Assembly (NCBI GenBank): GCA_026415035.1
Contig: JAOAHX010000009.1
Coordinates: 1-64,000 of the forward strand
Source of the DNA: Thermodesulfobacteriota bacterium
GTDB taxonomy: Bacteria; Desulfobacterota; BSN033; UBA1163
Reading direction: 5' to 3'
Length of the DNA: 64,000 bases
In this document: positions 1 to 64,000 of the stretch, in pieces
Layout: each line of letters starts with the position of its first letter
Numbering within the stretch: the stretch's first letter is position 1
Program-made: the position numbers and the translations under genes
The notes under the pieces: model-generated
What the model was told of the DNA's origin: nothing
The model's database searches: none
What the model saw: the letters and a program-made list of their open reading frames with translations, nothing else

Positions 1-357
1 GCCATCGAAAGGGCCAAAATGGAAGGCCTAAACGTCGAAGGACCCTTCCCTCCCGACACGGTGTTCCCAAAAATGAGAGGGGGACAATATGACCTGGTGG
101 TCGTCATGTACCACGACCAAGGCCATATCCCAATGAAGTTGATCGGCTTCCAATACGATGACACGACCAAAACTTGGGGATCCATCTCTGGGGTCAACAT
201 CACCTGTGGCCTACCCATCATCCGAGTCTCGGTGGACCACGGGACGGCCTTTGGCAAAGCGGGCGAAGGGCGCGCCAACCCCGAAAGCATGATCCAAGCC
301 ATCAAGGTTGCAGCAAAGTTAGCGTCCTCCCGAATCCTCGACGCTTCGAATCCCTGA
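1..357 (+). CDS. pdxA: PdxA-family 4-phospho-hydroxyacid dehydrogenase, C-terminal part (5' truncated)
   Basis: The open frame enters from the window edge; the first codons read AIERAK and there is no start here. The C-terminal ~118 residues carry PdxA-family hallmarks: the metal-binding 'MYHDQGHIPMK' segment and the 'SVDHGTAFGKAGEGRANPESM' region near the end. Family members oxidise and decarboxylate 4-phosphohydroxy-L-threonine in pyridoxal phosphate synthesis, or 4-phospho-erythronate/threonate in sugar-acid catabolism; the fragment cannot decide which. It ends 8 bp before the convergent stop of the acetoacetyl-CoA synthetase gene, with no terminator hairpin between them. Confidence 0.9.
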   Translation, partial: AIERAKMEGLNVEGPFPPDTVFPKMRGGQYDLVVVMYHDQGHIPMKLIGFQYDDTTKTWGSISGVNITCGLPIIRVSVDHGTAFGKAGEGRANPESMIQAIKVAAKLASSRILDASNP

Positions 358-365
358 GTCCTTCT

Positions 366-2618
366 TTACTTCTGCAGTTCGGGGACGATGCTCTCGAAGT
401 AGTCGAGCACCTGCGGATTCATCAGGGCGTCCCGGTTGGTGACGGGCCTTCCGTGGATGATGTTGGTCACGGCGCTCTCCACCTTCTTCATGTTCATCGT
501 ATAGGGCGCCTCCGGCATCTCCATGATGATAGCGGGGACATGGCGGGGGGAGGCCTGTTCCCGAAGCGCCTTCCGGATGGTATTCTTCAGCTCCTCGGTG
601 AGCTCCACGTTCGGGGCGAGCTTGACGAAGAGGATGATCCGCTGATCGCCCTCCCAGTTCTGGCCGATGGCCAGGCTGTCGGCAATCCCTTCGATCTTCT
701 CGACGACGTTGTAGATCTCGGCGGTGCCGATTCGAACCCCCGATGGTTTCAGCACGGCATCGGAGCGGCCGTAGAAGGTGATCCCTCCCGTGTCGCTGTG
801 CATCACCACGTAGTCGCCATGACGCCAGACCCCGGGGTAGTGTTCGAAGTAAGCGGCCCTATATTTCGAACCATCCGGGTCGTTCCAAAAGTAGAGGGGC
901 ATCGAGGGCGCGGGGGCCTCGCAGACCAGCTCGCCCTCCTGGTCCCAGATGGGCTTTCCGTTTTCGTCGTAGGCCTTGACCTTCATGGCCAGCCCGGGCC
1001 CCTGAAGCTCTCCGGCATAGACTGGCTGGATCGGGCTTCCGATGGCAAAACACCCGTTGATATCCGTGCCACCGGAGATGGAGTTAAAGTGGAGATCCTT
1101 CTTCACCTCCCGATAGACCCACTCGAACCCCTCGGCGGAGAGGACGGAGCCGGTTTGAGAGATCTCCCTCAGGGAGGAGAGATCGCAATGTTTCCCGGGT
1201 TGAACGCCTTCGCCTCTGAGATAGTTGATGTAGCTTGCGCTCAGGCCGAAGAAGGTGATCCTCTCCTGCTCGACCATCCTCCACATGGCATAGGCATCCG
1301 GGTAGTTGGGGTTGCCATCGTAGAGGACGAGGGTGGCTCCCACGCCGAGGGTGCTCATCAGCCAGTTCCACATCATCCAGCTGCAGGTGGTGATGTAAAA
1401 GACCTTGTCTTCCCGCCTGAGATCGCTGTGGAGCACCAGCTCCTTCAGATGGTTGATCAAAATCCCACCGGCCCCTTGGACCATGCACTTTGGCTTTCCG
1501 GTCGTGCCAGAGGAGAACATGATGAAGACGGGATGGTCGAAGGGGAGCTGTTCGAATTCCAGTTCGGGTTCGGCCTCGGAGGAGAGAAAGTCTTCATAGT
1601 GGACCGCCTTGGGGATGGCGCTGAGATCCGCCCGTTCACCCATGTAGGAGACGATGATCACTTTTTGAAGCGAAGGGATCCCTTTGACGACCTCGGCCAC
1701 GTTTCCCAGGGTGTTGAAGGCCTTGCCCTTGTAGAAATAGCCGTCGACCGAAAGGAGGACCTTCGGCTCGATCTGTCCGAGCCGGTCCAAAGCCGCCTGG
1801 GGGCCGATGTCGGTGGCGCAGGAGGACCAGACCGCTCCGATGCTCGTTGCCGCAAGCATCCCGATCGCGGTCTCTATCATGTTGGGCATATACCCGGCGA
1901 CCCGATCCCCGGGTTGGATGCCGAGCTCCCGGAGAGATTTGGCCAACCGGGCCACCGTATGGTAAAGTTCTCGGTAGGTCAGGGTCGCATATTTCTGCGT
2001 CTCCCCTTTGAAGATGAAGGCGAGCCGGTCATCTCGGTAACGGAGGAGGTTTTCGGCAAAATTGAGCCTTGCGCCGGGAAACCAGGTGGCCCCTGGAAAC
2101 TTGCTCAAATCATCGACCACTTGGTCCCACTTCTTCGACGCCTTGATCTCCAGGAATTCCCACAGGGTGGCCCAGAAATCGGGAATCGAATCGATCGACC
2201 ACTGATAAAGTTCCGGATACGAACGGAACTGTTTCTGATGCCTTTCGTTGACATAGCGAATGAAACGGGCCATGTTGGAATTCTGAACCTGCTCGTCCGA
2301 AGGGACCCAAAGGGGTCTCTTCGACGTCTTGACCGAGGGCAAGGTAATCGAAACCGGTCGGGGTTGAACCCGTTTGGATGGGGGCTTAAGGGGCTTCTTG
2401 GCCGGTTTTTTAACAACTTTCTTGACCGGCTTCTTCGCTGCGGGCTTAGCGGTCTTTGCCCCCTTTTTGGGGACGGAGGGCTTCATCGGTTTCTTTGCAA
2501 CCTTCTTCGTCTCCTTCTTTGACACCTTCTTGGCAGCGGGTTTCGAGACCTTCTTCAAAGGTTTCTTGGCCGATTTCTGGGTCGGTTTTTTAGAGATTTT
2601 TTTGGCCACCTTCTTCAT
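366..2618 (-). CDS. Acetoacetyl-CoA synthetase with lysine-rich N-terminal tail
   Basis: A 750-residue acyl-adenylate-forming enzyme that activates acetoacetate with ATP and CoA, probably in the cytoplasm. From about residue 100 it matches the acetoacetate-CoA ligase family: an N-terminal segment with 'LWVPSDEQ', the P-loop 'FSSGTTGKPK' at about 367-377, and C-terminal 'GRSDAVLKPSGVRIG' with a late 'MNMKKVESAV' carrying the probable acylation lysine. Residues 1-85 are odd: 35 lysines among the first 83 residues with A, P, V and S and one acidic residue, resembling a histone-H1-like tail. The start at 2618 is supported by a GAGGAGGGG ribosome site and a promoter upstream. It is divergent from the CaiB-family gene and convergent with the pdxA fragment. 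Confidence 0.9.
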   Translation of the reverse strand: MKKVAKKISKKPTQKSAKKPLKKVSKPAAKKVSKKETKKVAKKPMKPSVPKKGAKTAKPAAKKPVKKVVKKPAKKPLKPPSKRVQPRPVSITLPSVKTSKRPLWVPSDEQVQNSNMARFIRYVNERHQKQFRSYPELYQWSIDSIPDFWATLWEFLEIKASKKWDQVVDDLSKFPGATWFPGARLNFAENLLRYRDDRLAFIFKGETQKYATLTYRELYHTVARLAKSLRELGIQPGDRVAGYMPNMIETAIGMLAATSIGAVWSSCATDIGPQAALDRLGQIEPKVLLSVDGYFYKGKAFNTLGNVAEVVKGIPSLQKVIIVSYMGERADLSAIPKAVHYEDFLSSEAEPELEFEQLPFDHPVFIMFSSGTTGKPKCMVQGAGGILINHLKELVLHSDLRREDKVFYITTCSWMMWNWLMSTLGVGATLVLYDGNPNYPDAYAMWRMVEQERITFFGLSASYINYLRGEGVQPGKHCDLSSLREISQTGSVLSAEGFEWVYREVKKDLHFNSISGGTDINGCFAIGSPIQPVYAGELQGPGLAMKVKAYDENGKPIWDQEGELVCEAPAPSMPLYFWNDPDGSKYRAAYFEHYPGVWRHGDYVVMHSDTGGITFYGRSDAVLKPSGVRIGTAEIYNVVEKIEGIADSLAIGQNWEGDQRIILFVKLAPNVELTEELKNTIRKALREQASPRHVPAIIMEMPEAPYTMNMKKVESAVTNIIHGRPVTNRDALMNPQVLDYFESIVPELQK

Positions 2619-2664
2619 TTACCCCCCTCCTCACTTCTGAAATTACACCCAAAATCGCTTTCAT

Positions 2665-2693
2665 TCAATACCATTCTTAAATACCTTCGTCAA
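2665..2693 (-). promoter_or_regulatory. Sigma-70-like promoter of the acetoacetyl-CoA synthetase gene
   Basis: On the minus strand, TTGACG (2693-2688) and TATTGA (2670-2665) are separated by exactly 17 bp. The predicted transcript start lies about 40 nt before the ATG at 2618, leaving room for the visible purine-rich ribosome site. Confidence 0.5.
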
Positions 2694-2757
2694 GAATTTT
2701 TTCTTCAACCGTCGGGATTGAAAAAACGTTCGGGGGCGAAGGGTGGCCGGAGGCCAA

Positions 2758-2786
2758 TAGACTTTTATTTTTAAAAACAATATGTT
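2758..2786 (+). promoter_or_regulatory. Possible promoter of the CaiB-family gene
   Basis: TAGACT (2758-2763) and TATGTT (2781-2786) are 17 bp apart in an AT-rich stretch just before the ATG at 2798. If used, transcription would begin within a few bases of the start codon, which fits the absence of a ribosome binding site there. The hexamers are weak, so this is tentative. Confidence 0.25.
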
Positions 2787-2797
2787 AATAGAATTCT

Positions 2798-3997
2798 ATG
2801 GGAACGAAAGGCGGTCTCTCGAGGGGCCCCCTAAGTGGTTTAAAACTCCTTGATCTTTCAAGACTTTTACCAGGTCCCTACTGTTCCCTCCTCTTGGCCG
2901 ATCTCGGAATGGATGTCCTCAAGGTGGAGGATCCAGACCAAGGCGATTATATGCGGACGATGGGACCTGTCCGAAGGAAGGACAGCGCCTATTTTACAGC
3001 CCTCAACCGGAACAAAAAGAGCATGACCCTCAACCTCAAAACTGAACAAGGAAGGGAGATCTTCTACCGGTTGATCCAAACCTACGACATCGTCCTCGAA
3101 GGTTTCAGACCTGGCGTCATGGACCGCCTCGGGGTCGGATACGAGTCGCTTAAAAAGAAAAACCCAAAGGTGATCCTCTGCTCCCTGTCCGGTTACGGAC
3201 AGGACGGTCCCTATCGAGACCGCTCAGGCCACGATATCAACTATATCGGTCTCGGAGGGATCCTCGAATTGACGGGCACGAAAGAGAGCGGTCCAGTCAT
3301 CCCCGGGGTCCAGATCGCCGATATCGGGGCCGGAGGGATGATGGCGGCCATCGCCATCCTCTCGGCTGCCCTTTACCGAGAGAAGACCGGCGAAGGCCAG
3401 CACCTTGACATCGCCATGCACGATGGGGTCCTCTCATGGCTTTCCATCCATGCCGGAAGATATCTCATGGACCGCCTCCTCCCGGTCAGAGGCGAGATGC
3501 ACCTCTCAGGCCGATATGCCTGCTATCAGGTCTATCCGACCCGAGATGGGAGGTATATGTCGTTAGGGGCCCTGGAGCCGAAGTTCTGGCAAAACTTCTG
3601 CGAGGCGGTCGGAAAGCCAGAACTCATCCCCAAACAATTCGTCGAGGGGGAAGAGCAGACCCGAATCATCCATGAGATCAAGGACCTCTTCAAGACCAAG
3701 ACGCTCAAGGAATGGACCGATTTCTTCAAGGAGGTCGACGCCTGTTGCGAACCGATCCTGACCCTCGAGGAGGTCTTCGAGCATCCCCAGGTGCTCTACC
3801 GAAGGATGCTCATCGAATATGACCATCCTACCGAGGGTAAACTCCAGCAGGTGGGCAACCCCATCAAGTCCTCTCTCTTTCCTTATGAACCTCCTCTCCC
3901 CTCCCCCCAGCGAGGGGAACATACCATGGAGGTGTTGAAAGAGATAGGTTATTCTGAAAAGGAGATCGAACACTTTAAAGAGCGGGGGGCCATTTAA
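2798..3997 (+). CDS. CaiB/BaiF family protein, probable alpha-methylacyl-CoA racemase
   Basis: A 399-residue class III CoA-transferase-fold protein. The N-terminal 'GLKLLDLSRLLPGPYCSLLLADLG' region and 'GYGQDGP' are family hallmarks. It has 'SGHDINY' with H145 and 'QIADIGAGG' with D175. That 30-residue separation equals the catalytic His126/Asp156 pair of mycobacterial alpha-methylacyl-CoA racemase (numbering from memory), so epimerisation of a 2-methyl-branched acyl-CoA is likelier than CoA transfer. This fits the branched-acyl genes elsewhere in the window. The start has no visible ribosome site. Near the C-terminus the coding sequence contains a TCCCCTC/GAGGGGA hairpin (3897-3918) of the kind seen in intergenic gaps. 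Confidence 0.85.
   Translation: MGTKGGLSRGPLSGLKLLDLSRLLPGPYCSLLLADLGMDVLKVEDPDQGDYMRTMGPVRRKDSAYFTALNRNKKSMTLNLKTEQGREIFYRLIQTYDIVLEGFRPGVMDRLGVGYESLKKKNPKVILCSLSGYGQDGPYRDRSGHDINYIGLGGILELTGTKESGPVIPGVQIADIGAGGMMAAIAILSAALYREKTGEGQHLDIAMHDGVLSWLSIHAGRYLMDRLLPVRGEMHLSGRYACYQVYPTRDGRYMSLGALEPKFWQNFCEAVGKPELIPKQFVEGEEQTRIIHEIKDLFKTKTLKEWTDFFKEVDACCEPILTLEEVFEHPQVLYRRMLIEYDHPTEGKLQQVGNPIKSSLFPYEPPLPSPQRGEHTMEVLKEIGYSEKEIEHFKERGAI
3897..3918. repeat. GC-rich palindromic repeat inside coding sequence
   Basis: Arms TCCCCTC (3897-3903) and GAGGGGA (3912-3918) are the same as those of the intergenic hairpin at 7596-7626. Here the element is translated near the C-terminus of the CaiB-family protein as a proline-rich 'PPLPSPQRGE' segment. 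Confidence 0.55.
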
Positions 3998-4138
3998 CAT
4001 TTGAAATCCAACGACCGAAATTGGAAAATGACTCATCGGTGTAACCCGAGATCTTTAGGGTGGGTCCGCTCTGCTCAATCCCCTACCAAGGGAGATCGGA
4101 TTTACCGAAGACGAGATCGAAAGCCCCTCCGATAAGGT

Positions 4139-4387
4139 GTGGTCGTGATCGGCAAAATCGAAATCGACAAGGAACGATGTAAAGGCTGCGGCCTCTGCAC
4201 CATCTCGTGCCCGAAATCGTTGATCAAAGTGGGCAAGGAGATCAACCGTCAGGGATATTTCTACGTCATTTGGGAGGAGAACGGCTCCTGCACGGGCTGC
4301 GCCTTCTGTGCGGAGATCTGCCCGGATGTGGCCATTCGCGTCTGGAGGGAGAAGAAAAGGGCAGAAGATCGGGAGATCGAGGCATAG
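4139..4387 (+). CDS. 2-oxoacid:ferredoxin oxidoreductase, ferredoxin (delta) subunit
   Basis: An 82-residue protein with two [4Fe-4S] motifs, CKGCGLCTISCP and CTGCAFCAEICP, matching the small delta subunits of 2-oxoisovalerate or 2-oxoglutarate:ferredoxin oxidoreductases. It relays electrons from the thiamine-diphosphate site to free ferredoxin. The start is a GTG at 4139; a second in-frame GTG lies two codons later and could be used instead. It heads a four-gene cluster with the alpha, beta and gamma subunits, 12 bp before the alpha gene. Confidence 0.9.
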   Translation: MVVIGKIEIDKERCKGCGLCTISCPKSLIKVGKEINRQGYFYVIWEENGSCTGCAFCAEICPDVAIRVWREKKRAEDREIEA

Positions 4388-4399
4388 GGAGACGAAAAC

Positions 4400-5458
4400 G
4401 TGGGCAAAGAATTGGAAAAGATTCTGGTCAGGGGGAACGAGGCGGTGGCCATGGGAGCCATCGATGCGGGGTGTCGCCTCTTCTTCGGGTATCCCATCAC
4501 CCCACAGAACGAGATCCCGGAATACCTTTCCAAGCACCTCCCCCCCTTAGGAGGGGAATTCATCCAGGCCGAGAGCGAGATCGCCTCGATCAACATGTTG
4601 CTTGGCGCCTCGGCGACAGGGGCCCGGGCCATGTCCTCCTCGTCCAGTCCAGGGATCTCCCTGATGCAGGAGGGATTGTCCTATATGGCTGGGAGCGAGC
4701 TGCCCGTGGTGATCGTCAACATCTCGCGAAGCGGTCCAGGACTGGGCGGGATCTCCGCCTCCCAGGGCGACTACTTTCAGGCGACCCGGGGCGGGGGCCA
4801 CGGCGATTACCGGATGATCGTCCTAGCCCCGTCTTCGGTCCAGGAGATGTACGATCTCACGTTTTTGGCCTTTGACCTCGCCGATAAGTATCGAAACCCC
4901 GCGATGATCCTCGGCGATGCCCTCATCGGCCAGATGAAAGAGCCCCTGATCCGCCATCGACCGAAGGGGATGGATCTCCCGCCGAAGGATTGGGCCTTAA
5001 CGGGCGCCAAGGGAAGAAAGCCGAACCGGATCAAATCGCTCTACCTCCAGGAAGGGGAACTCACCGCGCATAACTGGAAGCTCTATCAGAAATACGAAAG
5101 GATGAAGCGGGAGGAGGTCCGATTCGAAACGGCCCTGACCGAGGATGCGGAACTCATCCTCGTGGCCTTCGGAAGTATGGCGAGGGTTTCGAAAACGGCA
5201 ATGGAGCTGGCGAGGGAGGAGGGCCTGAGGGTCGGGCTCTTCCGGCCCATCACGCTCTTCCCCTATCCGGAAAAGGCGCTCTTTGAGGTTTCAAAGCGGG
5301 TCAAGAAATTTTTGACCGTCGAGCTCAACACGGGCCAGATGGTAGAGGATGTCAGGCTGTCTGTCGACAGGGATGCTATGGTTTATTTTTACGGGAAGCC
5401 CCCTGGGGCGTTACCTCCTCCGGAGGAGATCTTGGGAGAGATAAAAAAATATTACTGA
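4400..5458 (+). CDS. vorB: 2-oxoacid:ferredoxin oxidoreductase, alpha subunit (VorB-like)
   Basis: The 352-residue pyrimidine-binding subunit of a thiamine-diphosphate enzyme that oxidatively decarboxylates 2-oxoacids to acyl-CoA while reducing ferredoxin. Visible hallmarks are 'GNEAVAMGAIDAGCRLFFGYPITPQNE' near the N-terminus, the conserved glutamate in 'FIQAESEIASINM', and 'GPGLGGISASQGDYFQATRGGGHGDYR'. The whole-length pattern resembles VorB (branched-chain 2-oxoacids) more than pyruvate enzymes, but substrate cannot be proven from sequence. The start is GTG at 4400. Branched-chain 2-oxoacids would give isobutyryl-CoA, a product relevant to the mutase at 49072. Confidence 0.9.
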   Translation: MGKELEKILVRGNEAVAMGAIDAGCRLFFGYPITPQNEIPEYLSKHLPPLGGEFIQAESEIASINMLLGASATGARAMSSSSSPGISLMQEGLSYMAGSELPVVIVNISRSGPGLGGISASQGDYFQATRGGGHGDYRMIVLAPSSVQEMYDLTFLAFDLADKYRNPAMILGDALIGQMKEPLIRHRPKGMDLPPKDWALTGAKGRKPNRIKSLYLQEGELTAHNWKLYQKYERMKREEVRFETALTEDAELILVAFGSMARVSKTAMELAREEGLRVGLFRPITLFPYPEKALFEVSKRVKKFLTVELNTGQMVEDVRLSVDRDAMVYFYGKPPGALPPPEEILGEIKKYY

Positions 5459-5571
5459 GCCGAAATGGGGCTCGGTGGAGGAAAAGACAACGGGAGTCCA
5501 GAGAGTACCAGGCGGACCTCATGAAGGAGGAGAAACGACCGCGGAGAGGGGAGGCCAACGGGGGATTTAAA

Positions 5572-6324
5572 ATGGAACTCGTCTTTAAACGTCCCGATTG
5601 TTTGATCGATGTCCCCTTCCATTTCTGTCCGGGATGTCACCACGGTATCGTCCACCGCCTGGTGGCGGAAGCGATCGATCATTTCAAAATCCGGGAGAGG
5701 ACGATTGGGGTGGCTTCGGTGGGGTGCTCGGTCTTCATGTATGACTATTTCGACATCGACGTTCTCGAAGCGCCCCATGGACGGGCCTCGGCCGTGGCCT
5801 CGGGGGTGAAGCGGGCCAGAAAGGAGGCGATCGTCTTCACCATCCAGGGCGACGGGGACCTCGGGGCCATCGGAATCGCCGAAGGGATCCACACGGCCAA
5901 CAGGGGTGAAAACATCACCCTCATCTTCGCCAACAACGGAATCTACGGGATGACCGGAGGTCAGATGGCGCCCACTACCCTCCTGGGCCAGAAGACGACG
6001 ACCAGCCCTTACGGAAGGAACTTCACCTACGACGGGTATCCCATCCGGATGGCCGAGATGATGGCCACCCTCGAAGGGAGCGCCTTCGTCGCCCGGGTGG
6101 CGGTCAACAACCCGGCCAATCTGATGAAAGCCAAAAAGGCGATCCGGAAGGCCTTCCAGATGCAGATCGATGGGATGGGATTCTCCTTCGTAGAGGTTCT
6201 GATGTCCTGCCCCACCAACTGGGGGCTCTCTTCCCTTGAGGCCAACAGACGCGTTGAAGAACAGATGATCCCTTACTTCCCCCTTGGGATCTTGAAAGAG
6301 AGGAAGATGGCCGATTACTTATGA
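5572..6324 (+). CDS. 2-oxoacid:ferredoxin oxidoreductase, beta (TPP-binding) subunit
   Basis: The thiamine-diphosphate-binding subunit, about 250 residues from the chosen start. It has 'HFCPGCHHGI' with the iron-sulfur-associated cysteines, and the cofactor motif GDGD followed by 'IFANNGIYGMTGGQMAPTT'. I chose ATG 5572 because a GGGGGA ribosome site sits 6 bp upstream and the protein then begins like its family. An in-frame ATG at 5521 would add 17 charged residues and has no good ribosome site. It partners the alpha, gamma and delta subunits encoded alongside. Confidence 0.88.
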   Translation: MELVFKRPDCLIDVPFHFCPGCHHGIVHRLVAEAIDHFKIRERTIGVASVGCSVFMYDYFDIDVLEAPHGRASAVASGVKRARKEAIVFTIQGDGDLGAIGIAEGIHTANRGENITLIFANNGIYGMTGGQMAPTTLLGQKTTTSPYGRNFTYDGYPIRMAEMMATLEGSAFVARVAVNNPANLMKAKKAIRKAFQMQIDGMGFSFVEVLMSCPTNWGLSSLEANRRVEEQMIPYFPLGILKERKMADYL

Positions 6325-6367
6325 AATTCGAAGGAGGAACTCTGATTTTCGGTTTTTGGGTTCAACG

Positions 6368-6943
6368 ATGGACACCCAACCCTTCTATTACGATGTGATT
6401 GTGGCGGGGTTCGGCGGCCAGGGAGTCTTGGCGATCGGTAACCTCATCGCTTATGCGGCCATGCGAGAGGGCAGGCACGTCACCTACCTTCCCACCTACG
6501 GGGTCGAGATGAGGGGGGGGACGGCGAATTGCACGGTGGTCATCTCCTCCAGGGAGATCGGCTCTCCCATCGTCCAGCGTCCCCATGCGGTCATCTCCAT
6601 GAACCTGCCCTCCCTTCTCAAATATGGGCTGAGGGTGTTGCCCAATGGATTATTGATGGTTAACTCCTCCCTGGTCGATCTCAAAGAGGTCACCCGCACC
6701 GATGTCGATCTGCTGGCCGTTCCGGTCAACGATATCGCCAACCAGAATGGCTTTACGAAGATGGCCAACATGATCGCCCTCGGCGCCTTCCTCGCCAAGA
6801 CCGGGTTGGTCAAGATGTCATCCGTCTTCGAATCGCTCGAAAAGGTCTTTGACGAACGGTACCATAGTCTCATCCCAGCCAATATCAAGGCGATCCAGAT
6901 CGGTGCCGAATATGTGAAAAAGGAGCTGCCCCCCACGGGATAG
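6368..6943 (+). CDS. 2-oxoacid:ferredoxin oxidoreductase, gamma subunit
   Basis: About 191 residues with the gamma-subunit pattern: 'VAGFGGQGVLAIGNLIAYAAM' at the N-terminus and 'YGVEMRGGTANCTVVISSREIGSPIV'. It is the coenzyme-A-associated domain of the complex and completes the delta-alpha-beta-gamma set. ATG 6368 gives the family-like start; an in-frame TTG at 6356 adds four residues. A strong GGAGG lies about 30 bp upstream of the ATG, further than normal, so the start is slightly uncertain. Confidence 0.87.
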   Translation: MDTQPFYYDVIVAGFGGQGVLAIGNLIAYAAMREGRHVTYLPTYGVEMRGGTANCTVVISSREIGSPIVQRPHAVISMNLPSLLKYGLRVLPNGLLMVNSSLVDLKEVTRTDVDLLAVPVNDIANQNGFTKMANMIALGAFLAKTGLVKMSSVFESLEKVFDERYHSLIPANIKAIQIGAEYVKKELPPTG

Positions 6944-7001
6944 CGGGCCGGCTTTCCGGCCTGCGCCGAGGGGAAGGTTCTCTTTGGTCGAGGGGGAGGA
7001 T

Positions 7002-7595
7002 ATGGAGGAAGAAAGAAGGGAGCCCGAAGAGGTCCGGGTTGGGGAGAAGATCAAAGAGCTGAGGGAGAGGAAGGGGCTTTCCTTAAAGGATTTGGCCGAC
7101 CTGACGGGTTTCTCAACGGCCCTCCTTTCCCAGATGGAAAACCACCTGGTCTCACCCTCCCTCGGAACCCTCATCAAACTGGCCTCGGCCCTGGGGGTCA
7201 GAGTCGGGGACTTCTGGGGGGAGACGAAGGGGGAACCCTTCACGATCGTGAGAAAGGACGAGCGCAAAAAGGTCTCCCGCTTCGCCTCCAAGGACGGGGT
7301 CAAGTATGGCTATTCCTATGAATCCCTCGGATTTGACAAGAAAGACCGGCACATGGAGCCCTTCATCGTGACCCTCGAACCCGCAACCGTGCCCACGACC
7401 AAGACCTCGGTCCATGAGGGGGAGGAATTCATCTTCGTCCTCGAAGGGGAGATGGAGGTCATCCTTGGAAATCACACGGACGTTCTCTACCCCGGAGATT
7501 CGATCTATTATGACTCTACGATCCCCCACAGGGTTCAGTGTCACCAGAACAAGATCACCAAGATTTTAGCCGTGCTCTATACTTCGGCCACTTAG
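7002..7595 (+). CDS. XRE-family transcriptional regulator with C-terminal cupin domain
   Basis: About 197 residues. The N-terminal helix-turn-helix is seen as 'IKELRERKGLSLKDLADLTGFSTALLSQMENHLVSPSLGTLIKLASALGV' (family pattern). The C-terminal cupin is seen as 'TSVHEGEEFIFVLEGEMEVILG' and 'GDSIYYDSTIPHR'. Such proteins bind DNA and sense a small molecule through the cupin. Position directly after the oxidoreductase genes suggests it regulates them or the binding-protein gene downstream. ATG 7002 is preceded by GGGGGAGGA; the in-frame TTG at 6984 is a less likely start. Confidence 0.9.
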   Translation: MEEERREPEEVRVGEKIKELRERKGLSLKDLADLTGFSTALLSQMENHLVSPSLGTLIKLASALGVRVGDFWGETKGEPFTIVRKDERKKVSRFASKDGVKYGYSYESLGFDKKDRHMEPFIVTLEPATVPTTKTSVHEGEEFIFVLEGEMEVILGNHTDVLYPGDSIYYDSTIPHRVQCHQNKITKILAVLYTSAT

Positions 7596-7626
7596 TCCCC
7601 TCTCCCGGCCCTCGTCACAGAGGGGA
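7596..7626. repeat. Palindromic GC-rich intergenic hairpin
   Basis: TCCCCTC (7596-7602) and GAGGGGA (7620-7626) form a 7-bp stem right after the stop of the regulator. There is no T-tract, so it is not a classical terminator. It belongs to a family of related hairpins also at 3897, 23198, 27237 and 54826. Confidence 0.5.
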
Positions 7627-7659
7627 GGATCTGTTTTCGAAGGCGGTTTTTCGGATTCC

Positions 7660-8823
7660 ATGAATCGATGCTTCACCCCGATCTTCCTTCTCTTCCTCTT
7701 GGTCTTGGCCGTGGGGCCGGGGCTGGCCTCCTCTCAGGACCCCCTCAAGGTGGGGGCGATGATCCCCTTTGCGGGCCGTTGGGGCGATTCTGGAAGAGAG
7801 TTCGCCAGGGGGCTTCTCGATGCCAGCAAGTGGATCAACCAGAAAGGGGGCATCTACGGGAAAAAACTGGAAATCCTCTTGATCGACGACTCCTCCCACC
7901 CGGCCGAGTTCCTCGCCGCCTTTCGAAAATTGAACGAGGCCGATCGGGTTTCGATGCTCTACCTGTATTCCCCTGAGACGGGATGGGCCCTTCTTCCCCA
8001 CCTCCATTACCACCGGCTTCCCACGCTGACGAGCTCCTTCCCGCTCCAACTCGCCGATTCCACGAAGATCGCCTACCTCTTTTCGACCTTGCCCACCCCC
8101 CTTGACCTCGCCAAGATCGCTATGAAATTCATCTCGGACCGATCCGACCTCAAAATGAGGAGGCCAAAGGTCACCTTCGTGATGTTCTCCGATCCGACCG
8201 TCCAATACTTCCTCGATGGGGCCAAGGCCTATGCGAAGGGACTGGGCCTGGAGATCGGCCCGGATCTCTTCGTTCCGGACCTCCCCTCTCTGAGATCTTC
8301 GGCCCTCTATCCTCCGCTTCTCACCTTTCAACCGGACTTTGCCTACCTCCACATGACCCCCAAGGAGGCCTTCCTCTTTCTTCAGGAGGTCAAGAGATCC
8401 GAGCTGAAAACGCGTTGGATCTGCAGCATGAGGGCCTTCGATGAAACGCTCTCCCCGATCGACGGAATCCTGGGCGTCCAGCCCATCGCCCCTTTTGGAG
8501 AAGAGGTCCCCGGGATGGCCGAGATCAAAGAGGCCCATCAGAAATGGCATCCCTACGACACCCATACCCTTGCCTATGTGGAGGGTTGGGCGACCGCAAA
8601 AGTCATGGCCGAAGGGCTCGGCCGATCCCTCCAGGGACAAGGGCTTCAGAGGGAGAAGGTGAGGCTCGCCTTGGAGGGATTTCAGAACGTCGTCTTCGGC
8701 GGCCTCATTCCTCCCATCACCTATACGGCCAGGGACCATCGGCCCAGTGTGGAATCCCGGATCTTCATCGTCAGGGAGGAAAAGCTCCTCCGACATTCGG
8801 GCTTTCTTTCGGTCGGAAGGTAG
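7660..8823 (+). CDS. Periplasmic amino-acid/organic-acid binding protein (LivK-like), no adjacent permease
   Basis: A 387-residue type I periplasmic binding protein. A signal peptide is clear: MNRCF, a hydrophobic stretch of about 15 residues, then a cleavage-like 'GLASSQ'. The mature part starts 'DPLKVGAMIPFAGRWGDSGREFARGLLDASKWIN', typical of the Leu/Ile/Val binding fold. Unlike the two others in this window it is not followed by liv permease genes; a histidine kinase gene begins 12 bp later. It may deliver ligand to one of the neighbouring transporters or serve in ligand sensing. Ligand unknown. Confidence 0.85.
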   Translation: MNRCFTPIFLLFLLVLAVGPGLASSQDPLKVGAMIPFAGRWGDSGREFARGLLDASKWINQKGGIYGKKLEILLIDDSSHPAEFLAAFRKLNEADRVSMLYLYSPETGWALLPHLHYHRLPTLTSSFPLQLADSTKIAYLFSTLPTPLDLAKIAMKFISDRSDLKMRRPKVTFVMFSDPTVQYFLDGAKAYAKGLGLEIGPDLFVPDLPSLRSSALYPPLLTFQPDFAYLHMTPKEAFLFLQEVKRSELKTRWICSMRAFDETLSPIDGILGVQPIAPFGEEVPGMAEIKEAHQKWHPYDTHTLAYVEGWATAKVMAEGLGRSLQGQGLQREKVRLALEGFQNVVFGGLIPPITYTARDHRPSVESRIFIVREEKLLRHSGFLSVGR

Positions 8824-8835
8824 GCCTTCTTCTCC

Positions 8836-10398
8836 TTGACCGACCCGAGGGAACGTGATACATTTCCAGGCGTGAATCTCCACGAAATCCTGAGTAAATA
8901 TCGAAACCGGATGGTGGAGGAATGGGTCCATCGCCTCCACACGGAGGTGAGCGACCGCTATCGGGGCCGACCCCTCGATGAGCTCTTCTATACCGTCTCC
9001 ATGGCCAACGAGGCAAACTTCGCCGTCCTCATCCACAGTGACTTTTCAAAAATCAATCAACACATCCAGTTTATCACCAACCTGAGGTTGGAGGGAGGGT
9101 TCTCTCTCTCTGAGGTCCAGAACGCCTACGAGCTCTACCGCACCGTCCTCCTCCCGATCCTCCCCAATGAATTGGATGGGAAAGACCTCCATCATGCCCT
9201 CAAACGGTTGAACGAGACGCTCTTCTACACCATCACCAAGTTCAGCAACTACTTCCAGGCGCTCCACGAAAAACACCTCCGGGAGTATGCCAAGAACCTG
9301 GAGGGAGAGGTGGAGAATCGGACAAGGCAGCTGGCCGAGTCCGAATCGAAATACCGGGTCCTCGTGGAAGAGATCAATGACGGATATTTTGTCAATCAGA
9401 AGGGTCGGATCGTCTTTGCCAACCCCGCCTTCTGCGATCTCCATGGCTATACCTATGAGGAGATGTTAGGGAAACCCTACGAGGAACTCATCGCCCCCGA
9501 ATCGCTCCCCTTCGTCCGGAGGCTTTACGAAGACCGGATGGCCGGGGTCGATACGAAGGATCTTTATATCTATTTTCGTCGCCACAAAAATGGCAGCCTC
9601 TTCCCCACGGAAAACAAGGTGAAACGGATCCTCTTTCAGGGGGAGGTGGCCATCGCAGGGATCTGCCGGGATATCACCGAGAGGATCGAGGCGGAAAAAC
9701 GGATGCGGGAGTCGGAACGGCTCGCCCACATCGGCCAACTCACCACCTCTCTGGCCCACGAGATCCGCAATCCCCTCTCGTCGGTGAAGATGAACAGCCA
9801 GATCATCTTGAAGAACATGGCCTTCGACGGAAACGACAAGAGGCGGATGGAGATCATCGTCCACGAGATCTCGAGGTTGGAGAGGATCCTCGACGAAATG
9901 CTCGATTTCGCACGGCCCATCAAGTTGAAACTCGAACCCGTTCGCCTCCCTTCCATCCTGGAAAGCTCCCTCGAAATCATGGAGGCCAAGATCAAGGAGA
10001 AGGGGCTTCTCGTCCAAAAACGATGGGATGAGGATCTGCCCCCTCTGCCCTTGGATCCCGAGAAGATGGTTCAGGCCCTCTTCAACGTCCTTTTGAACGC
10101 GGTGGAAGCCGTTCCGGAAGGAGGCTGGATCGAGGTCGTGGCCCACCCCACCGAACCAGAGGGGTCCTTCGTCCAGATCGAGGTGAACGACAACGGCCCG
10201 GGGATCTGTCCCGAGGACCTCCCCTTCATCTTCGATCCCTTCTTCAGCAAAAAGAAGAAGGGAACCGGTCTCGGCCTGTGGAATGTCAAAAAGATTATGG
10301 AGGCTCACGGAGGGTCGGCTGTCGTGGTCCCCCGATCCCCTCATGGGACGAGCGTTCGGCTCCACCTCCCCGTCCTCCCGGCGAGGAGACAGCCATGA
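8836..10398 (+). CDS. Soluble PAS-domain sensor histidine kinase
   Basis: 520 residues from TTG 8836; GTG 8872, twelve codons later, is an alternative and neither has a strong ribosome site. Residues ~13-150 are helical and resemble an RsbRD-type N-terminal sensor domain, followed by a short coiled coil, a PAS domain (~168-280), a HisKA domain with phospho-acceptor H308 in 'LAHEIRNPLSS', and an ATPase domain with 'LLNAVEAVPEG', 'NDNGPGI' and 'GTGLGLWNVKKI'. No membrane segment is visible, so it is cytoplasmic and senses an internal signal. Its stop overlaps the ATG of the sigma-54 regulator gene (ATGA), so the two form a cotranslated pair. Confidence 0.9.
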   Translation: MTDPRERDTFPGVNLHEILSKYRNRMVEEWVHRLHTEVSDRYRGRPLDELFYTVSMANEANFAVLIHSDFSKINQHIQFITNLRLEGGFSLSEVQNAYELYRTVLLPILPNELDGKDLHHALKRLNETLFYTITKFSNYFQALHEKHLREYAKNLEGEVENRTRQLAESESKYRVLVEEINDGYFVNQKGRIVFANPAFCDLHGYTYEEMLGKPYEELIAPESLPFVRRLYEDRMAGVDTKDLYIYFRRHKNGSLFPTENKVKRILFQGEVAIAGICRDITERIEAEKRMRESERLAHIGQLTTSLAHEIRNPLSSVKMNSQIILKNMAFDGNDKRRMEIIVHEISRLERILDEMLDFARPIKLKLEPVRLPSILESSLEIMEAKIKEKGLLVQKRWDEDLPPLPLDPEKMVQALFNVLLNAVEAVPEGGWIEVVAHPTEPEGSFVQIEVNDNGPGICPEDLPFIFDPFFSKKKKGTGLGLWNVKKIMEAHGGSAVVVPRSPHGTSVRLHLPVLPARRQP

Positions 10399-11783
10399 TG
10401 GAAAAGAGAATCCTGATCATCGACGATGAGCGCCCCCTTCTGGAGACCCTCGATATGTTCCTCTCCGAAAAAGGGTACAGGGTCCGATGTGCGCCGGATG
10501 CCATGGAGGGGTTGCAGCAGTGTTCCCTCTTCGACCCCCATGTGATCATTCTCGATATTCGCCTTCCGGACATGAACGGTCTGGACCTGCTTCGGGAGAT
10601 GGTCCGGAAGGGGCGTAAAAATATCATCATCATCACCGCCTTCCACGACATGGATATCACCATCCAGGCGATGAAACTGGGGGCCTTCGACTATATTCCG
10701 AAACCGATTGATGTGGAGGAGTTGGAACGGACCATCTACAAGGCCTTCAAGGCCACCCTCCTCTCCGAGGAAGGTCAGGCCCTTCAGGTCGGCCCCCCGA
10801 TCTCCTTTGAGGAAGGAAAGATCGTCGGCAAAAGCAAGGCCATGAAGGACATCTTCAAGGCCATCGGCGTCCTCTCCGAAAACCGGGTGACCGTGCTCAT
10901 CTATGGCGAAACAGGAACCGGCAAAGAGCTGATCGCACGAGCCATCCACTGCAACAGTCCTTACCGAGACCATCCCTTTCAGGCGATCAACTGTTCAACG
11001 ATTGTCGGACCCCTCCTCGAGAGCGAACTCTTCGGCCATGAGAAAGGAGCCTTCACCGGGGCCTCCAGCTTGAAGAGGGGGAAATTTGAGCTGGCCGGCC
11101 AAGGGACCATCTTTCTCGATGAGGTGGAGGAGATCCCCCTGGAGCTCCAGGCGAAACTGCTGAGGTTCCTCCAGGAAAAGGAGTTCGAACGGTTGGGAGG
11201 AGAAAAGAGAATCCGATCCCACGCCAGGGTGATCGCGGCCACCAACCAAGACCTTGGTGAAATGGTGGAAAAGGGGACGTTCAGGGAGGACCTTTATTAC
11301 CGGCTCAAGGTGGCCACCATCAAGGTCCCGCCCTTGAGGGAGCGGAAGTCGGACCTCCCCCTTTTGGTGGAACATTTCTTGAAAAAGATCAACCGAGAAT
11401 TGCGAAAACAGATCAAACAGGTCGAAGGAGAAGCCCTCCGAAAGATGATGGATTATGACTGGCCGGGAAATGTGAGGGAACTGGAGAACGTCCTCGTCCA
11501 TGCGGCGATACAAACTCAGGGGGAGGTCATCCTCGAAGAATTCGTCACCCCTTTGCTGGGGCAGAAACCCACCCCTCAACCCAGACCCACCCCTGCCCTC
11601 CCAAAGGAAGTCAGCCTAAAAAGTCTCGAAAAGGATCTCATCATTAGGGTTCTCAACGAAACCCAGTGGCATTTCGGAAAAACCTGCGAGGTCCTCGGCA
11701 TTTCGAGACCCACCCTCCGGCAAAAGCTCAGGATTTACAATCTCACCAACGAACCCCGGATGAATTCCAAAGGCCACGGTTGA
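10395..11783 (+). CDS. Sigma-54-dependent response regulator (NtrC family)
   Basis: 462 residues from ATG 10395, which overlaps the kinase stop. The receiver domain has acidic residues D11 and D54 (phosphorylation site) and the switch lysine in 'IPKPID'. The AAA+ domain has Walker A GETGTGKE (171-178), the sigma-54-contacting GAFTGA loop (218-223) and Walker B 'GTIFLDEVEE'. The C-terminal Fis-type HTH is 'HFGKTCEVLGISRPTLRQKLR'. The intact GAFTGA means it should activate sigma-54 promoters, and a matching candidate lies about 115 bp downstream (11897-11912), in front of the transporter operon. Confidence 0.95.
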   Translation: MMEKRILIIDDERPLLETLDMFLSEKGYRVRCAPDAMEGLQQCSLFDPHVIILDIRLPDMNGLDLLREMVRKGRKNIIIITAFHDMDITIQAMKLGAFDYIPKPIDVEELERTIYKAFKATLLSEEGQALQVGPPISFEEGKIVGKSKAMKDIFKAIGVLSENRVTVLIYGETGTGKELIARAIHCNSPYRDHPFQAINCSTIVGPLLESELFGHEKGAFTGASSLKRGKFELAGQGTIFLDEVEEIPLELQAKLLRFLQEKEFERLGGEKRIRSHARVIAATNQDLGEMVEKGTFREDLYYRLKVATIKVPPLRERKSDLPLLVEHFLKKINRELRKQIKQVEGEALRKMMDYDWPGNVRELENVLVHAAIQTQGEVILEEFVTPLLGQKPTPQPRPTPALPKEVSLKSLEKDLIIRVLNETQWHFGKTCEVLGISRPTLRQKLRIYNLTNEPRMNSKGHG

Positions 11784-11800
11784 TTGAAAAATTTTTTCAA
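11784..11800. promoter_or_regulatory. 17-bp palindrome, candidate activator binding site
   Basis: TTGAAAAATTTTTTCAA consists of two perfect 8-bp arms around one base, directly after the regulator stop. A further half-site TTTTTCAA occurs at 11814-11821. Its position, roughly 100 bp upstream of the sigma-54 candidate, is where NtrC-type enhancer sites usually lie. It could instead be an AT-rich weak terminator of the regulator gene. Confidence 0.4.
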
Positions 11801-11896
11801 AGGGTGGAAGAGCTTTTTCAACTCCAATGGGGCCGGCAGACCCGGGTTTGCCCCCCAATCCATCGACTTCCTTTCCGTTTCGACTTAAGCGATCAG

Positions 11897-11912
11897 CGGC
11901 ATACTTGTTGCA
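11897..11912 (+). promoter_or_regulatory. Candidate sigma-54 promoter for the first LIV transporter operon
   Basis: The sequence CGGCATACTTGTTGCA contains the obligatory GG (11898-11899) and GC (11910-11911) separated by exactly 10 bp, matching the -24/-12 consensus TGGCAC-N5-TTGCA at most positions. The adjacent upstream gene encodes a sigma-54 activator, which strengthens the call. The leader to the ATG at 12108 would be about 185 nt. Confidence 0.6.
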
Positions 11913-11978
11913 ATCCCTTAAACACCTTGGATGAGCTTCAACGGATGAGCTTCAACCCAAGCCCCCGAGGCGGCCTTC

Positions 11979-12007
11979 TTGACAAGGGAGGTCTCCTCTC
12001 GTATAGT
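11979..12007 (+). promoter_or_regulatory. Sigma-70-like promoter of the first LIV transporter operon
   Basis: TTGACA (11979-11984) and TATAGT (12002-12007) with a 17-bp spacer, close to consensus. The spacer holds GGAG-GT-CTCC, a short dyad that could bind a repressor. It lies downstream of the sigma-54 candidate, so the operon may have two start sites. Confidence 0.6.
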
Positions 12008-12107
12008 GAAGAAAAGAAGGTGAACGTCCGTTAACCACCTAAAAAAGGGGTTTCTTTCACCATAGGAAGGCAAGGGGGGATAAAACAAGGATTGAAAGGA
12101 GGTCGTT

Positions 12108-13370
12108 ATGAAAAAAGGATGGTGTTGTCTCTTGGCTTGTCTCGCCCTCTTACTCACATCTTCCCTTTCTCACGCCCAGAAACCCATCGTCTTAGGCGCT
12201 CCTCTTCCGGTAGCCTTTCTCTATGGCTGGACCGCGGAGAAGGGATTGAGATTGGCCGTCGAGGAGATCAATGCGGCCGGTGGCGTTACGGTGGGAAAGG
12301 AAAAGAGGCCATTCAAACTGGAGGTGATGGACACCCGAGACCTTGAGCCAGTCGTGCCCGTCAGCGATGCCCTCCTGGTCGTCGAGAAACTCATCCTTGA
12401 AAAGAACGCCGATTTCATCGTCGGTGGCCCGGCTCGTTCAGAGGCCGCCCTGGCCGCCATGGACCTGCTGGCGAAGTATAAGAAAGTGTCGATCCTCTCC
12501 ACCGGTGCCCTTACCCCGGCCTATCACAAAAGGGTCGGTGACGAGTACGATAAATTCAAATACTGCTTCAGGATCTCCGGGGAGGTGGGTTGGCTCGTGA
12601 CCGGCGAGTTCATCCCGAAATTGACCGCGATCAAAGAAAAGCACGGCTTGAACCGCCTCTTCATCATGGTTCAGGACGTGGCCCATGCCAGGGCAACCGG
12701 CGATCTCACGGCGAAGCTGGCCGGTGAAAAAGGGTGGGAGGTCGTTGGCAGGGAGATCTATCCCACCGGCACCACGGACTTCTCGGTCGGGTTGCTCAAG
12801 GCGAGACGGGAGAATGTCCAGGTCATCCTCATCGTCATGGACATGCCGGAAAGCTCGGTATTGCTCAAACAATGGTTCGATCTGAAGATCCCGGCCCTTC
12901 CCTTCGGGACGATCATCGCGGCGGCGGAGCAGCCCGGCTTCTGGAAGGCCACCGAAGGCAAGGGAGAGTTCTGCATGGCCAGCGTGGTGAACGCAGGCAA
13001 TGCCCCCTCCAATGCGACGCCTTGGACCATGAAATTTGTCGAAGCCTACACCAAAAAATATGGATTGGAGCCCGAAGGATACGGGGCCTCCTCCAGCTAT
13101 ATGGTCCCCTATGTGTTGAAAGACGCCATCGAAAGGGCGGGATCCCTCAAATCGGACGATATCGTTGCCGCCCTCGAGAAGACCGATCTGGAAGGAGTTT
13201 ACGGTCGAATCCGATTCAATCCTAAAAATCATCAGGTCATCCCCAGTGTGGACCCTAAGGAAGGCGCGGTGGGGACGATCTTCCAGTGGCAGGCCGGCAA
13301 AAGGGTGGTGGTCTTTCCGCCCAAGATCGCCATGGGCGAGATCAAGCTCCCCCCCTGGATGAAGAAATAA
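12108..13370 (+). CDS. ABC transporter substrate-binding protein (LivK-like)
   Basis: 420 residues with a signal peptide (KKGW, hydrophobic stretch, 'SLSHAQ' cleavage-like site) and a type I periplasmic-binding fold starting 'KPIVLGAPLPVAFLYGWTAEKGLRLAVEEINAAGG'. It captures an amphipathic amino acid or carboxylic acid in the periplasm for the permease encoded next. A ribosome site GAAAGGAGG precedes the ATG. First gene of the operon livK-livH-livM-livG-ligase-livF-nitroreductase. Confidence 0.92.
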   Translation: MKKGWCCLLACLALLLTSSLSHAQKPIVLGAPLPVAFLYGWTAEKGLRLAVEEINAAGGVTVGKEKRPFKLEVMDTRDLEPVVPVSDALLVVEKLILEKNADFIVGGPARSEAALAAMDLLAKYKKVSILSTGALTPAYHKRVGDEYDKFKYCFRISGEVGWLVTGEFIPKLTAIKEKHGLNRLFIMVQDVAHARATGDLTAKLAGEKGWEVVGREIYPTGTTDFSVGLLKARRENVQVILIVMDMPESSVLLKQWFDLKIPALPFGTIIAAAEQPGFWKATEGKGEFCMASVVNAGNAPSNATPWTMKFVEAYTKKYGLEPEGYGASSSYMVPYVLKDAIERAGSLKSDDIVAALEKTDLEGVYGRIRFNPKNHQVIPSVDPKEGAVGTIFQWQAGKRVVVFPPKIAMGEIKLPPWMKK

Positions 13371-13382
13371 GGGCGATCTTCC

Positions 13383-14249
13383 ATGGACATCCTGGTTTAC
13401 GGCATCATCAATAGCGTCTCCCTGGCGCTGATGGCCATTGGATTCACCTTCGTCTACGGCATCAGCCGTCTGCCCAACTTCGCCCACGGGGCCCTCTATG
13501 TGATCACCGGCTTCCTCGTCTGGAGCCTGGTCCATCTGCTCAAATTGAATTACATCCTCTCCATCCTTCTGGCCCTGTGCCTCATGGGCCTCGTGGGAGC
13601 TGCTATCTATCGGTTCGTCTTGATCCGGGTGAGGGGGATGGCCACCTCCGAAATCATCGCCACCTATGCCCTGGGGCTGGCTATCCTCGAATTTCTGCGC
13701 TGGAGGGGATTCAAGGGGATGACCTATACGCTTCCGGTCTTCATCGAAGGCAGCGTGACCATTGGCGCCATTCCCGTCGATCTTCAGCGCCTCCTCATCA
13801 TCGGGATCGGGATCGTCGTCGTCGGCCTGATGTGGCTTTTCACCCACTTCAACCGGACCGGCCTGGCGCTGAGGGGGATGGCCCAAGATGAACATGCCGC
13901 CATGATGCTCGGGATCGATTCAGACCGAATGGCGGTGATCGCCATGGCCTTGGGATCGATCCTCTCCGGGATCGCGGCCATCACCCTCCTCCCCCTTGGA
14001 AACATCGTCGTGGAGGCCGGATACAATGTGTTGATCCTCTCGATCGCCGTCTGTATCGTGGGAGGCCTGGGCAGTTGGGTCGGGGCCATCCTGGCCGCCT
14101 TCATGATCGGATTTCTCCAGATCATCACCGTGGCCTATATCCAGTCCCATTTCCATATGGTGGTGGCCATCTTGGCGATCATCATCACGTTGATCATCAG
14201 ACCCTCCGGGTTCTTCGGAAAGCAGAAGGAGCTGGAGGAACGGGTCTAA
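13383..14249 (+). CDS. livH: Branched-chain amino acid type ABC permease, LivH
   Basis: 288-residue inner-membrane protein with about eight hydrophobic segments. The start 'MDILVYGIINSVSLALMAIGFTFVYGISRLPNFAHGALYVITGF' is the LivH pattern, and it ends with the usual cytoplasmic 'IRPSGFFGK' tail. It pairs with LivM to form the transport channel. The gene lies 12 bp after the binding-protein gene in the same operon. Confidence 0.93.
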   Translation: MDILVYGIINSVSLALMAIGFTFVYGISRLPNFAHGALYVITGFLVWSLVHLLKLNYILSILLALCLMGLVGAAIYRFVLIRVRGMATSEIIATYALGLAILEFLRWRGFKGMTYTLPVFIEGSVTIGAIPVDLQRLLIIGIGIVVVGLMWLFTHFNRTGLALRGMAQDEHAAMMLGIDSDRMAVIAMALGSILSGIAAITLLPLGNIVVEAGYNVLILSIAVCIVGGLGSWVGAILAAFMIGFLQIITVAYIQSHFHMVVAILAIIITLIIRPSGFFGKQKELEERV

Positions 14250-14301
14250 ACCCTTTGACCGTCCAGAAGTCGAACGAAAAACCACAAAGGGAACTGCAAG
14301 G

Positions 14302-15309
14302 GTGATGGAGAGACGGAAGGAGAGATTAGATAGGGGAATCAAAGTCCGGACCGAGGGCATCTACGCCATCTCTTCCCTGGGGGAGATCAGTTATTTGGTC
14401 TTGCCGAGGCTGGCCTTGATCGTCGGCATCCTTCTCCTCCCGCTCTTGATGCCCTCCCTATACTGGAACCGGGTGATCTCCATCGTGGGGATCTATGGAC
14501 TTTTGGCCCTGGGCTTCGACTTTCTGGCCCACTATGTGGGGCTGGTGTCATTGGGAGGCTCCCTGTTCATCGGGGTGGGAGGATACCTTGCGGCCATTTT
14601 AAACAAATCGCTCGGCCTCCCTCCGCTGGTCACCCTTCCCCTGGCTACCCTCCTCGGAGCGGTGCTCTGCACCCTTCTGATCCTCCCTGCCCTCCCCCTG
14701 CGGGGCGTCTACTTTGCGATCGTCACCCTTATGTATCCCCTCATCATCTTCAGGATCATCGAGGCCCTCAACATCCTGGGGGGCACGGACGGGATCCTTG
14801 GCGTGGCCAGTTTCCCCAACCCCTGGTTAGAACAGTATCTCATCCTGATCGTGGTGATCGTCGCCCTCTTCGGATTGAGACGCCTGGTGAACGAGGACAT
14901 CGGTCTGGTCTTTCGTGGGATCAAAGACAACGATCAGGCGGTCAGGGCCTCGGGGCTGAGCATCACCTATTACAAGGCGGTGGCCGTCTTCATCACCTCC
15001 GTCTTGGGCTGTTTCGGAGGCGCTTACTTCGTCCATATCTACATGGTGGCCGGAATCTCCCTGTTCGCCCTCGACTACTCGGTCATTCCCATCGCCGCGA
15101 CGGTCATCGGCGGAGGAGGGACCCTGGTGGGTCCCCTTTTGGGGTGCTTCATCCTCGTTCCCATCTCCGAACTCCTCCGCGCCTTCGGCACCCTCCGGAT
15201 CGTCTTCTATTCCGTCATCCTGCTGGCCTTCATCCTGTTCCGGAGCGAGGGGTTCATGGTCTATGCGCAGCGGAAGTACCATCAATTCGAGAGGTGGGTC
15301 AAGGTATGA
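14302..15309 (+). CDS. livM: Branched-chain amino acid type ABC permease, LivM
   Basis: 335-residue multi-spanning permease with LivM hallmarks: 'YGLLALGFDFLAHYVGLVSLGGSLFIGVGGYLAAIL', 'RGVYFAIVTLMYPLIIFRI' and the cytoplasmic coupling loop 'VFRGIKDNDQAVRASGLSITYYK'. GTG 14302 is followed at once by ATG 14305, and either may initiate. The N-terminal ~25 residues are charged and lack a counterpart in shorter LivM proteins. The stop overlaps the livG start (ATGA). Confidence 0.92.
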   Translation: MMERRKERLDRGIKVRTEGIYAISSLGEISYLVLPRLALIVGILLLPLLMPSLYWNRVISIVGIYGLLALGFDFLAHYVGLVSLGGSLFIGVGGYLAAILNKSLGLPPLVTLPLATLLGAVLCTLLILPALPLRGVYFAIVTLMYPLIIFRIIEALNILGGTDGILGVASFPNPWLEQYLILIVVIVALFGLRRLVNEDIGLVFRGIKDNDQAVRASGLSITYYKAVAVFITSVLGCFGGAYFVHIYMVAGISLFALDYSVIPIAATVIGGGGTLVGPLLGCFILVPISELLRAFGTLRIVFYSVILLAFILFRSEGFMVYAQRKYHQFERWVKV

Positions 15310-16094
15310 ACGGTGAGCCGATCCTTCAGGTCACCAAGGTGTCGAAGTCCTTCGGCGGCATCCAGGCCGTGAGGGAGGTCAGCTTTCAAGTCCAGCCGGG
15401 AGAGGTTTTCGGGATCATCGGTCCCAATGGCTCCGGAAAGACGACCCTCATCAACTGCATCACCGGGTTCATCAAAATGGATTCTGGAAGGGTCCTCTTT
15501 AAAGGAAAGGACATCACCAATCGAGCGCCCGAAAAGATCGCCAATCTCGGTCTGACCCGGACCTTCCAGATCATGAGGCCTTACTATAGCCTCCCGGCTT
15601 ATAAAAATTTGATCATCCCCCTCTTCTCCCCGAGGGCCCGGAAGACGGGGGGATGGCGGGGAGGCGGTAAACTCGGGGATCGGGCCACGGTCAGCATCGA
15701 CATCCTCGAAGAGATCGGATTCGAAAGGGACTCCTTCGTCCCGTATAAGCTGGCCTCCAACCTCCCCACGGGGTATCTCAAACGGCTCGAGCTGGCCCGA
15801 TGCCTCGCCCTGAAGCCCGATCTCATCCTCTGTGACGAGGTCTTCTCGGGGCTCAGCATGAGCGAAATCGCCAGCATGGTCCCCTTGATCGAAAAGTTGC
15901 AGATGGATGGGATCACCCTCGTGATGATCGAGCACCGCTTGCGAGAGCTCTTTCGGGTGGCCAACCGGGTCATGGTCCTCAACTTCGGGGAGAAGTTGAC
16001 CGAAGGGGTGCCGGATGAGGTGATGGCCGACGAAAGGGTGAAAGAGGCCTATTTAGGTTCGGAAAAACTCCTCGATTATAAGTTCGAGGCCTGA
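15306..16094 (+). CDS. livG: ABC transporter ATP-binding protein, LivG
   Basis: 262 residues from ATG 15306, which overlaps the livM stop by 4 bp. Walker A is 'GPNGSGKTT', the signature helix region reads 'LPTGYLKRLELARCLAL', and Walker B is 'LILCDEVFSG'. The signature starts LPTGYLK rather than LSGGQ, typical of divergent LivG. It powers the LivHM channel together with LivF at 17765. Confidence 0.92.
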   Translation: MNGEPILQVTKVSKSFGGIQAVREVSFQVQPGEVFGIIGPNGSGKTTLINCITGFIKMDSGRVLFKGKDITNRAPEKIANLGLTRTFQIMRPYYSLPAYKNLIIPLFSPRARKTGGWRGGGKLGDRATVSIDILEEIGFERDSFVPYKLASNLPTGYLKRLELARCLALKPDLILCDEVFSGLSMSEIASMVPLIEKLQMDGITLVMIEHRLRELFRVANRVMVLNFGEKLTEGVPDEVMADERVKEAYLGSEKLLDYKFEA

Positions 16095-16103
16095 TCGAAA
16101 CCC

Positions 16104-17747
16104 ATGAAAGAAGAACTGGTCTTTACCCAATTCGAAAGGATCTGCGAGAAGTACCCCGACCGGGTCGCGGTCATCTATTTGGGTGAAAAATATACCTACG
16201 CCCGGCTGAGGGATCTGATCGATCGATTCGCCACCGCCCTCCACCGTTTGAACGTTCGCAAGGGCGACAAGGTCCTCCTCTATCTCTCCAACTCGGTTCA
16301 ATGGGTCATCTCCTTTTTCGGAATCCAGAAGATCGGCGCGGTGGCTGTCCCGGTGGCCCCCATCTACACCTCTTACGAAATCGAATACATGATCAACGAT
16401 TCGGGCGCCGAGACGATCGTCTGCCTCGATACCAACTTCGGTTACGTCCAGGACATCTTCCCGAAGACCGGCCTAAAAAGGATCATCGTCACCAACCTGG
16501 CTGACCTCCTCCCCTTCTATAAACGGGCCGTGGGATATCTGTTCGACAAGATCCCAAAAGGGATCGTAAAAAAGGGCCCCCATGTCTACTCCTTCACAGA
16601 TCTGCTCAGGCAACGGCCAGAGAGATTGAGGGTCGAGATCGACCCCTGGACCGACCTCTCCTACATCCTCTATACCGGAGGGACGACGGGCTTTCCGAAA
16701 GGGGTCCCCGGAAACCACATGGGGATGGTCTCCTACGTGAGGGATATCATGGAGGATGTGGTGGGAGGCTATATCGAGGAGGGCAAGGATACGTACATCG
16801 CCATCAATCCCCTCTTTCACATCATGGCCCTGGGACTCTTCGTCGCCATCGGCCTCAATTACGGCAATACGACGGTCATCATGCCCGTCCCCCAGGTCGA
16901 CTCCATCCTGAAGGCCATCGAAAGATACCGGGTCCGGTGGTTCCTCGGAGTCCCGGCCCTCTACCGGATGATCCTCGAAAACGACCGGTTGAACCAATAC
17001 GACCTGAGCTCCCTGAAATACTGCTATTGCGGCGGGGATGTGCTTCCCATCGAGGTCTTCAAAAGGTGGAAGGAACTGCTGGGCATCTCCATCTACCAGG
17101 TCTACGGATCCACTGAGGCGGGCCACGTCACCTACAGCCGTCTCGACCGGGAGCCGGAACTCTCCTCGATCGGGCAACCCCTCAAAACGAGACAATGCAA
17201 GGTGGTCGACCCCGACACGCTCGAGCCCCTTCCCGTGGGAGAGGTGGGCGAGCTCCTGGTCACCTCCGACTATACGCTGAAGTATTACTGGAACAAGCCC
17301 GAGGAGACGAGCCGTGCTTACGTCAATCTCGATGGCCAGGTCTATTATCGAATGGGCGATTATGTCCGGCTCGGAGAGGATGGAAACATCTACTATGTGG
17401 AGCGCTCCGCCGATGTGATCAAGCATAAGGCCTACCGGGTCTCGGCCTCGGAGATCGAGGCGGTCCTCCAGGATCACCCCACGGTCATCGGTGCCTGTGT
17501 GGTCGGGGTCCCCGATCCGAAGGTCGGCGAGCGGATCAAGGCGATCGTCGTCCTCAAAGAAGATGCCAGGGGCGTGGACGCCTCGGAATTGATTCGGTGG
17601 TGTCGGGAGCGTTTGGCCCCCTATAAGGTGCCTCAGTATATCGAATTCAGGGACATGTTGCCCAAATCGAAGGTCGGGAAGCTCCTGAGACGGGAGATCC
17701 GGAGCGAAGAAAGACGGAAGATCGCCCAGGAGAAAACCAAAGGGTAA
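16104..17747 (+). CDS. Acyl-CoA ligase (AMP-binding) embedded in the LIV transporter operon
   Basis: 547-residue adenylate-forming ligase with P-loop 'YTGGTTGFPKGV', the A5-like 'YQVYGSTEAGHVTYS', 'GDYVRLGEDGNIYYVERSADVIKHKAYRVSASEIE', and C-terminal 'LPKSKVGKLLRRE' with the acylation lysine. It activates a carboxylic acid with ATP and CoA; size and motifs fit medium-chain or aromatic acid ligases, but substrate is not decidable. It lies between livG and livF, 9 bp after livG, so activation is probably coupled to uptake by this transporter. Confidence 0.88.
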   Translation: MKEELVFTQFERICEKYPDRVAVIYLGEKYTYARLRDLIDRFATALHRLNVRKGDKVLLYLSNSVQWVISFFGIQKIGAVAVPVAPIYTSYEIEYMINDSGAETIVCLDTNFGYVQDIFPKTGLKRIIVTNLADLLPFYKRAVGYLFDKIPKGIVKKGPHVYSFTDLLRQRPERLRVEIDPWTDLSYILYTGGTTGFPKGVPGNHMGMVSYVRDIMEDVVGGYIEEGKDTYIAINPLFHIMALGLFVAIGLNYGNTTVIMPVPQVDSILKAIERYRVRWFLGVPALYRMILENDRLNQYDLSSLKYCYCGGDVLPIEVFKRWKELLGISIYQVYGSTEAGHVTYSRLDREPELSSIGQPLKTRQCKVVDPDTLEPLPVGEVGELLVTSDYTLKYYWNKPEETSRAYVNLDGQVYYRMGDYVRLGEDGNIYYVERSADVIKHKAYRVSASEIEAVLQDHPTVIGACVVGVPDPKVGERIKAIVVLKEDARGVDASELIRWCRERLAPYKVPQYIEFRDMLPKSKVGKLLRREIRSEERRKIAQEKTKG

Positions 17748-17764
17748 GAACGGGGAGGGTCGAA

Positions 17765-18511
17765 GTGCTGGACGTCAGAAACCTCATGGTCTTTTACGAA
17801 AATGCCCTCGCCATTAACAACATCAACCTAAAATGCGAGGCCGCAAAAGTGACGGGCATTTTCGGGGCCAATAGCGCGGGAAAATCGACCCTGATGTATA
17901 CCATTTCGGGGATCATCCTCGACGTCAAGAAGAAAGAGGAGATGAGGGGCGGGGAGCGGATCACCCTCCTCGGTAATATCCTATTCGAGGGGGCGGACAT
18001 CACCTGGATGAAACCGAGCGAACGCGCCAAAAGGGGGATCATCCTCTGCCCCGAGAGGCGGCGGATCTTTGCCGAGAGCACCGCCCTCGAAAACCTCAAG
18101 ATCGGCGCCTATCTGGCTTCCAAAACCCAGGCCAGAAAGACCCTCGAATACGTCTTTTCGATCTTTCCCCCCTTGGTAAAGCTGAAAAGGAGAGAAGGGG
18201 GGTTCCTCAGCGGCGGAGAACAACAGATGCTGGCCATCGGAAGGGCTTTGATGGCCCAACCCAAACTGCTTCTCCTCGACGAACCCCTGTTGGGTCTGAG
18301 CCCTCTGATGGAGGTGATGCTCGCCAGGGCCATCCATGACATCAATGTCCAGACCGGGATCACCATCCTGATTTCGGAACAGTATGCCCGTCCCGTTCTC
18401 CCCATCGTCCACTACGGGTACATCCTTGAAAATGGAGGGGCGGTGCTGGAAGGGAGCTCCAAGGACTTGATGGAGAACCCGGACGTAAAGTCCGCTTACT
18501 TCGGAATATAA
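17765..18511 (+). CDS. livF: ABC transporter ATP-binding protein, LivF
   Basis: 248 residues from GTG 17765. Walker A 'GANSAGKST' (Ser where Gly is usual), signature 'LSGGEQQMLAIGRALM', Walker B 'LLLLDEPLLGLS', and 'ISEQYARPVLPIVHYGYILENG'. Second ATPase of the LivHMGF transporter. An insertion after the Walker A region, 'KKKEEMRGGERITLLG', makes it slightly longer than a standard LivF. Confidence 0.9.
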   Translation: MLDVRNLMVFYENALAINNINLKCEAAKVTGIFGANSAGKSTLMYTISGIILDVKKKEEMRGGERITLLGNILFEGADITWMKPSERAKRGIILCPERRRIFAESTALENLKIGAYLASKTQARKTLEYVFSIFPPLVKLKRREGGFLSGGEQQMLAIGRALMAQPKLLLLDEPLLGLSPLMEVMLARAIHDINVQTGITILISEQYARPVLPIVHYGYILENGGAVLEGSSKDLMENPDVKSAYFGI

Positions 18512-18534
18512 AACCGAAAAAGGAAGGAGCATGC

Positions 18535-19107
18535 ATGGACCTCTTTACGGCGATCAAAGAGAGACGGAGCTGCCGAAACTTCTTGCCCGACCCTATAGAC
18601 GATCCCACCCTTGAAAGGCTTTTGGAGGCCGCCATCTGGGCCCCCTCGCCCCTCAACAGCCAGCCCTGGGAATTCATCGTGATCACCAGTCCTGAGATCA
18701 AAGAGAAGATCTTCGCGGAAGGCGAGAGGTGCCGTCAATGGGCCCTTGAAAAGAGCGGCTGGAAGTGGTTGGGGTCCTACACCCTCGACTTCTTAAAAAC
18801 CGTCCCCGCCCTCATCGCGGTCGTGGGAGATCCCAAGAAGTCAGGCGTCGACCTCTTCATGGAGGAGGGCCCGATGGGATATCAGGCCGCCTGCGCCGCA
18901 GCCATCCAGAACCTCCATCTGGCTGCCCACGGCCTCGGCCTAAGCAGCCTCTGGTTCACCCTCTTCGACAAAAAGGCCATGAGGGAGATCCTTCGCATCC
19001 CTGCCGAAAAAGTCCCCCTCGCACTGATCTGCATCGGAAAACCCGCAAGCCCCCCTGCTCCAACTCCCCGTAAAGAGCTCAGGGAGAAAGTCACCTTCCT
19101 CCGCTGA
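18535..19107 (+). CDS. Nitroreductase-family flavoprotein
   Basis: 190 residues with the family pattern 'AIKERRSCRNFLPDPID' at the N-terminus, 'APSPLNSQPWEFIVIT' and 'AAIQNLHLAAHGLGLSSLWFT'. These are FMN enzymes using NAD(P)H to reduce nitro groups, quinones or enoates. It is the last gene of the transporter operon, 23 bp after livF. The true substrate is unknown; in this setting reduction or dehydrogenation of an acyl-CoA-related compound is possible but unproven. Confidence 0.85.
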   Translation: MDLFTAIKERRSCRNFLPDPIDDPTLERLLEAAIWAPSPLNSQPWEFIVITSPEIKEKIFAEGERCRQWALEKSGWKWLGSYTLDFLKTVPALIAVVGDPKKSGVDLFMEEGPMGYQAACAAAIQNLHLAAHGLGLSSLWFTLFDKKAMREILRIPAEKVPLALICIGKPASPPAPTPRKELREKVTFLR

Positions 19108-19257
19108 TCTCGTTTGGGATGGGGTAAGGAGACCGAGCCCAACCCCCGGCAAAAATGGGTCTTTCGGGCCTCGGGAAAACTATATTGTAGCTATTTCTTA
19201 ACTTCTTTAACCCTCCGTTCTTCCAAGAGATTTCCTCCCTCCAAGAGAACCTTTTCA

Positions 19258-19274
19258 CATTTAACGTAAACTGG
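19258..19274 (-). promoter_or_regulatory. Operator-like site, third copy of the TTTACGTAAA-type motif
   Basis: Read on the minus strand it is CCAGTTTACGTTAAATG, similar to CAGTTTACGTAAAGTGG at 28183 and 51196 but with mismatches in the right half. It sits 10 bp upstream of the -35 hexamer of the second transporter operon. Confidence 0.4.
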
Positions 19275-19284
19275 AATTTTTTTC

Positions 19285-19313
19285 TTGACAAAAAGATGGC
19301 GTTCTGATAATAG
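19285..19313 (+). promoter_or_regulatory. Sigma-70-like promoter of the second LIV transporter operon
   Basis: TTGACA (19285-19290), 17-bp spacer, TAATAG (19308-19313). The -35 is perfect consensus. Start of transcription would be near 19320. Confidence 0.6.
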
Positions 19314-19549
19314 AAGGGTCACGATTTTTCTGGGTGGGCTTTTCGATTCCTTTCCAGCCCTTCTGTCCGCATCGAACAGACAAATGGAGGGCGCCCGGTG
19401 CGCCCCGATGGAGAGGCTGAGCCAAATCCCGATGAAGGAAAAAACCTCGATTCCTTCCCTTTGGCAAAGCAAGCCCCCTCTACCCTCATCTCCCTGCCTT
19501 AGGCTATCCAGGCAAGTCAGCCGGAATCCCTATTCAAAAGGAGGGCTTC

Positions 19550-20359
19550 ATGGTCGTAACCAATGAGACCCAGCTCAAGGTGGAAAATATCCATATGGCC
19601 TTCGGAGGCGTCCAGGCCTTGCTCGGGGTCAGTTTCGAAGTGAAAAAGGGCGAGATCTTCTCCATCATCGGCCCCAATGGCGCCGGGAAAACGGTCCTTC
19701 TCAACTGTATCAACGGGCTCTACAAACCGCAGAAAGGGAAGATCTTCTTCGAGGGAAAGGACATCAGCACCTTAAAACCCTACCAGAGGGCGGAACTGGG
19801 GATTTCGAGGACCTTCCAGAAACTGGAGCTATTCAGGGGGGCCACGGTCCTCGATAACATCCGCCTCGGGCGCCATATCCATCTGAAATCGGGTCTTCTC
19901 AGCAGCGCCCTCTACATAGGGAAGACCGCGAGAGAAGAGATCGAACATCGGGATTTCATCGAAAGGGAGATCATCGACCTGCTCGAGATCGAACACATCC
20001 GACACAAGATCGTCGGGATGCTCCCCTACGGGCTTCAAAAGAGGGTGGAGTTGGCAAGGGCCTTGGCCCTCAATCCAAAGATGATCCTCCTCGATGAGCC
20101 CCTTGCCGGCCTCAACCTGGAGGAGGTCGAGGATATGGCCCGGTTCATCCTCGACATCAATGAAGAAGAGCGATGGCAGACGACCTGTGTGCTGGTCGAA
20201 CACGACATGGGGGTCGTCATGGACATCTCCCACCGGGTCATGGCCCTCAACTTTGGAGAGAAGATCGCAGAGGGTCCCCCCCCCGAGGTCCAGAAGAACC
20301 CCAGCGTCATCAAAGCCTATTTAGGAGAGGCGGAGGATCTCTATGTCACAAGACGTTAA
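19550..20359 (+). CDS. livG: ABC transporter ATP-binding protein, LivG (second transporter)
   Basis: 269 residues preceded by AAAAGGAGGG. Walker A 'GPNGAGKTV', signature-like 'LPYGLQKRVELARALAL', Walker B 'MILLDEPLAGLNLEE', and 'VLVEHDMGVVMDISHRVMALNFGEKIAEG'. It opens the second operon, livG-ligase-livH-livM-livK-livF-lipoprotein. Its last 17 bp overlap the ligase gene. Confidence 0.92.
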   Translation: MVVTNETQLKVENIHMAFGGVQALLGVSFEVKKGEIFSIIGPNGAGKTVLLNCINGLYKPQKGKIFFEGKDISTLKPYQRAELGISRTFQKLELFRGATVLDNIRLGRHIHLKSGLLSSALYIGKTAREEIEHRDFIEREIIDLLEIEHIRHKIVGMLPYGLQKRVELARALALNPKMILLDEPLAGLNLEEVEDMARFILDINEEERWQTTCVLVEHDMGVVMDISHRVMALNFGEKIAEGPPPEVQKNPSVIKAYLGEAEDLYVTRR

Positions 20360-22277
20360 ACACAGAGAGGTGCCCATCACCAAAGATTTGACCATTCCCA
20401 AGCTCTGGCTGGCTGCGGCGAAGAAGTACTGGGACAAGAAGGTCGCGATGCGCGAGAAGGAGTTCGGCATCTGGGTCCCCATCACCTGGAAGCAGTACTA
20501 TGAGAACGTCAAGAGGATCGCCCTCGGGATGGTCTCCCTGGGGCTCGAGCGAAACGACAAGGTGGCCATGATCGGAGACAACCGACCCGAGGCCCTCTGG
20601 GCCGAGATGGCGGCCATGTGCGTGGGAGGCGTCGGCGTCTGGCTCTTTCAAGATTCGCTCATAGATGAGGTCCAGTATATCATCGACCACTCCGATGCCA
20701 AACTGATGGTGGGCGAAGGACAGGAGGAGGTCGACAAATATCTCATGATCAAGGAGAAGTGCCCCAAGCTGAAGAAGATGATCTGGGACGATCCCAAAGG
20801 CATGAGAGGATACGACGAGCCCACCTTGATGAGCCTCAAGGAGTTGATGAAAATCGGCGAGGACCTGGATAAAAAAGAGCCCGGCCTCTTCGAGGATTTG
20901 ATCTCGAAGGGGAAGGGAGACGATATCTGCCTCCTCTTCTATACCTCCGGAACGACGGCCCTGCCCAAGGGGGCTCTCCTCACCCATTACAACATGCTCA
21001 CCATGGGCCGAAACCTCATGCGGGTCGATCCCTACTTCGAGACCGATGACTTCGTCTCCTATCTTCCCTTCGCTTGGATCGGCGAGCAGATGATGTCGAT
21101 CTCTTGCGGGATCCAGGCCGGGTTCACGCTCAACTTCCCGGAGGAACCGGAGACGGCCCAAGAAAATATCCGCGAGATCGGCCCCCAGGTGATGTTCGCG
21201 CCCCCCCGGATCTATGAGCAGATGGTCCGAAATGTTCAGGTGAAATATCTTGACTCCACCTGGGCCAAGCGGAAGGCCTATGAGCTGGCGATGAAGATCG
21301 GATACCACGTGGCGGAGCTGAAGTTTTCCAAAAAACCGGTCCCCTTCCAGTGGAAGGCCCTCAACTACCTGGCCTATCTCGGGGTTCATAAAAAATTGAA
21401 GGATCACCTCGGCCTCTCGAGGATCAGGTATACCTACACCGGTGGGGCCGCCATGGGTCCCGACCATTTCAGGTTCTTCCACGCCCTCGGAGTCAACCTG
21501 AAGCAGATCTATGGACAGACCGAAATTGCCGGCATCTCCGTTCTTCATCGAGACGGCGATATCAAATTCGATACGGTGGGCAAACCCATCCCCGAAACCG
21601 AGGTGAAGATCACGCCCGATGGGGAGATCATCTCCAAGAGCCCCTCCGTCTTCCAGGGATACTATAAGATGCCCGAGGAGACCGCCAAGGCCTTGAGGGA
21701 GGGATGGCTCCACTCGGGCGATACCGGCTTTATCGATTCCGATGGCCACCTGGTCGTCTTCGATCGGACCAAGGACGTGATGGTGTTGAGCGACGGGACG
21801 AAGTTTGCGCCCCAGTACCTGGAGACCCGGTTGAAATTCAGCCCCTATATCAAGGATGTCTGGGCGATCGGGGATAAGAAGCCCTACGTCACGGCCGTCA
21901 TCTGCATCGATTATAACGTGGTGGGCAAATGGGCGGAGGATCGAAACATCGCCTACACCAGCTACCCGGAACTCTCTCAGATCCAGGAGGTCTATGAACT
22001 GATCAAAAAAGAGATCGTCAAGATGAACCGAGACCTCCCCCCAGTCGCCCGGGTGAAGAAGTTCGTCAACCTTTTTAAGGAATTCGATGCGGACGATGAC
22101 GAATTGACCCGAACCCGAAAATTGAGGAGGGCCTTTGTGGAAGAGCGTTATCGGGACATCGTCAACGGTCTCTACTCGGACGTGAAAAGCGTCCACATGG
22201 ACACCAACATCACCTATGAGGACGGAAGGGTGGTCCATATCAAGGCCGACATGAAAGTCATGGAGGTCCCTCAATGA
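20343..22277 (+). CDS. Long-chain-type acyl-CoA synthetase embedded in the second LIV operon
   Basis: 644-residue adenylate-forming ligase: P-loop 'LFYTSGTTALPKGALLTH', 'LKQIYGQTEIAGISVLHRDG', 'LHSGDTGFIDSDGHLVVFDRTKDVMVLSDGTKFAPQ'. The C-terminus reads 'DADDDELTRTRKLRRAFVEERY' without the usual K-x-x-G-K-x-x-R tail, as in the bubblegum/ACSBG-type long-chain synthetases. Such a ligase within a LIV cassette suggests that an imported acid is charged with CoA on entry. The start overlaps livG by 17 bp. Substrate range is inference. Confidence 0.88.
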   Translation: MSQDVKHREVPITKDLTIPKLWLAAAKKYWDKKVAMREKEFGIWVPITWKQYYENVKRIALGMVSLGLERNDKVAMIGDNRPEALWAEMAAMCVGGVGVWLFQDSLIDEVQYIIDHSDAKLMVGEGQEEVDKYLMIKEKCPKLKKMIWDDPKGMRGYDEPTLMSLKELMKIGEDLDKKEPGLFEDLISKGKGDDICLLFYTSGTTALPKGALLTHYNMLTMGRNLMRVDPYFETDDFVSYLPFAWIGEQMMSISCGIQAGFTLNFPEEPETAQENIREIGPQVMFAPPRIYEQMVRNVQVKYLDSTWAKRKAYELAMKIGYHVAELKFSKKPVPFQWKALNYLAYLGVHKKLKDHLGLSRIRYTYTGGAAMGPDHFRFFHALGVNLKQIYGQTEIAGISVLHRDGDIKFDTVGKPIPETEVKITPDGEIISKSPSVFQGYYKMPEETAKALREGWLHSGDTGFIDSDGHLVVFDRTKDVMVLSDGTKFAPQYLETRLKFSPYIKDVWAIGDKKPYVTAVICIDYNVVGKWAEDRNIAYTSYPELSQIQEVYELIKKEIVKMNRDLPPVARVKKFVNLFKEFDADDDELTRTRKLRRAFVEERYRDIVNGLYSDVKSVHMDTNITYEDGRVVHIKADMKVMEVPQ

Positions 22278-22295
22278 TCTGATCGAGGAGGTCCT

Positions 22296-23180
22296 ATGGA
22301 GATCTTTTTACAGCTATTAATCACGGGGATCTTGGTCGGAAGCATCTACGCTTTGGTGGCCCTCGGCTGGACGCTCATCTATAAATGCTCAGGCGTCCTC
22401 AACCTGGCCATGGGAGAGCTCACCCTCATCGGCGCCTATGTCTGCCTCACCTTATATCACTTGGGCATTCCCTTCATCCTCGCCCTGTTGATCACCTTAG
22501 CCATCGGCTTCATCCTCGGCATCCTGACCGAGGTCTTATTCCTCAGGCCCATGGTGGGAGAGCCTGTGCTCGCGGTCATCATGGTGACGGTCGGGCTGGC
22601 CTTCTTCTTCAGAGGCCTGGTCATGCTCATCTGGGGGACCGACACCGTGGTTTTCTCCCCCCCCGTCTTTCCGATGGAGCCCCTCAAAATCGGGAGGATC
22701 GTCATCGGCCAGGTCTTCCTTTGGGCCTTCATCGCCTCCGTCATCCTCATGATCGCCTTCGTCTCCTTCTTTAAATTCACGAAGTGGGGCCTCTCCATGC
22801 AGGCCACGGCAGACGACGAAATGGCCGCCCTCTCTCTGGGGGTAAACGCAAAGGTGGTCTATGCCCTGGCCTGGGCTATCGCCTTCATGGCGGCTGGCGT
22901 GGGAGGCACCCTGCTGGGAAATATCAATGGTCTCAATATCTCGGTTGGGTACCTCGGCTTGCTGGTCTTGCCGGCCGTCGTTCTGGGAGGATTGAACTCG
23001 GTCCCGGGCGCGATCGTGGGCGGCCTCATCATCGGGGTCCTCCAGAACCTGGCCGATGGCTACCTGAGCCGTTACACCCCGGGCGGGGTCAAAGATGTCT
23101 TCCCTTTTGCGGTCATGGTGATCATCCTCCTCTTCAAGCCTTACGGCCTGTGGGGATGGGTGAGGATCGAACGAGTCTAA
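22296..23180 (+). CDS. livH: Branched-chain amino acid type ABC permease, LivH (second transporter)
   Basis: 294-residue hydrophobic permease with 'LITGILVGSIYALVALGWTLIYKCSGVLNLAMGELTLIGAYVCL' and the coupling-loop pattern 'KFTKWGLSMQATADDEMAALSLGVNAK'. Follows the ligase gene by 18 bp with a GAGGAGG ribosome site. Partner of LivM at 23250. Confidence 0.92.
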   Translation: MEIFLQLLITGILVGSIYALVALGWTLIYKCSGVLNLAMGELTLIGAYVCLTLYHLGIPFILALLITLAIGFILGILTEVLFLRPMVGEPVLAVIMVTVGLAFFFRGLVMLIWGTDTVVFSPPVFPMEPLKIGRIVIGQVFLWAFIASVILMIAFVSFFKFTKWGLSMQATADDEMAALSLGVNAKVVYALAWAIAFMAAGVGGTLLGNINGLNISVGYLGLLVLPAVVLGGLNSVPGAIVGGLIIGVLQNLADGYLSRYTPGGVKDVFPFAVMVIILLFKPYGLWGWVRIERV

Positions 23181-23197
23181 AACATCACACCCCCTCC

Positions 23198-23230
23198 CCT
23201 TCCCTCCCCTCTCCCGGGGAAAAGGAAGGG
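23198..23230. repeat. Palindromic GC-rich intergenic hairpin
   Basis: CCCTTCC and GGAAGGG arms flank an inner CTCCCGGGG segment in the short gap between livH and livM. Member of the hairpin family listed at 7596. It has no T-tract and lies inside an operon, so it probably acts on mRNA stability rather than termination. Confidence 0.45.
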
Positions 23231-23249
23231 TGGGCGGAGGAGGTTCCTT

Positions 23250-24344
23250 ATGAATTATCGTCCCTGCGGTGTCTACCATCAACATTATCGTCAGGACCAT
23301 GCCTGGTGGCAGACCAAATTCGTCTGGGGGAAGATGATCCTGCTCTTTGTCAGCATCTTCTTCCTTTTCCCCCAATTCGCCAGTATGTACCTCATCTCCA
23401 TCGCAAATGTCGTGGGCTATACCATCCTCTCGGCTATGGGGGTCCAACTCCTCATCGGGTATTGCGGACAGGTCACCCTCGGCCATGCGGCCTTCCTTGC
23501 GACCGGCGCCTATACCTGCACCCTCCTGATGCTTCAGCTCAACGTCCCTTACCCCATTGCCATGGTGATCGGCGGCCTCGTTGGAGGTCTGTGGTGTGTC
23601 CTCTTTGGGCTTCCCTCCGCCAGGGTCAAGGGATTTTATTTGATCATGACCACCATGGCCGCCCAGTTCCTCACGGTCGAATTCTTCATCACCCAGTACA
23701 TCAGCCAGATCGGAGGAAGGGGCGTGGCCTTTTCGATCCCGCCCGGTACGGTGAAGATCGGGCCATGGGTGATCAAAGATGATAAAGATGTTTACTACCT
23801 GATGGCCATCCTGGTTGTCCTGCTCACCCTCGTCATGGCCAACCTGGTGCGGTCGAAAATCGGAAGGGCCTGGATCGCCATCCGCGACAACGATATTGCT
23901 GCGGAGACGATGGGCGTCAACATTGTCTACTATAAACTGTTGGCCTTCTTCGTGGCCGGGTTCTTCGGCGGAATAGCCGGCGCCTTCTGGGTCACCTCCC
24001 TGGCAGCCGTCAGCCCGGAGCACTTCCACTTCGGGTGGTCCCTCTGGCTGGTGGGGGTCATCCTCATCGGAGGCGTGGGAAGCATCCACGGGACAATCTT
24101 CGGCTCCCTGTTCATGACCCTCATCCCAGAAGCCCTCAAATTTTTCATCTTCATCCTGACGGAAAGCCCCTTTTTGGTGGGCCTGATGCCCTTCTTGCCT
24201 CACCTCCTTGAGAAATTTCTCTACGTGAAGGAGGCGGCCTTTGGCCTCGCCATCGCCCTCTTCCTCATCTATGAACCCAACGGTCTGGCATACCGATGGT
24301 GGCAGATCAAGAATTACTTTAATCTCTGGCCCTTCTCTTATTAA
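23250..24344 (+). CDS. livM: Branched-chain amino acid type ABC permease, LivM (second transporter)
   Basis: 364-residue permease. After a polar N-terminus of ~30 residues (unusual 'YRPCGVYHQHYRQDHAWW') come the membrane spans with 'AMGVQLLIGYCGQVTLGHAAFLATGAYTC', 'SARVKGFYLIMTTMAAQFL', the coupling loop 'SKIGRAWIAIRDNDIAAETMGVNIVYYK' and 'EPNGLAYRWWQIK' at the end. The permease partner of LivH. Confidence 0.92.
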   Translation: MNYRPCGVYHQHYRQDHAWWQTKFVWGKMILLFVSIFFLFPQFASMYLISIANVVGYTILSAMGVQLLIGYCGQVTLGHAAFLATGAYTCTLLMLQLNVPYPIAMVIGGLVGGLWCVLFGLPSARVKGFYLIMTTMAAQFLTVEFFITQYISQIGGRGVAFSIPPGTVKIGPWVIKDDKDVYYLMAILVVLLTLVMANLVRSKIGRAWIAIRDNDIAAETMGVNIVYYKLLAFFVAGFFGGIAGAFWVTSLAAVSPEHFHFGWSLWLVGVILIGGVGSIHGTIFGSLFMTLIPEALKFFIFILTESPFLVGLMPFLPHLLEKFLYVKEAAFGLAIALFLIYEPNGLAYRWWQIKNYFNLWPFSY

Positions 24345-24454
24345 CCAAAAGGGAGGTCCCTGAGGAGGCGAATCGCCCCAAAACATGTGGATCGGATCGA
24401 TCACGAATTCCCCATCGCCCATCACGAATTAAAAAAGGAGGTGGTGCCCGTCAA

Positions 24455-24488
24455 TGGATGGTGGGAGGTTCAAGTGGATGGTGGGAGG
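24455..24488 (+). repeat. 14-bp tandem direct repeat in the livM-livK gap
   Basis: TGGATGGTGGGAGG occurs at 24455-24468 and 24475-24488, a 20-bp period. CACGAATT also occurs twice upstream (24401-24408 and 24423-24430). The 204-bp gap holds no convincing gene or promoter. The significance is unclear. Confidence 0.45.
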
Positions 24489-24548
24489 GATTTAATCGGA
24501 CGTCATCTTTTTTTCGTACTTTTTCAAAGTCCTCATAGGAGGTGAAAG

Positions 24549-25793
24549 ATGAAAAGGAAGATCGTGATAGGGTTGATTCTATTGCTGTGCCTCTTCGCCT
24601 CATGGGCCATCGCCCAGGAGGTGAGGTTGGGGGCCCTCCAGGATACCACCGGTGCGACTTCGGATGTGGGAAAGGACGAGGCCTTGGGAGTCCGCGAGGC
24701 GGTCCAATATTACAATGATAAAGGGGGGATCAACGGGAAGAAGATCCGTTTGTTTCAATACGACTACGGTTACCGAATCCCTGAGGCCATCACCACCTAC
24801 AAGCGATTCAGGGACTACGACAAGGTGGTGATGGTGCTCGGGTGGGGCACCGGCGATACGGAGGCCCTTTCGCCGACTATCAATGCCGACAAGATGCCCT
24901 ATCTCTCCAGTTCTTTCTCCGCCCATCTCTGCGACCCCAAAAAGACCCCTTATAACTTCGTCTACGGAACCGACTATTCGACCAATGCCCGGGGCGCCCT
25001 CCAGTACTGGTTCGACGAAGTCTGGAAAAAGGACCCCAAATGGAAGGAACTGAGAGAGAAAGGGGCGAAACCGAAGTTCGTCTGCTTTATCGATACCGCC
25101 TCTCCCTATGCCACCGCACCCATCAAGGCAATCAAAGATCAAGCCACTATATTGGGAATGGAAATCGGACCGGATCAGCACGTCGCCCTGACAGCCCTCG
25201 ACACGAAGAGCCAGGTCATTGCGGCCAAGGGCTTCGGCGCCAACATCGTGTGGCATGGGAATACGACCATGTCTGTCTCGGCGGCCCTGAAGGATGCGAT
25301 GGCCCTCGGTCTCGGAGCCGATCACATTATCAATAACTGGGGATTCGACGAAAACCTCCCCAAATTAGCGGGGCCTGCGGCCGAAGGGGCGATCGGGTTG
25401 GCCGCATGTTCCTTCTTCATCGAAGAATTTCCTGCGAAGAAGACCGTGGTCGAATATGCCAAGAAGCTCAACCCAGGCATCCCCCTCGAAAACCGTCTCA
25501 TCCGGACGGTCCAGGGATGGCTGAAGGTGACCCTGGCTGTGGAAGCGATGACGAGGGCCGACAAGGCGGGAAAGTTGAACGGCCCGGGGATCAAAGAGGC
25601 CTTCGAAACCTTGAGGGATTGGCCGGGGTTGAAGCCCTTCGGCGGGCAACTCGTCACCCTCACCCCGGAAGATCACCGCTACAGTTCCATCGTGACGATC
25701 GGCCGGATTATCAAAGGAAAACCTCAGACGGTGGGGACCATCGACATGCGTGCCAAATATCCTGACCGATGGGCCGCCTGGTTGGGGTGGTAA
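24549..25793 (+). CDS. ABC transporter substrate-binding protein (LivK-like, second transporter)
   Basis: 414 residues with signal peptide (KRK, long hydrophobic run, 'SWAIAQ' cleavage-like site) and a mature start 'EVRLGALQDTTGATSDVGKDEALGVREAVQYYNDKGGINGKK' typical of the LivK fold. It is encoded inside the second transporter operon after livM, preceded by AGGAGG. The ligand is unknown; the ligase in the same operon suggests a carboxylic acid rather than an amino acid. Confidence 0.9.
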   Translation: MKRKIVIGLILLLCLFASWAIAQEVRLGALQDTTGATSDVGKDEALGVREAVQYYNDKGGINGKKIRLFQYDYGYRIPEAITTYKRFRDYDKVVMVLGWGTGDTEALSPTINADKMPYLSSSFSAHLCDPKKTPYNFVYGTDYSTNARGALQYWFDEVWKKDPKWKELREKGAKPKFVCFIDTASPYATAPIKAIKDQATILGMEIGPDQHVALTALDTKSQVIAAKGFGANIVWHGNTTMSVSAALKDAMALGLGADHIINNWGFDENLPKLAGPAAEGAIGLAACSFFIEEFPAKKTVVEYAKKLNPGIPLENRLIRTVQGWLKVTLAVEAMTRADKAGKLNGPGIKEAFETLRDWPGLKPFGGQLVTLTPEDHRYSSIVTIGRIIKGKPQTVGTIDMRAKYPDRWAAWLGW

Positions 25794-25823
25794 TCGGACC
25801 CGTTTCGCGGAGGAGGAGACGAC

Positions 25824-26642
25824 TTGGAACAAAAATCGAACGACATCATCTTAAAGTTGAACAATATCGAAGTGATGTACCACGAGGTCATCCTGGTCTT
25901 GAAGGGGGTCTCGATCGAAGTGCCCCATGGAGGGATTGTCGCCCTCCTCGGGGCCAATGGAGCTGGAAAATCGACCACCCTCAAATCGATCTCGGGCCTT
26001 TTGAAGCATGAGGACGGGGAGGTCACCGACGGCTCCATCGAATTCATGGGAGAGAAGATCCACCATCTCTCCGCGGAGGAGATCTCCAAGCGGGGGATCT
26101 TCCAGATCATCGAAGGTCGAAGGGTCTTCGGTCACCTCACGGTGGAGGAGAACCTCCGCGTAGGGGCCCACCTTCGGGCCGGGGGGAGCGCCATGAGGGA
26201 GAGGCTCGAGATGGTCTATCACTATTTTCCAAGGCTGGTGGAGCGCCGAAATGTAATGGCGGGGTTCATCAGCGGAGGGGAGCAGCAGATGACCGTGATC
26301 GGGAGGGCCCTGATGGCCCAACCGAGGCTGATGCTTCTGGACGAACCCTCGATGGGGCTGGCTCCTCTCTTGATTAAAGAGATCTTTGAGATCATCTCGA
26401 AATTGAATAAAGACGAGAAGATCCCCCTCCTCCTGGTCGAGCAGAACGTGAAGCTGGCCCTCACCGTCGCTCCCTATGCCTACGTCCTCGAGAACGGAAG
26501 GCTGGTGATGCACGATACGTCAGAGAAGTTAAAGGAGAACCCGGATATTCGGGACTTTTACCTCGGCCTCTCAGACCTCGGCGAACGAAAGAGCTTCAGG
26601 CAGGTGAAACATTACAAGAGGAGAAAGAGATGGCTCACCTAA
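25824..26642 (+). CDS. livF: ABC transporter ATP-binding protein, LivF (second transporter)
   Basis: 272 residues. The start is TTG 25824, chosen because GGAGGAGGA sits 6 bp upstream and the protein then begins 'MEQKSNDIILKLNNIEVMYHEV'. Walker A 'GANGAGKST', signature 'ISGGEQQMTVIGRALM', Walker B 'LMLLDEPSMGLAP'. The C-terminus extends with a basic 'KHYKRRKRWLT' tail. Completes the second LivHMGF set. Confidence 0.9.
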   Translation: MEQKSNDIILKLNNIEVMYHEVILVLKGVSIEVPHGGIVALLGANGAGKSTTLKSISGLLKHEDGEVTDGSIEFMGEKIHHLSAEEISKRGIFQIIEGRRVFGHLTVEENLRVGAHLRAGGSAMRERLEMVYHYFPRLVERRNVMAGFISGGEQQMTVIGRALMAQPRLMLLDEPSMGLAPLLIKEIFEIISKLNKDEKIPLLLVEQNVKLALTVAPYAYVLENGRLVMHDTSEKLKENPDIRDFYLGLSDLGERKSFRQVKHYKRRKRWLT

Positions 26643-26655
26643 AAAGGAGGTTTCT

Positions 26656-27213
26656 ATGCGAAAAATATCTGTGGTCCTGATGCTGATATTGGCCCTCTCG
26701 ATGGGCTGTGCCGGCCTTCGACCCACCGATGAGGCTGGAAAACCGAAGGTCACCCTGGATCGTGTCGAAATCGCAAGCTATTTCCCGTGGGTCGATCTTC
26801 CCACGGCCACGCCCCTGGGGCTCGCCTTTGTCTTCAACATTGAGAACCCGAGCTCCTATAATATCATGCTCGACAACTTCAAATTCACGGTCTCCTTCGA
26901 GGCGGCTCCGGGAAAGTATATTGAAATCGCCACCCCAACCGTCTATGACCGGATCTACTTCCCGCCCAAGACGACCAGCCAGTATCGGGTGGTAAGCATC
27001 TTGAGCTCGGGCACGATCCGGTTGACCCTTCTCGTGGCCCAGGCTCCCAAGGTTCAGGAACTGAAGCTGAACCCGGCCGATCTCATCAAAGATTGGTATG
27101 CGAAGGTGGGCGATTTCAAGTTCGGGATCAAAATCCACGAAGGCATGGCCGTCTTCTCGACCGAGAAGGGAGATGTCTTCGTTCCTTTCGAAGGACACTT
27201 TCCCAAGAAGTGA
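26656..27213 (+). CDS. LEA14-like (water-stress domain) lipoprotein
   Basis: 185 residues with a lipoprotein signal ending in lipobox 'LSMGC'. The mature part, 'LDRVEIASYFPWVDLPTATPLGLAFVFNIENPSSYNIMLDNFKFTVSFE', resembles the late-embryogenesis-abundant type 2 (LEA14) beta-sandwich domain. Such envelope proteins have no firmly assigned role. It is 13 bp after livF and so probably cotranscribed with the transporter, which is an unusual partner. Confidence 0.75.
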   Translation: MRKISVVLMLILALSMGCAGLRPTDEAGKPKVTLDRVEIASYFPWVDLPTATPLGLAFVFNIENPSSYNIMLDNFKFTVSFEAAPGKYIEIATPTVYDRIYFPPKTTSQYRVVSILSSGTIRLTLLVAQAPKVQELKLNPADLIKDWYAKVGDFKFGIKIHEGMAVFSTEKGDVFVPFEGHFPKK

Positions 27214-27236
27214 TTCCGTTGCCTTCAACGCCTCCT

Positions 27237-27291
27237 CCCTCCCCTCACCCGCTCCTCCTCCCGAAGGAGGGGGAGGGGGAAGAGGGGAGGG
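27237..27291. repeat. Large GC-rich palindromic intergenic repeat
   Basis: Outer arms CCCTCCCCTC (27237-27246) and GAGGGGAGGG (27282-27291) pair perfectly over 10 bp, with a nested CTCCTCC/GGAGG hairpin around 27255-27270. No T-tract follows. It lies between the transporter operon and the CBS-ACT gene. Confidence 0.55.
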
Positions 27292-27369
27292 TTGGATGAG
27301 GCCGGCCCCGGTCGCCTCCGTTGCCTTAAGGAAGACCTCTTTAAGGTGCGATGGCAATCAGCCAAGGAT

Positions 27370-27398
27370 TTGACCCTCGGTTGAAAATGTGATACAAA
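27370..27398 (+). promoter_or_regulatory. Promoter of the CBS-ACT gene
   Basis: TTGACC (27370-27375), 17-bp spacer, TACAAA (27393-27398) with TG one base before the -10 (extended -10 pattern). The ATG at 27432 follows after a GAAAGGAGAAGGAG ribosome site. Confidence 0.5.
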
Positions 27399-27431
27399 AA
27401 GTTCTAAATCGTATGAAAGGAGAAGGAGAGC

Positions 27432-28109
27432 ATGAAGATTCAGTACAAGGGGTTCATGAGAGAAAAGATCCGGAGAAATCCCATCACCATCAGCCCCGAT
27501 GCGAACTTCTTCGAAGCCCGTGCCCTGATCCATGAAAAGGGGATCCGGCATCTTCCGGTCGTCGACAAGGACGGGCAGCTCGTCGGCATTGTTACGGATC
27601 GGGACATCCGGGAAGCCGCCCCCTCCGATGCCACGCTCCTAAGCGTCCAGGAACTCAACTACCTTCTCGGAAAGTTGAAGGTGGCCTCCTTCATGACCCC
27701 CAAGGAAAAACTGATCACCATTACTCCCGACACCCTGATCGAAGAAGCGGTCAAGCTGATGAGGGACCACAAGATCGGGTGCCTCCCCGTGGTGGAAGAA
27801 GGAAAATTATACGGAATCTTCACCGAGACGGATGCCCTCGACCATCTGGTGGACATCTTCGGAACCAACCAGAAAGGAACCCGCCTGACCATCGCCTTCG
27901 AAGACAAGCCCGGGACGATGGCGAGCATCCTCGAAATTTTTAAGAAATTGAACATCAACATCATCAGCATCGTCACCCCCTCATTCATGGTGGACGGAAA
28001 GCGGATCGCCGCCATACGGATTCAGACCGAAGATTATCAAGAGGCGGTCAATCTCCTCGAGAAGGCCGGTTACGATGTCCTCTCCGTTGGAAAATGGCCC
28101 TCCGTATAG
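27432..28109 (+). CDS. AcuB-like protein: two CBS domains plus ACT domain
   Basis: 225 residues. Two CBS repeats (~1-60 with 'ALIHEKGIRHLPVVDKDGQLVGIVTDRDI', ~75-135 with 'AVKLMRDHKIGCLPVVEEGKLYGIFTETD') are followed by an ACT domain (~148-220, 'IAFEDKPGTMASILEIFKKLNINIISI'). CBS pairs bind adenine nucleotides and ACT domains bind amino acids, so it is probably an energy- or metabolite-sensing regulator. In other bacteria AcuB proteins are linked to acetate or acetoin use. It appears to be a single gene, with its own promoter and a terminator at 28144. Confidence 0.88.
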   Translation: MKIQYKGFMREKIRRNPITISPDANFFEARALIHEKGIRHLPVVDKDGQLVGIVTDRDIREAAPSDATLLSVQELNYLLGKLKVASFMTPKEKLITITPDTLIEEAVKLMRDHKIGCLPVVEEGKLYGIFTETDALDHLVDIFGTNQKGTRLTIAFEDKPGTMASILEIFKKLNINIISIVTPSFMVDGKRIAAIRIQTEDYQEAVNLLEKAGYDVLSVGKWPSV

Positions 28110-28143
28110 TCAGGAAATAAGTTGGGAAAAACCAGACCTTCCC

Positions 28144-28167
28144 TTGGGGGAAGTCCCCCGTTTTTTT
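28144..28167 (+). terminator. Rho-independent terminator after the CBS-ACT gene
   Basis: GGGGG, loop AAGT, CCCCC, then G and TTTTTTT. It separates the CBS-ACT transcript from merR. Confidence 0.7.
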
Positions 28168-28182
28168 CTTTGTCGAACTTTT

Positions 28183-28199
28183 CAGTTTACGTAAAGTGG
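28183..28199 (+). promoter_or_regulatory. Operator-like site before merR (TTTACGTAAA core)
   Basis: CAGTTTACGTAAAGTGG with the perfect 10-bp palindrome TTTACGTAAA at 28186-28195, 15 bp before the merR ATG. The same 17 bases occur at 51196-51212. The most likely ligand is the MerR protein encoded immediately downstream, acting on its own gene. A clear -10 hexamer is not visible here. Confidence 0.55.
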
Positions 28200-28210
28200 T
28201 TTAAATCATT

Positions 28211-28660
28211 ATGGAAATTGATGGCCTCAAATACTATCCCATCGGTGAGCTTGCCAAGCTGGTCAATCTAAGCCCGCGGACGATCCGGTACTACGAGGAG
28301 ATCGGGCTTCTCAATTCCGTCAAGCGGATCGAGGGAGGAAAGAGAGTCTATACGGATAAGGATGTCCAGCGCCTCAAGTTCATCCAGAGGCTCAAACACC
28401 TCGGCCTCTCCCTGGCGGAGATGCATGAATTAGAGGCCATCTACCAGATCCATCGCACCAACCGCAAGGTATTGCCTCGCCTGCTCGAACTCCTCGACAA
28501 TCACGTCAACCATATCGATGAGCGGATCAAAATCCTCCTACGGTTGAAGGCGGAGATCTTGAGCTATCAGGAAAAAATCCGGGAGAAGCTCAATGCCGAA
28601 CCGGATGCACCCAAAGGAGGAGACCTTGAAAAGAGAGGTTCTGATCACCAGCGCCGTTAG
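28211..28660 (+). CDS. MerR-family transcriptional regulator
   Basis: 149 residues. The N-terminal winged helix-turn-helix is clear: 'YPIGELAKLVNLSPRTIRYYEEIGLL' then 'RVYTDKDVQRLKFIQRLKHLGLSLAEM'. The rest is a dimerisation helix with no obvious effector domain or metal-binding cysteines, so it may act mainly as a repressor. It overlaps the thiolase gene and heads a beta-oxidation operon, which suggests fatty or branched acyl-CoA control like LiuR-type MerR proteins of proteobacteria. The effector is unknown. Confidence 0.88.
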   Translation: MEIDGLKYYPIGELAKLVNLSPRTIRYYEEIGLLNSVKRIEGGKRVYTDKDVQRLKFIQRLKHLGLSLAEMHELEAIYQIHRTNRKVLPRLLELLDNHVNHIDERIKILLRLKAEILSYQEKIREKLNAEPDAPKGGDLEKRGSDHQRR

Positions 28661-29810
28661 GACACCCATAGGAAATTTCCTGGGGGCCCTCAGCGCCTTC
28701 ACCGCCACGGAACTTGGAGGAAAAGTGATCGAGGAGGCGGTGAAACGCTCCAAAATCCAGAAGGAGGAGGTCGACGAGGTGATCATGGGAAACGTCCTCC
28801 CCTTCGGCCTCGGACAGAATCCCGCCCGCCAGGCCATGATCAAGGCCGGCCTACCCATGGCCGGCGGAGCCCTGACGATCAACAAGGTCTGCGGATCGGG
28901 CCTCAAGGCGGTCATGCTGGCCGCCCAGGTCATCCAGGCAGGGGACGCAGAGGTGATCGTGGCAGGCGGCATGGAATCCATGAGCCGGGTTCCCTACTAC
29001 CTCGAACAGGCCCGCACCGGTTATCGCCTATGGGACGGGAAACTCATCGACGGGATGGTCCACGACGGCCTCTGGGATGTGGTGAACGACTACCACATGG
29101 GGTTCACGGCGGAGATCCAGTCGGTCAAATTCAAGATCTCCCGGGAGGCGCAGGACCGGTTTGCCTTCGAGTCGAATCAAAAGGCGATGCGCGCCATCCG
29201 AGAGGGAAAGTTCAAGGCCGAGATCCTCCCCATCGAGGTTCCTTCCAAAAAAGGGGAACCGACGCTCTTCGACACCGACGAAGGCCCAAGGGAGACCGAC
29301 CTTCAGGCCCTTTCGAGATTGAAACCGGCCTTCAAGGAGGGAGGGGTCGTCACCGCCGGCAACTCCTCGAAGATCAGCGATGGCGCAAGCGCCCTCGTCC
29401 TCATGTCTTCGGAGAAGGCCGAGGCCTTGGGGGTGAAACCCCTGGCAAGGGTGGGGGCTCAGGCGGCAGCCGGCGTCGAACTGGAAGACGTCCTGGTCGC
29501 TCCCATCCAATCGATCCCAAAAGTCCTGAGGAAGGCTGGGCTCTCTCTCAAGGAGATCGATCTTTTCGAGATCAACGAGGCCTTTGCAGCCACCACCCTG
29601 GCCATCATCAAAACCTTGGGGATCGAAGAGGATCGGGTCAATATCCGAGGCGGTGCGGTCGCCCTTGGCCATCCGATCGGGGCCAGTGGCGCCCGAATCC
29701 TGACCACCCTTATCTATGCCATGAAGGATACCGGCGCCCACCGGGGCCTGGCCTCCCTCTGCCTCGGAGGGGGTGAGGCGGTCAGCCTGATCATAGAAAA
29801 CATCGATTAG
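28626..29810 (+). CDS. Acetyl-CoA acetyltransferase (thiolase)
   Basis: 394 residues from TTG 28626, chosen because AAAGGAGGAG ends 3 bp upstream and the protein then starts '[16 protein letters not shown]' like its family. The gene thus overlaps merR by 35 bp. Catalytic residues are intact: nucleophile C89 in 'NKVCGSG', H349 in '[10 protein letters not shown]' and C379 in 'SLCLGGGEA', numbering identical to classical thiolases. It cleaves 3-ketoacyl-CoA with CoA, or makes acetoacetyl-CoA in reverse, and fits with the dehydrogenases that follow. Confidence 0.95.
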
Positions 29811-29849
29811 TCCCGATTTTGGACATTTTCGCCGAAGAAGGGGAGGCAG

Positions 29850-30704
29850 ATGCAGATCCAAACGATCGGGGTCGTGGGAGCAGGGCAGATGGGAAGCGGG
29901 ATCGCCCAAGTGGCGGCCCAATCCGGATTTCGAGTCGTGATGAGCGACATCGCAGAACCCTTCCTCCAGAAGGGGATCCTCGCCATCACGAAGAATTTGA
30001 ATCGATTGGTCGAGAAGAAAACGCTCTCCGCCGAGCAGCGGGACGACCTCCTTCAGAGGATCAAGGGGACCCTTGCCTTGGAGGAGATGGCGGAGGCCGA
30101 TTTTGTGATCGAGGCCGCCACGGAAAACGAGGCCCTTAAGTTGAAGCTCTTCAAAGAACTCGACCAGATCTGCCGCCAGGAGGTCATCCTTTCGAGCAAC
30201 ACCTCCTCCATCTCCATCACGAAGATCGCCTCTGCCACCGGGAGGCCCTCCCAGGTGATCGGGATGCACTTTATGAATCCCGTCCCCGTGATGCAACTGG
30301 TGGAGATCATCCGAGGCCATCAAACCTCCCAGGAGACCTTCGAGGTGGTTCGCTCCCTCTCGCAACGGATGGGAAAAACCCCGGTGGAGGCGAACGACTT
30401 CCCGGGGTTCATCTCCAACCGGATCCTGATGCCCATGATCAACGAGGCCATCTTCGCCCTCTACGAAGGCGTGGGCACGGCCGAGGCCATCGATACGGTC
30501 ATGAAGTTGGGCATGAACCATCCCATGGGCCCCTTGGCCCTGGCCGATCTCATCGGCCTGGACACCTGTTTGGCCATCATGGAGGTCCTCCACAAGGGCT
30601 TTGGGGATCCGAAATACCGACCCTGCCCCCTTCTGAAGAAGTATGTGGATGCGGGCTATCTGGGACGGAAGGCGGGAAGAGGTTTCTACCAATATTCGAC
30701 CTGA
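29850..30704 (+). CDS. hbd: 3-hydroxybutyryl/3-hydroxyacyl-CoA dehydrogenase
   Basis: 284 residues of the single-domain type. The NAD-binding glycine motif is '[21 protein letters not shown]', the catalytic His region '[21 protein letters not shown]', and the C-terminal '[19 protein letters not shown]' is typical. It interconverts 3-hydroxyacyl-CoA and 3-ketoacyl-CoA with NAD(P). It lies 39 bp after the thiolase gene in the merR operon. Confidence 0.94.
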
Positions 30705-30839
30705 CTTGGAAGAAAAGCAAAGGAAGACCAAAAATCTTCAAAAGGTCAACATTCTGATCTAAAACATGGCCCATTAAAATCCTCGTCTCCGGATTCTTTC
30801 GGTTTTTCGGTTTTCGGATTTCCGACCTTAGGGGCTCCG

Positions 30840-31985
30840 ATGGATTTTAAGCTCACCTCCGAACAGGAGATGATCCGGGACATGGTGAGGGACTTCACGG
30901 AGAAGAGCATCAAACCCGTGGCCGCTCACCACGACAGGGAAAAACGATTCCCTTACGAGAATATCAAAAAGATGGCCGAGCTCGGTTTGATGGGGATGAA
31001 CATCCCTGTCGAATACGGAGGCTCAGAGGTGGGGGTGATCGCTTACAGCCTGGCCATCACCGAGATCGCCAAGGGCTGCGCCTCCCATGCGGTCACCACC
31101 TCTGTCACCAATATGGTCGCCGAGGTGATCTACGAATTCGGCCAGGAGGAGATCAAACGGAAGCACCTGCCCAAGCTTTGCAGCGGCGAATACCCCGCGG
31201 GCTCCTTCGCCCTGACCGAGCCCCACGCGGGGTCCGATGCGGCCAACATCCGGACCCTGGCGGAGCGACGAAATCAGGCCTACGTCCTCAACGGGACCAA
31301 GGCGTTCATCACCAGCGGAGAGGTCTCGGGCGTCACCGTGGTCTGGGCGGTGACGGATCGCACTGCGAGAAAGGGGCGCGGGATATCGGCCTTCCTCGTC
31401 GAGAAGGGAACGCCTGGCTTTCGGGTGGGGAAGGCCGAAGAGAAGTTGGGCCATTGCGCCTCGGTGCTGAACGAACTGATCTTCGAAGACTGCGTCGTCC
31501 CAGCCAGCCATCTCCTCGGCAGGGAGGGCGAAGGTTTCAAAATCGCCATGATGGAACTCGATGGAGGCCGAATCGGGATCGGATCCCTTTCGGTGGGAGT
31601 GGGCTTTGCTGCCATCGACTTTGCCACCCAGTATGTGAAGGAGCGGGAGGCCTTCGGAAAGCCCCTCACCAGTTTCGAGGCCATCCAGTGGATGATCGCC
31701 GACTCCTACACCAGCCTCGAGGCCGCCCAGCTGCTCGTCCTGCGGGCGGCCTATCTCAAAGAGAACAAACTCCCCTTTACCAAAGAGGCCTCCATGGCCA
31801 AACTCTTTGCGACGGAGACCGCCAAAGAGGTGGCCCTTCGAGCGGTTCAGATGTTAGGAGGATACGGATATACGAAAGAATATCCCGTCGAACGATACCT
31901 GCGGGATATCATAGGGACGACCCTCTATGAAGGGACTTCGGAGGTCCAACGGATTGTCATTTCAAGAGAGATTTTACAAAGATAA
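30840..31985 (+). CDS. Acyl-CoA dehydrogenase
   Basis: 381 residues of the short/medium/branched-chain acyl-CoA dehydrogenase family: 'FALTEPHAGSDAANIRTLAERR', 'VLNGTKAFITSGE', 'REAFGKPLTSFEAIQWMIADS' and catalytic glutamate in 'LYEGTSEVQR'. It forms 2-enoyl-CoA and passes electrons to ETF. The 135-bp gap before it contains the degenerate TTCGG-rich filler (30788-30830), so it may be on its own transcript or at the end of the merR operon. Confidence 0.93.
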   Translation: MDFKLTSEQEMIRDMVRDFTEKSIKPVAAHHDREKRFPYENIKKMAELGLMGMNIPVEYGGSEVGVIAYSLAITEIAKGCASHAVTTSVTNMVAEVIYEFGQEEIKRKHLPKLCSGEYPAGSFALTEPHAGSDAANIRTLAERRNQAYVLNGTKAFITSGEVSGVTVVWAVTDRTARKGRGISAFLVEKGTPGFRVGKAEEKLGHCASVLNELIFEDCVVPASHLLGREGEGFKIAMMELDGGRIGIGSLSVGVGFAAIDFATQYVKEREAFGKPLTSFEAIQWMIADSYTSLEAAQLLVLRAAYLKENKLPFTKEASMAKLFATETAKEVALRAVQMLGGYGYTKEYPVERYLRDIIGTTLYEGTSEVQRIVISREILQR

Positions 31986-32077
31986 CCGAAGGAAAAAAGG
32001 GTTGCATGCTCTTTCGAATTCTGTTACGAATAGGATTGTGAATAATCTCTCAAAGACAGCCTGAAGGAGTCGACCCG

Positions 32078-33226
32078 ATGGAATCATCTGAGCTCAACGT
32101 AGCGAGTAAGTTCGAGCTATACGGCTGTTATCAGTGTGGAAAATGCACAGGCGGTTGCCCGGTCTCCCTCAAATCGAGGCTGAACATCCGACGATTGATG
32201 ATCGAGGGAATCCTCGGAAAAAACCTCGATCGGCTCGAAGAGCGAGAAGAGCTCTGGGACTGCACGACCTGCAAGACCTGCACCCTGAGATGCCCCAGAG
32301 GCCTCAAGCCGATGGACCTCGTCATTGGAATGAGGGGCATGCTCGTCGAGGAAGGCCACCTTCCCAAATCGATCATCGAGGCCATGGAGAATGCCTACAA
32401 GCATGGGAACCCCTGGGGGAAGGCCAAGAGCAAGCGGACGGAATGGCTCAAGAGCCTGCCCGAGGGGATCAAGGTGAAGGACTTCTCCCAAGGAGATCGG
32501 GCCGAATATCTCTACTTCGTCGGGTGCACGGCGGCCTCCGACCCGAGGATCCAGGAGATCGCCAAGGCGATGGTCTTCCTCTTTCAACAGTCAGGAGTCG
32601 ATTTCGCCATCCTCGGAAACGAGGAACAGTGCTGCGGCAATGAAATCCGGAGGATGGGCGAGGCCGGGCTCTTCGAAGAATTGATGATGGGAAATGTCGA
32701 GCGTTTCGAATCCTACGGGATCGACCACATCCTCACCGCTTGTCCCCACGGATACAATGTATTTAAAAACGAGTATCCCCAAGGCAAATTCGAGGTCCTC
32801 CACGCCACCCAGATTTTAAGGGAGCGCATAGAAGAGGGAAAAGTCCCATTGACCCGTCCCGTCAAGAAGGTGGTCACCTACCACGATCCCTGCTTCCTTG
32901 GAAAGCAGAACCAGATCTTCGACGACCCTCGAATCCTCCTCACGGCCATCCCTGGGCTGACGTTAAGGGAGCTCGACCGTTCCCGAGAGAGGAGCCTCTG
33001 CTGTGAAGGGGGCGGCGGGAAGATGTGGGCCGAATCGTCGTCGGATACGGGCCAGCGCCTGGCCGAGATTCGGGTTCAGGACGCCGTGGCCTTGGGGGCC
33101 GAGGTCATCGCCACGGCCTGTCCCCTCTGTGTCCTCACCCTGGAGGATGCCGTCAAAACATCCGGACACGAGGAGAGGATCCGCGTGATGGATGTCATGG
33201 AATTGCTCGCGGAGGCCATCGATTGA
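32078..33226 (+). CDS. HdrC-HdrB-like iron-sulfur protein
   Basis: 382 residues. Two [4Fe-4S] motifs open the protein, CYQCGKCTGGCP and CTTCKTCTLRCP, as in HdrC. Two CCG-type domains follow, with 'EEQCCGNEI'...'TACPHGYN' and 'LCCEGGGGKMW'...'TACPLC', as in HdrB, so it is a natural HdrCB fusion. In methanogens HdrBC reduces heterodisulfide; in bacteria such fusions serve as electron modules whose acceptor is often unknown. It starts the redox super-cluster and could partner the HdrA-like proteins at 44173 and 46462. The DRTGG gene begins 1 bp after its stop. Confidence 0.88.
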   Translation: MESSELNVASKFELYGCYQCGKCTGGCPVSLKSRLNIRRLMIEGILGKNLDRLEEREELWDCTTCKTCTLRCPRGLKPMDLVIGMRGMLVEEGHLPKSIIEAMENAYKHGNPWGKAKSKRTEWLKSLPEGIKVKDFSQGDRAEYLYFVGCTAASDPRIQEIAKAMVFLFQQSGVDFAILGNEEQCCGNEIRRMGEAGLFEELMMGNVERFESYGIDHILTACPHGYNVFKNEYPQGKFEVLHATQILRERIEEGKVPLTRPVKKVVTYHDPCFLGKQNQIFDDPRILLTAIPGLTLRELDRSRERSLCCEGGGGKMWAESSSDTGQRLAEIRVQDAVALGAEVIATACPLCVLTLEDAVKTSGHEERIRVMDVMELLAEAID

Positions 33227-33227
33227 C

Positions 33228-33605
33228 ATGAGGCTCCGGGAGATTCAACGGCTCCTTGAAGGCGAGATCGTGGCAGGGACGAACCTCTTGGATCGGGAAA
33301 TCTTCCATGCCTTTGCCGCGGACCTGCTCAGCGACGTCCTGGCCATCGCCAGAAGGGGGGCCGAAGGTGCCATGCTCATCACCGGCAACGTGACCCTTCA
33401 GGTCGTCTACACCGCCGATGTGGTGGACCTGGGAGCCATCCTCTTCGTCCGAGGGAAGAGGCCGACGGAGGCCATGATCGATCTGGCCAATCAGATGGAG
33501 ATCCCTCTCTTGACGACCTCTTATATCATGTTCGAAACCTGCGGACGCCTCTATCAACATGGGTTGAGGGGGTGCGTCGAAAAGGTCGGAGATGGAACAG
33601 ACTGA
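33228..33605 (+). CDS. DRTGG-domain protein 1
   Basis: 125 residues from ATG 33228. The whole protein is one DRTGG-like domain, with 'ADLLSDVLAIARRGAEGAMLITGNVTLQVVYTADVVDLGAILFVRGKRP' and 'MEIPLLTTSYIMFETCGRLY'. Function of such stand-alone domains is not established. They are repeatedly found beside electron-bifurcating NuoEF/HydABC-type gene sets. It overlaps the next gene by 14 bp. Confidence 0.8.
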   Translation: MRLREIQRLLEGEIVAGTNLLDREIFHAFAADLLSDVLAIARRGAEGAMLITGNVTLQVVYTADVVDLGAILFVRGKRPTEAMIDLANQMEIPLLTTSYIMFETCGRLYQHGLRGCVEKVGDGTD

Positions 33606-34071
33606 GGCGAGGTACCCCTTCTACGAGACCTTCCACATCGAGGGAGGAAACTTTAAGCAGGCCGGTTGGGTGTCGAGTCAGGTCAAAAGGATCCTGAAAG
33701 GAGAAGGCCTCCCGAGCGAGGTGATCCGGAGGGTCTCCATCGCCACCTTCGAAGCCGAGATGAACGTCATCTGCTATGCCCACTGGGGGATCCTCAACCT
33801 GCTCGTCTTTTCCGATTACATCAAGGTGGCGGTCGATGACGAGGGCCCTGGGATCCCCGATGTGGAACTGGCGATGCAGGAGGGATTTTCCACCGCCAGC
33901 GAAAGGATCCGGGAGCTCGGATTCGGGGCCGGCATGGGACTGTCCAACATCAAGAAGGTGACCGATGAGATGGTGCTGACCTCGGTCGTTAATCAAGGAA
34001 CCCACCTCGAATTTTTGGTCAGGATCGATGGCGGGCCGACCTCGCGGGCCAGGGGAGAGAACGTCTCGTGA
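33592..34071 (+). CDS. RsbW/anti-sigma-type ATP-binding protein
   Basis: 159 residues with a GHKL ATPase fold: 'RRVSIATFEAEMNVICYAH' (N-box-like), 'VAVDDEGPGIPDVELAM' (G1 box) and 'LGFGAGMGLSNIKKVTDEM' (G2 box). It resembles serine-kinase anti-sigma factors or partner-switch proteins rather than full histidine kinases. No sigma factor or antagonist is in the window. It overlaps the DRTGG genes on both sides, so the three are translationally coupled. Confidence 0.82.
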   Translation: MEQTEARYPFYETFHIEGGNFKQAGWVSSQVKRILKGEGLPSEVIRRVSIATFEAEMNVICYAHWGILNLLVFSDYIKVAVDDEGPGIPDVELAMQEGFSTASERIRELGFGAGMGLSNIKKVTDEMVLTSVVNQGTHLEFLVRIDGGPTSRARGENVS

Positions 34072-34418
34072 AACTTGAGGATCTCGTCAGGGCGCTGGGG
34101 CTGGAGGTCAAGGCGGGGAGAGATCGTCTCGATCAGCCGGTCTCCGGAGGCTACGTCGGAGATCTCCTCAGCGATGTCCTCGCTCATAGCGAAAAGGGAA
34201 ATATCTGGGTCACCATTCAGACCCATCCCAATATCGTAGCCGTGGCCAGCATGAAAGAGCTTTCTGCGGTCCTCCTGGCCGGAGGAAGGGAACCGGATGC
34301 GGAGGCCCTCCAAAAGGCCGAGGAGGAAGAGATCCCTCTTCTTCGGTCTTCCCTTTCGGCCTTCGAACTTGTCGGGAGGCTCTATCAACTTGGGGTCGCA
34401 GGGATCGGGTCATGCTGA
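34068..34418 (+). CDS. DRTGG-domain protein 2
   Basis: 116 residues from GTG 34068, overlapping the previous stop (GTGA). A second DRTGG-like domain: 'GYVGDLLSDVLAHSEKGNIWVTIQTHPNIVAVASMKELSAVLLAGGREP' and 'EEIPLLRSSLSAFELVGRLYQLG'. Shares the 'DLLSDVLA' core with the protein at 33228, so the two are paralogues flanking the ATPase gene. Confidence 0.8.
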   Translation: MKLEDLVRALGLEVKAGRDRLDQPVSGGYVGDLLSDVLAHSEKGNIWVTIQTHPNIVAVASMKELSAVLLAGGREPDAEALQKAEEEEIPLLRSSLSAFELVGRLYQLGVAGIGSC

Positions 34419-35161
34419 GACGATATCGGGCCGATCTTCACATCCACTCCTGCCTCTCCCCCTGCGGGAGCGAGGAGATGAGGCCCCAGGCCGTGGTCGA
34501 TCGGGCCCTCGAGGTGGGACTGGACATGATCGCCATCTGTGACCACAATTCGGCTGAAAACCTCCTGGCCTTTATCGAGGTCGGCCAGAAACACGGCATG
34601 GCCGTCCTCCCGGGGATGGAGGTGACCTCCCGAGAGGAGATCCACCTCCTCACCCTGCTCAACCGGCCTGAAGATTGCCTCCTCTTGCAGGACTGGATCT
34701 ATCACCATCTGCCGGGAGAGAACGATCCGGAGCTTTTCGGCCCCCAGATCTTGGTCGATGAGACCTCGGAGGCCATCGGCCTGACCGAAAAGATGTTGAT
34801 CGGCGCTACCCTCCTCTCTTTCGAGGAGATCGCCCGCTTTGTAAAAGGCCTCGACGGCGTGACGATCGCCTCCCATATCGATCGACAGGCCTTCAGCGTC
34901 ATCGGGCAACTCGGGTTCATCCCGGAGGGGGCGCCCCTCGATGGCCTGGAGGTCTCCTCTCGGATTCCCCTCGAAGAGGCGAGGCATCGATTCCGTATTT
35001 ACCGGCAATATCCTTTCGTCACCTTCTCCGATGCCCACCGCCTCGACGAGATCGGAAGGGGATCGACCCTGTTTCTCCTCGGCGAGAGGACATCGGCAGA
35101 GATCAGGATGGCCCTCCATGCCGAGGGTGGGCGAAAAGTCCTGACCCATGAAGAGGCATAG
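34412..35161 (+). CDS. PHP-domain metal-dependent phosphoesterase
   Basis: 249 residues with PHP motifs: 'YRADLHIHSCLSPCG' (metal-binding HxH), 'AICDHNSAENL', 'GMEVTSREEIHLLTL', 'ASHIDRQAF' and 'FSDAHRLDEIG'. It probably hydrolyses a phosphoester, though its natural substrate is unknown. It overlaps DRTGG protein 2 by 7 bp and belongs to the accessory module in front of nuoE. Confidence 0.85.
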   Translation: MLRRYRADLHIHSCLSPCGSEEMRPQAVVDRALEVGLDMIAICDHNSAENLLAFIEVGQKHGMAVLPGMEVTSREEIHLLTLLNRPEDCLLLQDWIYHHLPGENDPELFGPQILVDETSEAIGLTEKMLIGATLLSFEEIARFVKGLDGVTIASHIDRQAFSVIGQLGFIPEGAPLDGLEVSSRIPLEEARHRFRIYRQYPFVTFSDAHRLDEIGRGSTLFLLGERTSAEIRMALHAEGGRKVLTHEEA

Positions 35162-35172
35162 GGAGAACTTCC

Positions 35173-35766
35173 TTGGAAGAGCTCGCTCTCCATATCCTCG
35201 ACGTGGTCGAAAATGCCATCGCGGCCAAGGCCAAAAAGATCGAAATTTTGATCTCCGAAGAGATAGAGAGGGATCGATTGAGGATCGAGATCAAAGACGA
35301 TGGCTTAGGCATGGATGAAGAGGTGAGGCGAAGGGCCCTCGATCCCTTTTTCACCACCCGCACCTCCCGTCGGGTGGGGCTGGGCCTATCCCTTCTATCC
35401 CAGGCCGCCAAGGCCGCGGGAGGGACGCTCGAAATCGATTCCTCCCCTGAGGCCGGGACGACCGTGAGGGCCACGTTTCAGCATGGTCACATCGACCGTC
35501 AACCCCTGGGGAACCTGACCGAAACGATCCTTATGATCATCTATGGGAATCCAGGGGTCGACCTTCATTATCGCCATGTGAGAGGGAATAAGACCTACTG
35601 TTTCAAAAGCCAATGGTTGAAGGAGCGTTTCGAGGGAGAGGCCTGGATGACCCCGGAGGGGATTCAATGGTTGAGAAAACATCTCCAGGAGGGGCTCTCC
35701 GGAATTGGCGCAGGCCTCGCCTCCTTCGAAGGAGACCCTTCGAGCCGGCGCGAAGGCGCAAGTTGA
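35173..35766 (+). CDS. Histidine-kinase-like ATPase domain protein
   Basis: 197 residues from TTG 35173. GHKL motifs: 'LHILDVVENAIAAKAKKIEI' (N box), 'IKDDGLGMDEEVRR' (G1), 'RVGLGLSLLSQAAKAAGGTLEI' (G2). There is no dimerisation/phospho-His domain, so it is not a complete sensor kinase. The C-terminal ~80 residues are unassigned. It sits 11 bp after the PHP gene and 21 bp before nuoE. Confidence 0.82.
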   Translation: MEELALHILDVVENAIAAKAKKIEILISEEIERDRLRIEIKDDGLGMDEEVRRRALDPFFTTRTSRRVGLGLSLLSQAAKAAGGTLEIDSSPEAGTTVRATFQHGHIDRQPLGNLTETILMIIYGNPGVDLHYRHVRGNKTYCFKSQWLKERFEGEAWMTPEGIQWLRKHLQEGLSGIGAGLASFEGDPSSRREGAS

Positions 35767-35787
35767 GACGATCCGACGGAGCATAAG

Positions 35788-36267
35788 ATGAGATGGGTGG
35801 AGGAGATCTCCCGCGATGAGTGGGAGAGGATCGACCAGGTGATCGACAAGTATCGGGGAAGGCATGGGGCCCTGATCCCTGTGCTCAAGGAGGTTCAGGA
35901 CATCTGCGGTTATCTGCCCAAAAAAGTCCAGCACCGGATCGCCGACCGCCTCCACCTGCCCACCTCCCAGGTCTACGGCGTGGTCTCCTTCTACGCCTTC
36001 TTCACGACCGTCCCGAGGGGCCGCTACATCATCCGGGTCTGTCTGGGAACCGCCTGTTACGTGAAAGGTTCCAAAGAGATCCTCGACACCCTCCAGAGGG
36101 AACTGGACGTGGAGGTGGGGGGGATCACGAGAGATCGGAGATTTACCCTCGAAGCGGTCCGGTGTGTGGGGGCCTGCGGGTTGGCCCCGGTGGTGGTGAT
36201 CGGTCAGGATACGCACGGGATGGTCACTCCGGGGAGGATCATCGACCTTCTGGGAAACTATCCATAG
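35788..36267 (+). CDS. nuoE: NuoE-like [2Fe-2S] subunit
   Basis: 159 residues of the thioredoxin-like 24-kDa subunit family. The four cluster ligands lie in 'CLGTACYVKG' and 'RCVGACGLAP'; 'GYLPKKVQHRIADRLHLPTSQVYGVVSFYAFF' is the family N-terminal pattern. It links NADH oxidation at NuoF to other carriers in NADH dehydrogenases, bifurcating hydrogenases and formate dehydrogenases. Confidence 0.93.
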   Translation: MRWVEEISRDEWERIDQVIDKYRGRHGALIPVLKEVQDICGYLPKKVQHRIADRLHLPTSQVYGVVSFYAFFTTVPRGRYIIRVCLGTACYVKGSKEILDTLQRELDVEVGGITRDRRFTLEAVRCVGACGLAPVVVIGQDTHGMVTPGRIIDLLGNYP

Positions 36268-36279
36268 CAGGGTGAAACG

Positions 36280-36663
36280 ATGCCAAAGATGACCCTCGAA
36301 GACCTGAAACGCATCAAGGAGGAGGTGAGGGCCTCCACCATGTTGAGGGAAGGGGGCTTCCGGGCCAAAATCACGATCCACATGGGGACCTGCGGGATCG
36401 CGGCAGGGGCCCGGAAGGTGATGAGCGCTGCCCTGAAGGCGATTGAAGACCATCAGGTCCGGGACGTGATGGTGACCACTTCGGGATGCGCCGGGCTCTG
36501 CAGCCGGGAGCCCATGGCCACCGTGGAGATCCTTGGGAAACCTCCGGTGAAATATTGCGACCTCAACGAGGAAAAGATGAAAGAGATCTTCGCCAGCCAT
36601 ATCCTCAAGGGAGAGGTGGTGGAATCCTATGCCCTGGCCAGAGGAAGCGAAACGACTTATTAA
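36280..36663 (+). CDS. Thioredoxin-like [2Fe-2S] ferredoxin
   Basis: 127 residues with 'ITIHMGTCGIAAGARKVM' and 'VTTSGCAGLCSREPMATVEI', four cysteines spaced as in the small ferredoxins encoded between NuoE and NuoF in HydABC/HndABCD-type operons. Likely an additional electron-entry or transfer subunit of the same complex. 12 bp after nuoE. Confidence 0.88.
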   Translation: MPKMTLEDLKRIKEEVRASTMLREGGFRAKITIHMGTCGIAAGARKVMSAALKAIEDHQVRDVMVTTSGCAGLCSREPMATVEILGKPPVKYCDLNEEKMKEIFASHILKGEVVESYALARGSETTY

Positions 36664-36693
36664 CCCGATCTCCGGAGGAGGAAGGCTGAGAAT

Positions 36694-38481
36694 ATGAAGC
36701 CCTATCGAGCCCATCTCATGGTCTGCGCGGGAACGGGGTGCGTCGCCTGCGGCTCCCTGCAGTTGAAGGAGCGGTTTGCGGAGGAACTGGGGAAACGGGG
36801 GTTGAGCGAAGAGGTTCAGGTCGTCTTGACCGGTTGCAATGGCTTCTGCGCCGAAGGCCCGATCGCCGTCGTCTATCCCGAGGGGATCTTTTATCGGAAA
36901 TTAAGCCCCGAGGATGTCCCCCACCTGGTGGAGGAACATTTCCTCAAGGGCAGGCCCGTTCAAAAACTTCTCTATACCGCTCCGGCCGACAAAGAGAAAG
37001 TCCCCCTCATGAAGGACATCCCCTTCTTCCAGCATCAGGTGTTGAGGGCCCTTCGGAATCGGGGGTTGATCGATGCGGAAAATATCGACGAATATATCGC
37101 CAGGGACGGCTATGCGGCCCTCCATAAGGTCCTCACCTCGATGACCCCAGAACAGGTGATCGAGGAGGTCAAGATCTCCGGGCTAAGAGGCCGAGGGGGG
37201 GCTGGCTTCCCCACCGGGAAGAAATGGGAGGAGGGGAGACGCTACACCTCCTTTCCGAAGTATGTGATCTGCAATGGGGACGAAGGCGACCCGGGCGCCT
37301 TCATGGACCGCTCCATCCTCGAGGCCGATCCCCACGCCGTCCTCGAAGGGATGATCATCTGCGGCTATGCCATCGATTCCCACCAGGGATATATCTATGT
37401 CCGGGCGGAGTATCCTCTGGCGATCCACAGGCTGACGATCGCCATCGATCAGGCCAGAAATTACGGACTTCTCGGAAAGGACATCTTCGGAACGGGCTTC
37501 GACTTCGACATTGCGATCTATCCCGGGGCTGGGGCCTTCGTCTGTGGGGAGTCGACCGCCCTCATGTACTCCCTGGAGGGGAAGCGCGGGATGCCCAGGA
37601 TCAAGCCCCCCCGTTCCACCGAAGCGGGCCTCTGGGGACAGCCCACGGTCCTCAATAACGTGGAGACCTTTGCCAATATCCCCCAGATCCTCCTCCACGG
37701 GGGGACCTGGTTCGCCTCCCTCGGCACCGCGGGGTCGAAAGGGACGAAGGTCTTCGCCCTGACCGGCGCGGTCCAGAATGTGGGGCTGATCGAGGTCCCC
37801 ATGGGTACGACCCTGAGAAAGATCGTCTTTGACATCGGCGGGGGCATTCCGGACAAACGGGAATTTAAGGCGGTTCAGATCGGGGGGCCATCCGGGGCCT
37901 GTCTGCCCGCCTCCCTCCTCGATACCGAAGTGGACTTCGACTCCCTGGATGAGGCCGGGGCGATGATGGGCTCGGGAGGCCTCGTGGTGATGAACGACCA
38001 GACCTGCATGGTCGACACGGCCCGGTTCTTCACCGACTTTTCGGTGGACGAGTCCTGCGGCAAATGCGTTCCTTGTCGGGTCGGCATGAAGGTGATGCTC
38101 AACATCCTCCACCGGATCACCCACGGTGAGGGAAAGCTGGAGGACATCGAACTGCTCGAAACGCTCGGCCATCATATCAAGGAGACCTCTCATTGCGGCC
38201 TGGGCAAGTCGGCTCCCAACCCGGTCCTCTCGACCATCCGCTACTTCCGGCAGGAGTACGAGGCCCATATCCTCGATAAGCGCTGCCCGGCTTTGGTCTG
38301 CCCCGACTTGATCAAGTTCAGGGTCATTCCAGAGAAGTGTAAGATGTGTGGCCTCTGCTACAAGGCATGCCCGATGGGCGCCATCACCTGGGAGAAGAAG
38401 GCCGTGGCCGTGATCGATCCGGAGAAATGCACTCGATGCCGCTCCTGCATCCAGGCCTGTAAGTTTTGGGCCATCGAATAG
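36694..38481 (+). CDS. nuoF: NuoF-like NADH/FMN subunit with extra ferredoxin domains (HydB/HndC type)
   Basis: 595 residues. N-terminal thioredoxin-like [2Fe-2S] domain ('VCAGTGCVACGS', 'TGCNGFCAEGP'), FMN/NADH core ('GLRGRGGAGFPTGKKW', 'CNGDEGDPGAFMDR', 'GAGAFVCGESTALMYSLEG'), the N3-type cluster 'ESCGKCVPCRVG', then two C-terminal [4Fe-4S] motifs CKMCGLCYKACP and CTRCRSCIQACK. This extended layout is that of bifurcating HydB/HndC subunits rather than respiratory NuoF. It exchanges electrons between NADH and iron-sulfur chains. Confidence 0.93.
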   Translation: MKPYRAHLMVCAGTGCVACGSLQLKERFAEELGKRGLSEEVQVVLTGCNGFCAEGPIAVVYPEGIFYRKLSPEDVPHLVEEHFLKGRPVQKLLYTAPADKEKVPLMKDIPFFQHQVLRALRNRGLIDAENIDEYIARDGYAALHKVLTSMTPEQVIEEVKISGLRGRGGAGFPTGKKWEEGRRYTSFPKYVICNGDEGDPGAFMDRSILEADPHAVLEGMIICGYAIDSHQGYIYVRAEYPLAIHRLTIAIDQARNYGLLGKDIFGTGFDFDIAIYPGAGAFVCGESTALMYSLEGKRGMPRIKPPRSTEAGLWGQPTVLNNVETFANIPQILLHGGTWFASLGTAGSKGTKVFALTGAVQNVGLIEVPMGTTLRKIVFDIGGGIPDKREFKAVQIGGPSGACLPASLLDTEVDFDSLDEAGAMMGSGGLVVMNDQTCMVDTARFFTDFSVDESCGKCVPCRVGMKVMLNILHRITHGEGKLEDIELLETLGHHIKETSHCGLGKSAPNPVLSTIRYFRQEYEAHILDKRCPALVCPDLIKFRVIPEKCKMCGLCYKACPMGAITWEKKAVAVIDPEKCTRCRSCIQACKFWAIE

Positions 38482-38547
38482 CCTTCTCTCCCAGATGGGG
38501 AAGGGATTGGAGCGAGGGAAACGAGGGTTTGATCAGCGACGGAGACT

Positions 38548-41037
38548 ATGGCACACCAAACCATAAAACTGAGAATCGACGGGATTGAGGTGGAGGTCGA
38601 AAAGGGCAAATCGATCCTCGAGGCCGCCCAGGCCGCGGGGATCCGGATCCCCTCCCTCTGCCATGATCGCAGACTCGTCCCCTTCGGTGCGTGCAGGCTC
38701 TGCATGGTCGAAGAAAAGGGGAAACCCGAACTCATTCCCTCCTGTTTTACCCCCGCCAAAAACGGGATGGAGATTTTAACGAATACTCCAAAAATCATCC
38801 AATCCCGAAGGATCCAGCTTCAGTTCATCCTTTTGAACCATCCCATGACCTGCCCCCGTTGCGAAAAGGAGGGAGAGTGCGATCTCCAAGATCTGGTGTA
38901 CGAATATGGGGTCGGCGACACCCCCTATCCCTGGGAACCGATCCATTTTCCCGAGGATCGCTCCCCCTTGATCCAGAGACATGGGAATAAGTGCATCCTC
39001 TGCGGCCGTTGCGTCAGGATCTGCGACGAGGTTCAAGGGGTGGGGGAACTCTCTTTCACGCACAGAGGGATCCGGGCCATCATCGACACCGATTTCCACC
39101 GGCCCCTGAATTGCGAGTTCTGCGGCCAGTGCCTCGACACCTGTCCGGTGGCCGCGATCACCAGCGATTGCTTCGACACGCAGACCAAATTCTGGGAGTT
39201 GAAAGAGACGACCACCCCCTGCCCATACTGCAGCGTCGGCTGTCTCCTCATCATCGGCTCGAAAGACGGGGAGATCAAACGCGTCTTCTCCTCGCCTGAA
39301 AAGGGCCCCAACGACGGAAACCTCTGTGTGAGGGGGCGCTTCGGATGGGACGTGGCCGATTCTCCCGAGAGGATCGAGGATCCCCTTCTCAAGAGGAACG
39401 GGGCCTTCGAAAAGGCCTCCTGGGAGGAGGCCCTCCGCTTCGTCGTTCAAAGGCTCGAAGAGGTCAAGTCAAAATACGGACCAGAGAGCATCGGGGCCAT
39501 CGTCTCCCCCCGCCTGACCAACGAAGAATACTTCCTCTTCAAAAGGCTTTTCGAGGAGGCGATCGGAACGAAGCAGATTGCCCTGGCGACCTCCCCAGGG
39601 GACCTCGGGTTGGCAGAGGGGCTGGCCAAGAGCCTCGGGATCGGTGCTTCCACCAACTCCATTCAGGAGATCGGAAAGGCCGATTGCCTTCTGGTCATCG
39701 GGGTCGATCCGGCCCAGACCCATCCCATTGTCAAGAACGAGATCCATCGGGCCATCCGGAAGAACAGGGCCCAGCTCATCGTCCTCGGCCCCTCGGACAT
39801 CGGCCTCAGTCGGGCCTCCCGTCTCTCCCCCCTCTCGCCGCCTTCCCTTCTCATCCCTGCGAGGCCGGGCCAAGAACTGGCCTTTCTCAACGGGATGTCC
39901 GCACTGGTCTTGAAGGAGGGACTCGAAGATCGAGGCTTTATCGACCGTCACACCTCAGGGGTTGAAGCGATGAGCAAGGCGCAAGATCATTCGCCCCTGT
40001 CCGAGGAAGAACGAGCCCTCGTCGAAAAGGCTGCAAGGGCCTTCGCCCGGTCTAAGAGATCGATGATCCTCGTCGGGTCGGGACCGTGGTCCAGAGGGGA
40101 GGCCGAAAAGATCGGCCTCGCCTGTGCCAACCTGGCCCTCCTGACCGGACATGTCGGAAAGGAGGGTTCGGGGATCCTCCTCCTTCTCGAAAAGTGTAAC
40201 AGCCAGGGCGCCATCGACATGGGGGTTCCGGGACCCAAGGAGGTGAAGGATCTCCTCCGAGCGGCAGAGGAAGGAAACCTCAAGGCCCTCTACCTGGTGG
40301 GAGCGAATCCGGCCACAAACCAAAAGGCCCTTCAGGGCCTCGAACTGCTCGTGGTGCAGGATCTCTTCCTGACCGAAACCGGGAAGCAGGCCCATGCCTT
40401 CCTGCCCGCCTCTTCCTTCGTTGAAAAGGAGGGCACCTACACCAGCCTCGAGCGCAGGGTCCAGGCCTTACAACCTCTTCGTCCTCCAAGAGGACGGTCT
40501 GAGCGGGATTTCGACATCTTTCTCCAGCTCCTGAGAATGATGGAGTCCCCTCTTCCAGGAGAGACGCCCCAGGCCATCTTCCAAGAGATCTCGGCGAGGA
40601 TCCCCTGGTACCGGGATCTGACCGTGGGCGAACAGTGGCCGAAAGGGACCACCTACCTTTACGGAGAGGGATTCCCTTCGGGCAAGGCCAACATCCTCCC
40701 CGTTGGTTCGGCTCCTCCGCCCCCCCCCATCGAAGACTATCCCTTCTTCCTGATCGAAAGACCGACCCTCTTCCGCAGCGGAGAGCTCAGCCTCCGGAGC
40801 GGACATCTCAAGAAGGTGATGGAACCCCCCGCCCTGAGATTGAATGCCGAAGAGGCTCGGTCCATGAATCTCGAAGAGGGAGAGGTGGTCGAACTGGTCT
40901 CCCAGGCCGGCAAAAAGCTGAGGCTTAAGGTCCGTCTCTCGGCCGATCCCATCCCGGGGGTCATCTTGACTCCTTATCCGTCTCCCATGAAGGAAGAAGG
41001 CCCGGTCAGGGTGAGGTTGGAGAGGTTGAAGAAGTAA
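38548..41037 (+). CDS. NuoG/formate-dehydrogenase-like iron-sulfur molybdopterin-fold protein lacking catalytic Cys/Sec
   Basis: 829 residues. [2Fe-2S] domain (C38, C49, C52, C66), NuoG-type cluster (H98, C102, C105, C111), two [4Fe-4S] clusters (C149-C159, C189-C199), the molybdopterin-domain cluster (C225, C228, C232, C260), then a molybdopterin oxidoreductase fold with 'GIGASTNSIQEI' and 'GVDPAQTHPIV'. A gapless match from memory to E. coli FdhF places SPGD (349-352) where Sec140-His141 lie, so the Mo ligand and catalytic His are absent. It is probably an electron-conducting scaffold as in complex I, not an active formate dehydrogenase. The C-terminus carries a repeat-like 'LTPYPSPMKEEG' peptide. 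Confidence 0.85.
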   Translation: MAHQTIKLRIDGIEVEVEKGKSILEAAQAAGIRIPSLCHDRRLVPFGACRLCMVEEKGKPELIPSCFTPAKNGMEILTNTPKIIQSRRIQLQFILLNHPMTCPRCEKEGECDLQDLVYEYGVGDTPYPWEPIHFPEDRSPLIQRHGNKCILCGRCVRICDEVQGVGELSFTHRGIRAIIDTDFHRPLNCEFCGQCLDTCPVAAITSDCFDTQTKFWELKETTTPCPYCSVGCLLIIGSKDGEIKRVFSSPEKGPNDGNLCVRGRFGWDVADSPERIEDPLLKRNGAFEKASWEEALRFVVQRLEEVKSKYGPESIGAIVSPRLTNEEYFLFKRLFEEAIGTKQIALATSPGDLGLAEGLAKSLGIGASTNSIQEIGKADCLLVIGVDPAQTHPIVKNEIHRAIRKNRAQLIVLGPSDIGLSRASRLSPLSPPSLLIPARPGQELAFLNGMSALVLKEGLEDRGFIDRHTSGVEAMSKAQDHSPLSEEERALVEKAARAFARSKRSMILVGSGPWSRGEAEKIGLACANLALLTGHVGKEGSGILLLLEKCNSQGAIDMGVPGPKEVKDLLRAAEEGNLKALYLVGANPATNQKALQGLELLVVQDLFLTETGKQAHAFLPASSFVEKEGTYTSLERRVQALQPLRPPRGRSERDFDIFLQLLRMMESPLPGETPQAIFQEISARIPWYRDLTVGEQWPKGTTYLYGEGFPSGKANILPVGSAPPPPPIEDYPFFLIERPTLFRSGELSLRSGHLKKVMEPPALRLNAEEARSMNLEEGEVVELVSQAGKKLRLKVRLSADPIPGVILTPYPSPMKEEGPVRVRLERLKK

Positions 41038-41063
41038 TTCGTCCAACGAAAGGAGGAACGTGA

Positions 41064-41855
41064 ATGAATATCATCGTCTGCATCAAAAGGGTTCCGGACA
41101 CGGCCGACGCAGATATCTTCATCGACAAGTCTGGAAAGGATATCGAGAAGAGCGGCCTGGCCTTCGACCTGAACGAATGGGACAGTTATGCCATCGAGGA
41201 GGCGATCCAGCTGAAGGAGAAGCTGGGCGGAACCGTGACCGTCCTCACCTTGGGGGGGGAGGATTCGAACGAATCGCTGAGAAAGTGTCTCGCCATGGGC
41301 GCGGATGACGCCTTTCGGCTCTATGATCCTGCTTTTGAAGGGGGGGACGGGTTGGCCACGGCCCGAGTCCTTGCAGAGGCGATCCGCCAGCGACCCTACG
41401 ATCTCATCCTGACCGGCACCCAGGCGGAGGACGACGGTTACGGCCAGGTGGGGGGGATGATTGCGGAGATGCTTGGCATCCCCCACGTCTCCATCGTCAA
41501 CAAGATCGAAGTGCAGGAGAAGAAGATCAAAGCCCATCGGGAACTGGAAGGAGGACTGGAGGAGGTCGTGGAGGTGGACCTCCCAGCCCTTCTCACCATT
41601 CAGACCGGCATCAACGAACCTCGATACGTCTCCATCATGGGCATCCGGAAGGTGGCCAAGAAGGAGATCAAGGTATTCGGGGCCTCCGATCTGAACCTGA
41701 AGCCTGAGGAAGTGGGGAGACCCGGGTCAGACCTGCAGCTTGAACACATCTTCCTTCCCCCTGTCGGTGAGGGGGCGCAGATCTTAGAGGGAAAGCCCGA
41801 GGAGATCGCCCAGAAGGTCTTCGATATTCTGAAAGAAAAAGGAGGGGTGGCCTGA
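41064..41855 (+). CDS. etfB: Electron transfer flavoprotein, beta subunit
   Basis: 263 residues with the EtfB start 'MNIIVCIKRVPDT' and the nucleotide-binding 'LTGTQAEDDGYGQVGGMIAEMLG'. It binds AMP or a second flavin and accepts electrons from acyl-CoA dehydrogenases. The 'QVG' form resembles bifurcating EtfB more than the mitochondrial type, but the motif differs from both (DDGY), so bifurcation cannot be called from this alone. The stop overlaps etfA by one base. Confidence 0.93.
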   Translation: MNIIVCIKRVPDTADADIFIDKSGKDIEKSGLAFDLNEWDSYAIEEAIQLKEKLGGTVTVLTLGGEDSNESLRKCLAMGADDAFRLYDPAFEGGDGLATARVLAEAIRQRPYDLILTGTQAEDDGYGQVGGMIAEMLGIPHVSIVNKIEVQEKKIKAHRELEGGLEEVVEVDLPALLTIQTGINEPRYVSIMGIRKVAKKEIKVFGASDLNLKPEEVGRPGSDLQLEHIFLPPVGEGAQILEGKPEEIAQKVFDILKEKGGVA

Positions 41856-42835
41856 TGAAAGAGATCATCGTTGTTGCGGAACATCGACGGGGAGAGTTGA
41901 GGGATGTGACCTTTGAGATGCTCTCAAAAGGAAGGGAACTGTCGGAAAGCCTCGGCGCCCAGCTCTCGGTCGCCCTCCTAGGAAAGGATGTGAGGCCCCT
42001 GGCGGAGGCCCTCAAACCGAAGGCCAACCGGGTGCTTCTCGTCGAGGACCCTCGGCTCGAAAGCTACAATTCAGAGACCTATGAGAAGGTTCTTACCCAC
42101 CTTCTCACGGAGCGAAGACCGATCTTGACGATGATCGGCCACACCGCCACCGGGATGGACTTTGCCCCGCCCCTGGCCGCCCACCTGAAACTCCCCCTGG
42201 CCACAGACCTCATCGGCATCGAACCCAAAGACGAGACCTTTGCCCTGACCCGGCAGATCTACGGAGGAAAGATCAACGCCGCCGTCTCGTTTCTCAAGAA
42301 ATCGCCCTCCTACATCGTCACCCTCCGGGCCGGTGCCTTTCCGGTGGTCGAGAAGCCTCCTCTGGAGGGCGAGATCGTGCCCGTGGCCTCTCCGCTGACG
42401 GATGAGGCGTTGGCCAGACGTTTCATCGAATATGTGGAGAGCGCGGCAGGAGAGGTCGATATCTCCCAGGCCGATATCTTGGTGGCCATCGGAAGGGGGA
42501 TCAAGGATGCCGAGAACATCCCCATGGTCAAAGAGCTGGCCGACTCCATCGGCGGTGTCCTCGCCTGTTCCCGGCCGGTGGTGGACAAGAAGTGGCTCCC
42601 GAAGGGTTGCCAGGTCGGAACCTCCGGCAAGACCGTCAAACCCAAGGTCTACATCGCCCTCGGGATCAGCGGGGCTTTCCAGCACGTGGCGGGGATGAAA
42701 GGCTCGGGGACCATCATCGCCGTCAACAAGGACCCCAAGGCCCCCATCTTCAGCGTCGCCCATTATGGCATCGTGGCGGACCTTTTCAAGATTCTTCCTG
42801 TGATTAAGGAGAAGTTGAAGGAGCTGAAAAAATGA
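41855..42835 (+). CDS. etfA: Electron transfer flavoprotein, alpha subunit
   Basis: 326 residues. The FAD-binding C-terminal domain shows '[45 protein letters not shown]'. No extra ferredoxin domain is fused, unlike some clostridial EtfA proteins. It pairs with EtfB to carry acyl-CoA-derived electrons. The genes sit between the Nuo-like genes and an acyl-CoA dehydrogenase, implying a dedicated route. Confidence 0.94.
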
Positions 42836-42860
42836 CCCCGAGCAGAAACGGGAGGAGGCC

Positions 42861-44015
42861 ATGGATTTCGAACTGACCCAGGAGCAGAAGGATATCCAGA
42901 AGGCGGCCCGAGAGTTCATCCAGGGAGAGTACGATAAGGAGAAGATCCTCGAATGGGAGCAGACCCATTCCTTCCCCCGAGAGGTCTGGAAGAAGGCCTG
43001 CAAACTGGGCTTCATCGGCATTCATTTTCCGGAAGAGTATGGAGGGCAAGGTTACGGCATCATGGAGAATATCCTCGTGGTCGAGGAGTTCTGCCGGAAG
43101 GATTCGGGCGTGGGCATTGCCGTGACCTTGGCAGACTTCTCCTCCGAGGTGATCCTCCGTTTCGGCAACGAGGCCCAGAAGAAGAAGTATCTCATCCCGG
43201 TGGCCCGGGGCGAGATGATCTCAGGGGGCGCCTATACCGAACCCAATCACGGAAGCGACATCACCCTGATGGCCACCACCGCGGTGAAGCAGGGAGACTG
43301 CTTCGTGATCAACGGGACGAAAACCTTCATCACGAACGGGTTGCTCGCCGACTTCTTCGTGGTCCTTTGCCAGACCGATCCCCAGGCCAAACCGCCCTAC
43401 CGAGGCCAGTGCACCATCCTCGTGGAGAGGGGGACCAAGGGATTGGAGGCCACCGAGATCATGCCGAAGATGGGGATCCGAATGACCTCCACGGCGGAGC
43501 TCTCCTTCAGCGACGTTCGAGTGCCCTTGACCCACCTGATCGGCGAGGAGAACAGAGGGTTCTACCAGGTCCTCGAATTCTTCGACGAGAGCCGGATCGA
43601 GATCGCAGCCCAGGGGGTGGGAATCGCCCAAGGAGCCTTTGACCGGGCTCTCGAATATGCCAAACAGAGGGAGCAGTTTGGAAGGAAGATCGTGGATTTC
43701 CAGGTCACCCAGCACAAGCTGGCCGATATGGCGACGAAAGTCGAGGTGGCCAGGCTTCTCACCTACAAGGCGGCCTGGAACTACGATCAGGGACGGATCG
43801 ATCCCAAACTGACCTCGATGGCAAAGATGTTTGCCGGAAGAGTGGCTGTGGAGGTGGCCGACGAGGCCATCCAGATCTTCGGCGGCTATGGCTACATCAC
43901 CGAATACGAGGTGGAGCGATTCTATCGCGACGCCAAGATCACCGAGATCTACGAAGGCACCAAGGAGATCCAGAAGAACACGATCGCCAGTGCCTTAATC
44001 GGAAAGATGAAGTGA
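42861..44015 (+). CDS. Acyl-CoA dehydrogenase paired with EtfBA
   Basis: 384 residues: 'GGAYTEPNHGSDITLMATTAVKQG', 'VINGTKTFITNG', 'RIEIAAQGVGIAQGAFDRALEYAKQREQFGRKI' and catalytic Glu in 'IYEGTKEIQKN'. It desaturates an acyl-CoA at C2-C3 and reduces ETF. The gene is 25 bp after etfA, with a GGGAGGAGG ribosome site, which suggests these three proteins work as one unit. Chain-length specificity unknown. Confidence 0.93.
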   Translation: MDFELTQEQKDIQKAAREFIQGEYDKEKILEWEQTHSFPREVWKKACKLGFIGIHFPEEYGGQGYGIMENILVVEEFCRKDSGVGIAVTLADFSSEVILRFGNEAQKKKYLIPVARGEMISGGAYTEPNHGSDITLMATTAVKQGDCFVINGTKTFITNGLLADFFVVLCQTDPQAKPPYRGQCTILVERGTKGLEATEIMPKMGIRMTSTAELSFSDVRVPLTHLIGEENRGFYQVLEFFDESRIEIAAQGVGIAQGAFDRALEYAKQREQFGRKIVDFQVTQHKLADMATKVEVARLLTYKAAWNYDQGRIDPKLTSMAKMFAGRVAVEVADEAIQIFGGYGYITEYEVERFYRDAKITEIYEGTKEIQKNTIASALIGKMK

Positions 44016-44172
44016 CCTTCAACCCAAATTCCGAAACCCGAAGGAGGGATAAAGAGCAGGGGGATCAGGCAGGCCGGATCCACCCCAAAGCCCCTCGAGG
44101 GGATGGAAAGGCCAGTCGAGATTCCTTTCGAGGTTCGAGATTCGGATTTTGGTTCGATGAGTGGAAAGAGAG
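44016..44172. other. Gap with degenerate TTCGG-rich filler sequence
   Basis: The space between the acyl-CoA dehydrogenase and the first HdrA-like gene contains 'CCGAAACCCGAAGG' and 'GAGGTTCGAGATTCGGATTT', resembling filler in other gaps (6325, 30788, 46421, 54291). No promoter or terminator is recognisable. Confidence 0.35.
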
Positions 44173-46419
44173 ATGAAGGTTGAAGAAGAGAAAATGATCC
44201 CCGAGGCATTGATCATCGGGGCCGGCATCGCAGGGATGCAGGCGGCTCTCGACATCGCGGACAAGGGCTTCAAGGTCCATCTCGTGGAGAAGGACCCTTC
44301 GATCGGAGGCCATATGGCCCAGCTCGACAAGACCTTCCCCACCCTCGACTGCTCCGCCTGCATCATCACCCCGAAGATGGTCGACACGGCCAATCACCCC
44401 AACATCAACCTCATGACCTATTCGGAGGTGGTGAAGATCGAGGGGAAGGTGGGGGACTTCAAGGTCACGATCCGGAAGAAACCCCGCTACGTCGAGATGA
44501 CGAAATGCACGGCCTGTGCGGACTGCGTCTCCAAATGTCCGGTCTCCCTTCCCAATGAATTCGACATGGGGCTCGGTCTGAGGAAAGCGATCTACATCCC
44601 CTTCCCTCAGGCCGTCCCGCTCAAATATACGATGGATCGGAGAGGGACCCCGCCCTGCACCGCAACCTGTCCCCTCCACTGCAATGCCCAGGGCTACGTG
44701 GCCCTCATCTCCCAAGGAAAATTGAAGGAGGCCCTGGCCCTGGTGAGGCAGACCCTGCCCTTTCCCGGGATCCTCGCCTATGTCTGCGCCCGTCCCTGTG
44801 AAAGGGAATGCAAGAGGATCGAGGTGGATCGGCCCGTCTCCATCTGCCATCTGAAACGTTTCCTGGTCGATCACGTAGAGGAAGAAGACCTCCCCCTTGC
44901 CCCTTCGGAGGAGAAACCCCAGAAGGTCGCCATTGTGGGCGGAGGGCCTGCAGGCCTGACCGCGGCCTTCGATCTGAGGAGGAAGGGATACGCCGTGACC
45001 CTCTTCGAGGCGAAAGAGGAACTGGGCGGTCTCCTCACCCATGGCTTCCCCTCTTACCGGCTCCCGAAGGAGGTCGTGAAGAAGGACCTCTCGGTCGTTG
45101 AAAAGATGGGGGTCGAAATCCGGCTCAATACCGTGGTGGGAAGAGACCTCTCCTTCGAGGAGCTCCAGAAGACCTTTGATGCCCTCTTCATCTCCGTGGG
45201 GGCCTCCGGAGCTCATGACCCTGCCTTTGACGCGCTGCGGAAGAACCGGAGGGGGATGATCCAGGTCGATCCCCTCACGCTGGAGACCAATCTCAAGGGA
45301 GTCTTCGCCGGAGGCGATGCGGTCACAGGTCCCGGGACCATTATCGAGGCGATGGCCCAGGGGAGAAAGGCCGCCACCTCCATCGATCGTTGGATCCGGG
45401 GAGAGGACCTCCGGGCGGGCCGGGAGAATGAAGGGAAAACGGTCTCCCCCATGCAGAGTTCGATGCCTTATCCCGAAAGGCAACAGAGGGAAACCCCACC
45501 CCACATGATCGAGCCCCTTGGGCCGGGTCTAACCCTCGAGGAGGCCATGGAGGAGGCCAGGCGGTGCCTCAACTGCGGCGGATGTTCCGACTGCGGGGAA
45601 TGCGCCAAATACTGTCAACCCAAGGCGATCAATTATCAGATGAAGGAAGAGCTCGTCGAACTCCATGTAGGGGTCATCATCCTGGCCACCGGGTTCGACC
45701 CCTTCGATCCCAAATTGAAGCCCGAATTTGGCTACGGCGTCTATCCCAATGTCCTTCACGGAATCGAGATGGAGCGTCTCTGTTCCGCTTCGGGTCCGAC
45801 CAAGGGCGAGATCCTGATCCAAGGGAAGAAACCCAAAGAGATCGTCTTCATCCACTGTGTGGGTTCGAGGGATAAAACCGTCGGAAACGAATACTGTTCC
45901 AGGGTCTGTTGTATGTACACGGCCAAACAGGCCCATCTCGTTCGGGACAAGATCCCCGAGGCCCATATCACGGTCCTCTATATGGATGTGAGGGCCTTCG
46001 GGAAGGGATTCGAAGAATTTTACGAGAGGGTTCAGAAGGAGGAGATCGTCTATCGGAGGGCCAACCCCTCCGAAGTCTATCAACGGAACGGGAAGTTGGT
46101 GGTGCGGGCGGAGGATACCCTCCTCGGAGAACCCCTCGAACTGGAGGCGGACCTGGTGGTGCTCGCCTCGGGACTGGTGCCCAGGCGGGAGGACGGGCCT
46201 CTTAAAGCGATGCTCGGCCTCGAAAGCTCTTCGGATCGATTCTACGGGGAAGCCCCTGGGTTGGATCCGATCCTTACCCCGGTCGAAGGCATCTTTTTGG
46301 CCGGGTGCTGTCAAGGCCCGAAGGATATCCCCGACACGGTCGCCCAGGCAAGCGGCGCCGCCGCCCTGGCCTGCACCTTTTTGTCAAAAGGTCGCCGTCG
46401 CGACCTCAAGGTTGCGTAA
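44173..46419 (+). CDS. HdrA-like flavoprotein with nested GltD-like NAD(P)H-oxidoreductase module
   Basis: About 748 residues; in-frame GTG 44161 is an alternative start. It opens with the HdrA flavin fold ('GAGIAGMQAALDIADKGFKVHLVEKDPSIGGHMAQLD') and 'LDCSACIITPKM', lacking HdrA's usual N-terminal ~140 residues. CTACADCVSKCP follows, then a glutamate-synthase-small-subunit (GltD) module inserted at ~44640-45420 ('TATCPLHCNAQGYVALI', 'VAIVGGGPAGLTAAFDLRRKG', 'FAGGDAVTGPGTIIEAMAQGRKAA'). CGGCSDCGECAKYC comes next, and the HdrA C-terminal half resumes ('CVGSRD', 'YCSRVCCMYTAKQAH', 'CCQGPKDIPDTVAQASG'). With two predicted FADs and several clusters, it could couple NAD(P)H to an Hdr/ferredoxin chain. 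Confidence 0.88.
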   Translation: MKVEEEKMIPEALIIGAGIAGMQAALDIADKGFKVHLVEKDPSIGGHMAQLDKTFPTLDCSACIITPKMVDTANHPNINLMTYSEVVKIEGKVGDFKVTIRKKPRYVEMTKCTACADCVSKCPVSLPNEFDMGLGLRKAIYIPFPQAVPLKYTMDRRGTPPCTATCPLHCNAQGYVALISQGKLKEALALVRQTLPFPGILAYVCARPCERECKRIEVDRPVSICHLKRFLVDHVEEEDLPLAPSEEKPQKVAIVGGGPAGLTAAFDLRRKGYAVTLFEAKEELGGLLTHGFPSYRLPKEVVKKDLSVVEKMGVEIRLNTVVGRDLSFEELQKTFDALFISVGASGAHDPAFDALRKNRRGMIQVDPLTLETNLKGVFAGGDAVTGPGTIIEAMAQGRKAATSIDRWIRGEDLRAGRENEGKTVSPMQSSMPYPERQQRETPPHMIEPLGPGLTLEEAMEEARRCLNCGGCSDCGECAKYCQPKAINYQMKEELVELHVGVIILATGFDPFDPKLKPEFGYGVYPNVLHGIEMERLCSASGPTKGEILIQGKKPKEIVFIHCVGSRDKTVGNEYCSRVCCMYTAKQAHLVRDKIPEAHITVLYMDVRAFGKGFEEFYERVQKEEIVYRRANPSEVYQRNGKLVVRAEDTLLGEPLELEADLVVLASGLVPRREDGPLKAMLGLESSSDRFYGEAPGLDPILTPVEGIFLAGCCQGPKDIPDTVAQASGAAALACTFLSKGRRRDLKVA

Positions 46420-46461
46420 TTTCCCGTCGGGATACGAATTTCGGAGTTGGGTGGTTAATCT

Positions 46462-48396
46462 ATGAAGATCGGTGTCTATATCTGCCATTGCGGAATCAAC
46501 ATCGCGGCCACGGTCGATATCGAGCGGGTGACGGCCTTCGCCTCGACGCTTCCCCATGTGGCCATCGCCAGGAACTATCAGTACATGTGCTCCGATCCGG
46601 GTCAGGACTGGATCAAGAACGACATCAAGAATTTGGGCATCGATCGCGTGGTGGTGGCAGCCTGCTCCCCAAGGATGCACGAGCCCACCTATCGGAATGC
46701 CTGTCGCTCCGCTGGGCTCAATCCTTACTTTTTCGAAATGGCCAACATCCGGGAGCAATGCTCCTGGGTGCATGCCGACCGGGAGGAGGCGACGAAGAAG
46801 GCGATGGACCTGATCGCCTCTGCGGTGGCCAAGGTCTCGCTCCATGAGCCTCTCGAGGAGAACGAGGTGGGCGTGACCCCATCGGTCCTCGTCATCGGCG
46901 GCGGGATCGCGGGGATCCAGGCGAGCCTCGACGTGGCCAATTCGGGTTTCGAAGTCTATCTCGTGGAGAAATCTCCTTCGATCGGAGGCCATCTGGCTCA
47001 GATCTACCGGACCTTCCCGTCCCTCGAAGAGACCTCCACCCTGCTCCTCCCGAAACTTCAGCAGGTCCATCACCACCCGCTCATCCACCTTCTCACCCAG
47101 ACCGAATTGGTGGAGGTGGAGGGTTTCGTGGGGAACTTCCAGGCCAAGCTCAAACACAGGCCCCGGCATGTCAACCCCGAACGATGCACCTGCTGCAAAA
47201 AATGCGAGGAGGTCTGCCCGGTCAGGGTTCCGAACGAATTCAACCTGGGTCTCGATGAACGACCGGCCATCTACCTTCCCTTTCCGGATGCCGTGCCCCG
47301 CTGCTATACCATCGACGCCGAAAACTGTCTCTACTTCACCAAAGGGGAGTGCGGCCGGTGCCGTGAGATCTGCCCGGAAGGCGCGGTCCAGTTCGAAGAG
47401 GTGGGGATGGAGTTCGAGGTCAAAATCGGAACGATCATCGTGGCCACGGGCTATGACCCCTTCGATCCCAAATTGAAGCCCGAACTGGGTTACGGCGTCT
47501 ATAAAAACGTCATCACGGGTCTCGAACTGGAGAGGTTGCTGGCCCCTGACGGACCGACCCGGGGAAAGCTCCTGATCGAGGGCAAGGAGCCCAAAAATAT
47601 CGTCTTCATCAAATGTGTTGGCTCCAGGGACAAGACCGTCGGAAACGAGTACTGCTCCCGCATCTGCTGTATGTTCACGGCCAAACAGGCCTATCTCCTC
47701 AAGGAGAGGATCCCCGATGCCCGGATCACCATCTGCTACATCGACGTCCGGGCCTTCGGCAAAGGCTACGAACAGTTCTACGAGGCCGTCCAGCTCAAAG
47801 GGATATACTATCGAAAGGGCGTCCCATCGGAGATCTACCAGAGAAATGGAAAGTTGATCGTCAAGGCGGACGACGAACTCCTCGGGGAGCCCTACGAGGA
47901 AGAGGCCGATCTGGTCGTGCTGGCCACCGGCCTCACCCAGAGACAGGACGCCTCGGCCCTGAGGGGTCTTCTCAAGCTCTCCCTTTCTCCAGATCGCTTC
48001 TATCTCGAGGCCCATCCGAAGCTGAGGCCCCTCGATACGGCCGCCGATGGGATCTTCCTGGCCGGGACCTGTCAAGGTCCCAAGGATATCATGGATACGC
48101 TCTCCCAGGCCCACGGGACCGCCTCGCGGGCGACCATCCCGCTCTTTGCCGGCAAGGTGAGGATCGAGCCCATCACCGCCTGGGTCGATGTGGAGATCTG
48201 CGCGGGATGCGGGCTTTGCGAGCAAATCTGCGAATACCGGGCCTTGAGGCTCGACCCATACCGAAAGGTGATGACCGTCAACAAGGCCCTGTGCAAGGGG
48301 TGTGGCGCCTGCAACGCCACCTGCCCCTCGAGCGCCATCACCCTGAAACACTTCAAGACGGAGCAGATCATGGCCCAGCTCAGGGAGGTCTGTTAA
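46462..48396 (+). CDS. hdrA: HdrA-like iron-sulfur flavoprotein with C-terminal ferredoxin domain
   Basis: 644 residues. Standard HdrA N-terminus 'MKIGVYICHCGINIAATVDIE' and 'ACSPRMHEPTYRNAC', FAD fold 'GGGIAGIQASLDVANSGFEVYLVEK', CTCCKKCEEVCP and CGRCREICP clusters, 'YCSRICCMFTAKQAY' and 'CQGPKDIMDTLSQAHG', then CAGCGLCEQICE and CKGCGACNATCP at the C-terminus. The segment that in most HdrA reads DCSACI is EETSTL here, so those cysteines are missing (compare 44173). In HdrA the FAD is the bifurcation site. Probably teams with the HdrCB-like protein at 32078 and the neighbouring HdrA-like protein. Confidence 0.9.
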   Translation: MKIGVYICHCGINIAATVDIERVTAFASTLPHVAIARNYQYMCSDPGQDWIKNDIKNLGIDRVVVAACSPRMHEPTYRNACRSAGLNPYFFEMANIREQCSWVHADREEATKKAMDLIASAVAKVSLHEPLEENEVGVTPSVLVIGGGIAGIQASLDVANSGFEVYLVEKSPSIGGHLAQIYRTFPSLEETSTLLLPKLQQVHHHPLIHLLTQTELVEVEGFVGNFQAKLKHRPRHVNPERCTCCKKCEEVCPVRVPNEFNLGLDERPAIYLPFPDAVPRCYTIDAENCLYFTKGECGRCREICPEGAVQFEEVGMEFEVKIGTIIVATGYDPFDPKLKPELGYGVYKNVITGLELERLLAPDGPTRGKLLIEGKEPKNIVFIKCVGSRDKTVGNEYCSRICCMFTAKQAYLLKERIPDARITICYIDVRAFGKGYEQFYEAVQLKGIYYRKGVPSEIYQRNGKLIVKADDELLGEPYEEEADLVVLATGLTQRQDASALRGLLKLSLSPDRFYLEAHPKLRPLDTAADGIFLAGTCQGPKDIMDTLSQAHGTASRATIPLFAGKVRIEPITAWVDVEICAGCGLCEQICEYRALRLDPYRKVMTVNKALCKGCGACNATCPSSAITLKHFKTEQIMAQLREVC

Positions 48397-48429
48397 ACGG
48401 CCCTCTGCGAGGGATTAGGCCGAAGATCC

Positions 48430-48954
48430 ATGGAGAAGGGTCTCGTTCAGGTTTACACAGGCAATGGGAAGGGGAAGACGACGGCGGCCCTCGGGTTGGC
48501 CCTCCGGGCAGCCGGCCATGGATTTAAAACGCTCGTCATCCAGTTCATGAAGGGGAACATCCAATACGGAGAACTGGAATCGGCCAAGAGGCTATCCCCC
48601 TATCTCACCATCCGCCAGATGGGGAGGGAGACCTTTGTCTCGAAGACGAACCCCGACCCCGTGGACATCGAATGGGCTCGTAAAGGGTTCGCCCTGGCCC
48701 GGGAGGCCGTGGCCAGCGGAGCCTACGATATCATCATCCTGGACGAAATCAACGTGGCCGTCGATTTTGGCTTGATCCCTTTGCCGGAGCTCCTTCGGCT
48801 TCTCGATTCAAAACCGGATTCGGTCGAGCTGGTCCTCACCGGAAGAAATGCGGCCGAGGAGGTCATCGATCGGGCCGATCTGGTCACGGAGATGGTCGAA
48901 AAGAAACATTACTTTCAAAAGGGGGTTACATCACGAATCGGAATTGAGATATAG
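48430..48954 (+). CDS. cobO: Cob(I)yrinic acid a,c-diamide / cobalamin adenosyltransferase (CobO/BtuR type)
   Basis: 174 residues: P-loop 'TGNGKGKTTAALGLALRAAGHG', 'VIQFMKGNIQYGE', 'YDIIILDEINVAVDFGL' and 'ELVLTGRNAAEEVIDRADLVTEM'. It transfers the adenosyl group of ATP to cob(I)alamin to give adenosylcobalamin, the cofactor of the two mutases encoded downstream. It lies after the HdrA genes and about 117 bp before the first mutase, linking redox and B12 modules. Confidence 0.93.
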   Translation: MEKGLVQVYTGNGKGKTTAALGLALRAAGHGFKTLVIQFMKGNIQYGELESAKRLSPYLTIRQMGRETFVSKTNPDPVDIEWARKGFALAREAVASGAYDIIILDEINVAVDFGLIPLPELLRLLDSKPDSVELVLTGRNAAEEVIDRADLVTEMVEKKHYFQKGVTSRIGIEI

Positions 48955-49071
48955 GGATCGATAGGATCGTTGTCCTGTTGGGGTTTCTCGAGACGACCGT
49001 AGGAAAGCCCGCCTGGGGCTACCGATCCATCTTCTCCATGAACGGATTCTCTTCAAGAGGGGGTGGGGTCC

Positions 49072-50745
49072 ATGTTCAAAGAAGACCAACTCAATAAGGT
49101 GGGAGAAGAGAAGAAGAGATGGGTCAACGATCTCTCCAAACTGCTTTCTGAAACGCCCGAACGCCTGCCTCGTTTCACCACCATCTCTGACCTCGAGATC
49201 AAAGGGCTTTACACACCCGAGGACATCAAAGACCTCGACTACACAAAAGACATCGGTTTCCCCGGCCTCTATCCTTTCACGCGAGGCGTCCAACCCTCTA
49301 TGTACCGTGGCCGCCTCTGGACCATGCGGATGTTCTCCGGCCTCGGGGGTCCGGAGGAGACCAACCAGCGTTTCCATTATCTGCTCGATCACGGGGAGAC
49401 CGGACTCTCCATCGCCTTCCACTACCCGACCCTGATGGGTTACGACAGCGATTCGCCGATGGCCCGGGGCGAAATCGGAAAGTGCGGGGTGGCCGTCGAT
49501 ACCCTCAAGGACATGGAGATCCTCTTCGAGGGGATCCCCCTCGACAAGGTGACCACCTCCATGACGATCAATCCACCGGCGGCCATTCTGCTGGCGATGT
49601 ACATCGTGGTGGCGGAGAAACAGGGGGTGAGCAAGCGAGAGATCGGGGGCACGATCCAGAACGACATGTTGAAGGAGTTCATCGCCCAGAAGACCTTCAT
49701 GCTGCCTCCGAAACCCTCCATGCGGATCATCGTGGACACGATCGAGTACTGCACCAAGGAGGTCCCCCGCTGGAACACGATCAGCATCAGTGGCTACCAT
49801 ATCCGTGAGGCTGGGTCGACGGCCGTCCAGGAGCTGGCCTTCACCCTCGCCGACGGAATCGCCTATGTGGAGGCCGCCCTCGAGAGAGGCCTCGATGTGG
49901 ATGACTTTGCGCCGAGGCTCTCCTTCTTCTTCGACGCCCATATCGACTTCTTCGAAGAGATCGCCAAATTCAGGGCGGCCCGGAGGATGTGGGCCAAGAT
50001 CATGCGGGAGCGGTTCATGGCCAAAAAACCTCGATCCTGGATGCTCCGCTTTCACACCCAGACCGCCGGGTGTTCGTTGACGGCCCAGCAACCTTTCAAC
50101 AACATCGTCCGAACCGCCTACGAGGCCTTGGCGGCGGTGCTGGGCGGGACCCAATCGCTCCACACCAACTCCCTCGACGAGACCTATGCCATCCCGACCG
50201 AGGAAGCGGTCACCATCGCCCTCCGAACCCAGCAGATCCTGGCCGAGGAGACTGGGGTGGCCAACACCATCGATCCCCTGGCGGGATCCTATTTTGTGGA
50301 GGCCCTCACCAATCAGATGGAAGAGCAGGCCTGGGACTATATCCGCAAGATCGATGAGATGGGGGGGATGCTGAACGCCATCGAGAGGGGGTATCCCCAG
50401 ATGGAGATCGCAGAGGCCGCCTATCGCTACCAACGGCAGATCGATTCGGGGGAGAAGGTGATCGTCGGCGTCAATAAATATGTGACCGACCACCCCCCCA
50501 TCACGATCTGGAGGATGAGACCGGAGATCGAGGAGCGCCAGCTTCGACGACTGCAGGAGGTCAAACGGACCCGCAACAACGCAAGGGTGAAGGCCTGTCT
50601 CGAAGAGATCCGGAAGGCCTCCCTCAACGGCGAAAATCTCATGCCTCCGATCATTGAAGCCGTCCGGGAGTATGCCACCATCCAGGAGATCTGCGATGTG
50701 TGGCGGGAGGTCTTCGGACGATACACGGATCCAGGATACTTTTAA
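49072..50745 (+). CDS. B12-dependent acyl-CoA mutase large subunit, isobutyryl-CoA-mutase-like
   Basis: 557 residues from ATG 49072 (AGAGGGGG upstream; in-frame GTG 49063 possible). TIM-barrel substrate subunit of the methylmalonyl-CoA mutase family: '[22 protein letters not shown]', '[25 protein letters not shown]', '[18 protein letters not shown]', '[14 protein letters not shown]'. The residues equivalent to Tyr89 and Arg207 of P. shermanii mutase are F88 and Q206; the spacing of 118 is identical and the radical-site His is H243. Phe/Gln at these positions marks isobutyryl-CoA mutases, whose substrate lacks a carboxylate. It lacks its own B12 domain, which is encoded by the next gene. 'AFHYPT' replaces the usual AFDLPT. 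Confidence 0.88.
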
Positions 50746-50759
50746 AGGCGGAGGGGGAC

Positions 50760-51161
50760 ATGGAACGGAAGGTCCGAATCCTGATTGCCAAACCCGGCCT
50801 GGATGGACATGACCGGGGAGCGAAGGTGATCGCAAGGGGGTTTCGCGATGCGGGGTTCGAGGTGATCTATACCGGGCTTCACCAGACCCCGGAGCAGATC
50901 GTGGCCACGGCCATCCAAGAGGATGTGGACGGCATTGGGCTTTCGATCCTCTCCGGAGCGCACGACTACATCTTCCCCCAGGTCATCCAGCTCCTCAAAG
51001 AAAAGGGGGCGGGCGACATCGTGGTCTTCGGAGGAGGTATCATCCCTGAGGAGGATATCCCCCCCTTGAAGGCCTGCGGGGTGAAGGCGATCTTCCTACC
51101 CGGAACGCCCATCGAAGAAGCGGTCAAATGGGTTCGGGAAAACATCAAGCCGAGATCGTAA
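50760..51161 (+). CDS. Mutase B12-binding (small) subunit for the isobutyryl-type mutase
   Basis: 133 residues from ATG 50760 after a GGAGGGGG ribosome site. The cobalamin motif DGHDRG (D15, H17, G20) is followed by '[11 protein letters not shown]' and '[13 protein letters not shown]', the Ser and Gly-rich loops of B12-binding Rossmann domains. Works with the large subunit 14 bp upstream. About as long as the paralogue at 60521. Confidence 0.93.
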
Positions 51162-51358
51162 AGGGGCGGCCGATTATTTTTTCGCCTAAACTTTACAGTT
51201 TACGTAAAGTGGATTTTATGGTATAGTGAGTCACCTTTGATAGCAGTGCACAGAAGCCTTCGCCAGTGAAGAAATCCATTCCCAAAAAGAAAGGAGGTGA
51301 AACCGATCCACCTTCGGGGAGACCCCCCTATTCTCGAAAGAAAGGAGGAAACCACCAG
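51162..51358 (+). promoter_or_regulatory. Promoter-operator region of the thiolase/DUF35 operon
   Basis: CAGTTTACGTAAAGTGG (51196-51212) with TTTACGTAAA at 51199-51208 is identical to the site before merR. The hexamers TTTACG (51199-51204) and TATAGT (51222-51227) are 17 bp apart, so the operator covers the -35. Outer arms ACTTTAC/GTAAAGT (51190-51210) extend the dyad. The leader has two Shine-Dalgarno sequences: AAAGGAGG before 'TGAAACCGATCC' (51288-51305) with no start codon, and AAAGGAGG serving the ATG at 51359. Confidence 0.6.
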
Positions 51359-52507
51359 ATGGCAAAACGAGTGGCAATTGTTGGCATAGGGACGACGGGA
51401 TTTCGGGCCACGACCCCTGACGTCTCCTACCGGGAGCTGACCTATGAAGCGGCGACCAAGGCGTATTTCGAGGCCGGCATCGAGCCGAAAGATGTGGACG
51501 CTTTTGTAGCGACCTCCGAGGATTTTCTGGAGGGCTACAGCATTGCAGACGAGTATTGTCCCGATCAATTGGGAGCGGTCTTGAGACCCATCTATACGGT
51601 CACGGGCGACGTCATCCACTCCCTCGCCTCCGCCTATATGATGATCCTTTCGGGGGTGGGCAGGATCATGGTCGTCCAGGGGATGTCCAAGGCCTCCAAC
51701 ATGCTGACCCTCTCGGACATGGTCACCTTCGCCATGGACCCGATCTACAACAGGCCCTTAAAGGAGAGCCCCTACGCCGTGGCGGGCATGGAGATGGCAA
51801 GATTTATGTATGAAACCGGCACGACGCGGGAGCAGATCGCCCGGGTTGTGGTCAAGAATAAAAGGAATGCCCTCACCAACGAGCTGGCGGCCCATGGGGT
51901 CCTGGTCGACTTGGACTACGTCCTCAATTCAGAGGTCGTCTCCTATCCCCTCACCCGGATGGACATCGCCCCTCATTCCGATGGCGCGGTGGTGATGGTC
52001 TTGGCCGATGAAGAGACCGCCAAATCCCTCTCCGATAAACCCATCTGGATCAGGGGGATCGGATGGTGTTCGGACACACCGGGGTTGGAGACCCGACCCT
52101 GGGGAGAGGCTATTTATGCGCAGCTCGCAGCGGAGATGGCCTACAAGATGGCCGGCATCCGTTATCCCCGGAAGGAGATCCACTTTGCGGAGATCAACGA
52201 TGAATTCTCCTACAAAGAGCTTCAACACCTCGAGGCCATGAGGATCTGTAAAAAGGGGGAGGCCGGCCCCCTGACGGAGATCGGAGGGACCGAGATCGGG
52301 GGAGAATTCCCGGTCAATCCTTCGGGAGGATGCTTAGGAGTGGGACACCTCTTCGAACTGAACGGTGGCCATGTGGTGCTGGAGGTGGTCCGCCAGTTAA
52401 GGGGAGAGGCCGGAAAGAATCAATTGAAAAATGTCACAACGGGCCTTGCCCAGAGCTGGCGGGGGATTCCGACGACCACTGGAACCGTGGCCATCCTGAG
52501 CAATTGA
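51359..52507 (+). CDS. Thiolase-fold protein 1 (SCP-x/lipid-transfer thiolase type), catalytic Cys absent
   Basis: 382 residues from ATG 51359. The thiolase fold is recognisable ('AKRVAIVGIGTTGF', 'HFAEINDEFSYKELQHLEAM', 'FPVNPSGGCLGVGHLFELNG'), but the position of the nucleophilic Cys reads 'YTVTGDVIHSLASAY', with no Cys. A histidine is kept in 'GVGHLFELNG'. Such proteins pair with DUF35 Zn-ribbon/OB-fold partners, as in Ltp2-ChsH2 or BbsAB, and act as retro-aldolases or unusual thiolases on branched acyl-CoAs. Two DUF35 genes follow. Probably under the MerR-type operator at 51196. Confidence 0.83.
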   Translation: MAKRVAIVGIGTTGFRATTPDVSYRELTYEAATKAYFEAGIEPKDVDAFVATSEDFLEGYSIADEYCPDQLGAVLRPIYTVTGDVIHSLASAYMMILSGVGRIMVVQGMSKASNMLTLSDMVTFAMDPIYNRPLKESPYAVAGMEMARFMYETGTTREQIARVVVKNKRNALTNELAAHGVLVDLDYVLNSEVVSYPLTRMDIAPHSDGAVVMVLADEETAKSLSDKPIWIRGIGWCSDTPGLETRPWGEAIYAQLAAEMAYKMAGIRYPRKEIHFAEINDEFSYKELQHLEAMRICKKGEAGPLTEIGGTEIGGEFPVNPSGGCLGVGHLFELNGGHVVLEVVRQLRGEAGKNQLKNVTTGLAQSWRGIPTTTGTVAILSN

Positions 52508-52523
52508 ACAAGGAGGTGACAGA

Positions 52524-53681
52524 ATGAGAAAGGTAGCCATTGTTGGAGCGGGAATTACCAAATTCTACCGGAACGCCCAGGAGACGCCGAAGGAGCTGGC
52601 CTACGAGGCCGCCAAGATGGCCCTCGACTCCTGCGGCTTAAAGCTCTCCGATATCGATTGTGTCGTGGTAGGGTCTGCTCCTGACGCCTTCGATGGAGTC
52701 CACATGAAGGGCGAATACCTCTCCGATGGGGCAGGCGCATTTCGAAAACCCTACATGAGACACTTCGTGGGCGGTGGAACGGGGGTGCTCTCGCCGGCCC
52801 ATGCGTGGTTTCATATCGCCTCAGGGATGTTCGACACCTGCCTGGTCGTGGCCGAGGAGAAGATGTCCTGTGCCTATCCCCATCCGGCAGGGGCTTTTCT
52901 GACAATCTTCGATCATACCACGGAACAGCCCCTCTACCCAACCCTGATCTACATCTTCGCCATCGAGATGAACCGATTCATGACGACCCACGGCTATAAG
53001 AAAGAAGAGATCGCCCTGGTGGCCGTGAAGAACAAGAAGAACGCCATGGATCATCCTTCGGCCCAACTGCCCGCGGAGATTACCGTTCAGGACGTGCTCA
53101 ACTCCGAGATCATGGCCTGGCCGGTCAACCGCCTCGATATCAGCCCGACGAGCGACGGGGCCTGCGCCTTAGTCCTGGCCGCAGAACATGTGGCCCGCAG
53201 GATCGACGAGAAACCCATCTGGATCGCCGGCGTGGGCTGGTGTCTCGATACCGCTTACTGGTGCACGCGCGACCTCTATTATCCCGACTATCTCGAGGTG
53301 GCCGCACGCCAGGCCTACCAGATGGCCGGCATCAGAGAACCGGCCAAAGAGATCCACGTGGCCGAACCCTACGACCCCTTCACCTACAAGGAACTCCATC
53401 ACATCGAGGGGTTGATGCTGGCCCCGAGGGGAAAATCGGTCGACCTGCTCGTCAAAGGCCACTTCAACCGGGACGGAAACCTTCCCTGCTCGCCCTCGGG
53501 CGGTCTTCTGGGCGTGGGAAATCCCATTTCCGCGGCCGGCCTGATGAAGATCATGGAGGTCTATCTCCAGCTCAAGGGAAGCGCTGGAAAACGGCAGGTC
53601 CCGGGCAATCCTACCTGCGGCGTGGCCAATGCCTGGGGCGATCTCATGCAGGTGGGGACCGTCGTCGTCTTGAGAAAATAA
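52524..53681 (+). CDS. Thiolase-fold protein 2 (SCP-x type), catalytic Cys and His absent
   Basis: 385 residues. 'MRKVAIVGAGITKFYRNAQETPKELAYEAAKMALDSCGL' is the SCP-x thiolase start. The nucleophile site reads 'VGGGTGVLSPAHAWFHIASG' (no Cys) and the catalytic His position is Asn in 'GVGNPISAAG'. It probably forms a heteromer with the preceding thiolase-like protein and the DUF35 proteins, or acts as a retro-aldolase. An AAGGAGG ribosome site precedes the ATG, 16 bp after the upstream stop. Confidence 0.83.
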   Translation: MRKVAIVGAGITKFYRNAQETPKELAYEAAKMALDSCGLKLSDIDCVVVGSAPDAFDGVHMKGEYLSDGAGAFRKPYMRHFVGGGTGVLSPAHAWFHIASGMFDTCLVVAEEKMSCAYPHPAGAFLTIFDHTTEQPLYPTLIYIFAIEMNRFMTTHGYKKEEIALVAVKNKKNAMDHPSAQLPAEITVQDVLNSEIMAWPVNRLDISPTSDGACALVLAAEHVARRIDEKPIWIAGVGWCLDTAYWCTRDLYYPDYLEVAARQAYQMAGIREPAKEIHVAEPYDPFTYKELHHIEGLMLAPRGKSVDLLVKGHFNRDGNLPCSPSGGLLGVGNPISAAGLMKIMEVYLQLKGSAGKRQVPGNPTCGVANAWGDLMQVGTVVVLRK

Positions 53682-53696
53682 GGAGGAGGTGAAACC

Positions 53697-54227
53697 ATGG
53701 AGATCACGGATAAAATGGTAGCTCACACGGCCACGAAATTGACCGCTGAGGAGATCCTTGGAGGAAAAGTCCTCTCGGTAAAATGGGAGCCCAAATTGAA
53801 ATATGCCTGGGACAACGGCCCGGCCATCGGCCGGTATCTCGCGGAGCTCAAAAACGGAAGGATCATCGCCAAGAAATGCGACAAATGCCACCGGATCATG
53901 CTCCCGCCGAGGATGTTCTGCGAACTCTGCTGGGTCCCGACCGGCGAATGGGTCTACGTCCAGGATACAGGGGTGGTCAATGCCTGGATCATCGGCTACG
54001 TCGACTGGAAGGCGGCCCGCCTCGACATCAAGGGAGGGGTCCGTCCCATCACCCAGAGCATCATCGAAATCGACGGGGCCTCCAAGGGGATGGGCATCCT
54101 CCATCTCTTAAACGAGGTCGATCCGTGGAAGATCTATCGGGGCATGAAGGTGAAAGCGGTCTGGAAACCGCCGGAGGAGCGGATCGGGGCCATCACCGAT
54201 ATCAAATATTTCAAACCCATCGAATAA
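53697..54227 (+). CDS. DUF35 Zn-ribbon/OB-fold protein 1
   Basis: 176 residues. The rubredoxin-like zinc ribbon is 'CDKCHRIMLPPRMFCELCW', followed by an OB-fold with 'GVVNAWIIGYVDW' and the C-terminal 'DPWKIYRGMKVKAVWKPPEERIGAITDIKYFKPI'. DUF35 proteins hold acyl-CoA and bridge thiolase subunits. It partners one or both thiolase-like proteins upstream. AGGAGGTGAAACC precedes the ATG. Confidence 0.88.
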   Translation: MEITDKMVAHTATKLTAEEILGGKVLSVKWEPKLKYAWDNGPAIGRYLAELKNGRIIAKKCDKCHRIMLPPRMFCELCWVPTGEWVYVQDTGVVNAWIIGYVDWKAARLDIKGGVRPITQSIIEIDGASKGMGILHLLNEVDPWKIYRGMKVKAVWKPPEERIGAITDIKYFKPIE

Positions 54228-54343
54228 AATCCGAATGGCCAATATGGAAGATTCATCCTTTTGAGAATCGGGGTTGAGAATTTCACGCCGGTTTCGGTTT
54301 TCGAGATTCGGATTTCCGATTTCCTAAATCAGGAGGTGAAACC

Positions 54344-54820
54344 ATGGCGTTGATCGAACGTCTTCAGAAGACCACGGACGTCACGTATTGGGAAGGCCAA
54401 ATCCCGATGAACTATATCTACACGGTGGGCCGGGCCGGAGAGAAGTTCTTCCGGGAGATCATCAACGGAAAGCTCTTCGGGGCAAAATGCGAGGCCTGTG
54501 AGCTCCTCTACGTCCCCCCTCGAACCTATTGTGAGAAATGCTTTGCCCGGTTAGAGGACCATTATGTGGAGGTGGGGACGAAGGGGACGGTCCACACCTT
54601 CACCCAGTGCTGGGAGACCTTTGACGGCATCCGGAAAGAGACCCCCTCCATCGTCGCGGTGATCCGCATCGATGGCACCCAGGGAGGGCTCGTCCATTGG
54701 TTGGGCGAGGTCGACTTCAAGGACGTCTATATCGGCATGCCGGTCGAGGCGGTCTTCAAACCCAAAGAGGATCGCGAGGGAAGCATCCTGGACATCAAGT
54801 ATTTCAAACCCACGAGATAA
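54344..54820 (+). CDS. DUF35 Zn-ribbon/OB-fold protein 2
   Basis: 158 residues, a paralogue of the gene before: zinc ribbon 'CEACELLYVPPRTYCEKCF', OB-fold 'KGTVHTFTQCWETFDGIRKETPSIVAVIRIDGTQGGLVHWL', same C-terminal 'DIKYFKP'. Two DUF35 and two thiolase-fold genes suggest a four-part assembly. Ribosome site AGGAGGTGAAACC is identical to that of the first DUF35 gene. A TTCGG-rich filler (54291-54327) occupies the gap upstream. Confidence 0.88.
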   Translation: MALIERLQKTTDVTYWEGQIPMNYIYTVGRAGEKFFREIINGKLFGAKCEACELLYVPPRTYCEKCFARLEDHYVEVGTKGTVHTFTQCWETFDGIRKETPSIVAVIRIDGTQGGLVHWLGEVDFKDVYIGMPVEAVFKPKEDREGSILDIKYFKPTR

Positions 54821-54825
54821 TCTGC

Positions 54826-54860
54826 CCCCTCACCCCCCTCCCCGTGGGGGGGGTGAGGGG
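54826..54860. repeat. Perfect 13-bp GC-rich intercistronic hairpin
   Basis: CCCCTCACCCCCC (54826-54838) and GGGGGGTGAGGGG (54848-54860) with a 9-nt loop. It lies between the second DUF35 gene and the acyl-CoA dehydrogenase gene, without a T-tract. The strongest member of the hairpin family in this window; likely slows 3' decay or partly attenuates transcription. Confidence 0.7.
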
Positions 54861-54875
54861 ATTCGGGAGGCACCT

Positions 54876-56045
54876 ATGGCACTCGACTTTGACCTGACCG
54901 AAGAGCAACAGATGCTTCGAAAAATGGTCCGCAATTTTGCGGAAAAAGAGATCGCTCCGGTGGCTCAGGAGCTCGATGAGAAAGAAGAGTTCTCCTACCA
55001 CCTGACCAAGCGGATGGGGGAACTCGGCCTGTTCGGTCCCTTCGTTTCGGAGGAGTATGGGGGAAGCAATGTGGGGTACATCTCCTATATCATCGCGGTC
55101 GAAGAGATCGCCCGGATCGACGGGTCTCAGGCCGCCACCCTCGCCGCGGGGAATTCTCTCGGCATCGCTCCCATCTATTACTATGGGAACGAAGAACAGA
55201 AACAGAGGTGGCTTCCGGACCTCTGCGCGGGCAAGGCCCTTGCCTCCTTCGGCTTGACCGAGCCCAATGCCGGTTCCGATGCCGGGGCCTCCAAGACCAC
55301 CGCCGTCCTCCAAGGAGACTACTGGGTGCTCAACGGATCGAAGATCTTCATCACCAATTCGACGACCGAGATCAGCAAGGTCTGTACGGTGCAAGCGGTC
55401 ACCGGAAAACGCCCCGATGGCCGGCCCGAGATCTCCTGCATCCTCGTGCCGAACGGAACGCCGGGATTCACCACCAAGACCATGCACGGAAAGATGGTCT
55501 GGCGGGCCTCCAACACCGGCGAACTCTACTTCACCGATTGTAAGGTCCCCAAAGAGAACCTGTTGGGAAAACGGGGGGACGGATTTCACCAGATGCTGGC
55601 CACCCTGGACGGAGGAAGGCTCAGCATTGCGGCCATGGGACTGGGTGGGGCCCAGGGCGCCTTCGAGCTGGCCCTCAAATATGCCTCCGAGCGGGAGCAA
55701 TTCGGCCGGCCCATCGGCACCTTTCAGGTCAACGCCTTCAAGCTCGCGGACATGGCCACGGAGATCGAGCTGGGAAGATTGCTCCTCTACAAGGCCTGCT
55801 GGCTCTGCGAACAGCATCGACCCTTCGGAAAGGAAGCGGCCATGGCCAAATTATATTGTTCCGAAATGTATCACCGCGTGGCCTATCAGGCCGTCCAGCT
55901 CCACGGAGGGTACGGGTTGATGAAGGAATATGGGGTGGAGCGTCACTACCGGAACCAGAAACTTCTCGATATCGGAGAGGGGACATCGGAAGTCCAGCGA
56001 ATCGTCATCGCCAGACACATCGGCGTTCCGGGAAGGGCCCTCTAA
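54876..56045 (+). CDS. Acyl-CoA dehydrogenase (thiolase/DUF35 operon)
   Basis: 389 residues from ATG 54876 (GGGAGG upstream). 'FGLTEPNAGSDAGASKTTAVLQG', 'VLNGSKIFITNS', 'SIAAMGLGGAQGAFELALKYASEREQFGRPIGTFQ' and catalytic 'LLDIGEGTSEVQR', where GEGT replaces the usual YEGT. It introduces a 2,3-double bond in an acyl-CoA and donates electrons to ETF. The gene set thiolase-DUF35-acyl-CoA dehydrogenase resembles side-chain degradation operons. Confidence 0.92.
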   Translation: MALDFDLTEEQQMLRKMVRNFAEKEIAPVAQELDEKEEFSYHLTKRMGELGLFGPFVSEEYGGSNVGYISYIIAVEEIARIDGSQAATLAAGNSLGIAPIYYYGNEEQKQRWLPDLCAGKALASFGLTEPNAGSDAGASKTTAVLQGDYWVLNGSKIFITNSTTEISKVCTVQAVTGKRPDGRPEISCILVPNGTPGFTTKTMHGKMVWRASNTGELYFTDCKVPKENLLGKRGDGFHQMLATLDGGRLSIAAMGLGGAQGAFELALKYASEREQFGRPIGTFQVNAFKLADMATEIELGRLLLYKACWLCEQHRPFGKEAAMAKLYCSEMYHRVAYQAVQLHGGYGLMKEYGVERHYRNQKLLDIGEGTSEVQRIVIARHIGVPGRAL

Positions 56046-56116
56046 AGGATGGCAGGAGAGGGCCTTCGCTTTCCTCTATTGCGATGAGGTCCGTTTTCTG
56101 CTAAGGTGATACCGCA

Positions 56117-57064
56117 ATGAGTCTGGTCCAACGGATCCTCCAGGGAGATATTCGGGCGGCCTCCCGATTGATGCGGGACATCGATGATCGAATCCCCTCG
56201 GCGACGGACGCCCTGAAAGAGCTTTATCCGAGGACCGGGAGGGCCTATGTCATCGGGATCACGGGGCCACCGGGCTCCGGGAAATCGACCATCGTCGATA
56301 AGATGGTCGACATCTTCCGGAAGGAGGGAAAGACGGTCGGCATCGTGGCGGTCGACCCCACCAGCCCCTTTACCGGAGGGGCGATCCTCGGCGACCGGAT
56401 CCGGATGCAGCGCCATGCGACGGATGAAGGCGTCTTCATTCGCTCCTTGGCCACCCGGGGTTCTCTCGGCGGTCTCTCCCGATCCACCCAGGACATCGTT
56501 AACGTCATGGATGCCATGGGAAAGGACATCATCCTCGTCGAGACCGTGGGCGTGGGGCAGGACGAAGTCGACATCGTCAACACGGCCCATACCTCGATCG
56601 TCGTCCTCATCCCAGGCCTGGGAGACGATATCCAGGCGATCAAGGCGGGGATCATCGAGATCGGAGATCTCTTCGTGATCAACAAGTGTGAACGCGAAGG
56701 GGCGGACAAGATGGAGCGGGACCTCCGGATGGTGCTCGAGATGGGGCGGAAGCGAGAGGACGGGTGGGACCCTCCCATCTTCAAAACCGAGGCGATCCTC
56801 GGGAAGGGGATCTTCGAACTGGTCTATGGCATTTACCGCCACAGGCAGGCTCTGGAACAGGGCCAGGGCCTCGAAAAGAAGCAAAAGGAAAGGGCCAAGA
56901 CCCTCTTCTTGGAGGTTCTCGAGTCAGAGGTGATGACCCGGTTTATGGAGAAGATCCAATCCGATCCCCGATGGGAAAACCTCCTCGAAGCATTGGCCCA
57001 TCGACGCCTCGATCCCTATTCCCTGGCCGAGACGATGATCGCCGAAGAACTCCGGAGTCCTTAA
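56117..57064 (+). CDS. meaB: MeaB/ArgK-family GTPase, mutase chaperone
   Basis: 315 residues: P-loop 'GPPGSGKST', 'VAVDPTSPFTGGAILGDRIRM', 'LVETVGVGQDEVDI' (switch region) and 'INKCEREGADK', where NKCE stands for the more usual NKAD. G-protein chaperones of this family load and protect adenosylcobalamin-dependent mutases. Encoded between the two mutases, so it may serve both. Confidence 0.94.
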   Translation: MSLVQRILQGDIRAASRLMRDIDDRIPSATDALKELYPRTGRAYVIGITGPPGSGKSTIVDKMVDIFRKEGKTVGIVAVDPTSPFTGGAILGDRIRMQRHATDEGVFIRSLATRGSLGGLSRSTQDIVNVMDAMGKDIILVETVGVGQDEVDIVNTAHTSIVVLIPGLGDDIQAIKAGIIEIGDLFVINKCEREGADKMERDLRMVLEMGRKREDGWDPPIFKTEAILGKGIFELVYGIYRHRQALEQGQGLEKKQKERAKTLFLEVLESEVMTRFMEKIQSDPRWENLLEALAHRRLDPYSLAETMIAEELRSP

Positions 57065-57162
57065 CCCGTCTTCCCTGAGGATTGATCCTTTGGGCGTTGC
57101 ATCTGAATTTTGGGGTTTGAGTTTTCCGTTTTGAATTTGAATGGGACAGGGGGGATCCACGC

Positions 57163-58737
57163 ATGCGATCCATCGAAGCCATCCGAAAAGAGTTGGAGAG
57201 GAGAAGGGCCGAAGCCCTCTTGGGAGGGGGACAGGAGAAGATCGATAAGCAGCACAAAGAGGGGAAGCTGACTGCTCGGGAGCGACTGGACCTCCTCCTC
57301 GATCCAGGGACCTTCGTCGAACTGGACAAGTTCGTCACTCACCGGTGCACCGATTTCGGGATGGAGAAGAAGAAATTCTGGGGCGATGGCGTGGTCACCG
57401 GTTACGGGAAGATCCACGGTCGTCTCGTCTTTGTCTTTTCTCAAGACTTCACCGTCTTCGGCGGTGCCCTCGGGATGGCCTTCGCCGAAAAGATCTGCAA
57501 GATCATGGATCTTGCCATGAAGACCGGCGCCCCCATCATCGGGCTTAACGACTCGGGGGGGGCGAGAATCCAGGAGGGGGTAGAAAGTTTGGCCGGTTAT
57601 GCCTACATCTTCCTTCGAAACGTCCTGGCCTCCGGCGTGGTGCCCCAGATCTCCGCGATCATGGGCCCTTGCGCCGGAGGAGCGGTCTATTCTCCTGCCA
57701 TCACGGACTTCATCTTGATGACCAAGAAGACCAGTTACCTCCACATCACCGGCCCGGACGTGATCCGGGCTGCCCTCGGAAAGACCGAGACGCCCGATGG
57801 CAAACCGATCACCTCCGAGCTCCTCGGAGGGGCACAGGTTCATATGGAGAAAAGCGGCGTGGCCCACTTCGCCGGGGAGAACGACGAGGACACGATCCGG
57901 CTGATCAAGGAGCTCCTCAGCTTCCTGCCCCAGAACAACCGGGAAAAACCTCCGGTCATCGAATGTACCGATGATCCCAACCGGATGGAGGAGTCGCTCA
58001 AGACCGTCGTCCCTGAAGACTCTAAGAAGGCCTACGACATGAAGAAGATCATCTTGGGGACGGTGGATCACGGATATTTCCTCGAGGTCCAGAAAGATTG
58101 GGCCAAGAACATCGTCGTCGGTTTCGCCCGTTACAACGGGATGCCGGTGGGGATCGTGGCCAATCAGCCCAACTGGCTGGCCGGGTCCCTCGACCCCGAC
58201 TCCTCGGTCAAGGCCGCCCGGTTCGTCCGGTTCTGCGACTGCTTCAACATCCCCTTGGTCACCTTCGTGGATGTCCCGGGATTTCTGCCGGGGATCGATA
58301 TGGAGGCAAGGGGGATCATCCGCCACGGAGCCAAACTGCTCTACGCCTATTGCGAGGCGACGGTCCCCAAGGTCACGATCATCACCCGAAAAGGCTACGG
58401 GGGGGCCTACGACGTCATGTCCTCCAAACACATCCGGGGGGATATCAACTATTGCTATCCCACCGCGGAGATCGCCGTCATGGGCGCCGAGGGAGCGGTC
58501 AACATCATCTTCCGGAACGAGATCAAAGAATCCAGCAACCCCGAAGAGACCCGCAAGAGACTGGTCGAGGAATACCAGATGAAATTTGCCAGTCCTTACA
58601 AAGCGGCCGAATTGGGATATGTCGATGAGATCATCGAACCGGAGGAGACCCGTCCCAAGATCATCCAGGCCCTCGACATCCTAAAAACCAAGGTCGATAC
58701 GAACCCTTGGCGGAAGCACGGTAACATCCCCCTTTAA
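57163..58737 (+). CDS. Acyl-CoA carboxyltransferase (propionyl-CoA carboxylase beta / methylmalonyl-CoA decarboxylase alpha type)
   Basis: 524 residues of the biotin-dependent carboxyltransferase family: '[21 protein letters not shown]', oxyanion-hole loops '[15 protein letters not shown]' and '[15 protein letters not shown]', and '[15 protein letters not shown]'. It moves a carboxyl group between biotin and propionyl-/methylmalonyl-CoA. No biotin carboxylase, biotin carrier or membrane decarboxylase subunit is in the window, so direction cannot be told. Flanked by meaB and the methylmalonyl-type mutase, it fits the propionate-methylmalonyl-succinyl route. Confidence 0.92.
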
Positions 58738-58795
58738 CAGGAAATCCGACCTCCGGAGGCCGAGATCGGACGTCCGGAGGGTGGAGGTGTGAATC
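58738..58795. repeat. Short direct repeat before the second mutase
   Basis: CGACCTCCGGAGG and CGGACGTCCGGAGG follow each other at about 58747-58780, each containing TCCGGA palindromes. The ribosome site GGTGGAGGTG of the mutase gene lies just downstream. The role is unclear; it resembles the degenerate filler seen in other gaps. Confidence 0.3.
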
Positions 58796-60451
58796 ATGTC
58801 CAAAAACATACGCGAAGAGATGGAGCGTTGGGAGAAGACGACCCTCCAGAAAGCGGTGTCCAAAGCCCCGGAGCGTCAACCCTCCTTCCAGACCACCTCC
58901 CATATCGAACTTAAACGGCTTTACACCCCCCTCGATCTCGGAGAGCTCGATTACTGCAGAGACCTGGGCTTCCCGGGTGAATATCCCTTCACCCGGGGCG
59001 TCCAGCCCACGATGTATCGGGGTCGCCTCTGGACGATGAGGCAGTATGCCGGGTTCGCCACGGCGGAGGAGACCAACAAACGATATAAATATCTCCTCGA
59101 ACAGGGACAGACCGGTTTGAGCGTCGCCTTCGACCTCCCCACCCAGATCGGCTATGACTCCGACCATCCCCTTGCGGAGGGAGAGGTGGGCAAGGTCGGG
59201 GTGGCCATCGACACCCTAAAAGACATGGAGATCCTCTTCGACGGCATTCCCCTCGATCAAGTCTCCACCTCCATGACCATCAATGCGACCGCTGCCATCC
59301 TGCTTGCCATGTATATTGCCGTGGCGGAAAAACAGGGGGTCCCAAGCCATGTTCTTCAGGGAACGATTCAGAACGACATCTTAAAGGAGTATTCGGCCAG
59401 GGGGACCTACATCTACCCACCCCTCGAATCGATGCGGATCGTGACCGACATCTTCGCCTTCTGTAAGGAGCACGTCCCGCGATGGAACACCATCAGCATC
59501 AGCGGCTACCACATGCGGGAGGCCGGCTGCACGGCGGTCCAGGAGGTGGCCTTTACGCTTGCCGACGGCATCGCTTATGTGGAGGCCGCCATACGGGCTG
59601 GCCTGGATGTGGACTCCTTTGCCTCCAGGCTCGCCTTCTTTTTCTGTTGCCATAACAATTTCATCGAAGAGGTGGCCAAATTTCGGGCCGCTCGAAGGCT
59701 CTGGGCCAGGATCATGAAGGAACGGTTCAAGGCCAAGAGGGATGAATCGTGTATGCTTCGATTCCATACGCAGACCGCCGGATGCACCCTCACCGCCCAG
59801 CAACCCGAGAACAATGTCGTCCGGGTGGCCTTCCAGGCCCTTGCCGCGGTCTTGGGAGGGACCCAATCCCTTCACACGAATTCCAAAGACGAAGCCTATG
59901 CCCTTCCCACGGAGGAGGCCGTGAGGATCGCCCTGAGGACCCAACAGATCATCGCCTACGAAAGCGGCGTGGCAGAGATGATCGATCCCCTCGGGGGGTC
60001 CTATGCGGTGGAATCCCTCACCCACGAGATCGAAAGAAAGGCCCAGGAATACATCGACAAGATCGACGCCATGGGAGGGGCCATCAAGGCGATCGAATCG
60101 GGCTTCATCCAGGAGGAGATCGCCGAGAGCGCTTATCAGTATCAGAAAGAAATCGAAACCAAAAAACGGATCATCGTGGGGCTGAACCAATTCCAGATCG
60201 AAGAAGAGCCTCTCAGGGACATCCTGAAAATCGACCCCGAGATCGAACGGTACCAGAAAGAGAAACTGGCCAGGGTCAAAGGGGAGCGAGATCAGGCCAG
60301 GGTGAGGGAAACCTTGGGCGCCTTGAAAAAGGCGGCTCAAGGGACTGAAAACATCGTCCCCCGGATCCTTGAGGCCGTGAAAGCCTACGCCACGCTGGGA
60401 GAGATCTCGGACGTCCTGAGGGAGGTGTTCGGGGAGTACCGGGAACGGTAA
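58796..60451 (+). CDS. Methylmalonyl-CoA mutase large subunit
   Basis: 551 residues. '[23 protein letters not shown]', '[13 protein letters not shown]', '[20 protein letters not shown]', '[17 protein letters not shown]'. Y84 and R202 correspond to Tyr89 and Arg207 of the P. shermanii enzyme (spacing 118 in both), with His at 239, so the carboxylate-binding Arg is present and methylmalonyl-CoA is the expected substrate. It interconverts methylmalonyl-CoA and succinyl-CoA. No fused B12 domain; the small subunit is at 60521. Confidence 0.92.
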
Positions 60452-60520
60452 TCCCTCAAGGCCCCGATATCCTGTTCCGCGTCATCATCAAAAAGCTCTC
60501 GATCAGGCCGGAGGTGACAG

Positions 60521-60919
60521 ATGCCCCGAAAAATTAGAGTCCTCATCGCAAAACCCGGATTGGATGGCCACGACAGGGGGGCCAAGGTCATCGCCCGGGC
60601 CCTCCGGGATGCGGGCATGGAAGTGATCTATACCGGGATACGTCAGACTCCGGAACAGATCGCCAATGCCGCCATCCAGGAAGGGGTCGACATCGTCGGT
60701 CTCTCGAGCCTCTCGGGGGCCCACATGAGCCTCTTCCCGAAGGTGGTTCAACTCCTCAAAGAGAAGGGGGCGGAAGATATTCACGTCTTCGGAGGAGGGA
60801 TCATCCCCGTGGATGACATCCCTCGTCTCAAGGAGGTCGGGATTCGTGAAATCTTCTTGCCGGGGACCTCGACCGAGGAGATCATTCACTACATCCGGGA
60901 GAATGTAAAAACCACCTGA
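60521..60919 (+). CDS. Methylmalonyl-CoA mutase B12-binding subunit
   Basis: 132 residues with DGHDRG (D15, H17, G20), '[11 protein letters not shown]' and '[13 protein letters not shown]'. It carries adenosylcobalamin for the large subunit encoded upstream. The N-terminal half is nearly identical in pattern to the small subunit at 50760, pointing to a duplication of the mutase pair. Confidence 0.94.
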
Positions 60920-60971
60920 ATATTCAAATCCCTCGTGCCACTTTCTAAGGTCGGAGGGAAAGGAGCGAGAC

Positions 60972-61382
60972 ATGCTGAAAAAAATCGACCACATCGCCAT
61001 CGCCGTCCACAACCTCGAAGAGGCCGCCAGGTTCTATCAAGAGGTGATGGGCCTCACCCTTTCGGGAGTGGAGGTGGTCACCGCTCAGAAGACCCGAGTG
61101 GGTTTTTTTAAGATCGGAGAGTCCAACATCGAACTGGTCCAACCCACCGAACCCGATTCCCCCCTGGTAAAGTTCTTAGAGACGAAAGGCCAGGGGATTC
61201 ACCATATCTGCTTCGAAGTGGATGATGTAGAATCGGAAGTGAAGGCGTTCCTCGAAAGGGGGGCGACCATGGTGGATCAAAAACCCCGGCCTGGAGCCCA
61301 CGACTCCAAGGTGGCCTTCGTCCATCCCAAGTCGACGGGCGGGGTACTGATCGAACTCTGCGAGCATCCCAAAGGGCATTAA
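60972..61382 (+). CDS. mce: Methylmalonyl-CoA epimerase
   Basis: 136 residues of the vicinal-oxygen-chelate fold: 'KIDHIAIAVHNLEEAARFYQEVMGL' (metal His7), 'GIHHICFEVDDVE' and 'GGVLIELCEH' (metal Glu). It interconverts (S)- and (R)-methylmalonyl-CoA between carboxyltransferase and mutase, completing that pathway in one operon. The stop overlaps the stop of the convergent PocR-AraC gene within TTAA (61379-61382). Confidence 0.94.
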   Translation: MLKKIDHIAIAVHNLEEAARFYQEVMGLTLSGVEVVTAQKTRVGFFKIGESNIELVQPTEPDSPLVKFLETKGQGIHHICFEVDDVESEVKAFLERGATMVDQKPRPGAHDSKVAFVHPKSTGGVLIELCEHPKGH

Positions 61383-62710
61383 GACCCAGCAGAAGGGGAC
61401 GATTTGGGGAAAAAGGGTCCCTGTTGGAGGCCGAGCCGAAAGGCCCGGGGCGTACAGCCCACGATCTTCTTGAAGACCTTGGTGAAATAACTCTGGTCTG
61501 AAAACCCCACCTCCTGGGCGATCCGGGCGATTGGCAGCTCCTCATTGAAGAGAAGGCTCTTGGCCTTCTCGATCCTCACCTTCGAGAGGTAATCGATGAG
61601 GGTCATCCCCAGCTCCTCCTTGACGATGTGGCTTAAGCGGGAGGCGCTGAGAAAGACCTCTTTGGCGACCCGTTCCACGGTGAGGGGCTCGTTACAGTGG
61701 GTCTCGATAAATTGCATCGCCTTTTTCAACCGCTGGTAATTTCTCGCATTTCGCGTCTGGTAGATCCGGTCGGTGATCTTGTCGAGGACTTTGACGATCC
61801 ACAGACAGAGCTCCTCCTGGTTCCGAATCCTCGAAAGCTCCGTGACAAACCCATACCGTAAACCGAGCATCTCCTCCGTCTTTGCACCTGCTTCCACGGC
61901 GGCCCGAGAGAGGATGATGAGGAGTTCGAGGGTGGAAACCTTGAGGAGCTCGAAATTTTCGAGGTACTGGATCAGGACGATGGCCAGGAGCTGATAGAGG
62001 ATCTCCTTGGCTCCAGCCTTATCGCCCAACCGGATTCTGGTGACAATTTCCCTTTCCCGTTCATAGAACCGTCTGCTCAGGAAACCCGGGGTGAGTTCCC
62101 GATCGAAATCCTTCAGATCCTGGATCTGATCGGCAATCTTCCCTTGAAGATTCTGGGCTTCCCTCACCTTGAGCAGATCGCCAAGGTCGGGATCGGAAAG
62201 CTGATCGGCCATTCCGAAAAGCAGTTGAGAGACCCCCTTCACCTCTTCGTCCTTCAGGACCGGAAGGCCCCTAAGGGAAGATCGGAGGCGTCGAAGGTTG
62301 AGGGAGGGTCCCCCATGGATGGCCTGCAACTCCTCAGGTTCCAGTTCGGAGGGAGGGATGAGCAAAAAGGGAGAGGCCACGAGCGAGCCGACGACTCGCC
62401 CCCGGTGGAGAATGGGGCAAACCATTTGCATGACCACATAGCAGCATTTTGAGAGGATCGGCTCCCCCCACCGGAGGGCTTCGCGAAGGGCCTCCCGTTG
62501 AACCTTCCGACAGATCCTCCTCTGAGTCTGACCGGGTCGAATCGACGCGCAGAAATTCGAAGGGCTTTGGAAATACCTCGACCTCCAGTAGAGATGTCCG
62601 TCCCGGCCATAAAGGCGCAGGGGGATCCGTGTGGTCTGAACGAATCTTTTGAGCTGACGGTCGGTTTCGCCGGAGATCCGTAGCTTAGGGCTCGGTGGGA
62701 GGGATCTCAT
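61379..62710 (-). CDS. PocR-domain AraC-family transcriptional regulator
   Basis: 443 residues. The N-terminal ~190 residues resemble a PocR sensory domain, with 'CASIRPGQTQRRICRKVQREALREAL' and 'CCYVVMQMVCPILHRGRVVGSLVASPFLL', including a cysteine set that could bind a ligand or metal. The C-terminal AraC double HTH is 'IETHCNEPLTVERVAKEVFLSASRLSHIVKEELG' and 'PIARIAQEVGFSDQSYFTKVFKKIVGCTPRAFR'. PocR proteins control cobalamin and propanediol genes. It overlaps the corrinoid protein gene by 26 bp. Confidence 0.88.
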   Translation of the reverse strand: MRSLPPSPKLRISGETDRQLKRFVQTTRIPLRLYGRDGHLYWRSRYFQSPSNFCASIRPGQTQRRICRKVQREALREALRWGEPILSKCCYVVMQMVCPILHRGRVVGSLVASPFLLIPPSELEPEELQAIHGGPSLNLRRLRSSLRGLPVLKDEEVKGVSQLLFGMADQLSDPDLGDLLKVREAQNLQGKIADQIQDLKDFDRELTPGFLSRRFYEREREIVTRIRLGDKAGAKEILYQLLAIVLIQYLENFELLKVSTLELLIILSRAAVEAGAKTEEMLGLRYGFVTELSRIRNQEELCLWIVKVLDKITDRIYQTRNARNYQRLKKAMQFIETHCNEPLTVERVAKEVFLSASRLSHIVKEELGMTLIDYLSKVRIEKAKSLLFNEELPIARIAQEVGFSDQSYFTKVFKKIVGCTPRAFRLGLQQGPFFPKSSPSAGS

Positions 62711-63419
62711 GATCGTCGATATTCAGGAGCTGCCTCACCATCGCCGGGGCGGAGGTGGCCTCCCGACAGTACCCATCCGCTCCGATGTTCTTGGCAAAGA
62801 TCGGGGTGACCGGAGCTCCTCCTACCAGGGTCTTCACCTGTTTGATTAAGCCAGAGGCATGGAGGCGTTCGATGGTGAACTTCATCCAGCTCATGGTGGA
62901 GGTCAGCAGGGAGGACATGGCCAAGATCTTAGCCTCATGCCTTTCGATCGCCCGGATAAACCGCTCGGGAGGAACATCCACGCCGAGATCGATCACCTCA
63001 AAGCCATTCCCCTCGAGGAGGATGACCACCAGGTTCTTCCCGATATCGTGAAGATCGAATTTCACCGTTCCGATGACGACCTTGGCCATCTTGTGGTTCT
63101 TTCGCTCCTGAAGCAAGGGCCGAATCACATTTAACCCGAATTGGAGGGCCCTGGAGGACATCAGGAGTTCCGGAATGAAGAAATCCCCCCTCCGGAACCG
63201 CTCGCTGGCCTCGAGCATGCCGGGGATGAGCCCTTGATTCAGAATTCGGAAGAGATCCACTTGATCACGGACCAGCCCCTCAGTGAGTTCCCGGACCGCC
63301 TTGCCATCCCTGGAGACCACGGCCTGTTGAAGGGCCGCCAACCGCTTTTCAACGGCCATAGGAGGAGGGAAGGCACCTCTTTCGATATCTGGGGGGTCGC
63401 GACGGAGACGAGGAATCAT
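62685..63419 (-). CDS. Corrinoid (B12-binding) methyltransferase-type protein
   Basis: 244 residues. An N-terminal helical cap domain ('LNQGLIPGMLEASERFRRGDFFIPELLMSSRAL') and a B12-binding domain with 'KFDLHDIGKNLVVILLEGNGFEVIDLGVDV', 'LAMSSLLTSTMSWM' and 'VGGAPVTPIFAKNIGADGY'. This is the layout of the corrinoid proteins of methylamine/methanol-type methyltransferases. The DLHDIG motif coordinates cobalt. The start at 63419 overlaps the upstream stop (ATGA). No cognate methyltransferase is in the window, but one may lie beyond the right edge. Confidence 0.92.
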   Translation of the reverse strand: MIPRLRRDPPDIERGAFPPPMAVEKRLAALQQAVVSRDGKAVRELTEGLVRDQVDLFRILNQGLIPGMLEASERFRRGDFFIPELLMSSRALQFGLNVIRPLLQERKNHKMAKVVIGTVKFDLHDIGKNLVVILLEGNGFEVIDLGVDVPPERFIRAIERHEAKILAMSSLLTSTMSWMKFTIERLHASGLIKQVKTLVGGAPVTPIFAKNIGADGYCREATSAPAMVRQLLNIDDHEIPPTEP

Positions 63420-64000
63420 AGGTCAAAAAACATCTCTTGTTCGACGGTCTGATGAGGACGGATCAGAAGGAAATCCCGGTCCCATGGCCCCTGGACCAAC
63501 TTCCGAAAGAGATCGGGAGAGCCCTTGAGCTCTTCGAAAGAAATCCCCAAAAATTCAGCGTTCTGCCTGGCCACCGCCCGATAAGGGTCTGGGGGATAGA
63601 CTCCCGTATCGATGAAGACGATCCGGGTATAATGTTTCATCTCCTCGTTCAGGACCCACCGGGCCGTCTCCTTCCCGTAAGCCTTCTCATAGGACTCATA
63701 TTTTGAAATAGGGGTCTGACCCTTCTCGATCCAGCCCGGGGTGAGATAATAGGTCCCCGGATGCTCCTTCGACTGGCGCTGGTAAGATTCTACCGACCCG
63801 AGAAAGAGGGAGATACAATCGTGCACCTTGGGGATGATGAGCGGGTGGAAGGTCGATGACACCCCTACGATCCCGTTGCTACAGAGCCCGTACCCCAGGA
63901 CGATCCCCTCATAGGGCTGAGAGGAAACCTTCTCGATCTCCCGTTGAATGGCCTGCCCCATCTGCTCAGGGGTCCGGTGCAACCCGTAGTCCAAAAAGAC
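63416..64000 (-). CDS. DUF1638-family protein (partial, runs off the right edge)
   Basis: The frame is open to the window end, so the N-terminus is missing. Visible residues read 'VFLDYGLHRTPEQMGQAI', 'EGIVLGYGLCSNGIVGVSS', 'LIIPKVHDCISLFLGS' and 'GTYYLTPGWIEKGQTP', matching DUF1638. The family has no proven function but often accompanies corrinoid methyltransferase genes. Cysteines in 'GLCSNG' and 'HDCISL' could bind metal. Translationally coupled to the corrinoid protein gene. Confidence 0.85.
   Translation of the reverse strand, partial: VFLDYGLHRTPEQMGQAIQREIEKVSSQPYEGIVLGYGLCSNGIVGVSSTFHPLIIPKVHDCISLFLGSVESYQRQSKEHPGTYYLTPGWIEKGQTPISKYESYEKAYGKETARWVLNEEMKHYTRIVFIDTGVYPPDPYRAVARQNAEFLGISFEELKGSPDLFRKLVQGPWDRDFLLIRPHQTVEQEMFFDL

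Follow-up and report, generated by a model that had tools for sequence, protein, structure and literature searches.

The window, i.e., the whole 64,000-nucleotide stretch of DNA analysed here, harbors a gene cluster whose likely role, judging from its content, is to take up branched-chain amino acids or acids and oxidize them anaerobically. Three forward-strand operons form its core. The first (19550..26642), assigned by NCBIfam matches and synteny, encodes a branched-chain amino acid ABC transporter and an acyl-CoA ligase, in the order livG, acyl-CoA ligase, livH, livM, substrate-binding protein, and livF. The second opens with merR (28211..28660, forward strand), encoding a 149-residue regulator, and continues with genes for a thiolase, a 3-hydroxyacyl-CoA dehydrogenase (HCDH), and an acyl-CoA dehydrogenase (28593..31985). 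Here, the reading frame of the thiolase overlaps that of merR (28593-28660), and the probable start codon of the thiolase is TTG 28626, preceded by an AAGGAGG within the 3′ end of merR, which suggests translational coupling. The third (51266..56045) encodes two thiolase-like proteins, two DUF35/ChsH2-type OB proteins, and an acyl-CoA dehydrogenase, with meaB, a carboxyltransferase, and a second mutase downstream of this core; its first ORF opens with GTG at 51266, and its likely start is the ATG at 51359, where the alignment in relatives begins. The pathway context is completed by a cobalamin adenosyltransferase and a two-part acyl-CoA mutase (48430..51161, forward strand), as well as a 2-oxoacid:ferredoxin oxidoreductase, a second liv system, and ETF. 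A mutase, an adenosyltransferase, and MeaB are also combined in the isobutyryl-CoA mutase clusters of syntrophic branched-chain fatty acid degraders (PMC5017805), with which the window shares the two-part mutase, the cobalamin adenosyltransferase, and MeaB; the passages of that paper on these clusters describe no regulator or operator, whereas the window has merR and a palindrome.

This palindrome was recognized through a 17-mer, CAGTTTACGTAAAGTGG, which, as the earlier note had claimed, occurs in identical copies at 28183-28199 and 51196-51212 and in a weaker, inverted form, with three mismatches on either strand, at 19257/19258-19274. Allowing up to three mismatches, the 17-mer gave six strand-matches (three places) in the window, whereas 100 dinucleotide-preserving shuffles averaged 0.03. 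Its natural unit is an 18-bp palindrome centered on AC|GT, with the ideal form CCAGTTTACGTAAACTGG. Copy 1 (TCAGTTTACGTAAAGTGG, 28182..28199) lies in the merR promoter region 11 bp before the ATG, copy 2 (ACAGTTTACGTAAAGTGG, 51195..51212) covers a −35 hexamer, and copy 3 (ACATTTAACGTAAACTGG, 19257..19274) is centered at about −54 from the predicted start of the livG operon. We extended the pattern searches to the whole genome (3.06 Mb, 97% complete, 81 contigs), where the core TTTACGTAAA occurs only at the two exact sites (28183 and 51196), and both the 17-mer at up to three mismatches and the degenerate palindrome CANTTNACGTNAANTG at up to one mismatch returned the three window sites only. For CANTTNACGTNAANTG, about 0.09 sites were expected from base composition versus three observed, and its reversed control gave zero matches genome-wide. 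Random occurrence inside genes, which the earlier note had named as the outcome that would speak against an operator, was not what the search returned: all three sites are intergenic, promoter-proximal, and located within one cluster.

The motif CAGTTTACGTTAAGTGG, or a near form of it, was present in 18 of the 23 other genomes searched (relatives from the same genus, family, and class), at one to three copies per genome and nearly all at orthologous places. Counting this genome, a site precedes merR in 20 of 21 (19 of the 20 relatives holding merR) and livG in 13 of 17, reading ACATTTTACGTAAACTGG in most of the 12 further genomes with a livG site. In direct comparison, the thiolase/DUF35 operon carries a site in 6 of 14 genomes, to which come one site in G011, where the contig ends after it, and one in G019, before the adjacent mutase small subunit. 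Relatives in which copy 2 is conserved are G005, G010, G011, G013, G015, and G016. Since the relatives share ancestry, these counts are not independent, and the meaningful part is the contrast in column conservation between the operator (94–97%) and its flanks (53–70%). Individual sites are missing: directly before merR, G010 has none, although merR itself and the other two sites are present; G013, G014, and G015 keep merR but have lost the livG site; and the genus-mates G002 and G006-G009 are without the thiolase/DUF35 site. Both merR and motif were absent from G004 and G012, two incomplete genomes that were not counted as evidence. As a separate observation on the five genus-mates without a thiolase/DUF35 site (regions upstream of the thiolase ortholog: L165, L167, L170, L172, and L174), the intergenic space of some contains short repeats of ATTCC or TACGCTATGCGCT type, which gives the impression of an exchanged promoter region.

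The position of the palindrome relative to the promoter differs among the operons. A promoter scan found TTTACG-N17-TATAGT with an extended TG before the thiolase/DUF35 operon (51199..51227, forward strand), so that the −35 lies inside the operator, in agreement with the earlier note, and this promoter is kept in most site-bearing relatives. Upstream of merR, the preceding CBS-ACT gene ends in an intrinsic terminator (GGGGGAAGTCCCCC stem plus T tract, 28145..28168, forward strand), leaving 42 bp between the terminator end at 28168 and the ATG at 28211; any merR promoter in these 42 bp must thus overlap the operator, and a search of the same 42 bp for a consensus promoter found none. The predicted livG promoter (TTGACA, 17 bp, TAATAG; 19285..19313, forward strand) was read from the sequence and was not returned by the strict consensus scan; its TTGACA and a TGATAATAA-like −10 are conserved in relatives, and the operator ends 10–11 bp upstream of that TTGACA in nearly all of 13 genomes. 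In Smithellaceae, the operator directly follows TTGACA-N16-TATACT, at approximately +1. Three of these four arrangements (51199, merR, and Smithellaceae) favor repression as far as promoter layout can tell; at livG, the mode may be either.

We consider it likely, and hold this with good confidence, that the palindrome is the operator of the MerR protein encoded at 28211, which would co-control the three promoters as a repressor relieved by acyl-CoA. In the proposed mechanism, a MerR dimer would bind the 18-bp palindrome at the promoters of the livG/acyl-CoA ligase, merR-thiolase-HCDH-acyl-CoA dehydrogenase, and thiolase/DUF35 operons. At the last two, the first of which is its own operon, occupancy of −35/spacer DNA would cause repression. 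A rising level of branched- or short-chain acyl-CoA, or of another intermediate of the pathway, would make MerR release or distort the DNA, and the uptake, activation, and oxidation genes would then be expressed together. An acyl-CoA or related intermediate is the likely inducer, as judged solely from the targets. The palindrome is very probably the docking site through which the small MerR-type protein would switch the genes for branched-chain acid uptake and breakdown together in this uncultured anaerobic bacterium. A counter-point to repression is the livG operator, whose location upstream of the −35 is less usual for a repressor.

This location leads to an alternative that we regard as possible though unlikely, namely that MerR binds the palindrome but acts as a classical activator remodeling the spacer, or activates livG while repressing elsewhere. 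Such a role would suit the protein’s family: both MerR_1 (PF13411, 5e-21) and MerR-DNA-bind (PF09278, 5.8e-12) matched above cut-off, and fold and DNA-binding domain are those of CadR, ZntR, and CueR, the best solved-structure match being CadR (6jyw, E 6e-13). Among the matches listed in a plasmid search with the window MerR all were CadR-like, the best being a cadR at 40% identity, and against the NCBIfam models the protein fell far below the cut-offs (CadR, 82 vs 151 bits). Also in keeping with activation, the livG operator sits just upstream of a conserved TTGACA promoter, and the merR region of some relatives (G007) allows a reading with TTGACT-20 bp-TTAATC flanking the operator. An operator within a 19–20 bp spacer between −35 and −10, as in MerR proteins of the CadR/ZntR/CueR/SoxR type, is possible at merR, but is found neither at livG nor at 51199, where, in contrast to CadR, ZntR, and CueR, the −35 of an ordinary promoter with a 17-bp spacer lies under the operator; the Smithellaceae operator likewise departs from that pattern, being placed downstream of a near-consensus promoter. 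Moreover, the conserved metal- or cluster-binding cysteines of CadR, ZntR, CueR, and SoxR are missing, as the window MerR has no cysteine and nearly all orthologs have zero or one, which makes metal or redox sensing unlikely and argues against an activator of this kind. The direction of control at livG may nevertheless differ from that at the other two promoters.

Whether the palindrome belongs to this MerR or to another protein is addressed by its distribution across families. Within 230 bp before merR, the motif TTNACGTNAA was found for 18 of the 19 orthologs at ≥70% identity, and among more distant ones for 8 of 40 (50–70%), 9 of 25 (41–50%), and 7 of 19 (below that), where the chance expectation per merR upstream locus is 0.002–0.009 (0.009 each at ≥70% identity). 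Many orthologs of 50–70% identity are without the strict motif directly before merR, and operon-head or divergent arrangements account for these only partly. Several of them, from Smithellaceae and similar genomes, have the motif at the head of an acyl-CoA ligase (or related) operon that includes merR as a later gene, about 2–5.6 kb downstream, and in five genomes of other families the sole genome-wide match heads the merR-containing operon; the motif thus follows merR while the neighbors change. Several orthologs from Desulfobulbales/Desulfuromonadales (L073-L088) show paired sites ACGTAAAGGT about 125 bp apart, in the space that separates merR from a divergent hdrD/ETF/acyl-CoA dehydrogenase operon. 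The genome encodes two MerR proteins, the second beside pheT and an ihfA-like gene.

It seems improbable, then, that merR is merely a target and that the palindrome is bound by one of the further regulators, i.e., the HTH-cupin protein (6984), the sigma-54 regulator (10278), or the PocR-AraC protein (61379) of the window, or a TetR encoded elsewhere. Inverted repeats are the typical operators of many families, and these regulators are indeed at hand, but the site stays with merR across families whose neighboring genes differ, and homologs in a separate LiuR clade have related boxes before their own genes. That the repeat is an RNA element, part of a terminator, or a mobile repeat is hardly credible, because, although mobile or structural elements can take the form of short identical repeats, its position varies from upstream of the −35 (livG) to about +1 (Smithellaceae), so that it is not always transcribed, its copies, only two to three per genome, lie at orthologous promoters, and an Rfam search of the window, livG leader included, gave no match. 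Returning to MerR as the ligand, the three sites, their conservation at orthologous promoters, and the linkage to merR support the earlier note’s proposal that the protein at 28211 is the predicted regulator of the transport, β-oxidation, and branched-acyl operons.

The earlier note had further pointed to LiuR, the MerR-family repressor of branched-chain amino acid utilization in Proteobacteria (PMC3223726, PMC5343134, PMC7238569). Our LiuR reference loci were picked by gene neighborhood and not by name. LiuR is reportedly the subject of a comparative paper by Kazakov et al. from 2009. The Marinobacter locus lies beside genes for isovaleryl-CoA dehydrogenase and a carboxylase and has the box CTTTACGTTTACGTAAACT upstream, while LiuR-type boxes read CTTTACGTAAACGTC in Azospirillum and TTTACGTTAACGTAAA in Vibrio; in Martelella, inspection of the region directly before merR revealed no LiuR-type box. 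A search with a LiuR-like archaeal query found the LiuR loci. The window MerR resembles LiuR in its family, its scarcity of cysteines, a box containing TTTACGTAAA, and its predicted targets, with operators before three operons that include its own gene and acyl-CoA degradation genes. The gene order merR-thiolase-HCDH-acyl-CoA dehydrogenase is common to the window, Azospirillum, and Martelella. However, perfect LiuR-type boxes (Vibrio, Bacillaceae) consist of two ACGT units around TT|AA (TTKACGTT|WACGTMAA), whereas the window operator is centered on a single AC|GT with CAG..CTG ends. The wing of the window MerR is in addition one to two residues longer, and its targets include the liv transporter/acyl-CoA ligase and mutase-linked operons. 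In a maximum-likelihood tree, whose bootstrap is not fully settled and whose root is uncertain, the LiuR loci form one clade (99/99) and the window MerR falls in another (96/86), together with orthologs from Thermodesulfobacteriota, Myxococcota, Spirochaetota, and Methylomirabilota. The comparison thus holds as an analogy, while the separate clade and the differently centered operator indicate a LiuR-like variant and not LiuR itself; that the compact three-operon regulon and its operator represent such a variant is a well-supported prediction.

On a broader scale, we lean towards the view that this separate MerR clade, which had not been named before and has an operator of its own, CCAGTTTAC|GTAAACTGG, may constitute the dedicated acyl-CoA-sensing repressor through which anaerobic, partly syntrophic bacteria of these four phyla control the uptake and oxidation of branched- and short-chain acyl-CoA. 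Little has been described of how uncultured anaerobes and syntrophs control the oxidation of branched-chain acids: our literature search returned nothing on it, and neither searches for TTTACGTAAA with MerR nor searches for a MerR regulon in Geobacter or syntrophs brought up anything relevant. Since a genome-wide search for the operator yields hardly anything beyond the expected targets, membership of the regulon can be assigned directly from draft genomes, also for genes whose role is unknown, the thiolase/DUF35 pair among them. The putative sensor–operator pair is small, and knowing its ligand would show which acid is degraded by the cluster.

Two leaders in the window deserve mention in their own right. 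That of the thiolase/DUF35 operon (51212-51358) contains two Shine-Dalgarno-like AAGAAAGGAGG sequences, the first without an obvious start codon nearby. Before livG, a long untranslated leader of ~230 bp is predicted (19320-19549), and the distance from operator to livG start ranges from 195 to 480 bp in relatives.

Follow-up and report, generated by a model that had tools for sequence, protein, structure and literature searches.

The 829-aa protein encoded at 38548..41037 of the window (the whole stretch of 64,000 nucleotides of Thermodesulfobacteriota DNA that was analysed) is probably BfuA, a NuoG-type subunit of a soluble NADH/ferredoxin bifurcating module in which the formate dehydrogenase (FDH) domain is dead and for which ETF and Hdr proteins are the likeliest partners. 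Bfu and NuoG subunits whose FDH domain is dead are already known (StnC, NuoG), and the dead site is in itself ordinary. The arrangement, a NuoEFG-like module inside an operon for ETF, acyl-CoA dehydrogenase (ACAD) and HdrA, looks new as judged from the genes. No description of an ETF-linked Bfu module was found in the available portions of the literature searched (PMC9304861, PMC10482914, PMC5736913, PMC5109826, PMC6687939, and PMC5606693).

Iron-sulfur ligands and the former active site

Pfam identified NuoG-type Fe-S domains (PF13510, PF10588, and PF22117) and an FDH-type 4Fe-4S domain in the 829-aa protein. Its NCBIfam scores were below the cut-offs of both the NuoG model TIGR01973 (402.2 bits, cut-off 470.05) and the FDH alpha model (369 bits, cut-off 666). 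Comparison with solved structures was performed using phmmer, in which the top PDB matches were NAD-dependent FDHs (best 376 bits, 6TG9 and 9WXB), and further matches included StnC (8oh5_C), 9bov_A, complex I subunits, and HydA of NiFe-HydABCSL. The features of the gene are as follows.

38548..41037, + strand: BfuA/NuoG-like subunit with a formate-dehydrogenase-type domain predicted to be inert, 829 aa (domain scans, alignment, tree)
38659..39144, + strand: N-terminal Fe-S ligands, residues 38-199 (2Fe-2S, Cys3His 4Fe-4S, two 4Fe-4S), all kept (Pfam, alignment)
39220..39327, + strand: C225, C228, C232, and C260, ligands of the FDH-type 4Fe-4S cluster, residues 225-260, all kept (Pfam, alignment)
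39331..39333, + strand: R262, in a column that is Lys in 49/49 FDHs and 10/14 family members (alignment)
39370..40530, + strand: molybdopterin oxidoreductase domain PF00384, residues 275-661 (Pfam)
39580..39606, + strand: former active-site loop, residues 345-353, the least conserved nonamer in the 14 family members (conservation scan)
39592..39603, + strand: SPGD, residues 349-352, with G351 in the Sec/Cys column and D352 in the His column (MAFFT alignment)
40186..40188, + strand: L547, in the catalytic-Arg column, which is Arg in 49/49 FDHs and, in the family, Leu in 13 and His in 1 of 14 (alignment)
40810..40989, + strand: molybdopterin dinucleotide-binding domain PF01568, residues 755-814, weak (26.4 bits, cut-off 26.8)

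Of 250 candidates in the search for related loci, 80 were retained. The site alignment omitted joined or single matches shorter than 560 aa, together with five Mo enzymes of the same genome that are only distantly related (L006 and L008-L011). The 19 Fe-S cysteines were invariant in 14/14 family members, 49/49 FDHs, and 12/12 and 10/10 NuoG relatives, and His98 of the Cys3His cluster was invariant across a 30-row alignment, in agreement with the original prediction that the protein keeps all iron-sulfur ligands. The dN/dS of the BfuA gene was 0.10-0.16 in six pairs, indicating purifying selection, although the value of the most distant pair is rough because its dS was 1.84. Together with 13 full-length orthologues besides the window, these values ruled out a pseudogene. 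In one family genome (G007), only part of BfuA is present, where its contig ends.

Within the + strand ORF 38548-41037, bases 39592-39603 are in-frame tccccaggggac and encode S349, P350, G351, and D352. The earlier reading of SPGD as the replacement of Sec/Cys-His was borne out by a MAFFT alignment with Sec/Cys FDHs, and by a rerun with orthologues, both of which aligned G351 with the Sec/Cys and D352 with the His of the FDHs; with phmmer, the same region was aligned to the FDH of Rhodobacter capsulatus (6tg9_A). The FDH motifs were mostly GTNN.D.CAR.(U/C)H and LRGQNNVQG, and their counterparts in the window are GTKQIALATSPGD and LLEKCNSQG. The Lys near the 4Fe-4S cluster and the Arg, which are further catalytic residues of FDHs, correspond to the columns of R262 and L547. 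Lys, Sec/Cys, His, and Arg were each present in 49/49 FDHs, a set defined by having Sec/Cys-His. Among the 14 family rows (window included), Sec/Cys, His, and Arg each scored 0/14 and Lys 10/14, so that an alignment of homologues, proposed earlier as a check, placed no Cys or Sec on the Mo-site column in any member.

Two groups of NuoG relatives were counted at the same columns. The NuoG group SY (12 rows) had neither Sec/Cys nor Arg in any row and Tyr at the His column in all 12. In the Desulfuromonadales-type group CY (23 rows), the Sec/Cys column was Cys in 22 rows and Ser in one, the His column was Tyr in all 23, and Arg occurred in none; therefore, Cys can be retained in a NuoG of the CY type that lacks His and Arg. 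One protein (G046) falls with CY in the tree yet has Ala-His at the two columns, and was left out of both the 23 CY rows and the 49 FDHs.

Residues 345-353 ranked first of 821 nonamers for variability, identity to the most frequent residue averaging 42% vs 76% for all columns. Because both residues are absent from 14/14 family members and the nonamer is so variable, SPGD reflects neither chance nor sequencing error. Possible replacements at the metal site were also considered. Sec was rejected since there is no in-frame TGA anywhere in the gene (38548-41037), in contrast to the paralogue in the same genome, and a substitute Cys was rejected since the non-Fe-S cysteines are only 208, 380, 526, and 550, none of them on the Sec/Cys column; no Cys lies between residues 261 and 379. 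On this residue evidence the FDH active site is lost, and because Sec/Cys, His, and Arg are all missing, formate oxidation would not be expected, in agreement with the original prediction.

The AlphaFold model of BfuA, generated with the 30-row alignment as input, had a mean pLDDT of 80.4, with low values at residues 101-110 and 137-213. The superposition of model residues 218-829 with E. coli FDH-H covered 600 residues at 2.1-2.3 Å (Z 38.6-38.9), and the complex I NuoG chains listed matched only up to approximately residue 763. The FDH-type fold is therefore retained in the model, including its C-terminal part, while the active site is gone.

The module and its operon

The genes surrounding BfuA in the window are listed below.

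32078..33226, + strand: HdrD/TfrB-like Fe-S protein with CCG domains, 382 aa (family scan)
33192..35766, + strand: module accessory genes, encoding two small, presumably DRTGG-like proteins, a PHP-type protein, and two HATPase-type proteins (family scan)
35788..36267, + strand: BfuC/NuoE-like subunit, 159 aa (family scan, phmmer)
36280..36663, + strand: 2Fe-2S ferredoxin-like protein, 127 aa (family scan)
36694..38481, + strand: BfuB/NuoF-like subunit, 595 aa, extended by a 2Fe-2S region at the N terminus and a 2x4Fe-4S region at the C terminus (family scan, phmmer)
41064..41855, + strand: EtfB (search against solved structures)
41855..42835, + strand: EtfA (search against solved structures)
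42861..44015, + strand: acyl-CoA dehydrogenase-like protein, 384 aa (label from reading the sequence)
44161..46419, + strand: HdrA-like protein, 752 aa, split by a GltD-like domain (Pfam, comparison)
44641..45555, + strand: GltD-like insert, residues 161-465 of the HdrA-like protein (comparison of loci)
46462..48396, + strand: full-length HdrA, 644 aa (search)

The best solved match of BfuB was 7t2r_B of NiFe-HydABCSL (845 bits), aligned by phmmer over residues 3-594 of 595 with both the N-terminal and the C-terminal Cys motifs present, and that of BfuC was 7t2r_C (157 bits). The best solved relatives of EtfA and EtfB were mixed as to bifurcating type. In the Bfu scheme set out in PMC9304861, BfuBC holds an FMN and six clusters, BfuA supplies the electrons of a third substrate, and BfuB has extra cluster regions at both termini that are missing from non-bifurcating homologues. 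The corresponding features are present in the window, namely a BfuB with the extra cluster regions, a NuoE-like BfuC, and a BfuA with 2Fe-2S and 4Fe-4S domains. In Type 3 Bfu enzymes, extra subunits bring in the third substrate; here, at the level of genes, EtfAB, HdrD-like, and HdrA adjoin. The module is linked to ETF and Hdr only by gene order.

Comparisons were made with several known systems. The NuoG of Nuo-Bfu (Type 3 Bfu in PMC9304861) shares with the window protein the side of the BfuA tree, the BfuB clade, the accessory genes, and the full Fe-S set, and it is likewise without the Sec/Cys-His-Arg site; the family differs in having no adjoining membrane-arm genes (15 loci), in its position in an ETF/HdrA operon, and in a far more variable active-site loop. 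StnC of Nfn-Bfu (8OH5; PMC10482914; also 9BOV) is likewise a BfuA whose FDH domain is catalytically inactive, and the BfuA model matched 8oh5_C at Z 32.7 and 9bov_A at Z 35.0. According to PMC10482914, the inactive FdhF domain of StnC, with its side-branch clusters, is needed for assembly. In StnC the GltD/NADPH domain is part of the BfuA chain itself, whereas here a GltD-like domain lies in the neighbouring HdrA-like protein and none was detected in the 829-aa protein by Pfam at E 1e-5.

NiFe-HydABCSL (7T2R, Type 3 Bfu) provides the closest solved BfuB and BfuC, and its BfuA has no catalytic site of its own (PMC9304861). However, no hydrogenase subunit genes were noted in the operon of the window, and its 692-aa HydA scored 240 bits against BfuA, below the FDHs. 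Bam-Bfu (BamBCDEFGHI), by the description in PMC9304861, similarly combines a Bfu module with an HdrA module and acyl-CoA chemistry, but no BamB/BamC-type gene was recognised beside the module in the window. Type 2 BfuA, by the description in the same paper, is without the A3/A5 clusters, whereas the BfuA of the window has all ligands. The NAD-dependent FDH alpha subunits (6TG9, 9WXB) have the same architecture and are the best PDB sequence match, and differ in the Sec/Cys, His, and Arg that BfuA is without.

Descent and conservation of gene order

Trees were generated by a quick method with SH-aLRT support from hand-picked subsets of 50 BfuA rows and 42 BfuB rows, the BfuB of L041 being cut to 620 aa. 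In the BfuA tree, a branch with SH-aLRT 100 split the FDHs from the non-catalytic rows, and the family formed one clade (100) on the NuoG side with a long stem branch (0.67). In the BfuB tree, which has several long branches (L089_B the longest) and in which the paralogues of the same genome used as outgroup were not on one side of a branch, the family was nested among the NuoF proteins that complex I operons of the SY group encode (SH-aLRT 99). Genes of nuo adjoined the BfuA relatives in 24/24 CY loci and 9/12 SY loci; of the three exceptions, L016 is on a short contig, the gene of L038 reaches the contig end, and L018 showed none. The accessory gene set was also found beside nuoEFG in the complex I operons of relatives.

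By this sequence evidence, the BfuA module descends from the NuoEFG of a Nuo-Bfu complex I. Given the tree and the complex I context of the nearest relatives, the loss of the active site is older than the lineage of the window and common to NuoG proteins. The proposal that the protein is an intermediate between FDH and NuoG was therefore abandoned, as BfuA is located inside the non-catalytic side, among NuoG subunits of Nuo-Bfu that are already without the site, and its nearest outside relatives are in complex I operons.

EtfB was the next gene past BfuA, on the same strand, in 14/14 family loci with a continuing contig (gap of -4 to approximately 224 bases), and the HdrA-like gene followed in 10/10 loci reaching it. 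Complex I membrane-arm genes were found in 0/15 family loci (the window, L124-L136, and L141). One 28-bit match to the NuoI query in the window was taken as a generic ferredoxin match.

For comparison, 15 module-less ETF loci, in which BfuABC is absent, were picked from an EtfB search of 297 genomes of the phylum (58 matched at E 1e-70). An HdrD-like gene was located directly before EtfB in 14/15 of these loci, one of which is the second ETF set of the same genome; L188 had no EtfB in its listing. Several continued with ACAD, HdrA-like, HdrA, and methylmalonyl-CoA mutase-like genes in the order of the window. Since the module-less relatives have the HdrD-like gene directly before EtfB, the module of the family sits between these two genes. 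Among the loci seen, a Bfu module within an ETF/Hdr operon is found in this family only. The GltD-like insert tracks the module: the HdrA-like protein of the family is 745-770 aa with the insert in 10/10 loci reaching it, vs 1/8 without the module, where the protein is 435-551 aa without the insert in 7/8 seen and L188 (899 aa) has it. Two family genomes without a BfuA orthologue match (G004 and G014, assemblies 90% and 86% complete) also had no EtfB match at E 1e-60, an empty search that shows little since missing contigs could account for it.

Alternative readings and proposed role

It is doubtful that the module is still the NADH-input part of complex I, acting in trans, with the nuoEFG genes just located apart from the rest of the nuo genes. 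Contig 27 of the same genome holds NuoB, C, D, H, I, and L, further pump-type ORFs where M and N would be expected, a Sec-FDH whose front end is of the NuoG type, and a 650-aa protein in which the C-terminal Fe-S domain of NuoF is fused to a GltD-like part; a NuoF search of this contig matched only the C-terminal piece in the fusion. The missing full NuoF would suit a supply in trans, as would the descent of the module from complex I operons and a Chloroflexi genome described as having a Nuo of 11 subunits, with nuoEFG in an operon of its own (PMC5736913). However, because of the Sec-FDH and the NuoF-GltD fusion, complex I input is already present on contig 27. In addition, every family locus seen has the module within an ETF/Hdr operon, and the long BfuA stem would fit a changed partner.

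An oxidoreductase that is still active on another substrate, binding the pterin cofactor and using other residues, is improbable. Of 131 columns near-invariant in FDHs, 82 are preserved in the protein of the window, so that a pterin or other ligand may still bind; the part beyond residue 763, unmatched by the complex I chains listed, is kept; and C550, a family-specific Cys three residues past the lost Arg column, is conserved in 13/14 members. Against this, no nonamer is less conserved than the loop at the former metal ligand, which is gapped in some members, and Arg and His are gone as well. It is also quite unlikely that the module is merely carried along in the operon and works alone with an unlinked partner, for, although the genome encodes four further BfuB proteins, because of which module partners could be exchanged, and the accessory genes accompany the module in complex I operons too, the gene order is kept in 14/14 family loci over four genus codes, the neighbouring HdrA-like protein has the matching GltD-like insert, and neither BfuA nor EtfB was matched in two genomes, for which missing contigs may account.

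The preferred reading remains that of a NuoG-type subunit in a bifurcating module with ETF or Hdr partners. BfuC (35788), BfuB (36694), and BfuA (38548) would form an NADH/ferredoxin electron-bifurcating core, in which the N-terminal Fe-S chain of BfuA would carry electrons between BfuBC and the partner and the dead FDH-type domain would serve as a scaffold and docking surface, a role as in StnC. The wiring or scaffold function originally suggested is thus the best reading, given the retained Fe-S ligands and fold and the StnC precedent. Since the FDH site is dead, another protein must be the entry point of the third substrate, and the partner would most likely come from the same operon, as EtfAB with the acyl-CoA dehydrogenase, and/or the HdrD-like protein with HdrA. 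The potential of crotonyl-CoA is approximately -10 mV (PMC9304861). Electrons may flow from NADH and reduced ferredoxin to drive ETF/Hdr, or in the reverse direction with bifurcation at the Hdr level.

A fuller history can be offered tentatively. An NADH-input module with an inert FDH domain may have been lifted from complex I and inserted into an ancestral HdrD-EtfBA-ACAD-HdrA operon, where it would now couple acyl-CoA/ETF and Hdr redox directly to NADH and ferredoxin as a new functional Bfu branch; a GltD-like domain would have been added alongside to the neighbouring HdrA-like protein, with complex I meanwhile relying on the selenocysteine FDH and the trimmed NuoF-GltD fusion as input.

A standing question about the syntrophic metabolism of anaerobes is how electrons released by acyl-CoA oxidation are recovered in NADH and reduced ferredoxin. 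The module swap, more than the dead site, could matter in this respect, as a bifurcation-type NADH/ferredoxin module would have been spliced into an ETF/HdrA operon, and the module-less sister operons may provide a natural before-and-after pair for testing acyl-CoA electron recovery.

GltD-like insertion and downstream genes

The HdrA-like protein encoded in the window (44161-46419) is interrupted by a GltD-like domain, as it is at the family loci L126-L135, and the closest solved relatives of this domain include the corresponding GltD portions of both StnC and NfnABC. It was present at all family loci that reach the gene and missing in seven of the eight relatives without the BfuABC module. 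Downstream, in the direction of the operon, are the following genes:

48430, CobA/CobO-type adenosyltransferase
49063, methylmalonyl-CoA mutase
51266 and 52524, thiolase-like genes

Judged from its gene content, 48430-53681 is an acyl-CoA degradation region.

Active-site states in relatives

In Desulfuromonadales-type NuoG (e.g., loci L027, L028, and L035), the Sec/Cys column holds Cys in 22 of 23 rows, the catalytic His is replaced by Tyr, and the Arg by Gly, which leaves the active site half-erased. Two BfuA genes, one Cys-His formate dehydrogenase-type and one dead NuoG-type, flank a single BfuBC pair on one contig of a relative (L016; 327-3020 and 6517-9195).

BfuB paralogues and apparent complex I input

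Four additional BfuB paralogues (53-55% identical) were located in the 3.06 Mb genome of the bacterium itself, on contigs C34, C4, C3, and C30 of G000 (L143-L146), each lying beside a short segment that matches the N-terminus of BfuA. The complex I cluster of this genome (L137; G000:C27:8000-27900), which is without a full NuoF, includes a selenocysteine formate dehydrogenase with a NuoG-like front and a 650-aa NuoF-C-terminus/GltD fusion, and these two proteins seem to constitute its input. In a relative (L041), NuoF is encoded within the complex I operon by an ORF of 1019 aa, which likewise matches this fusion and is possibly its precursor.
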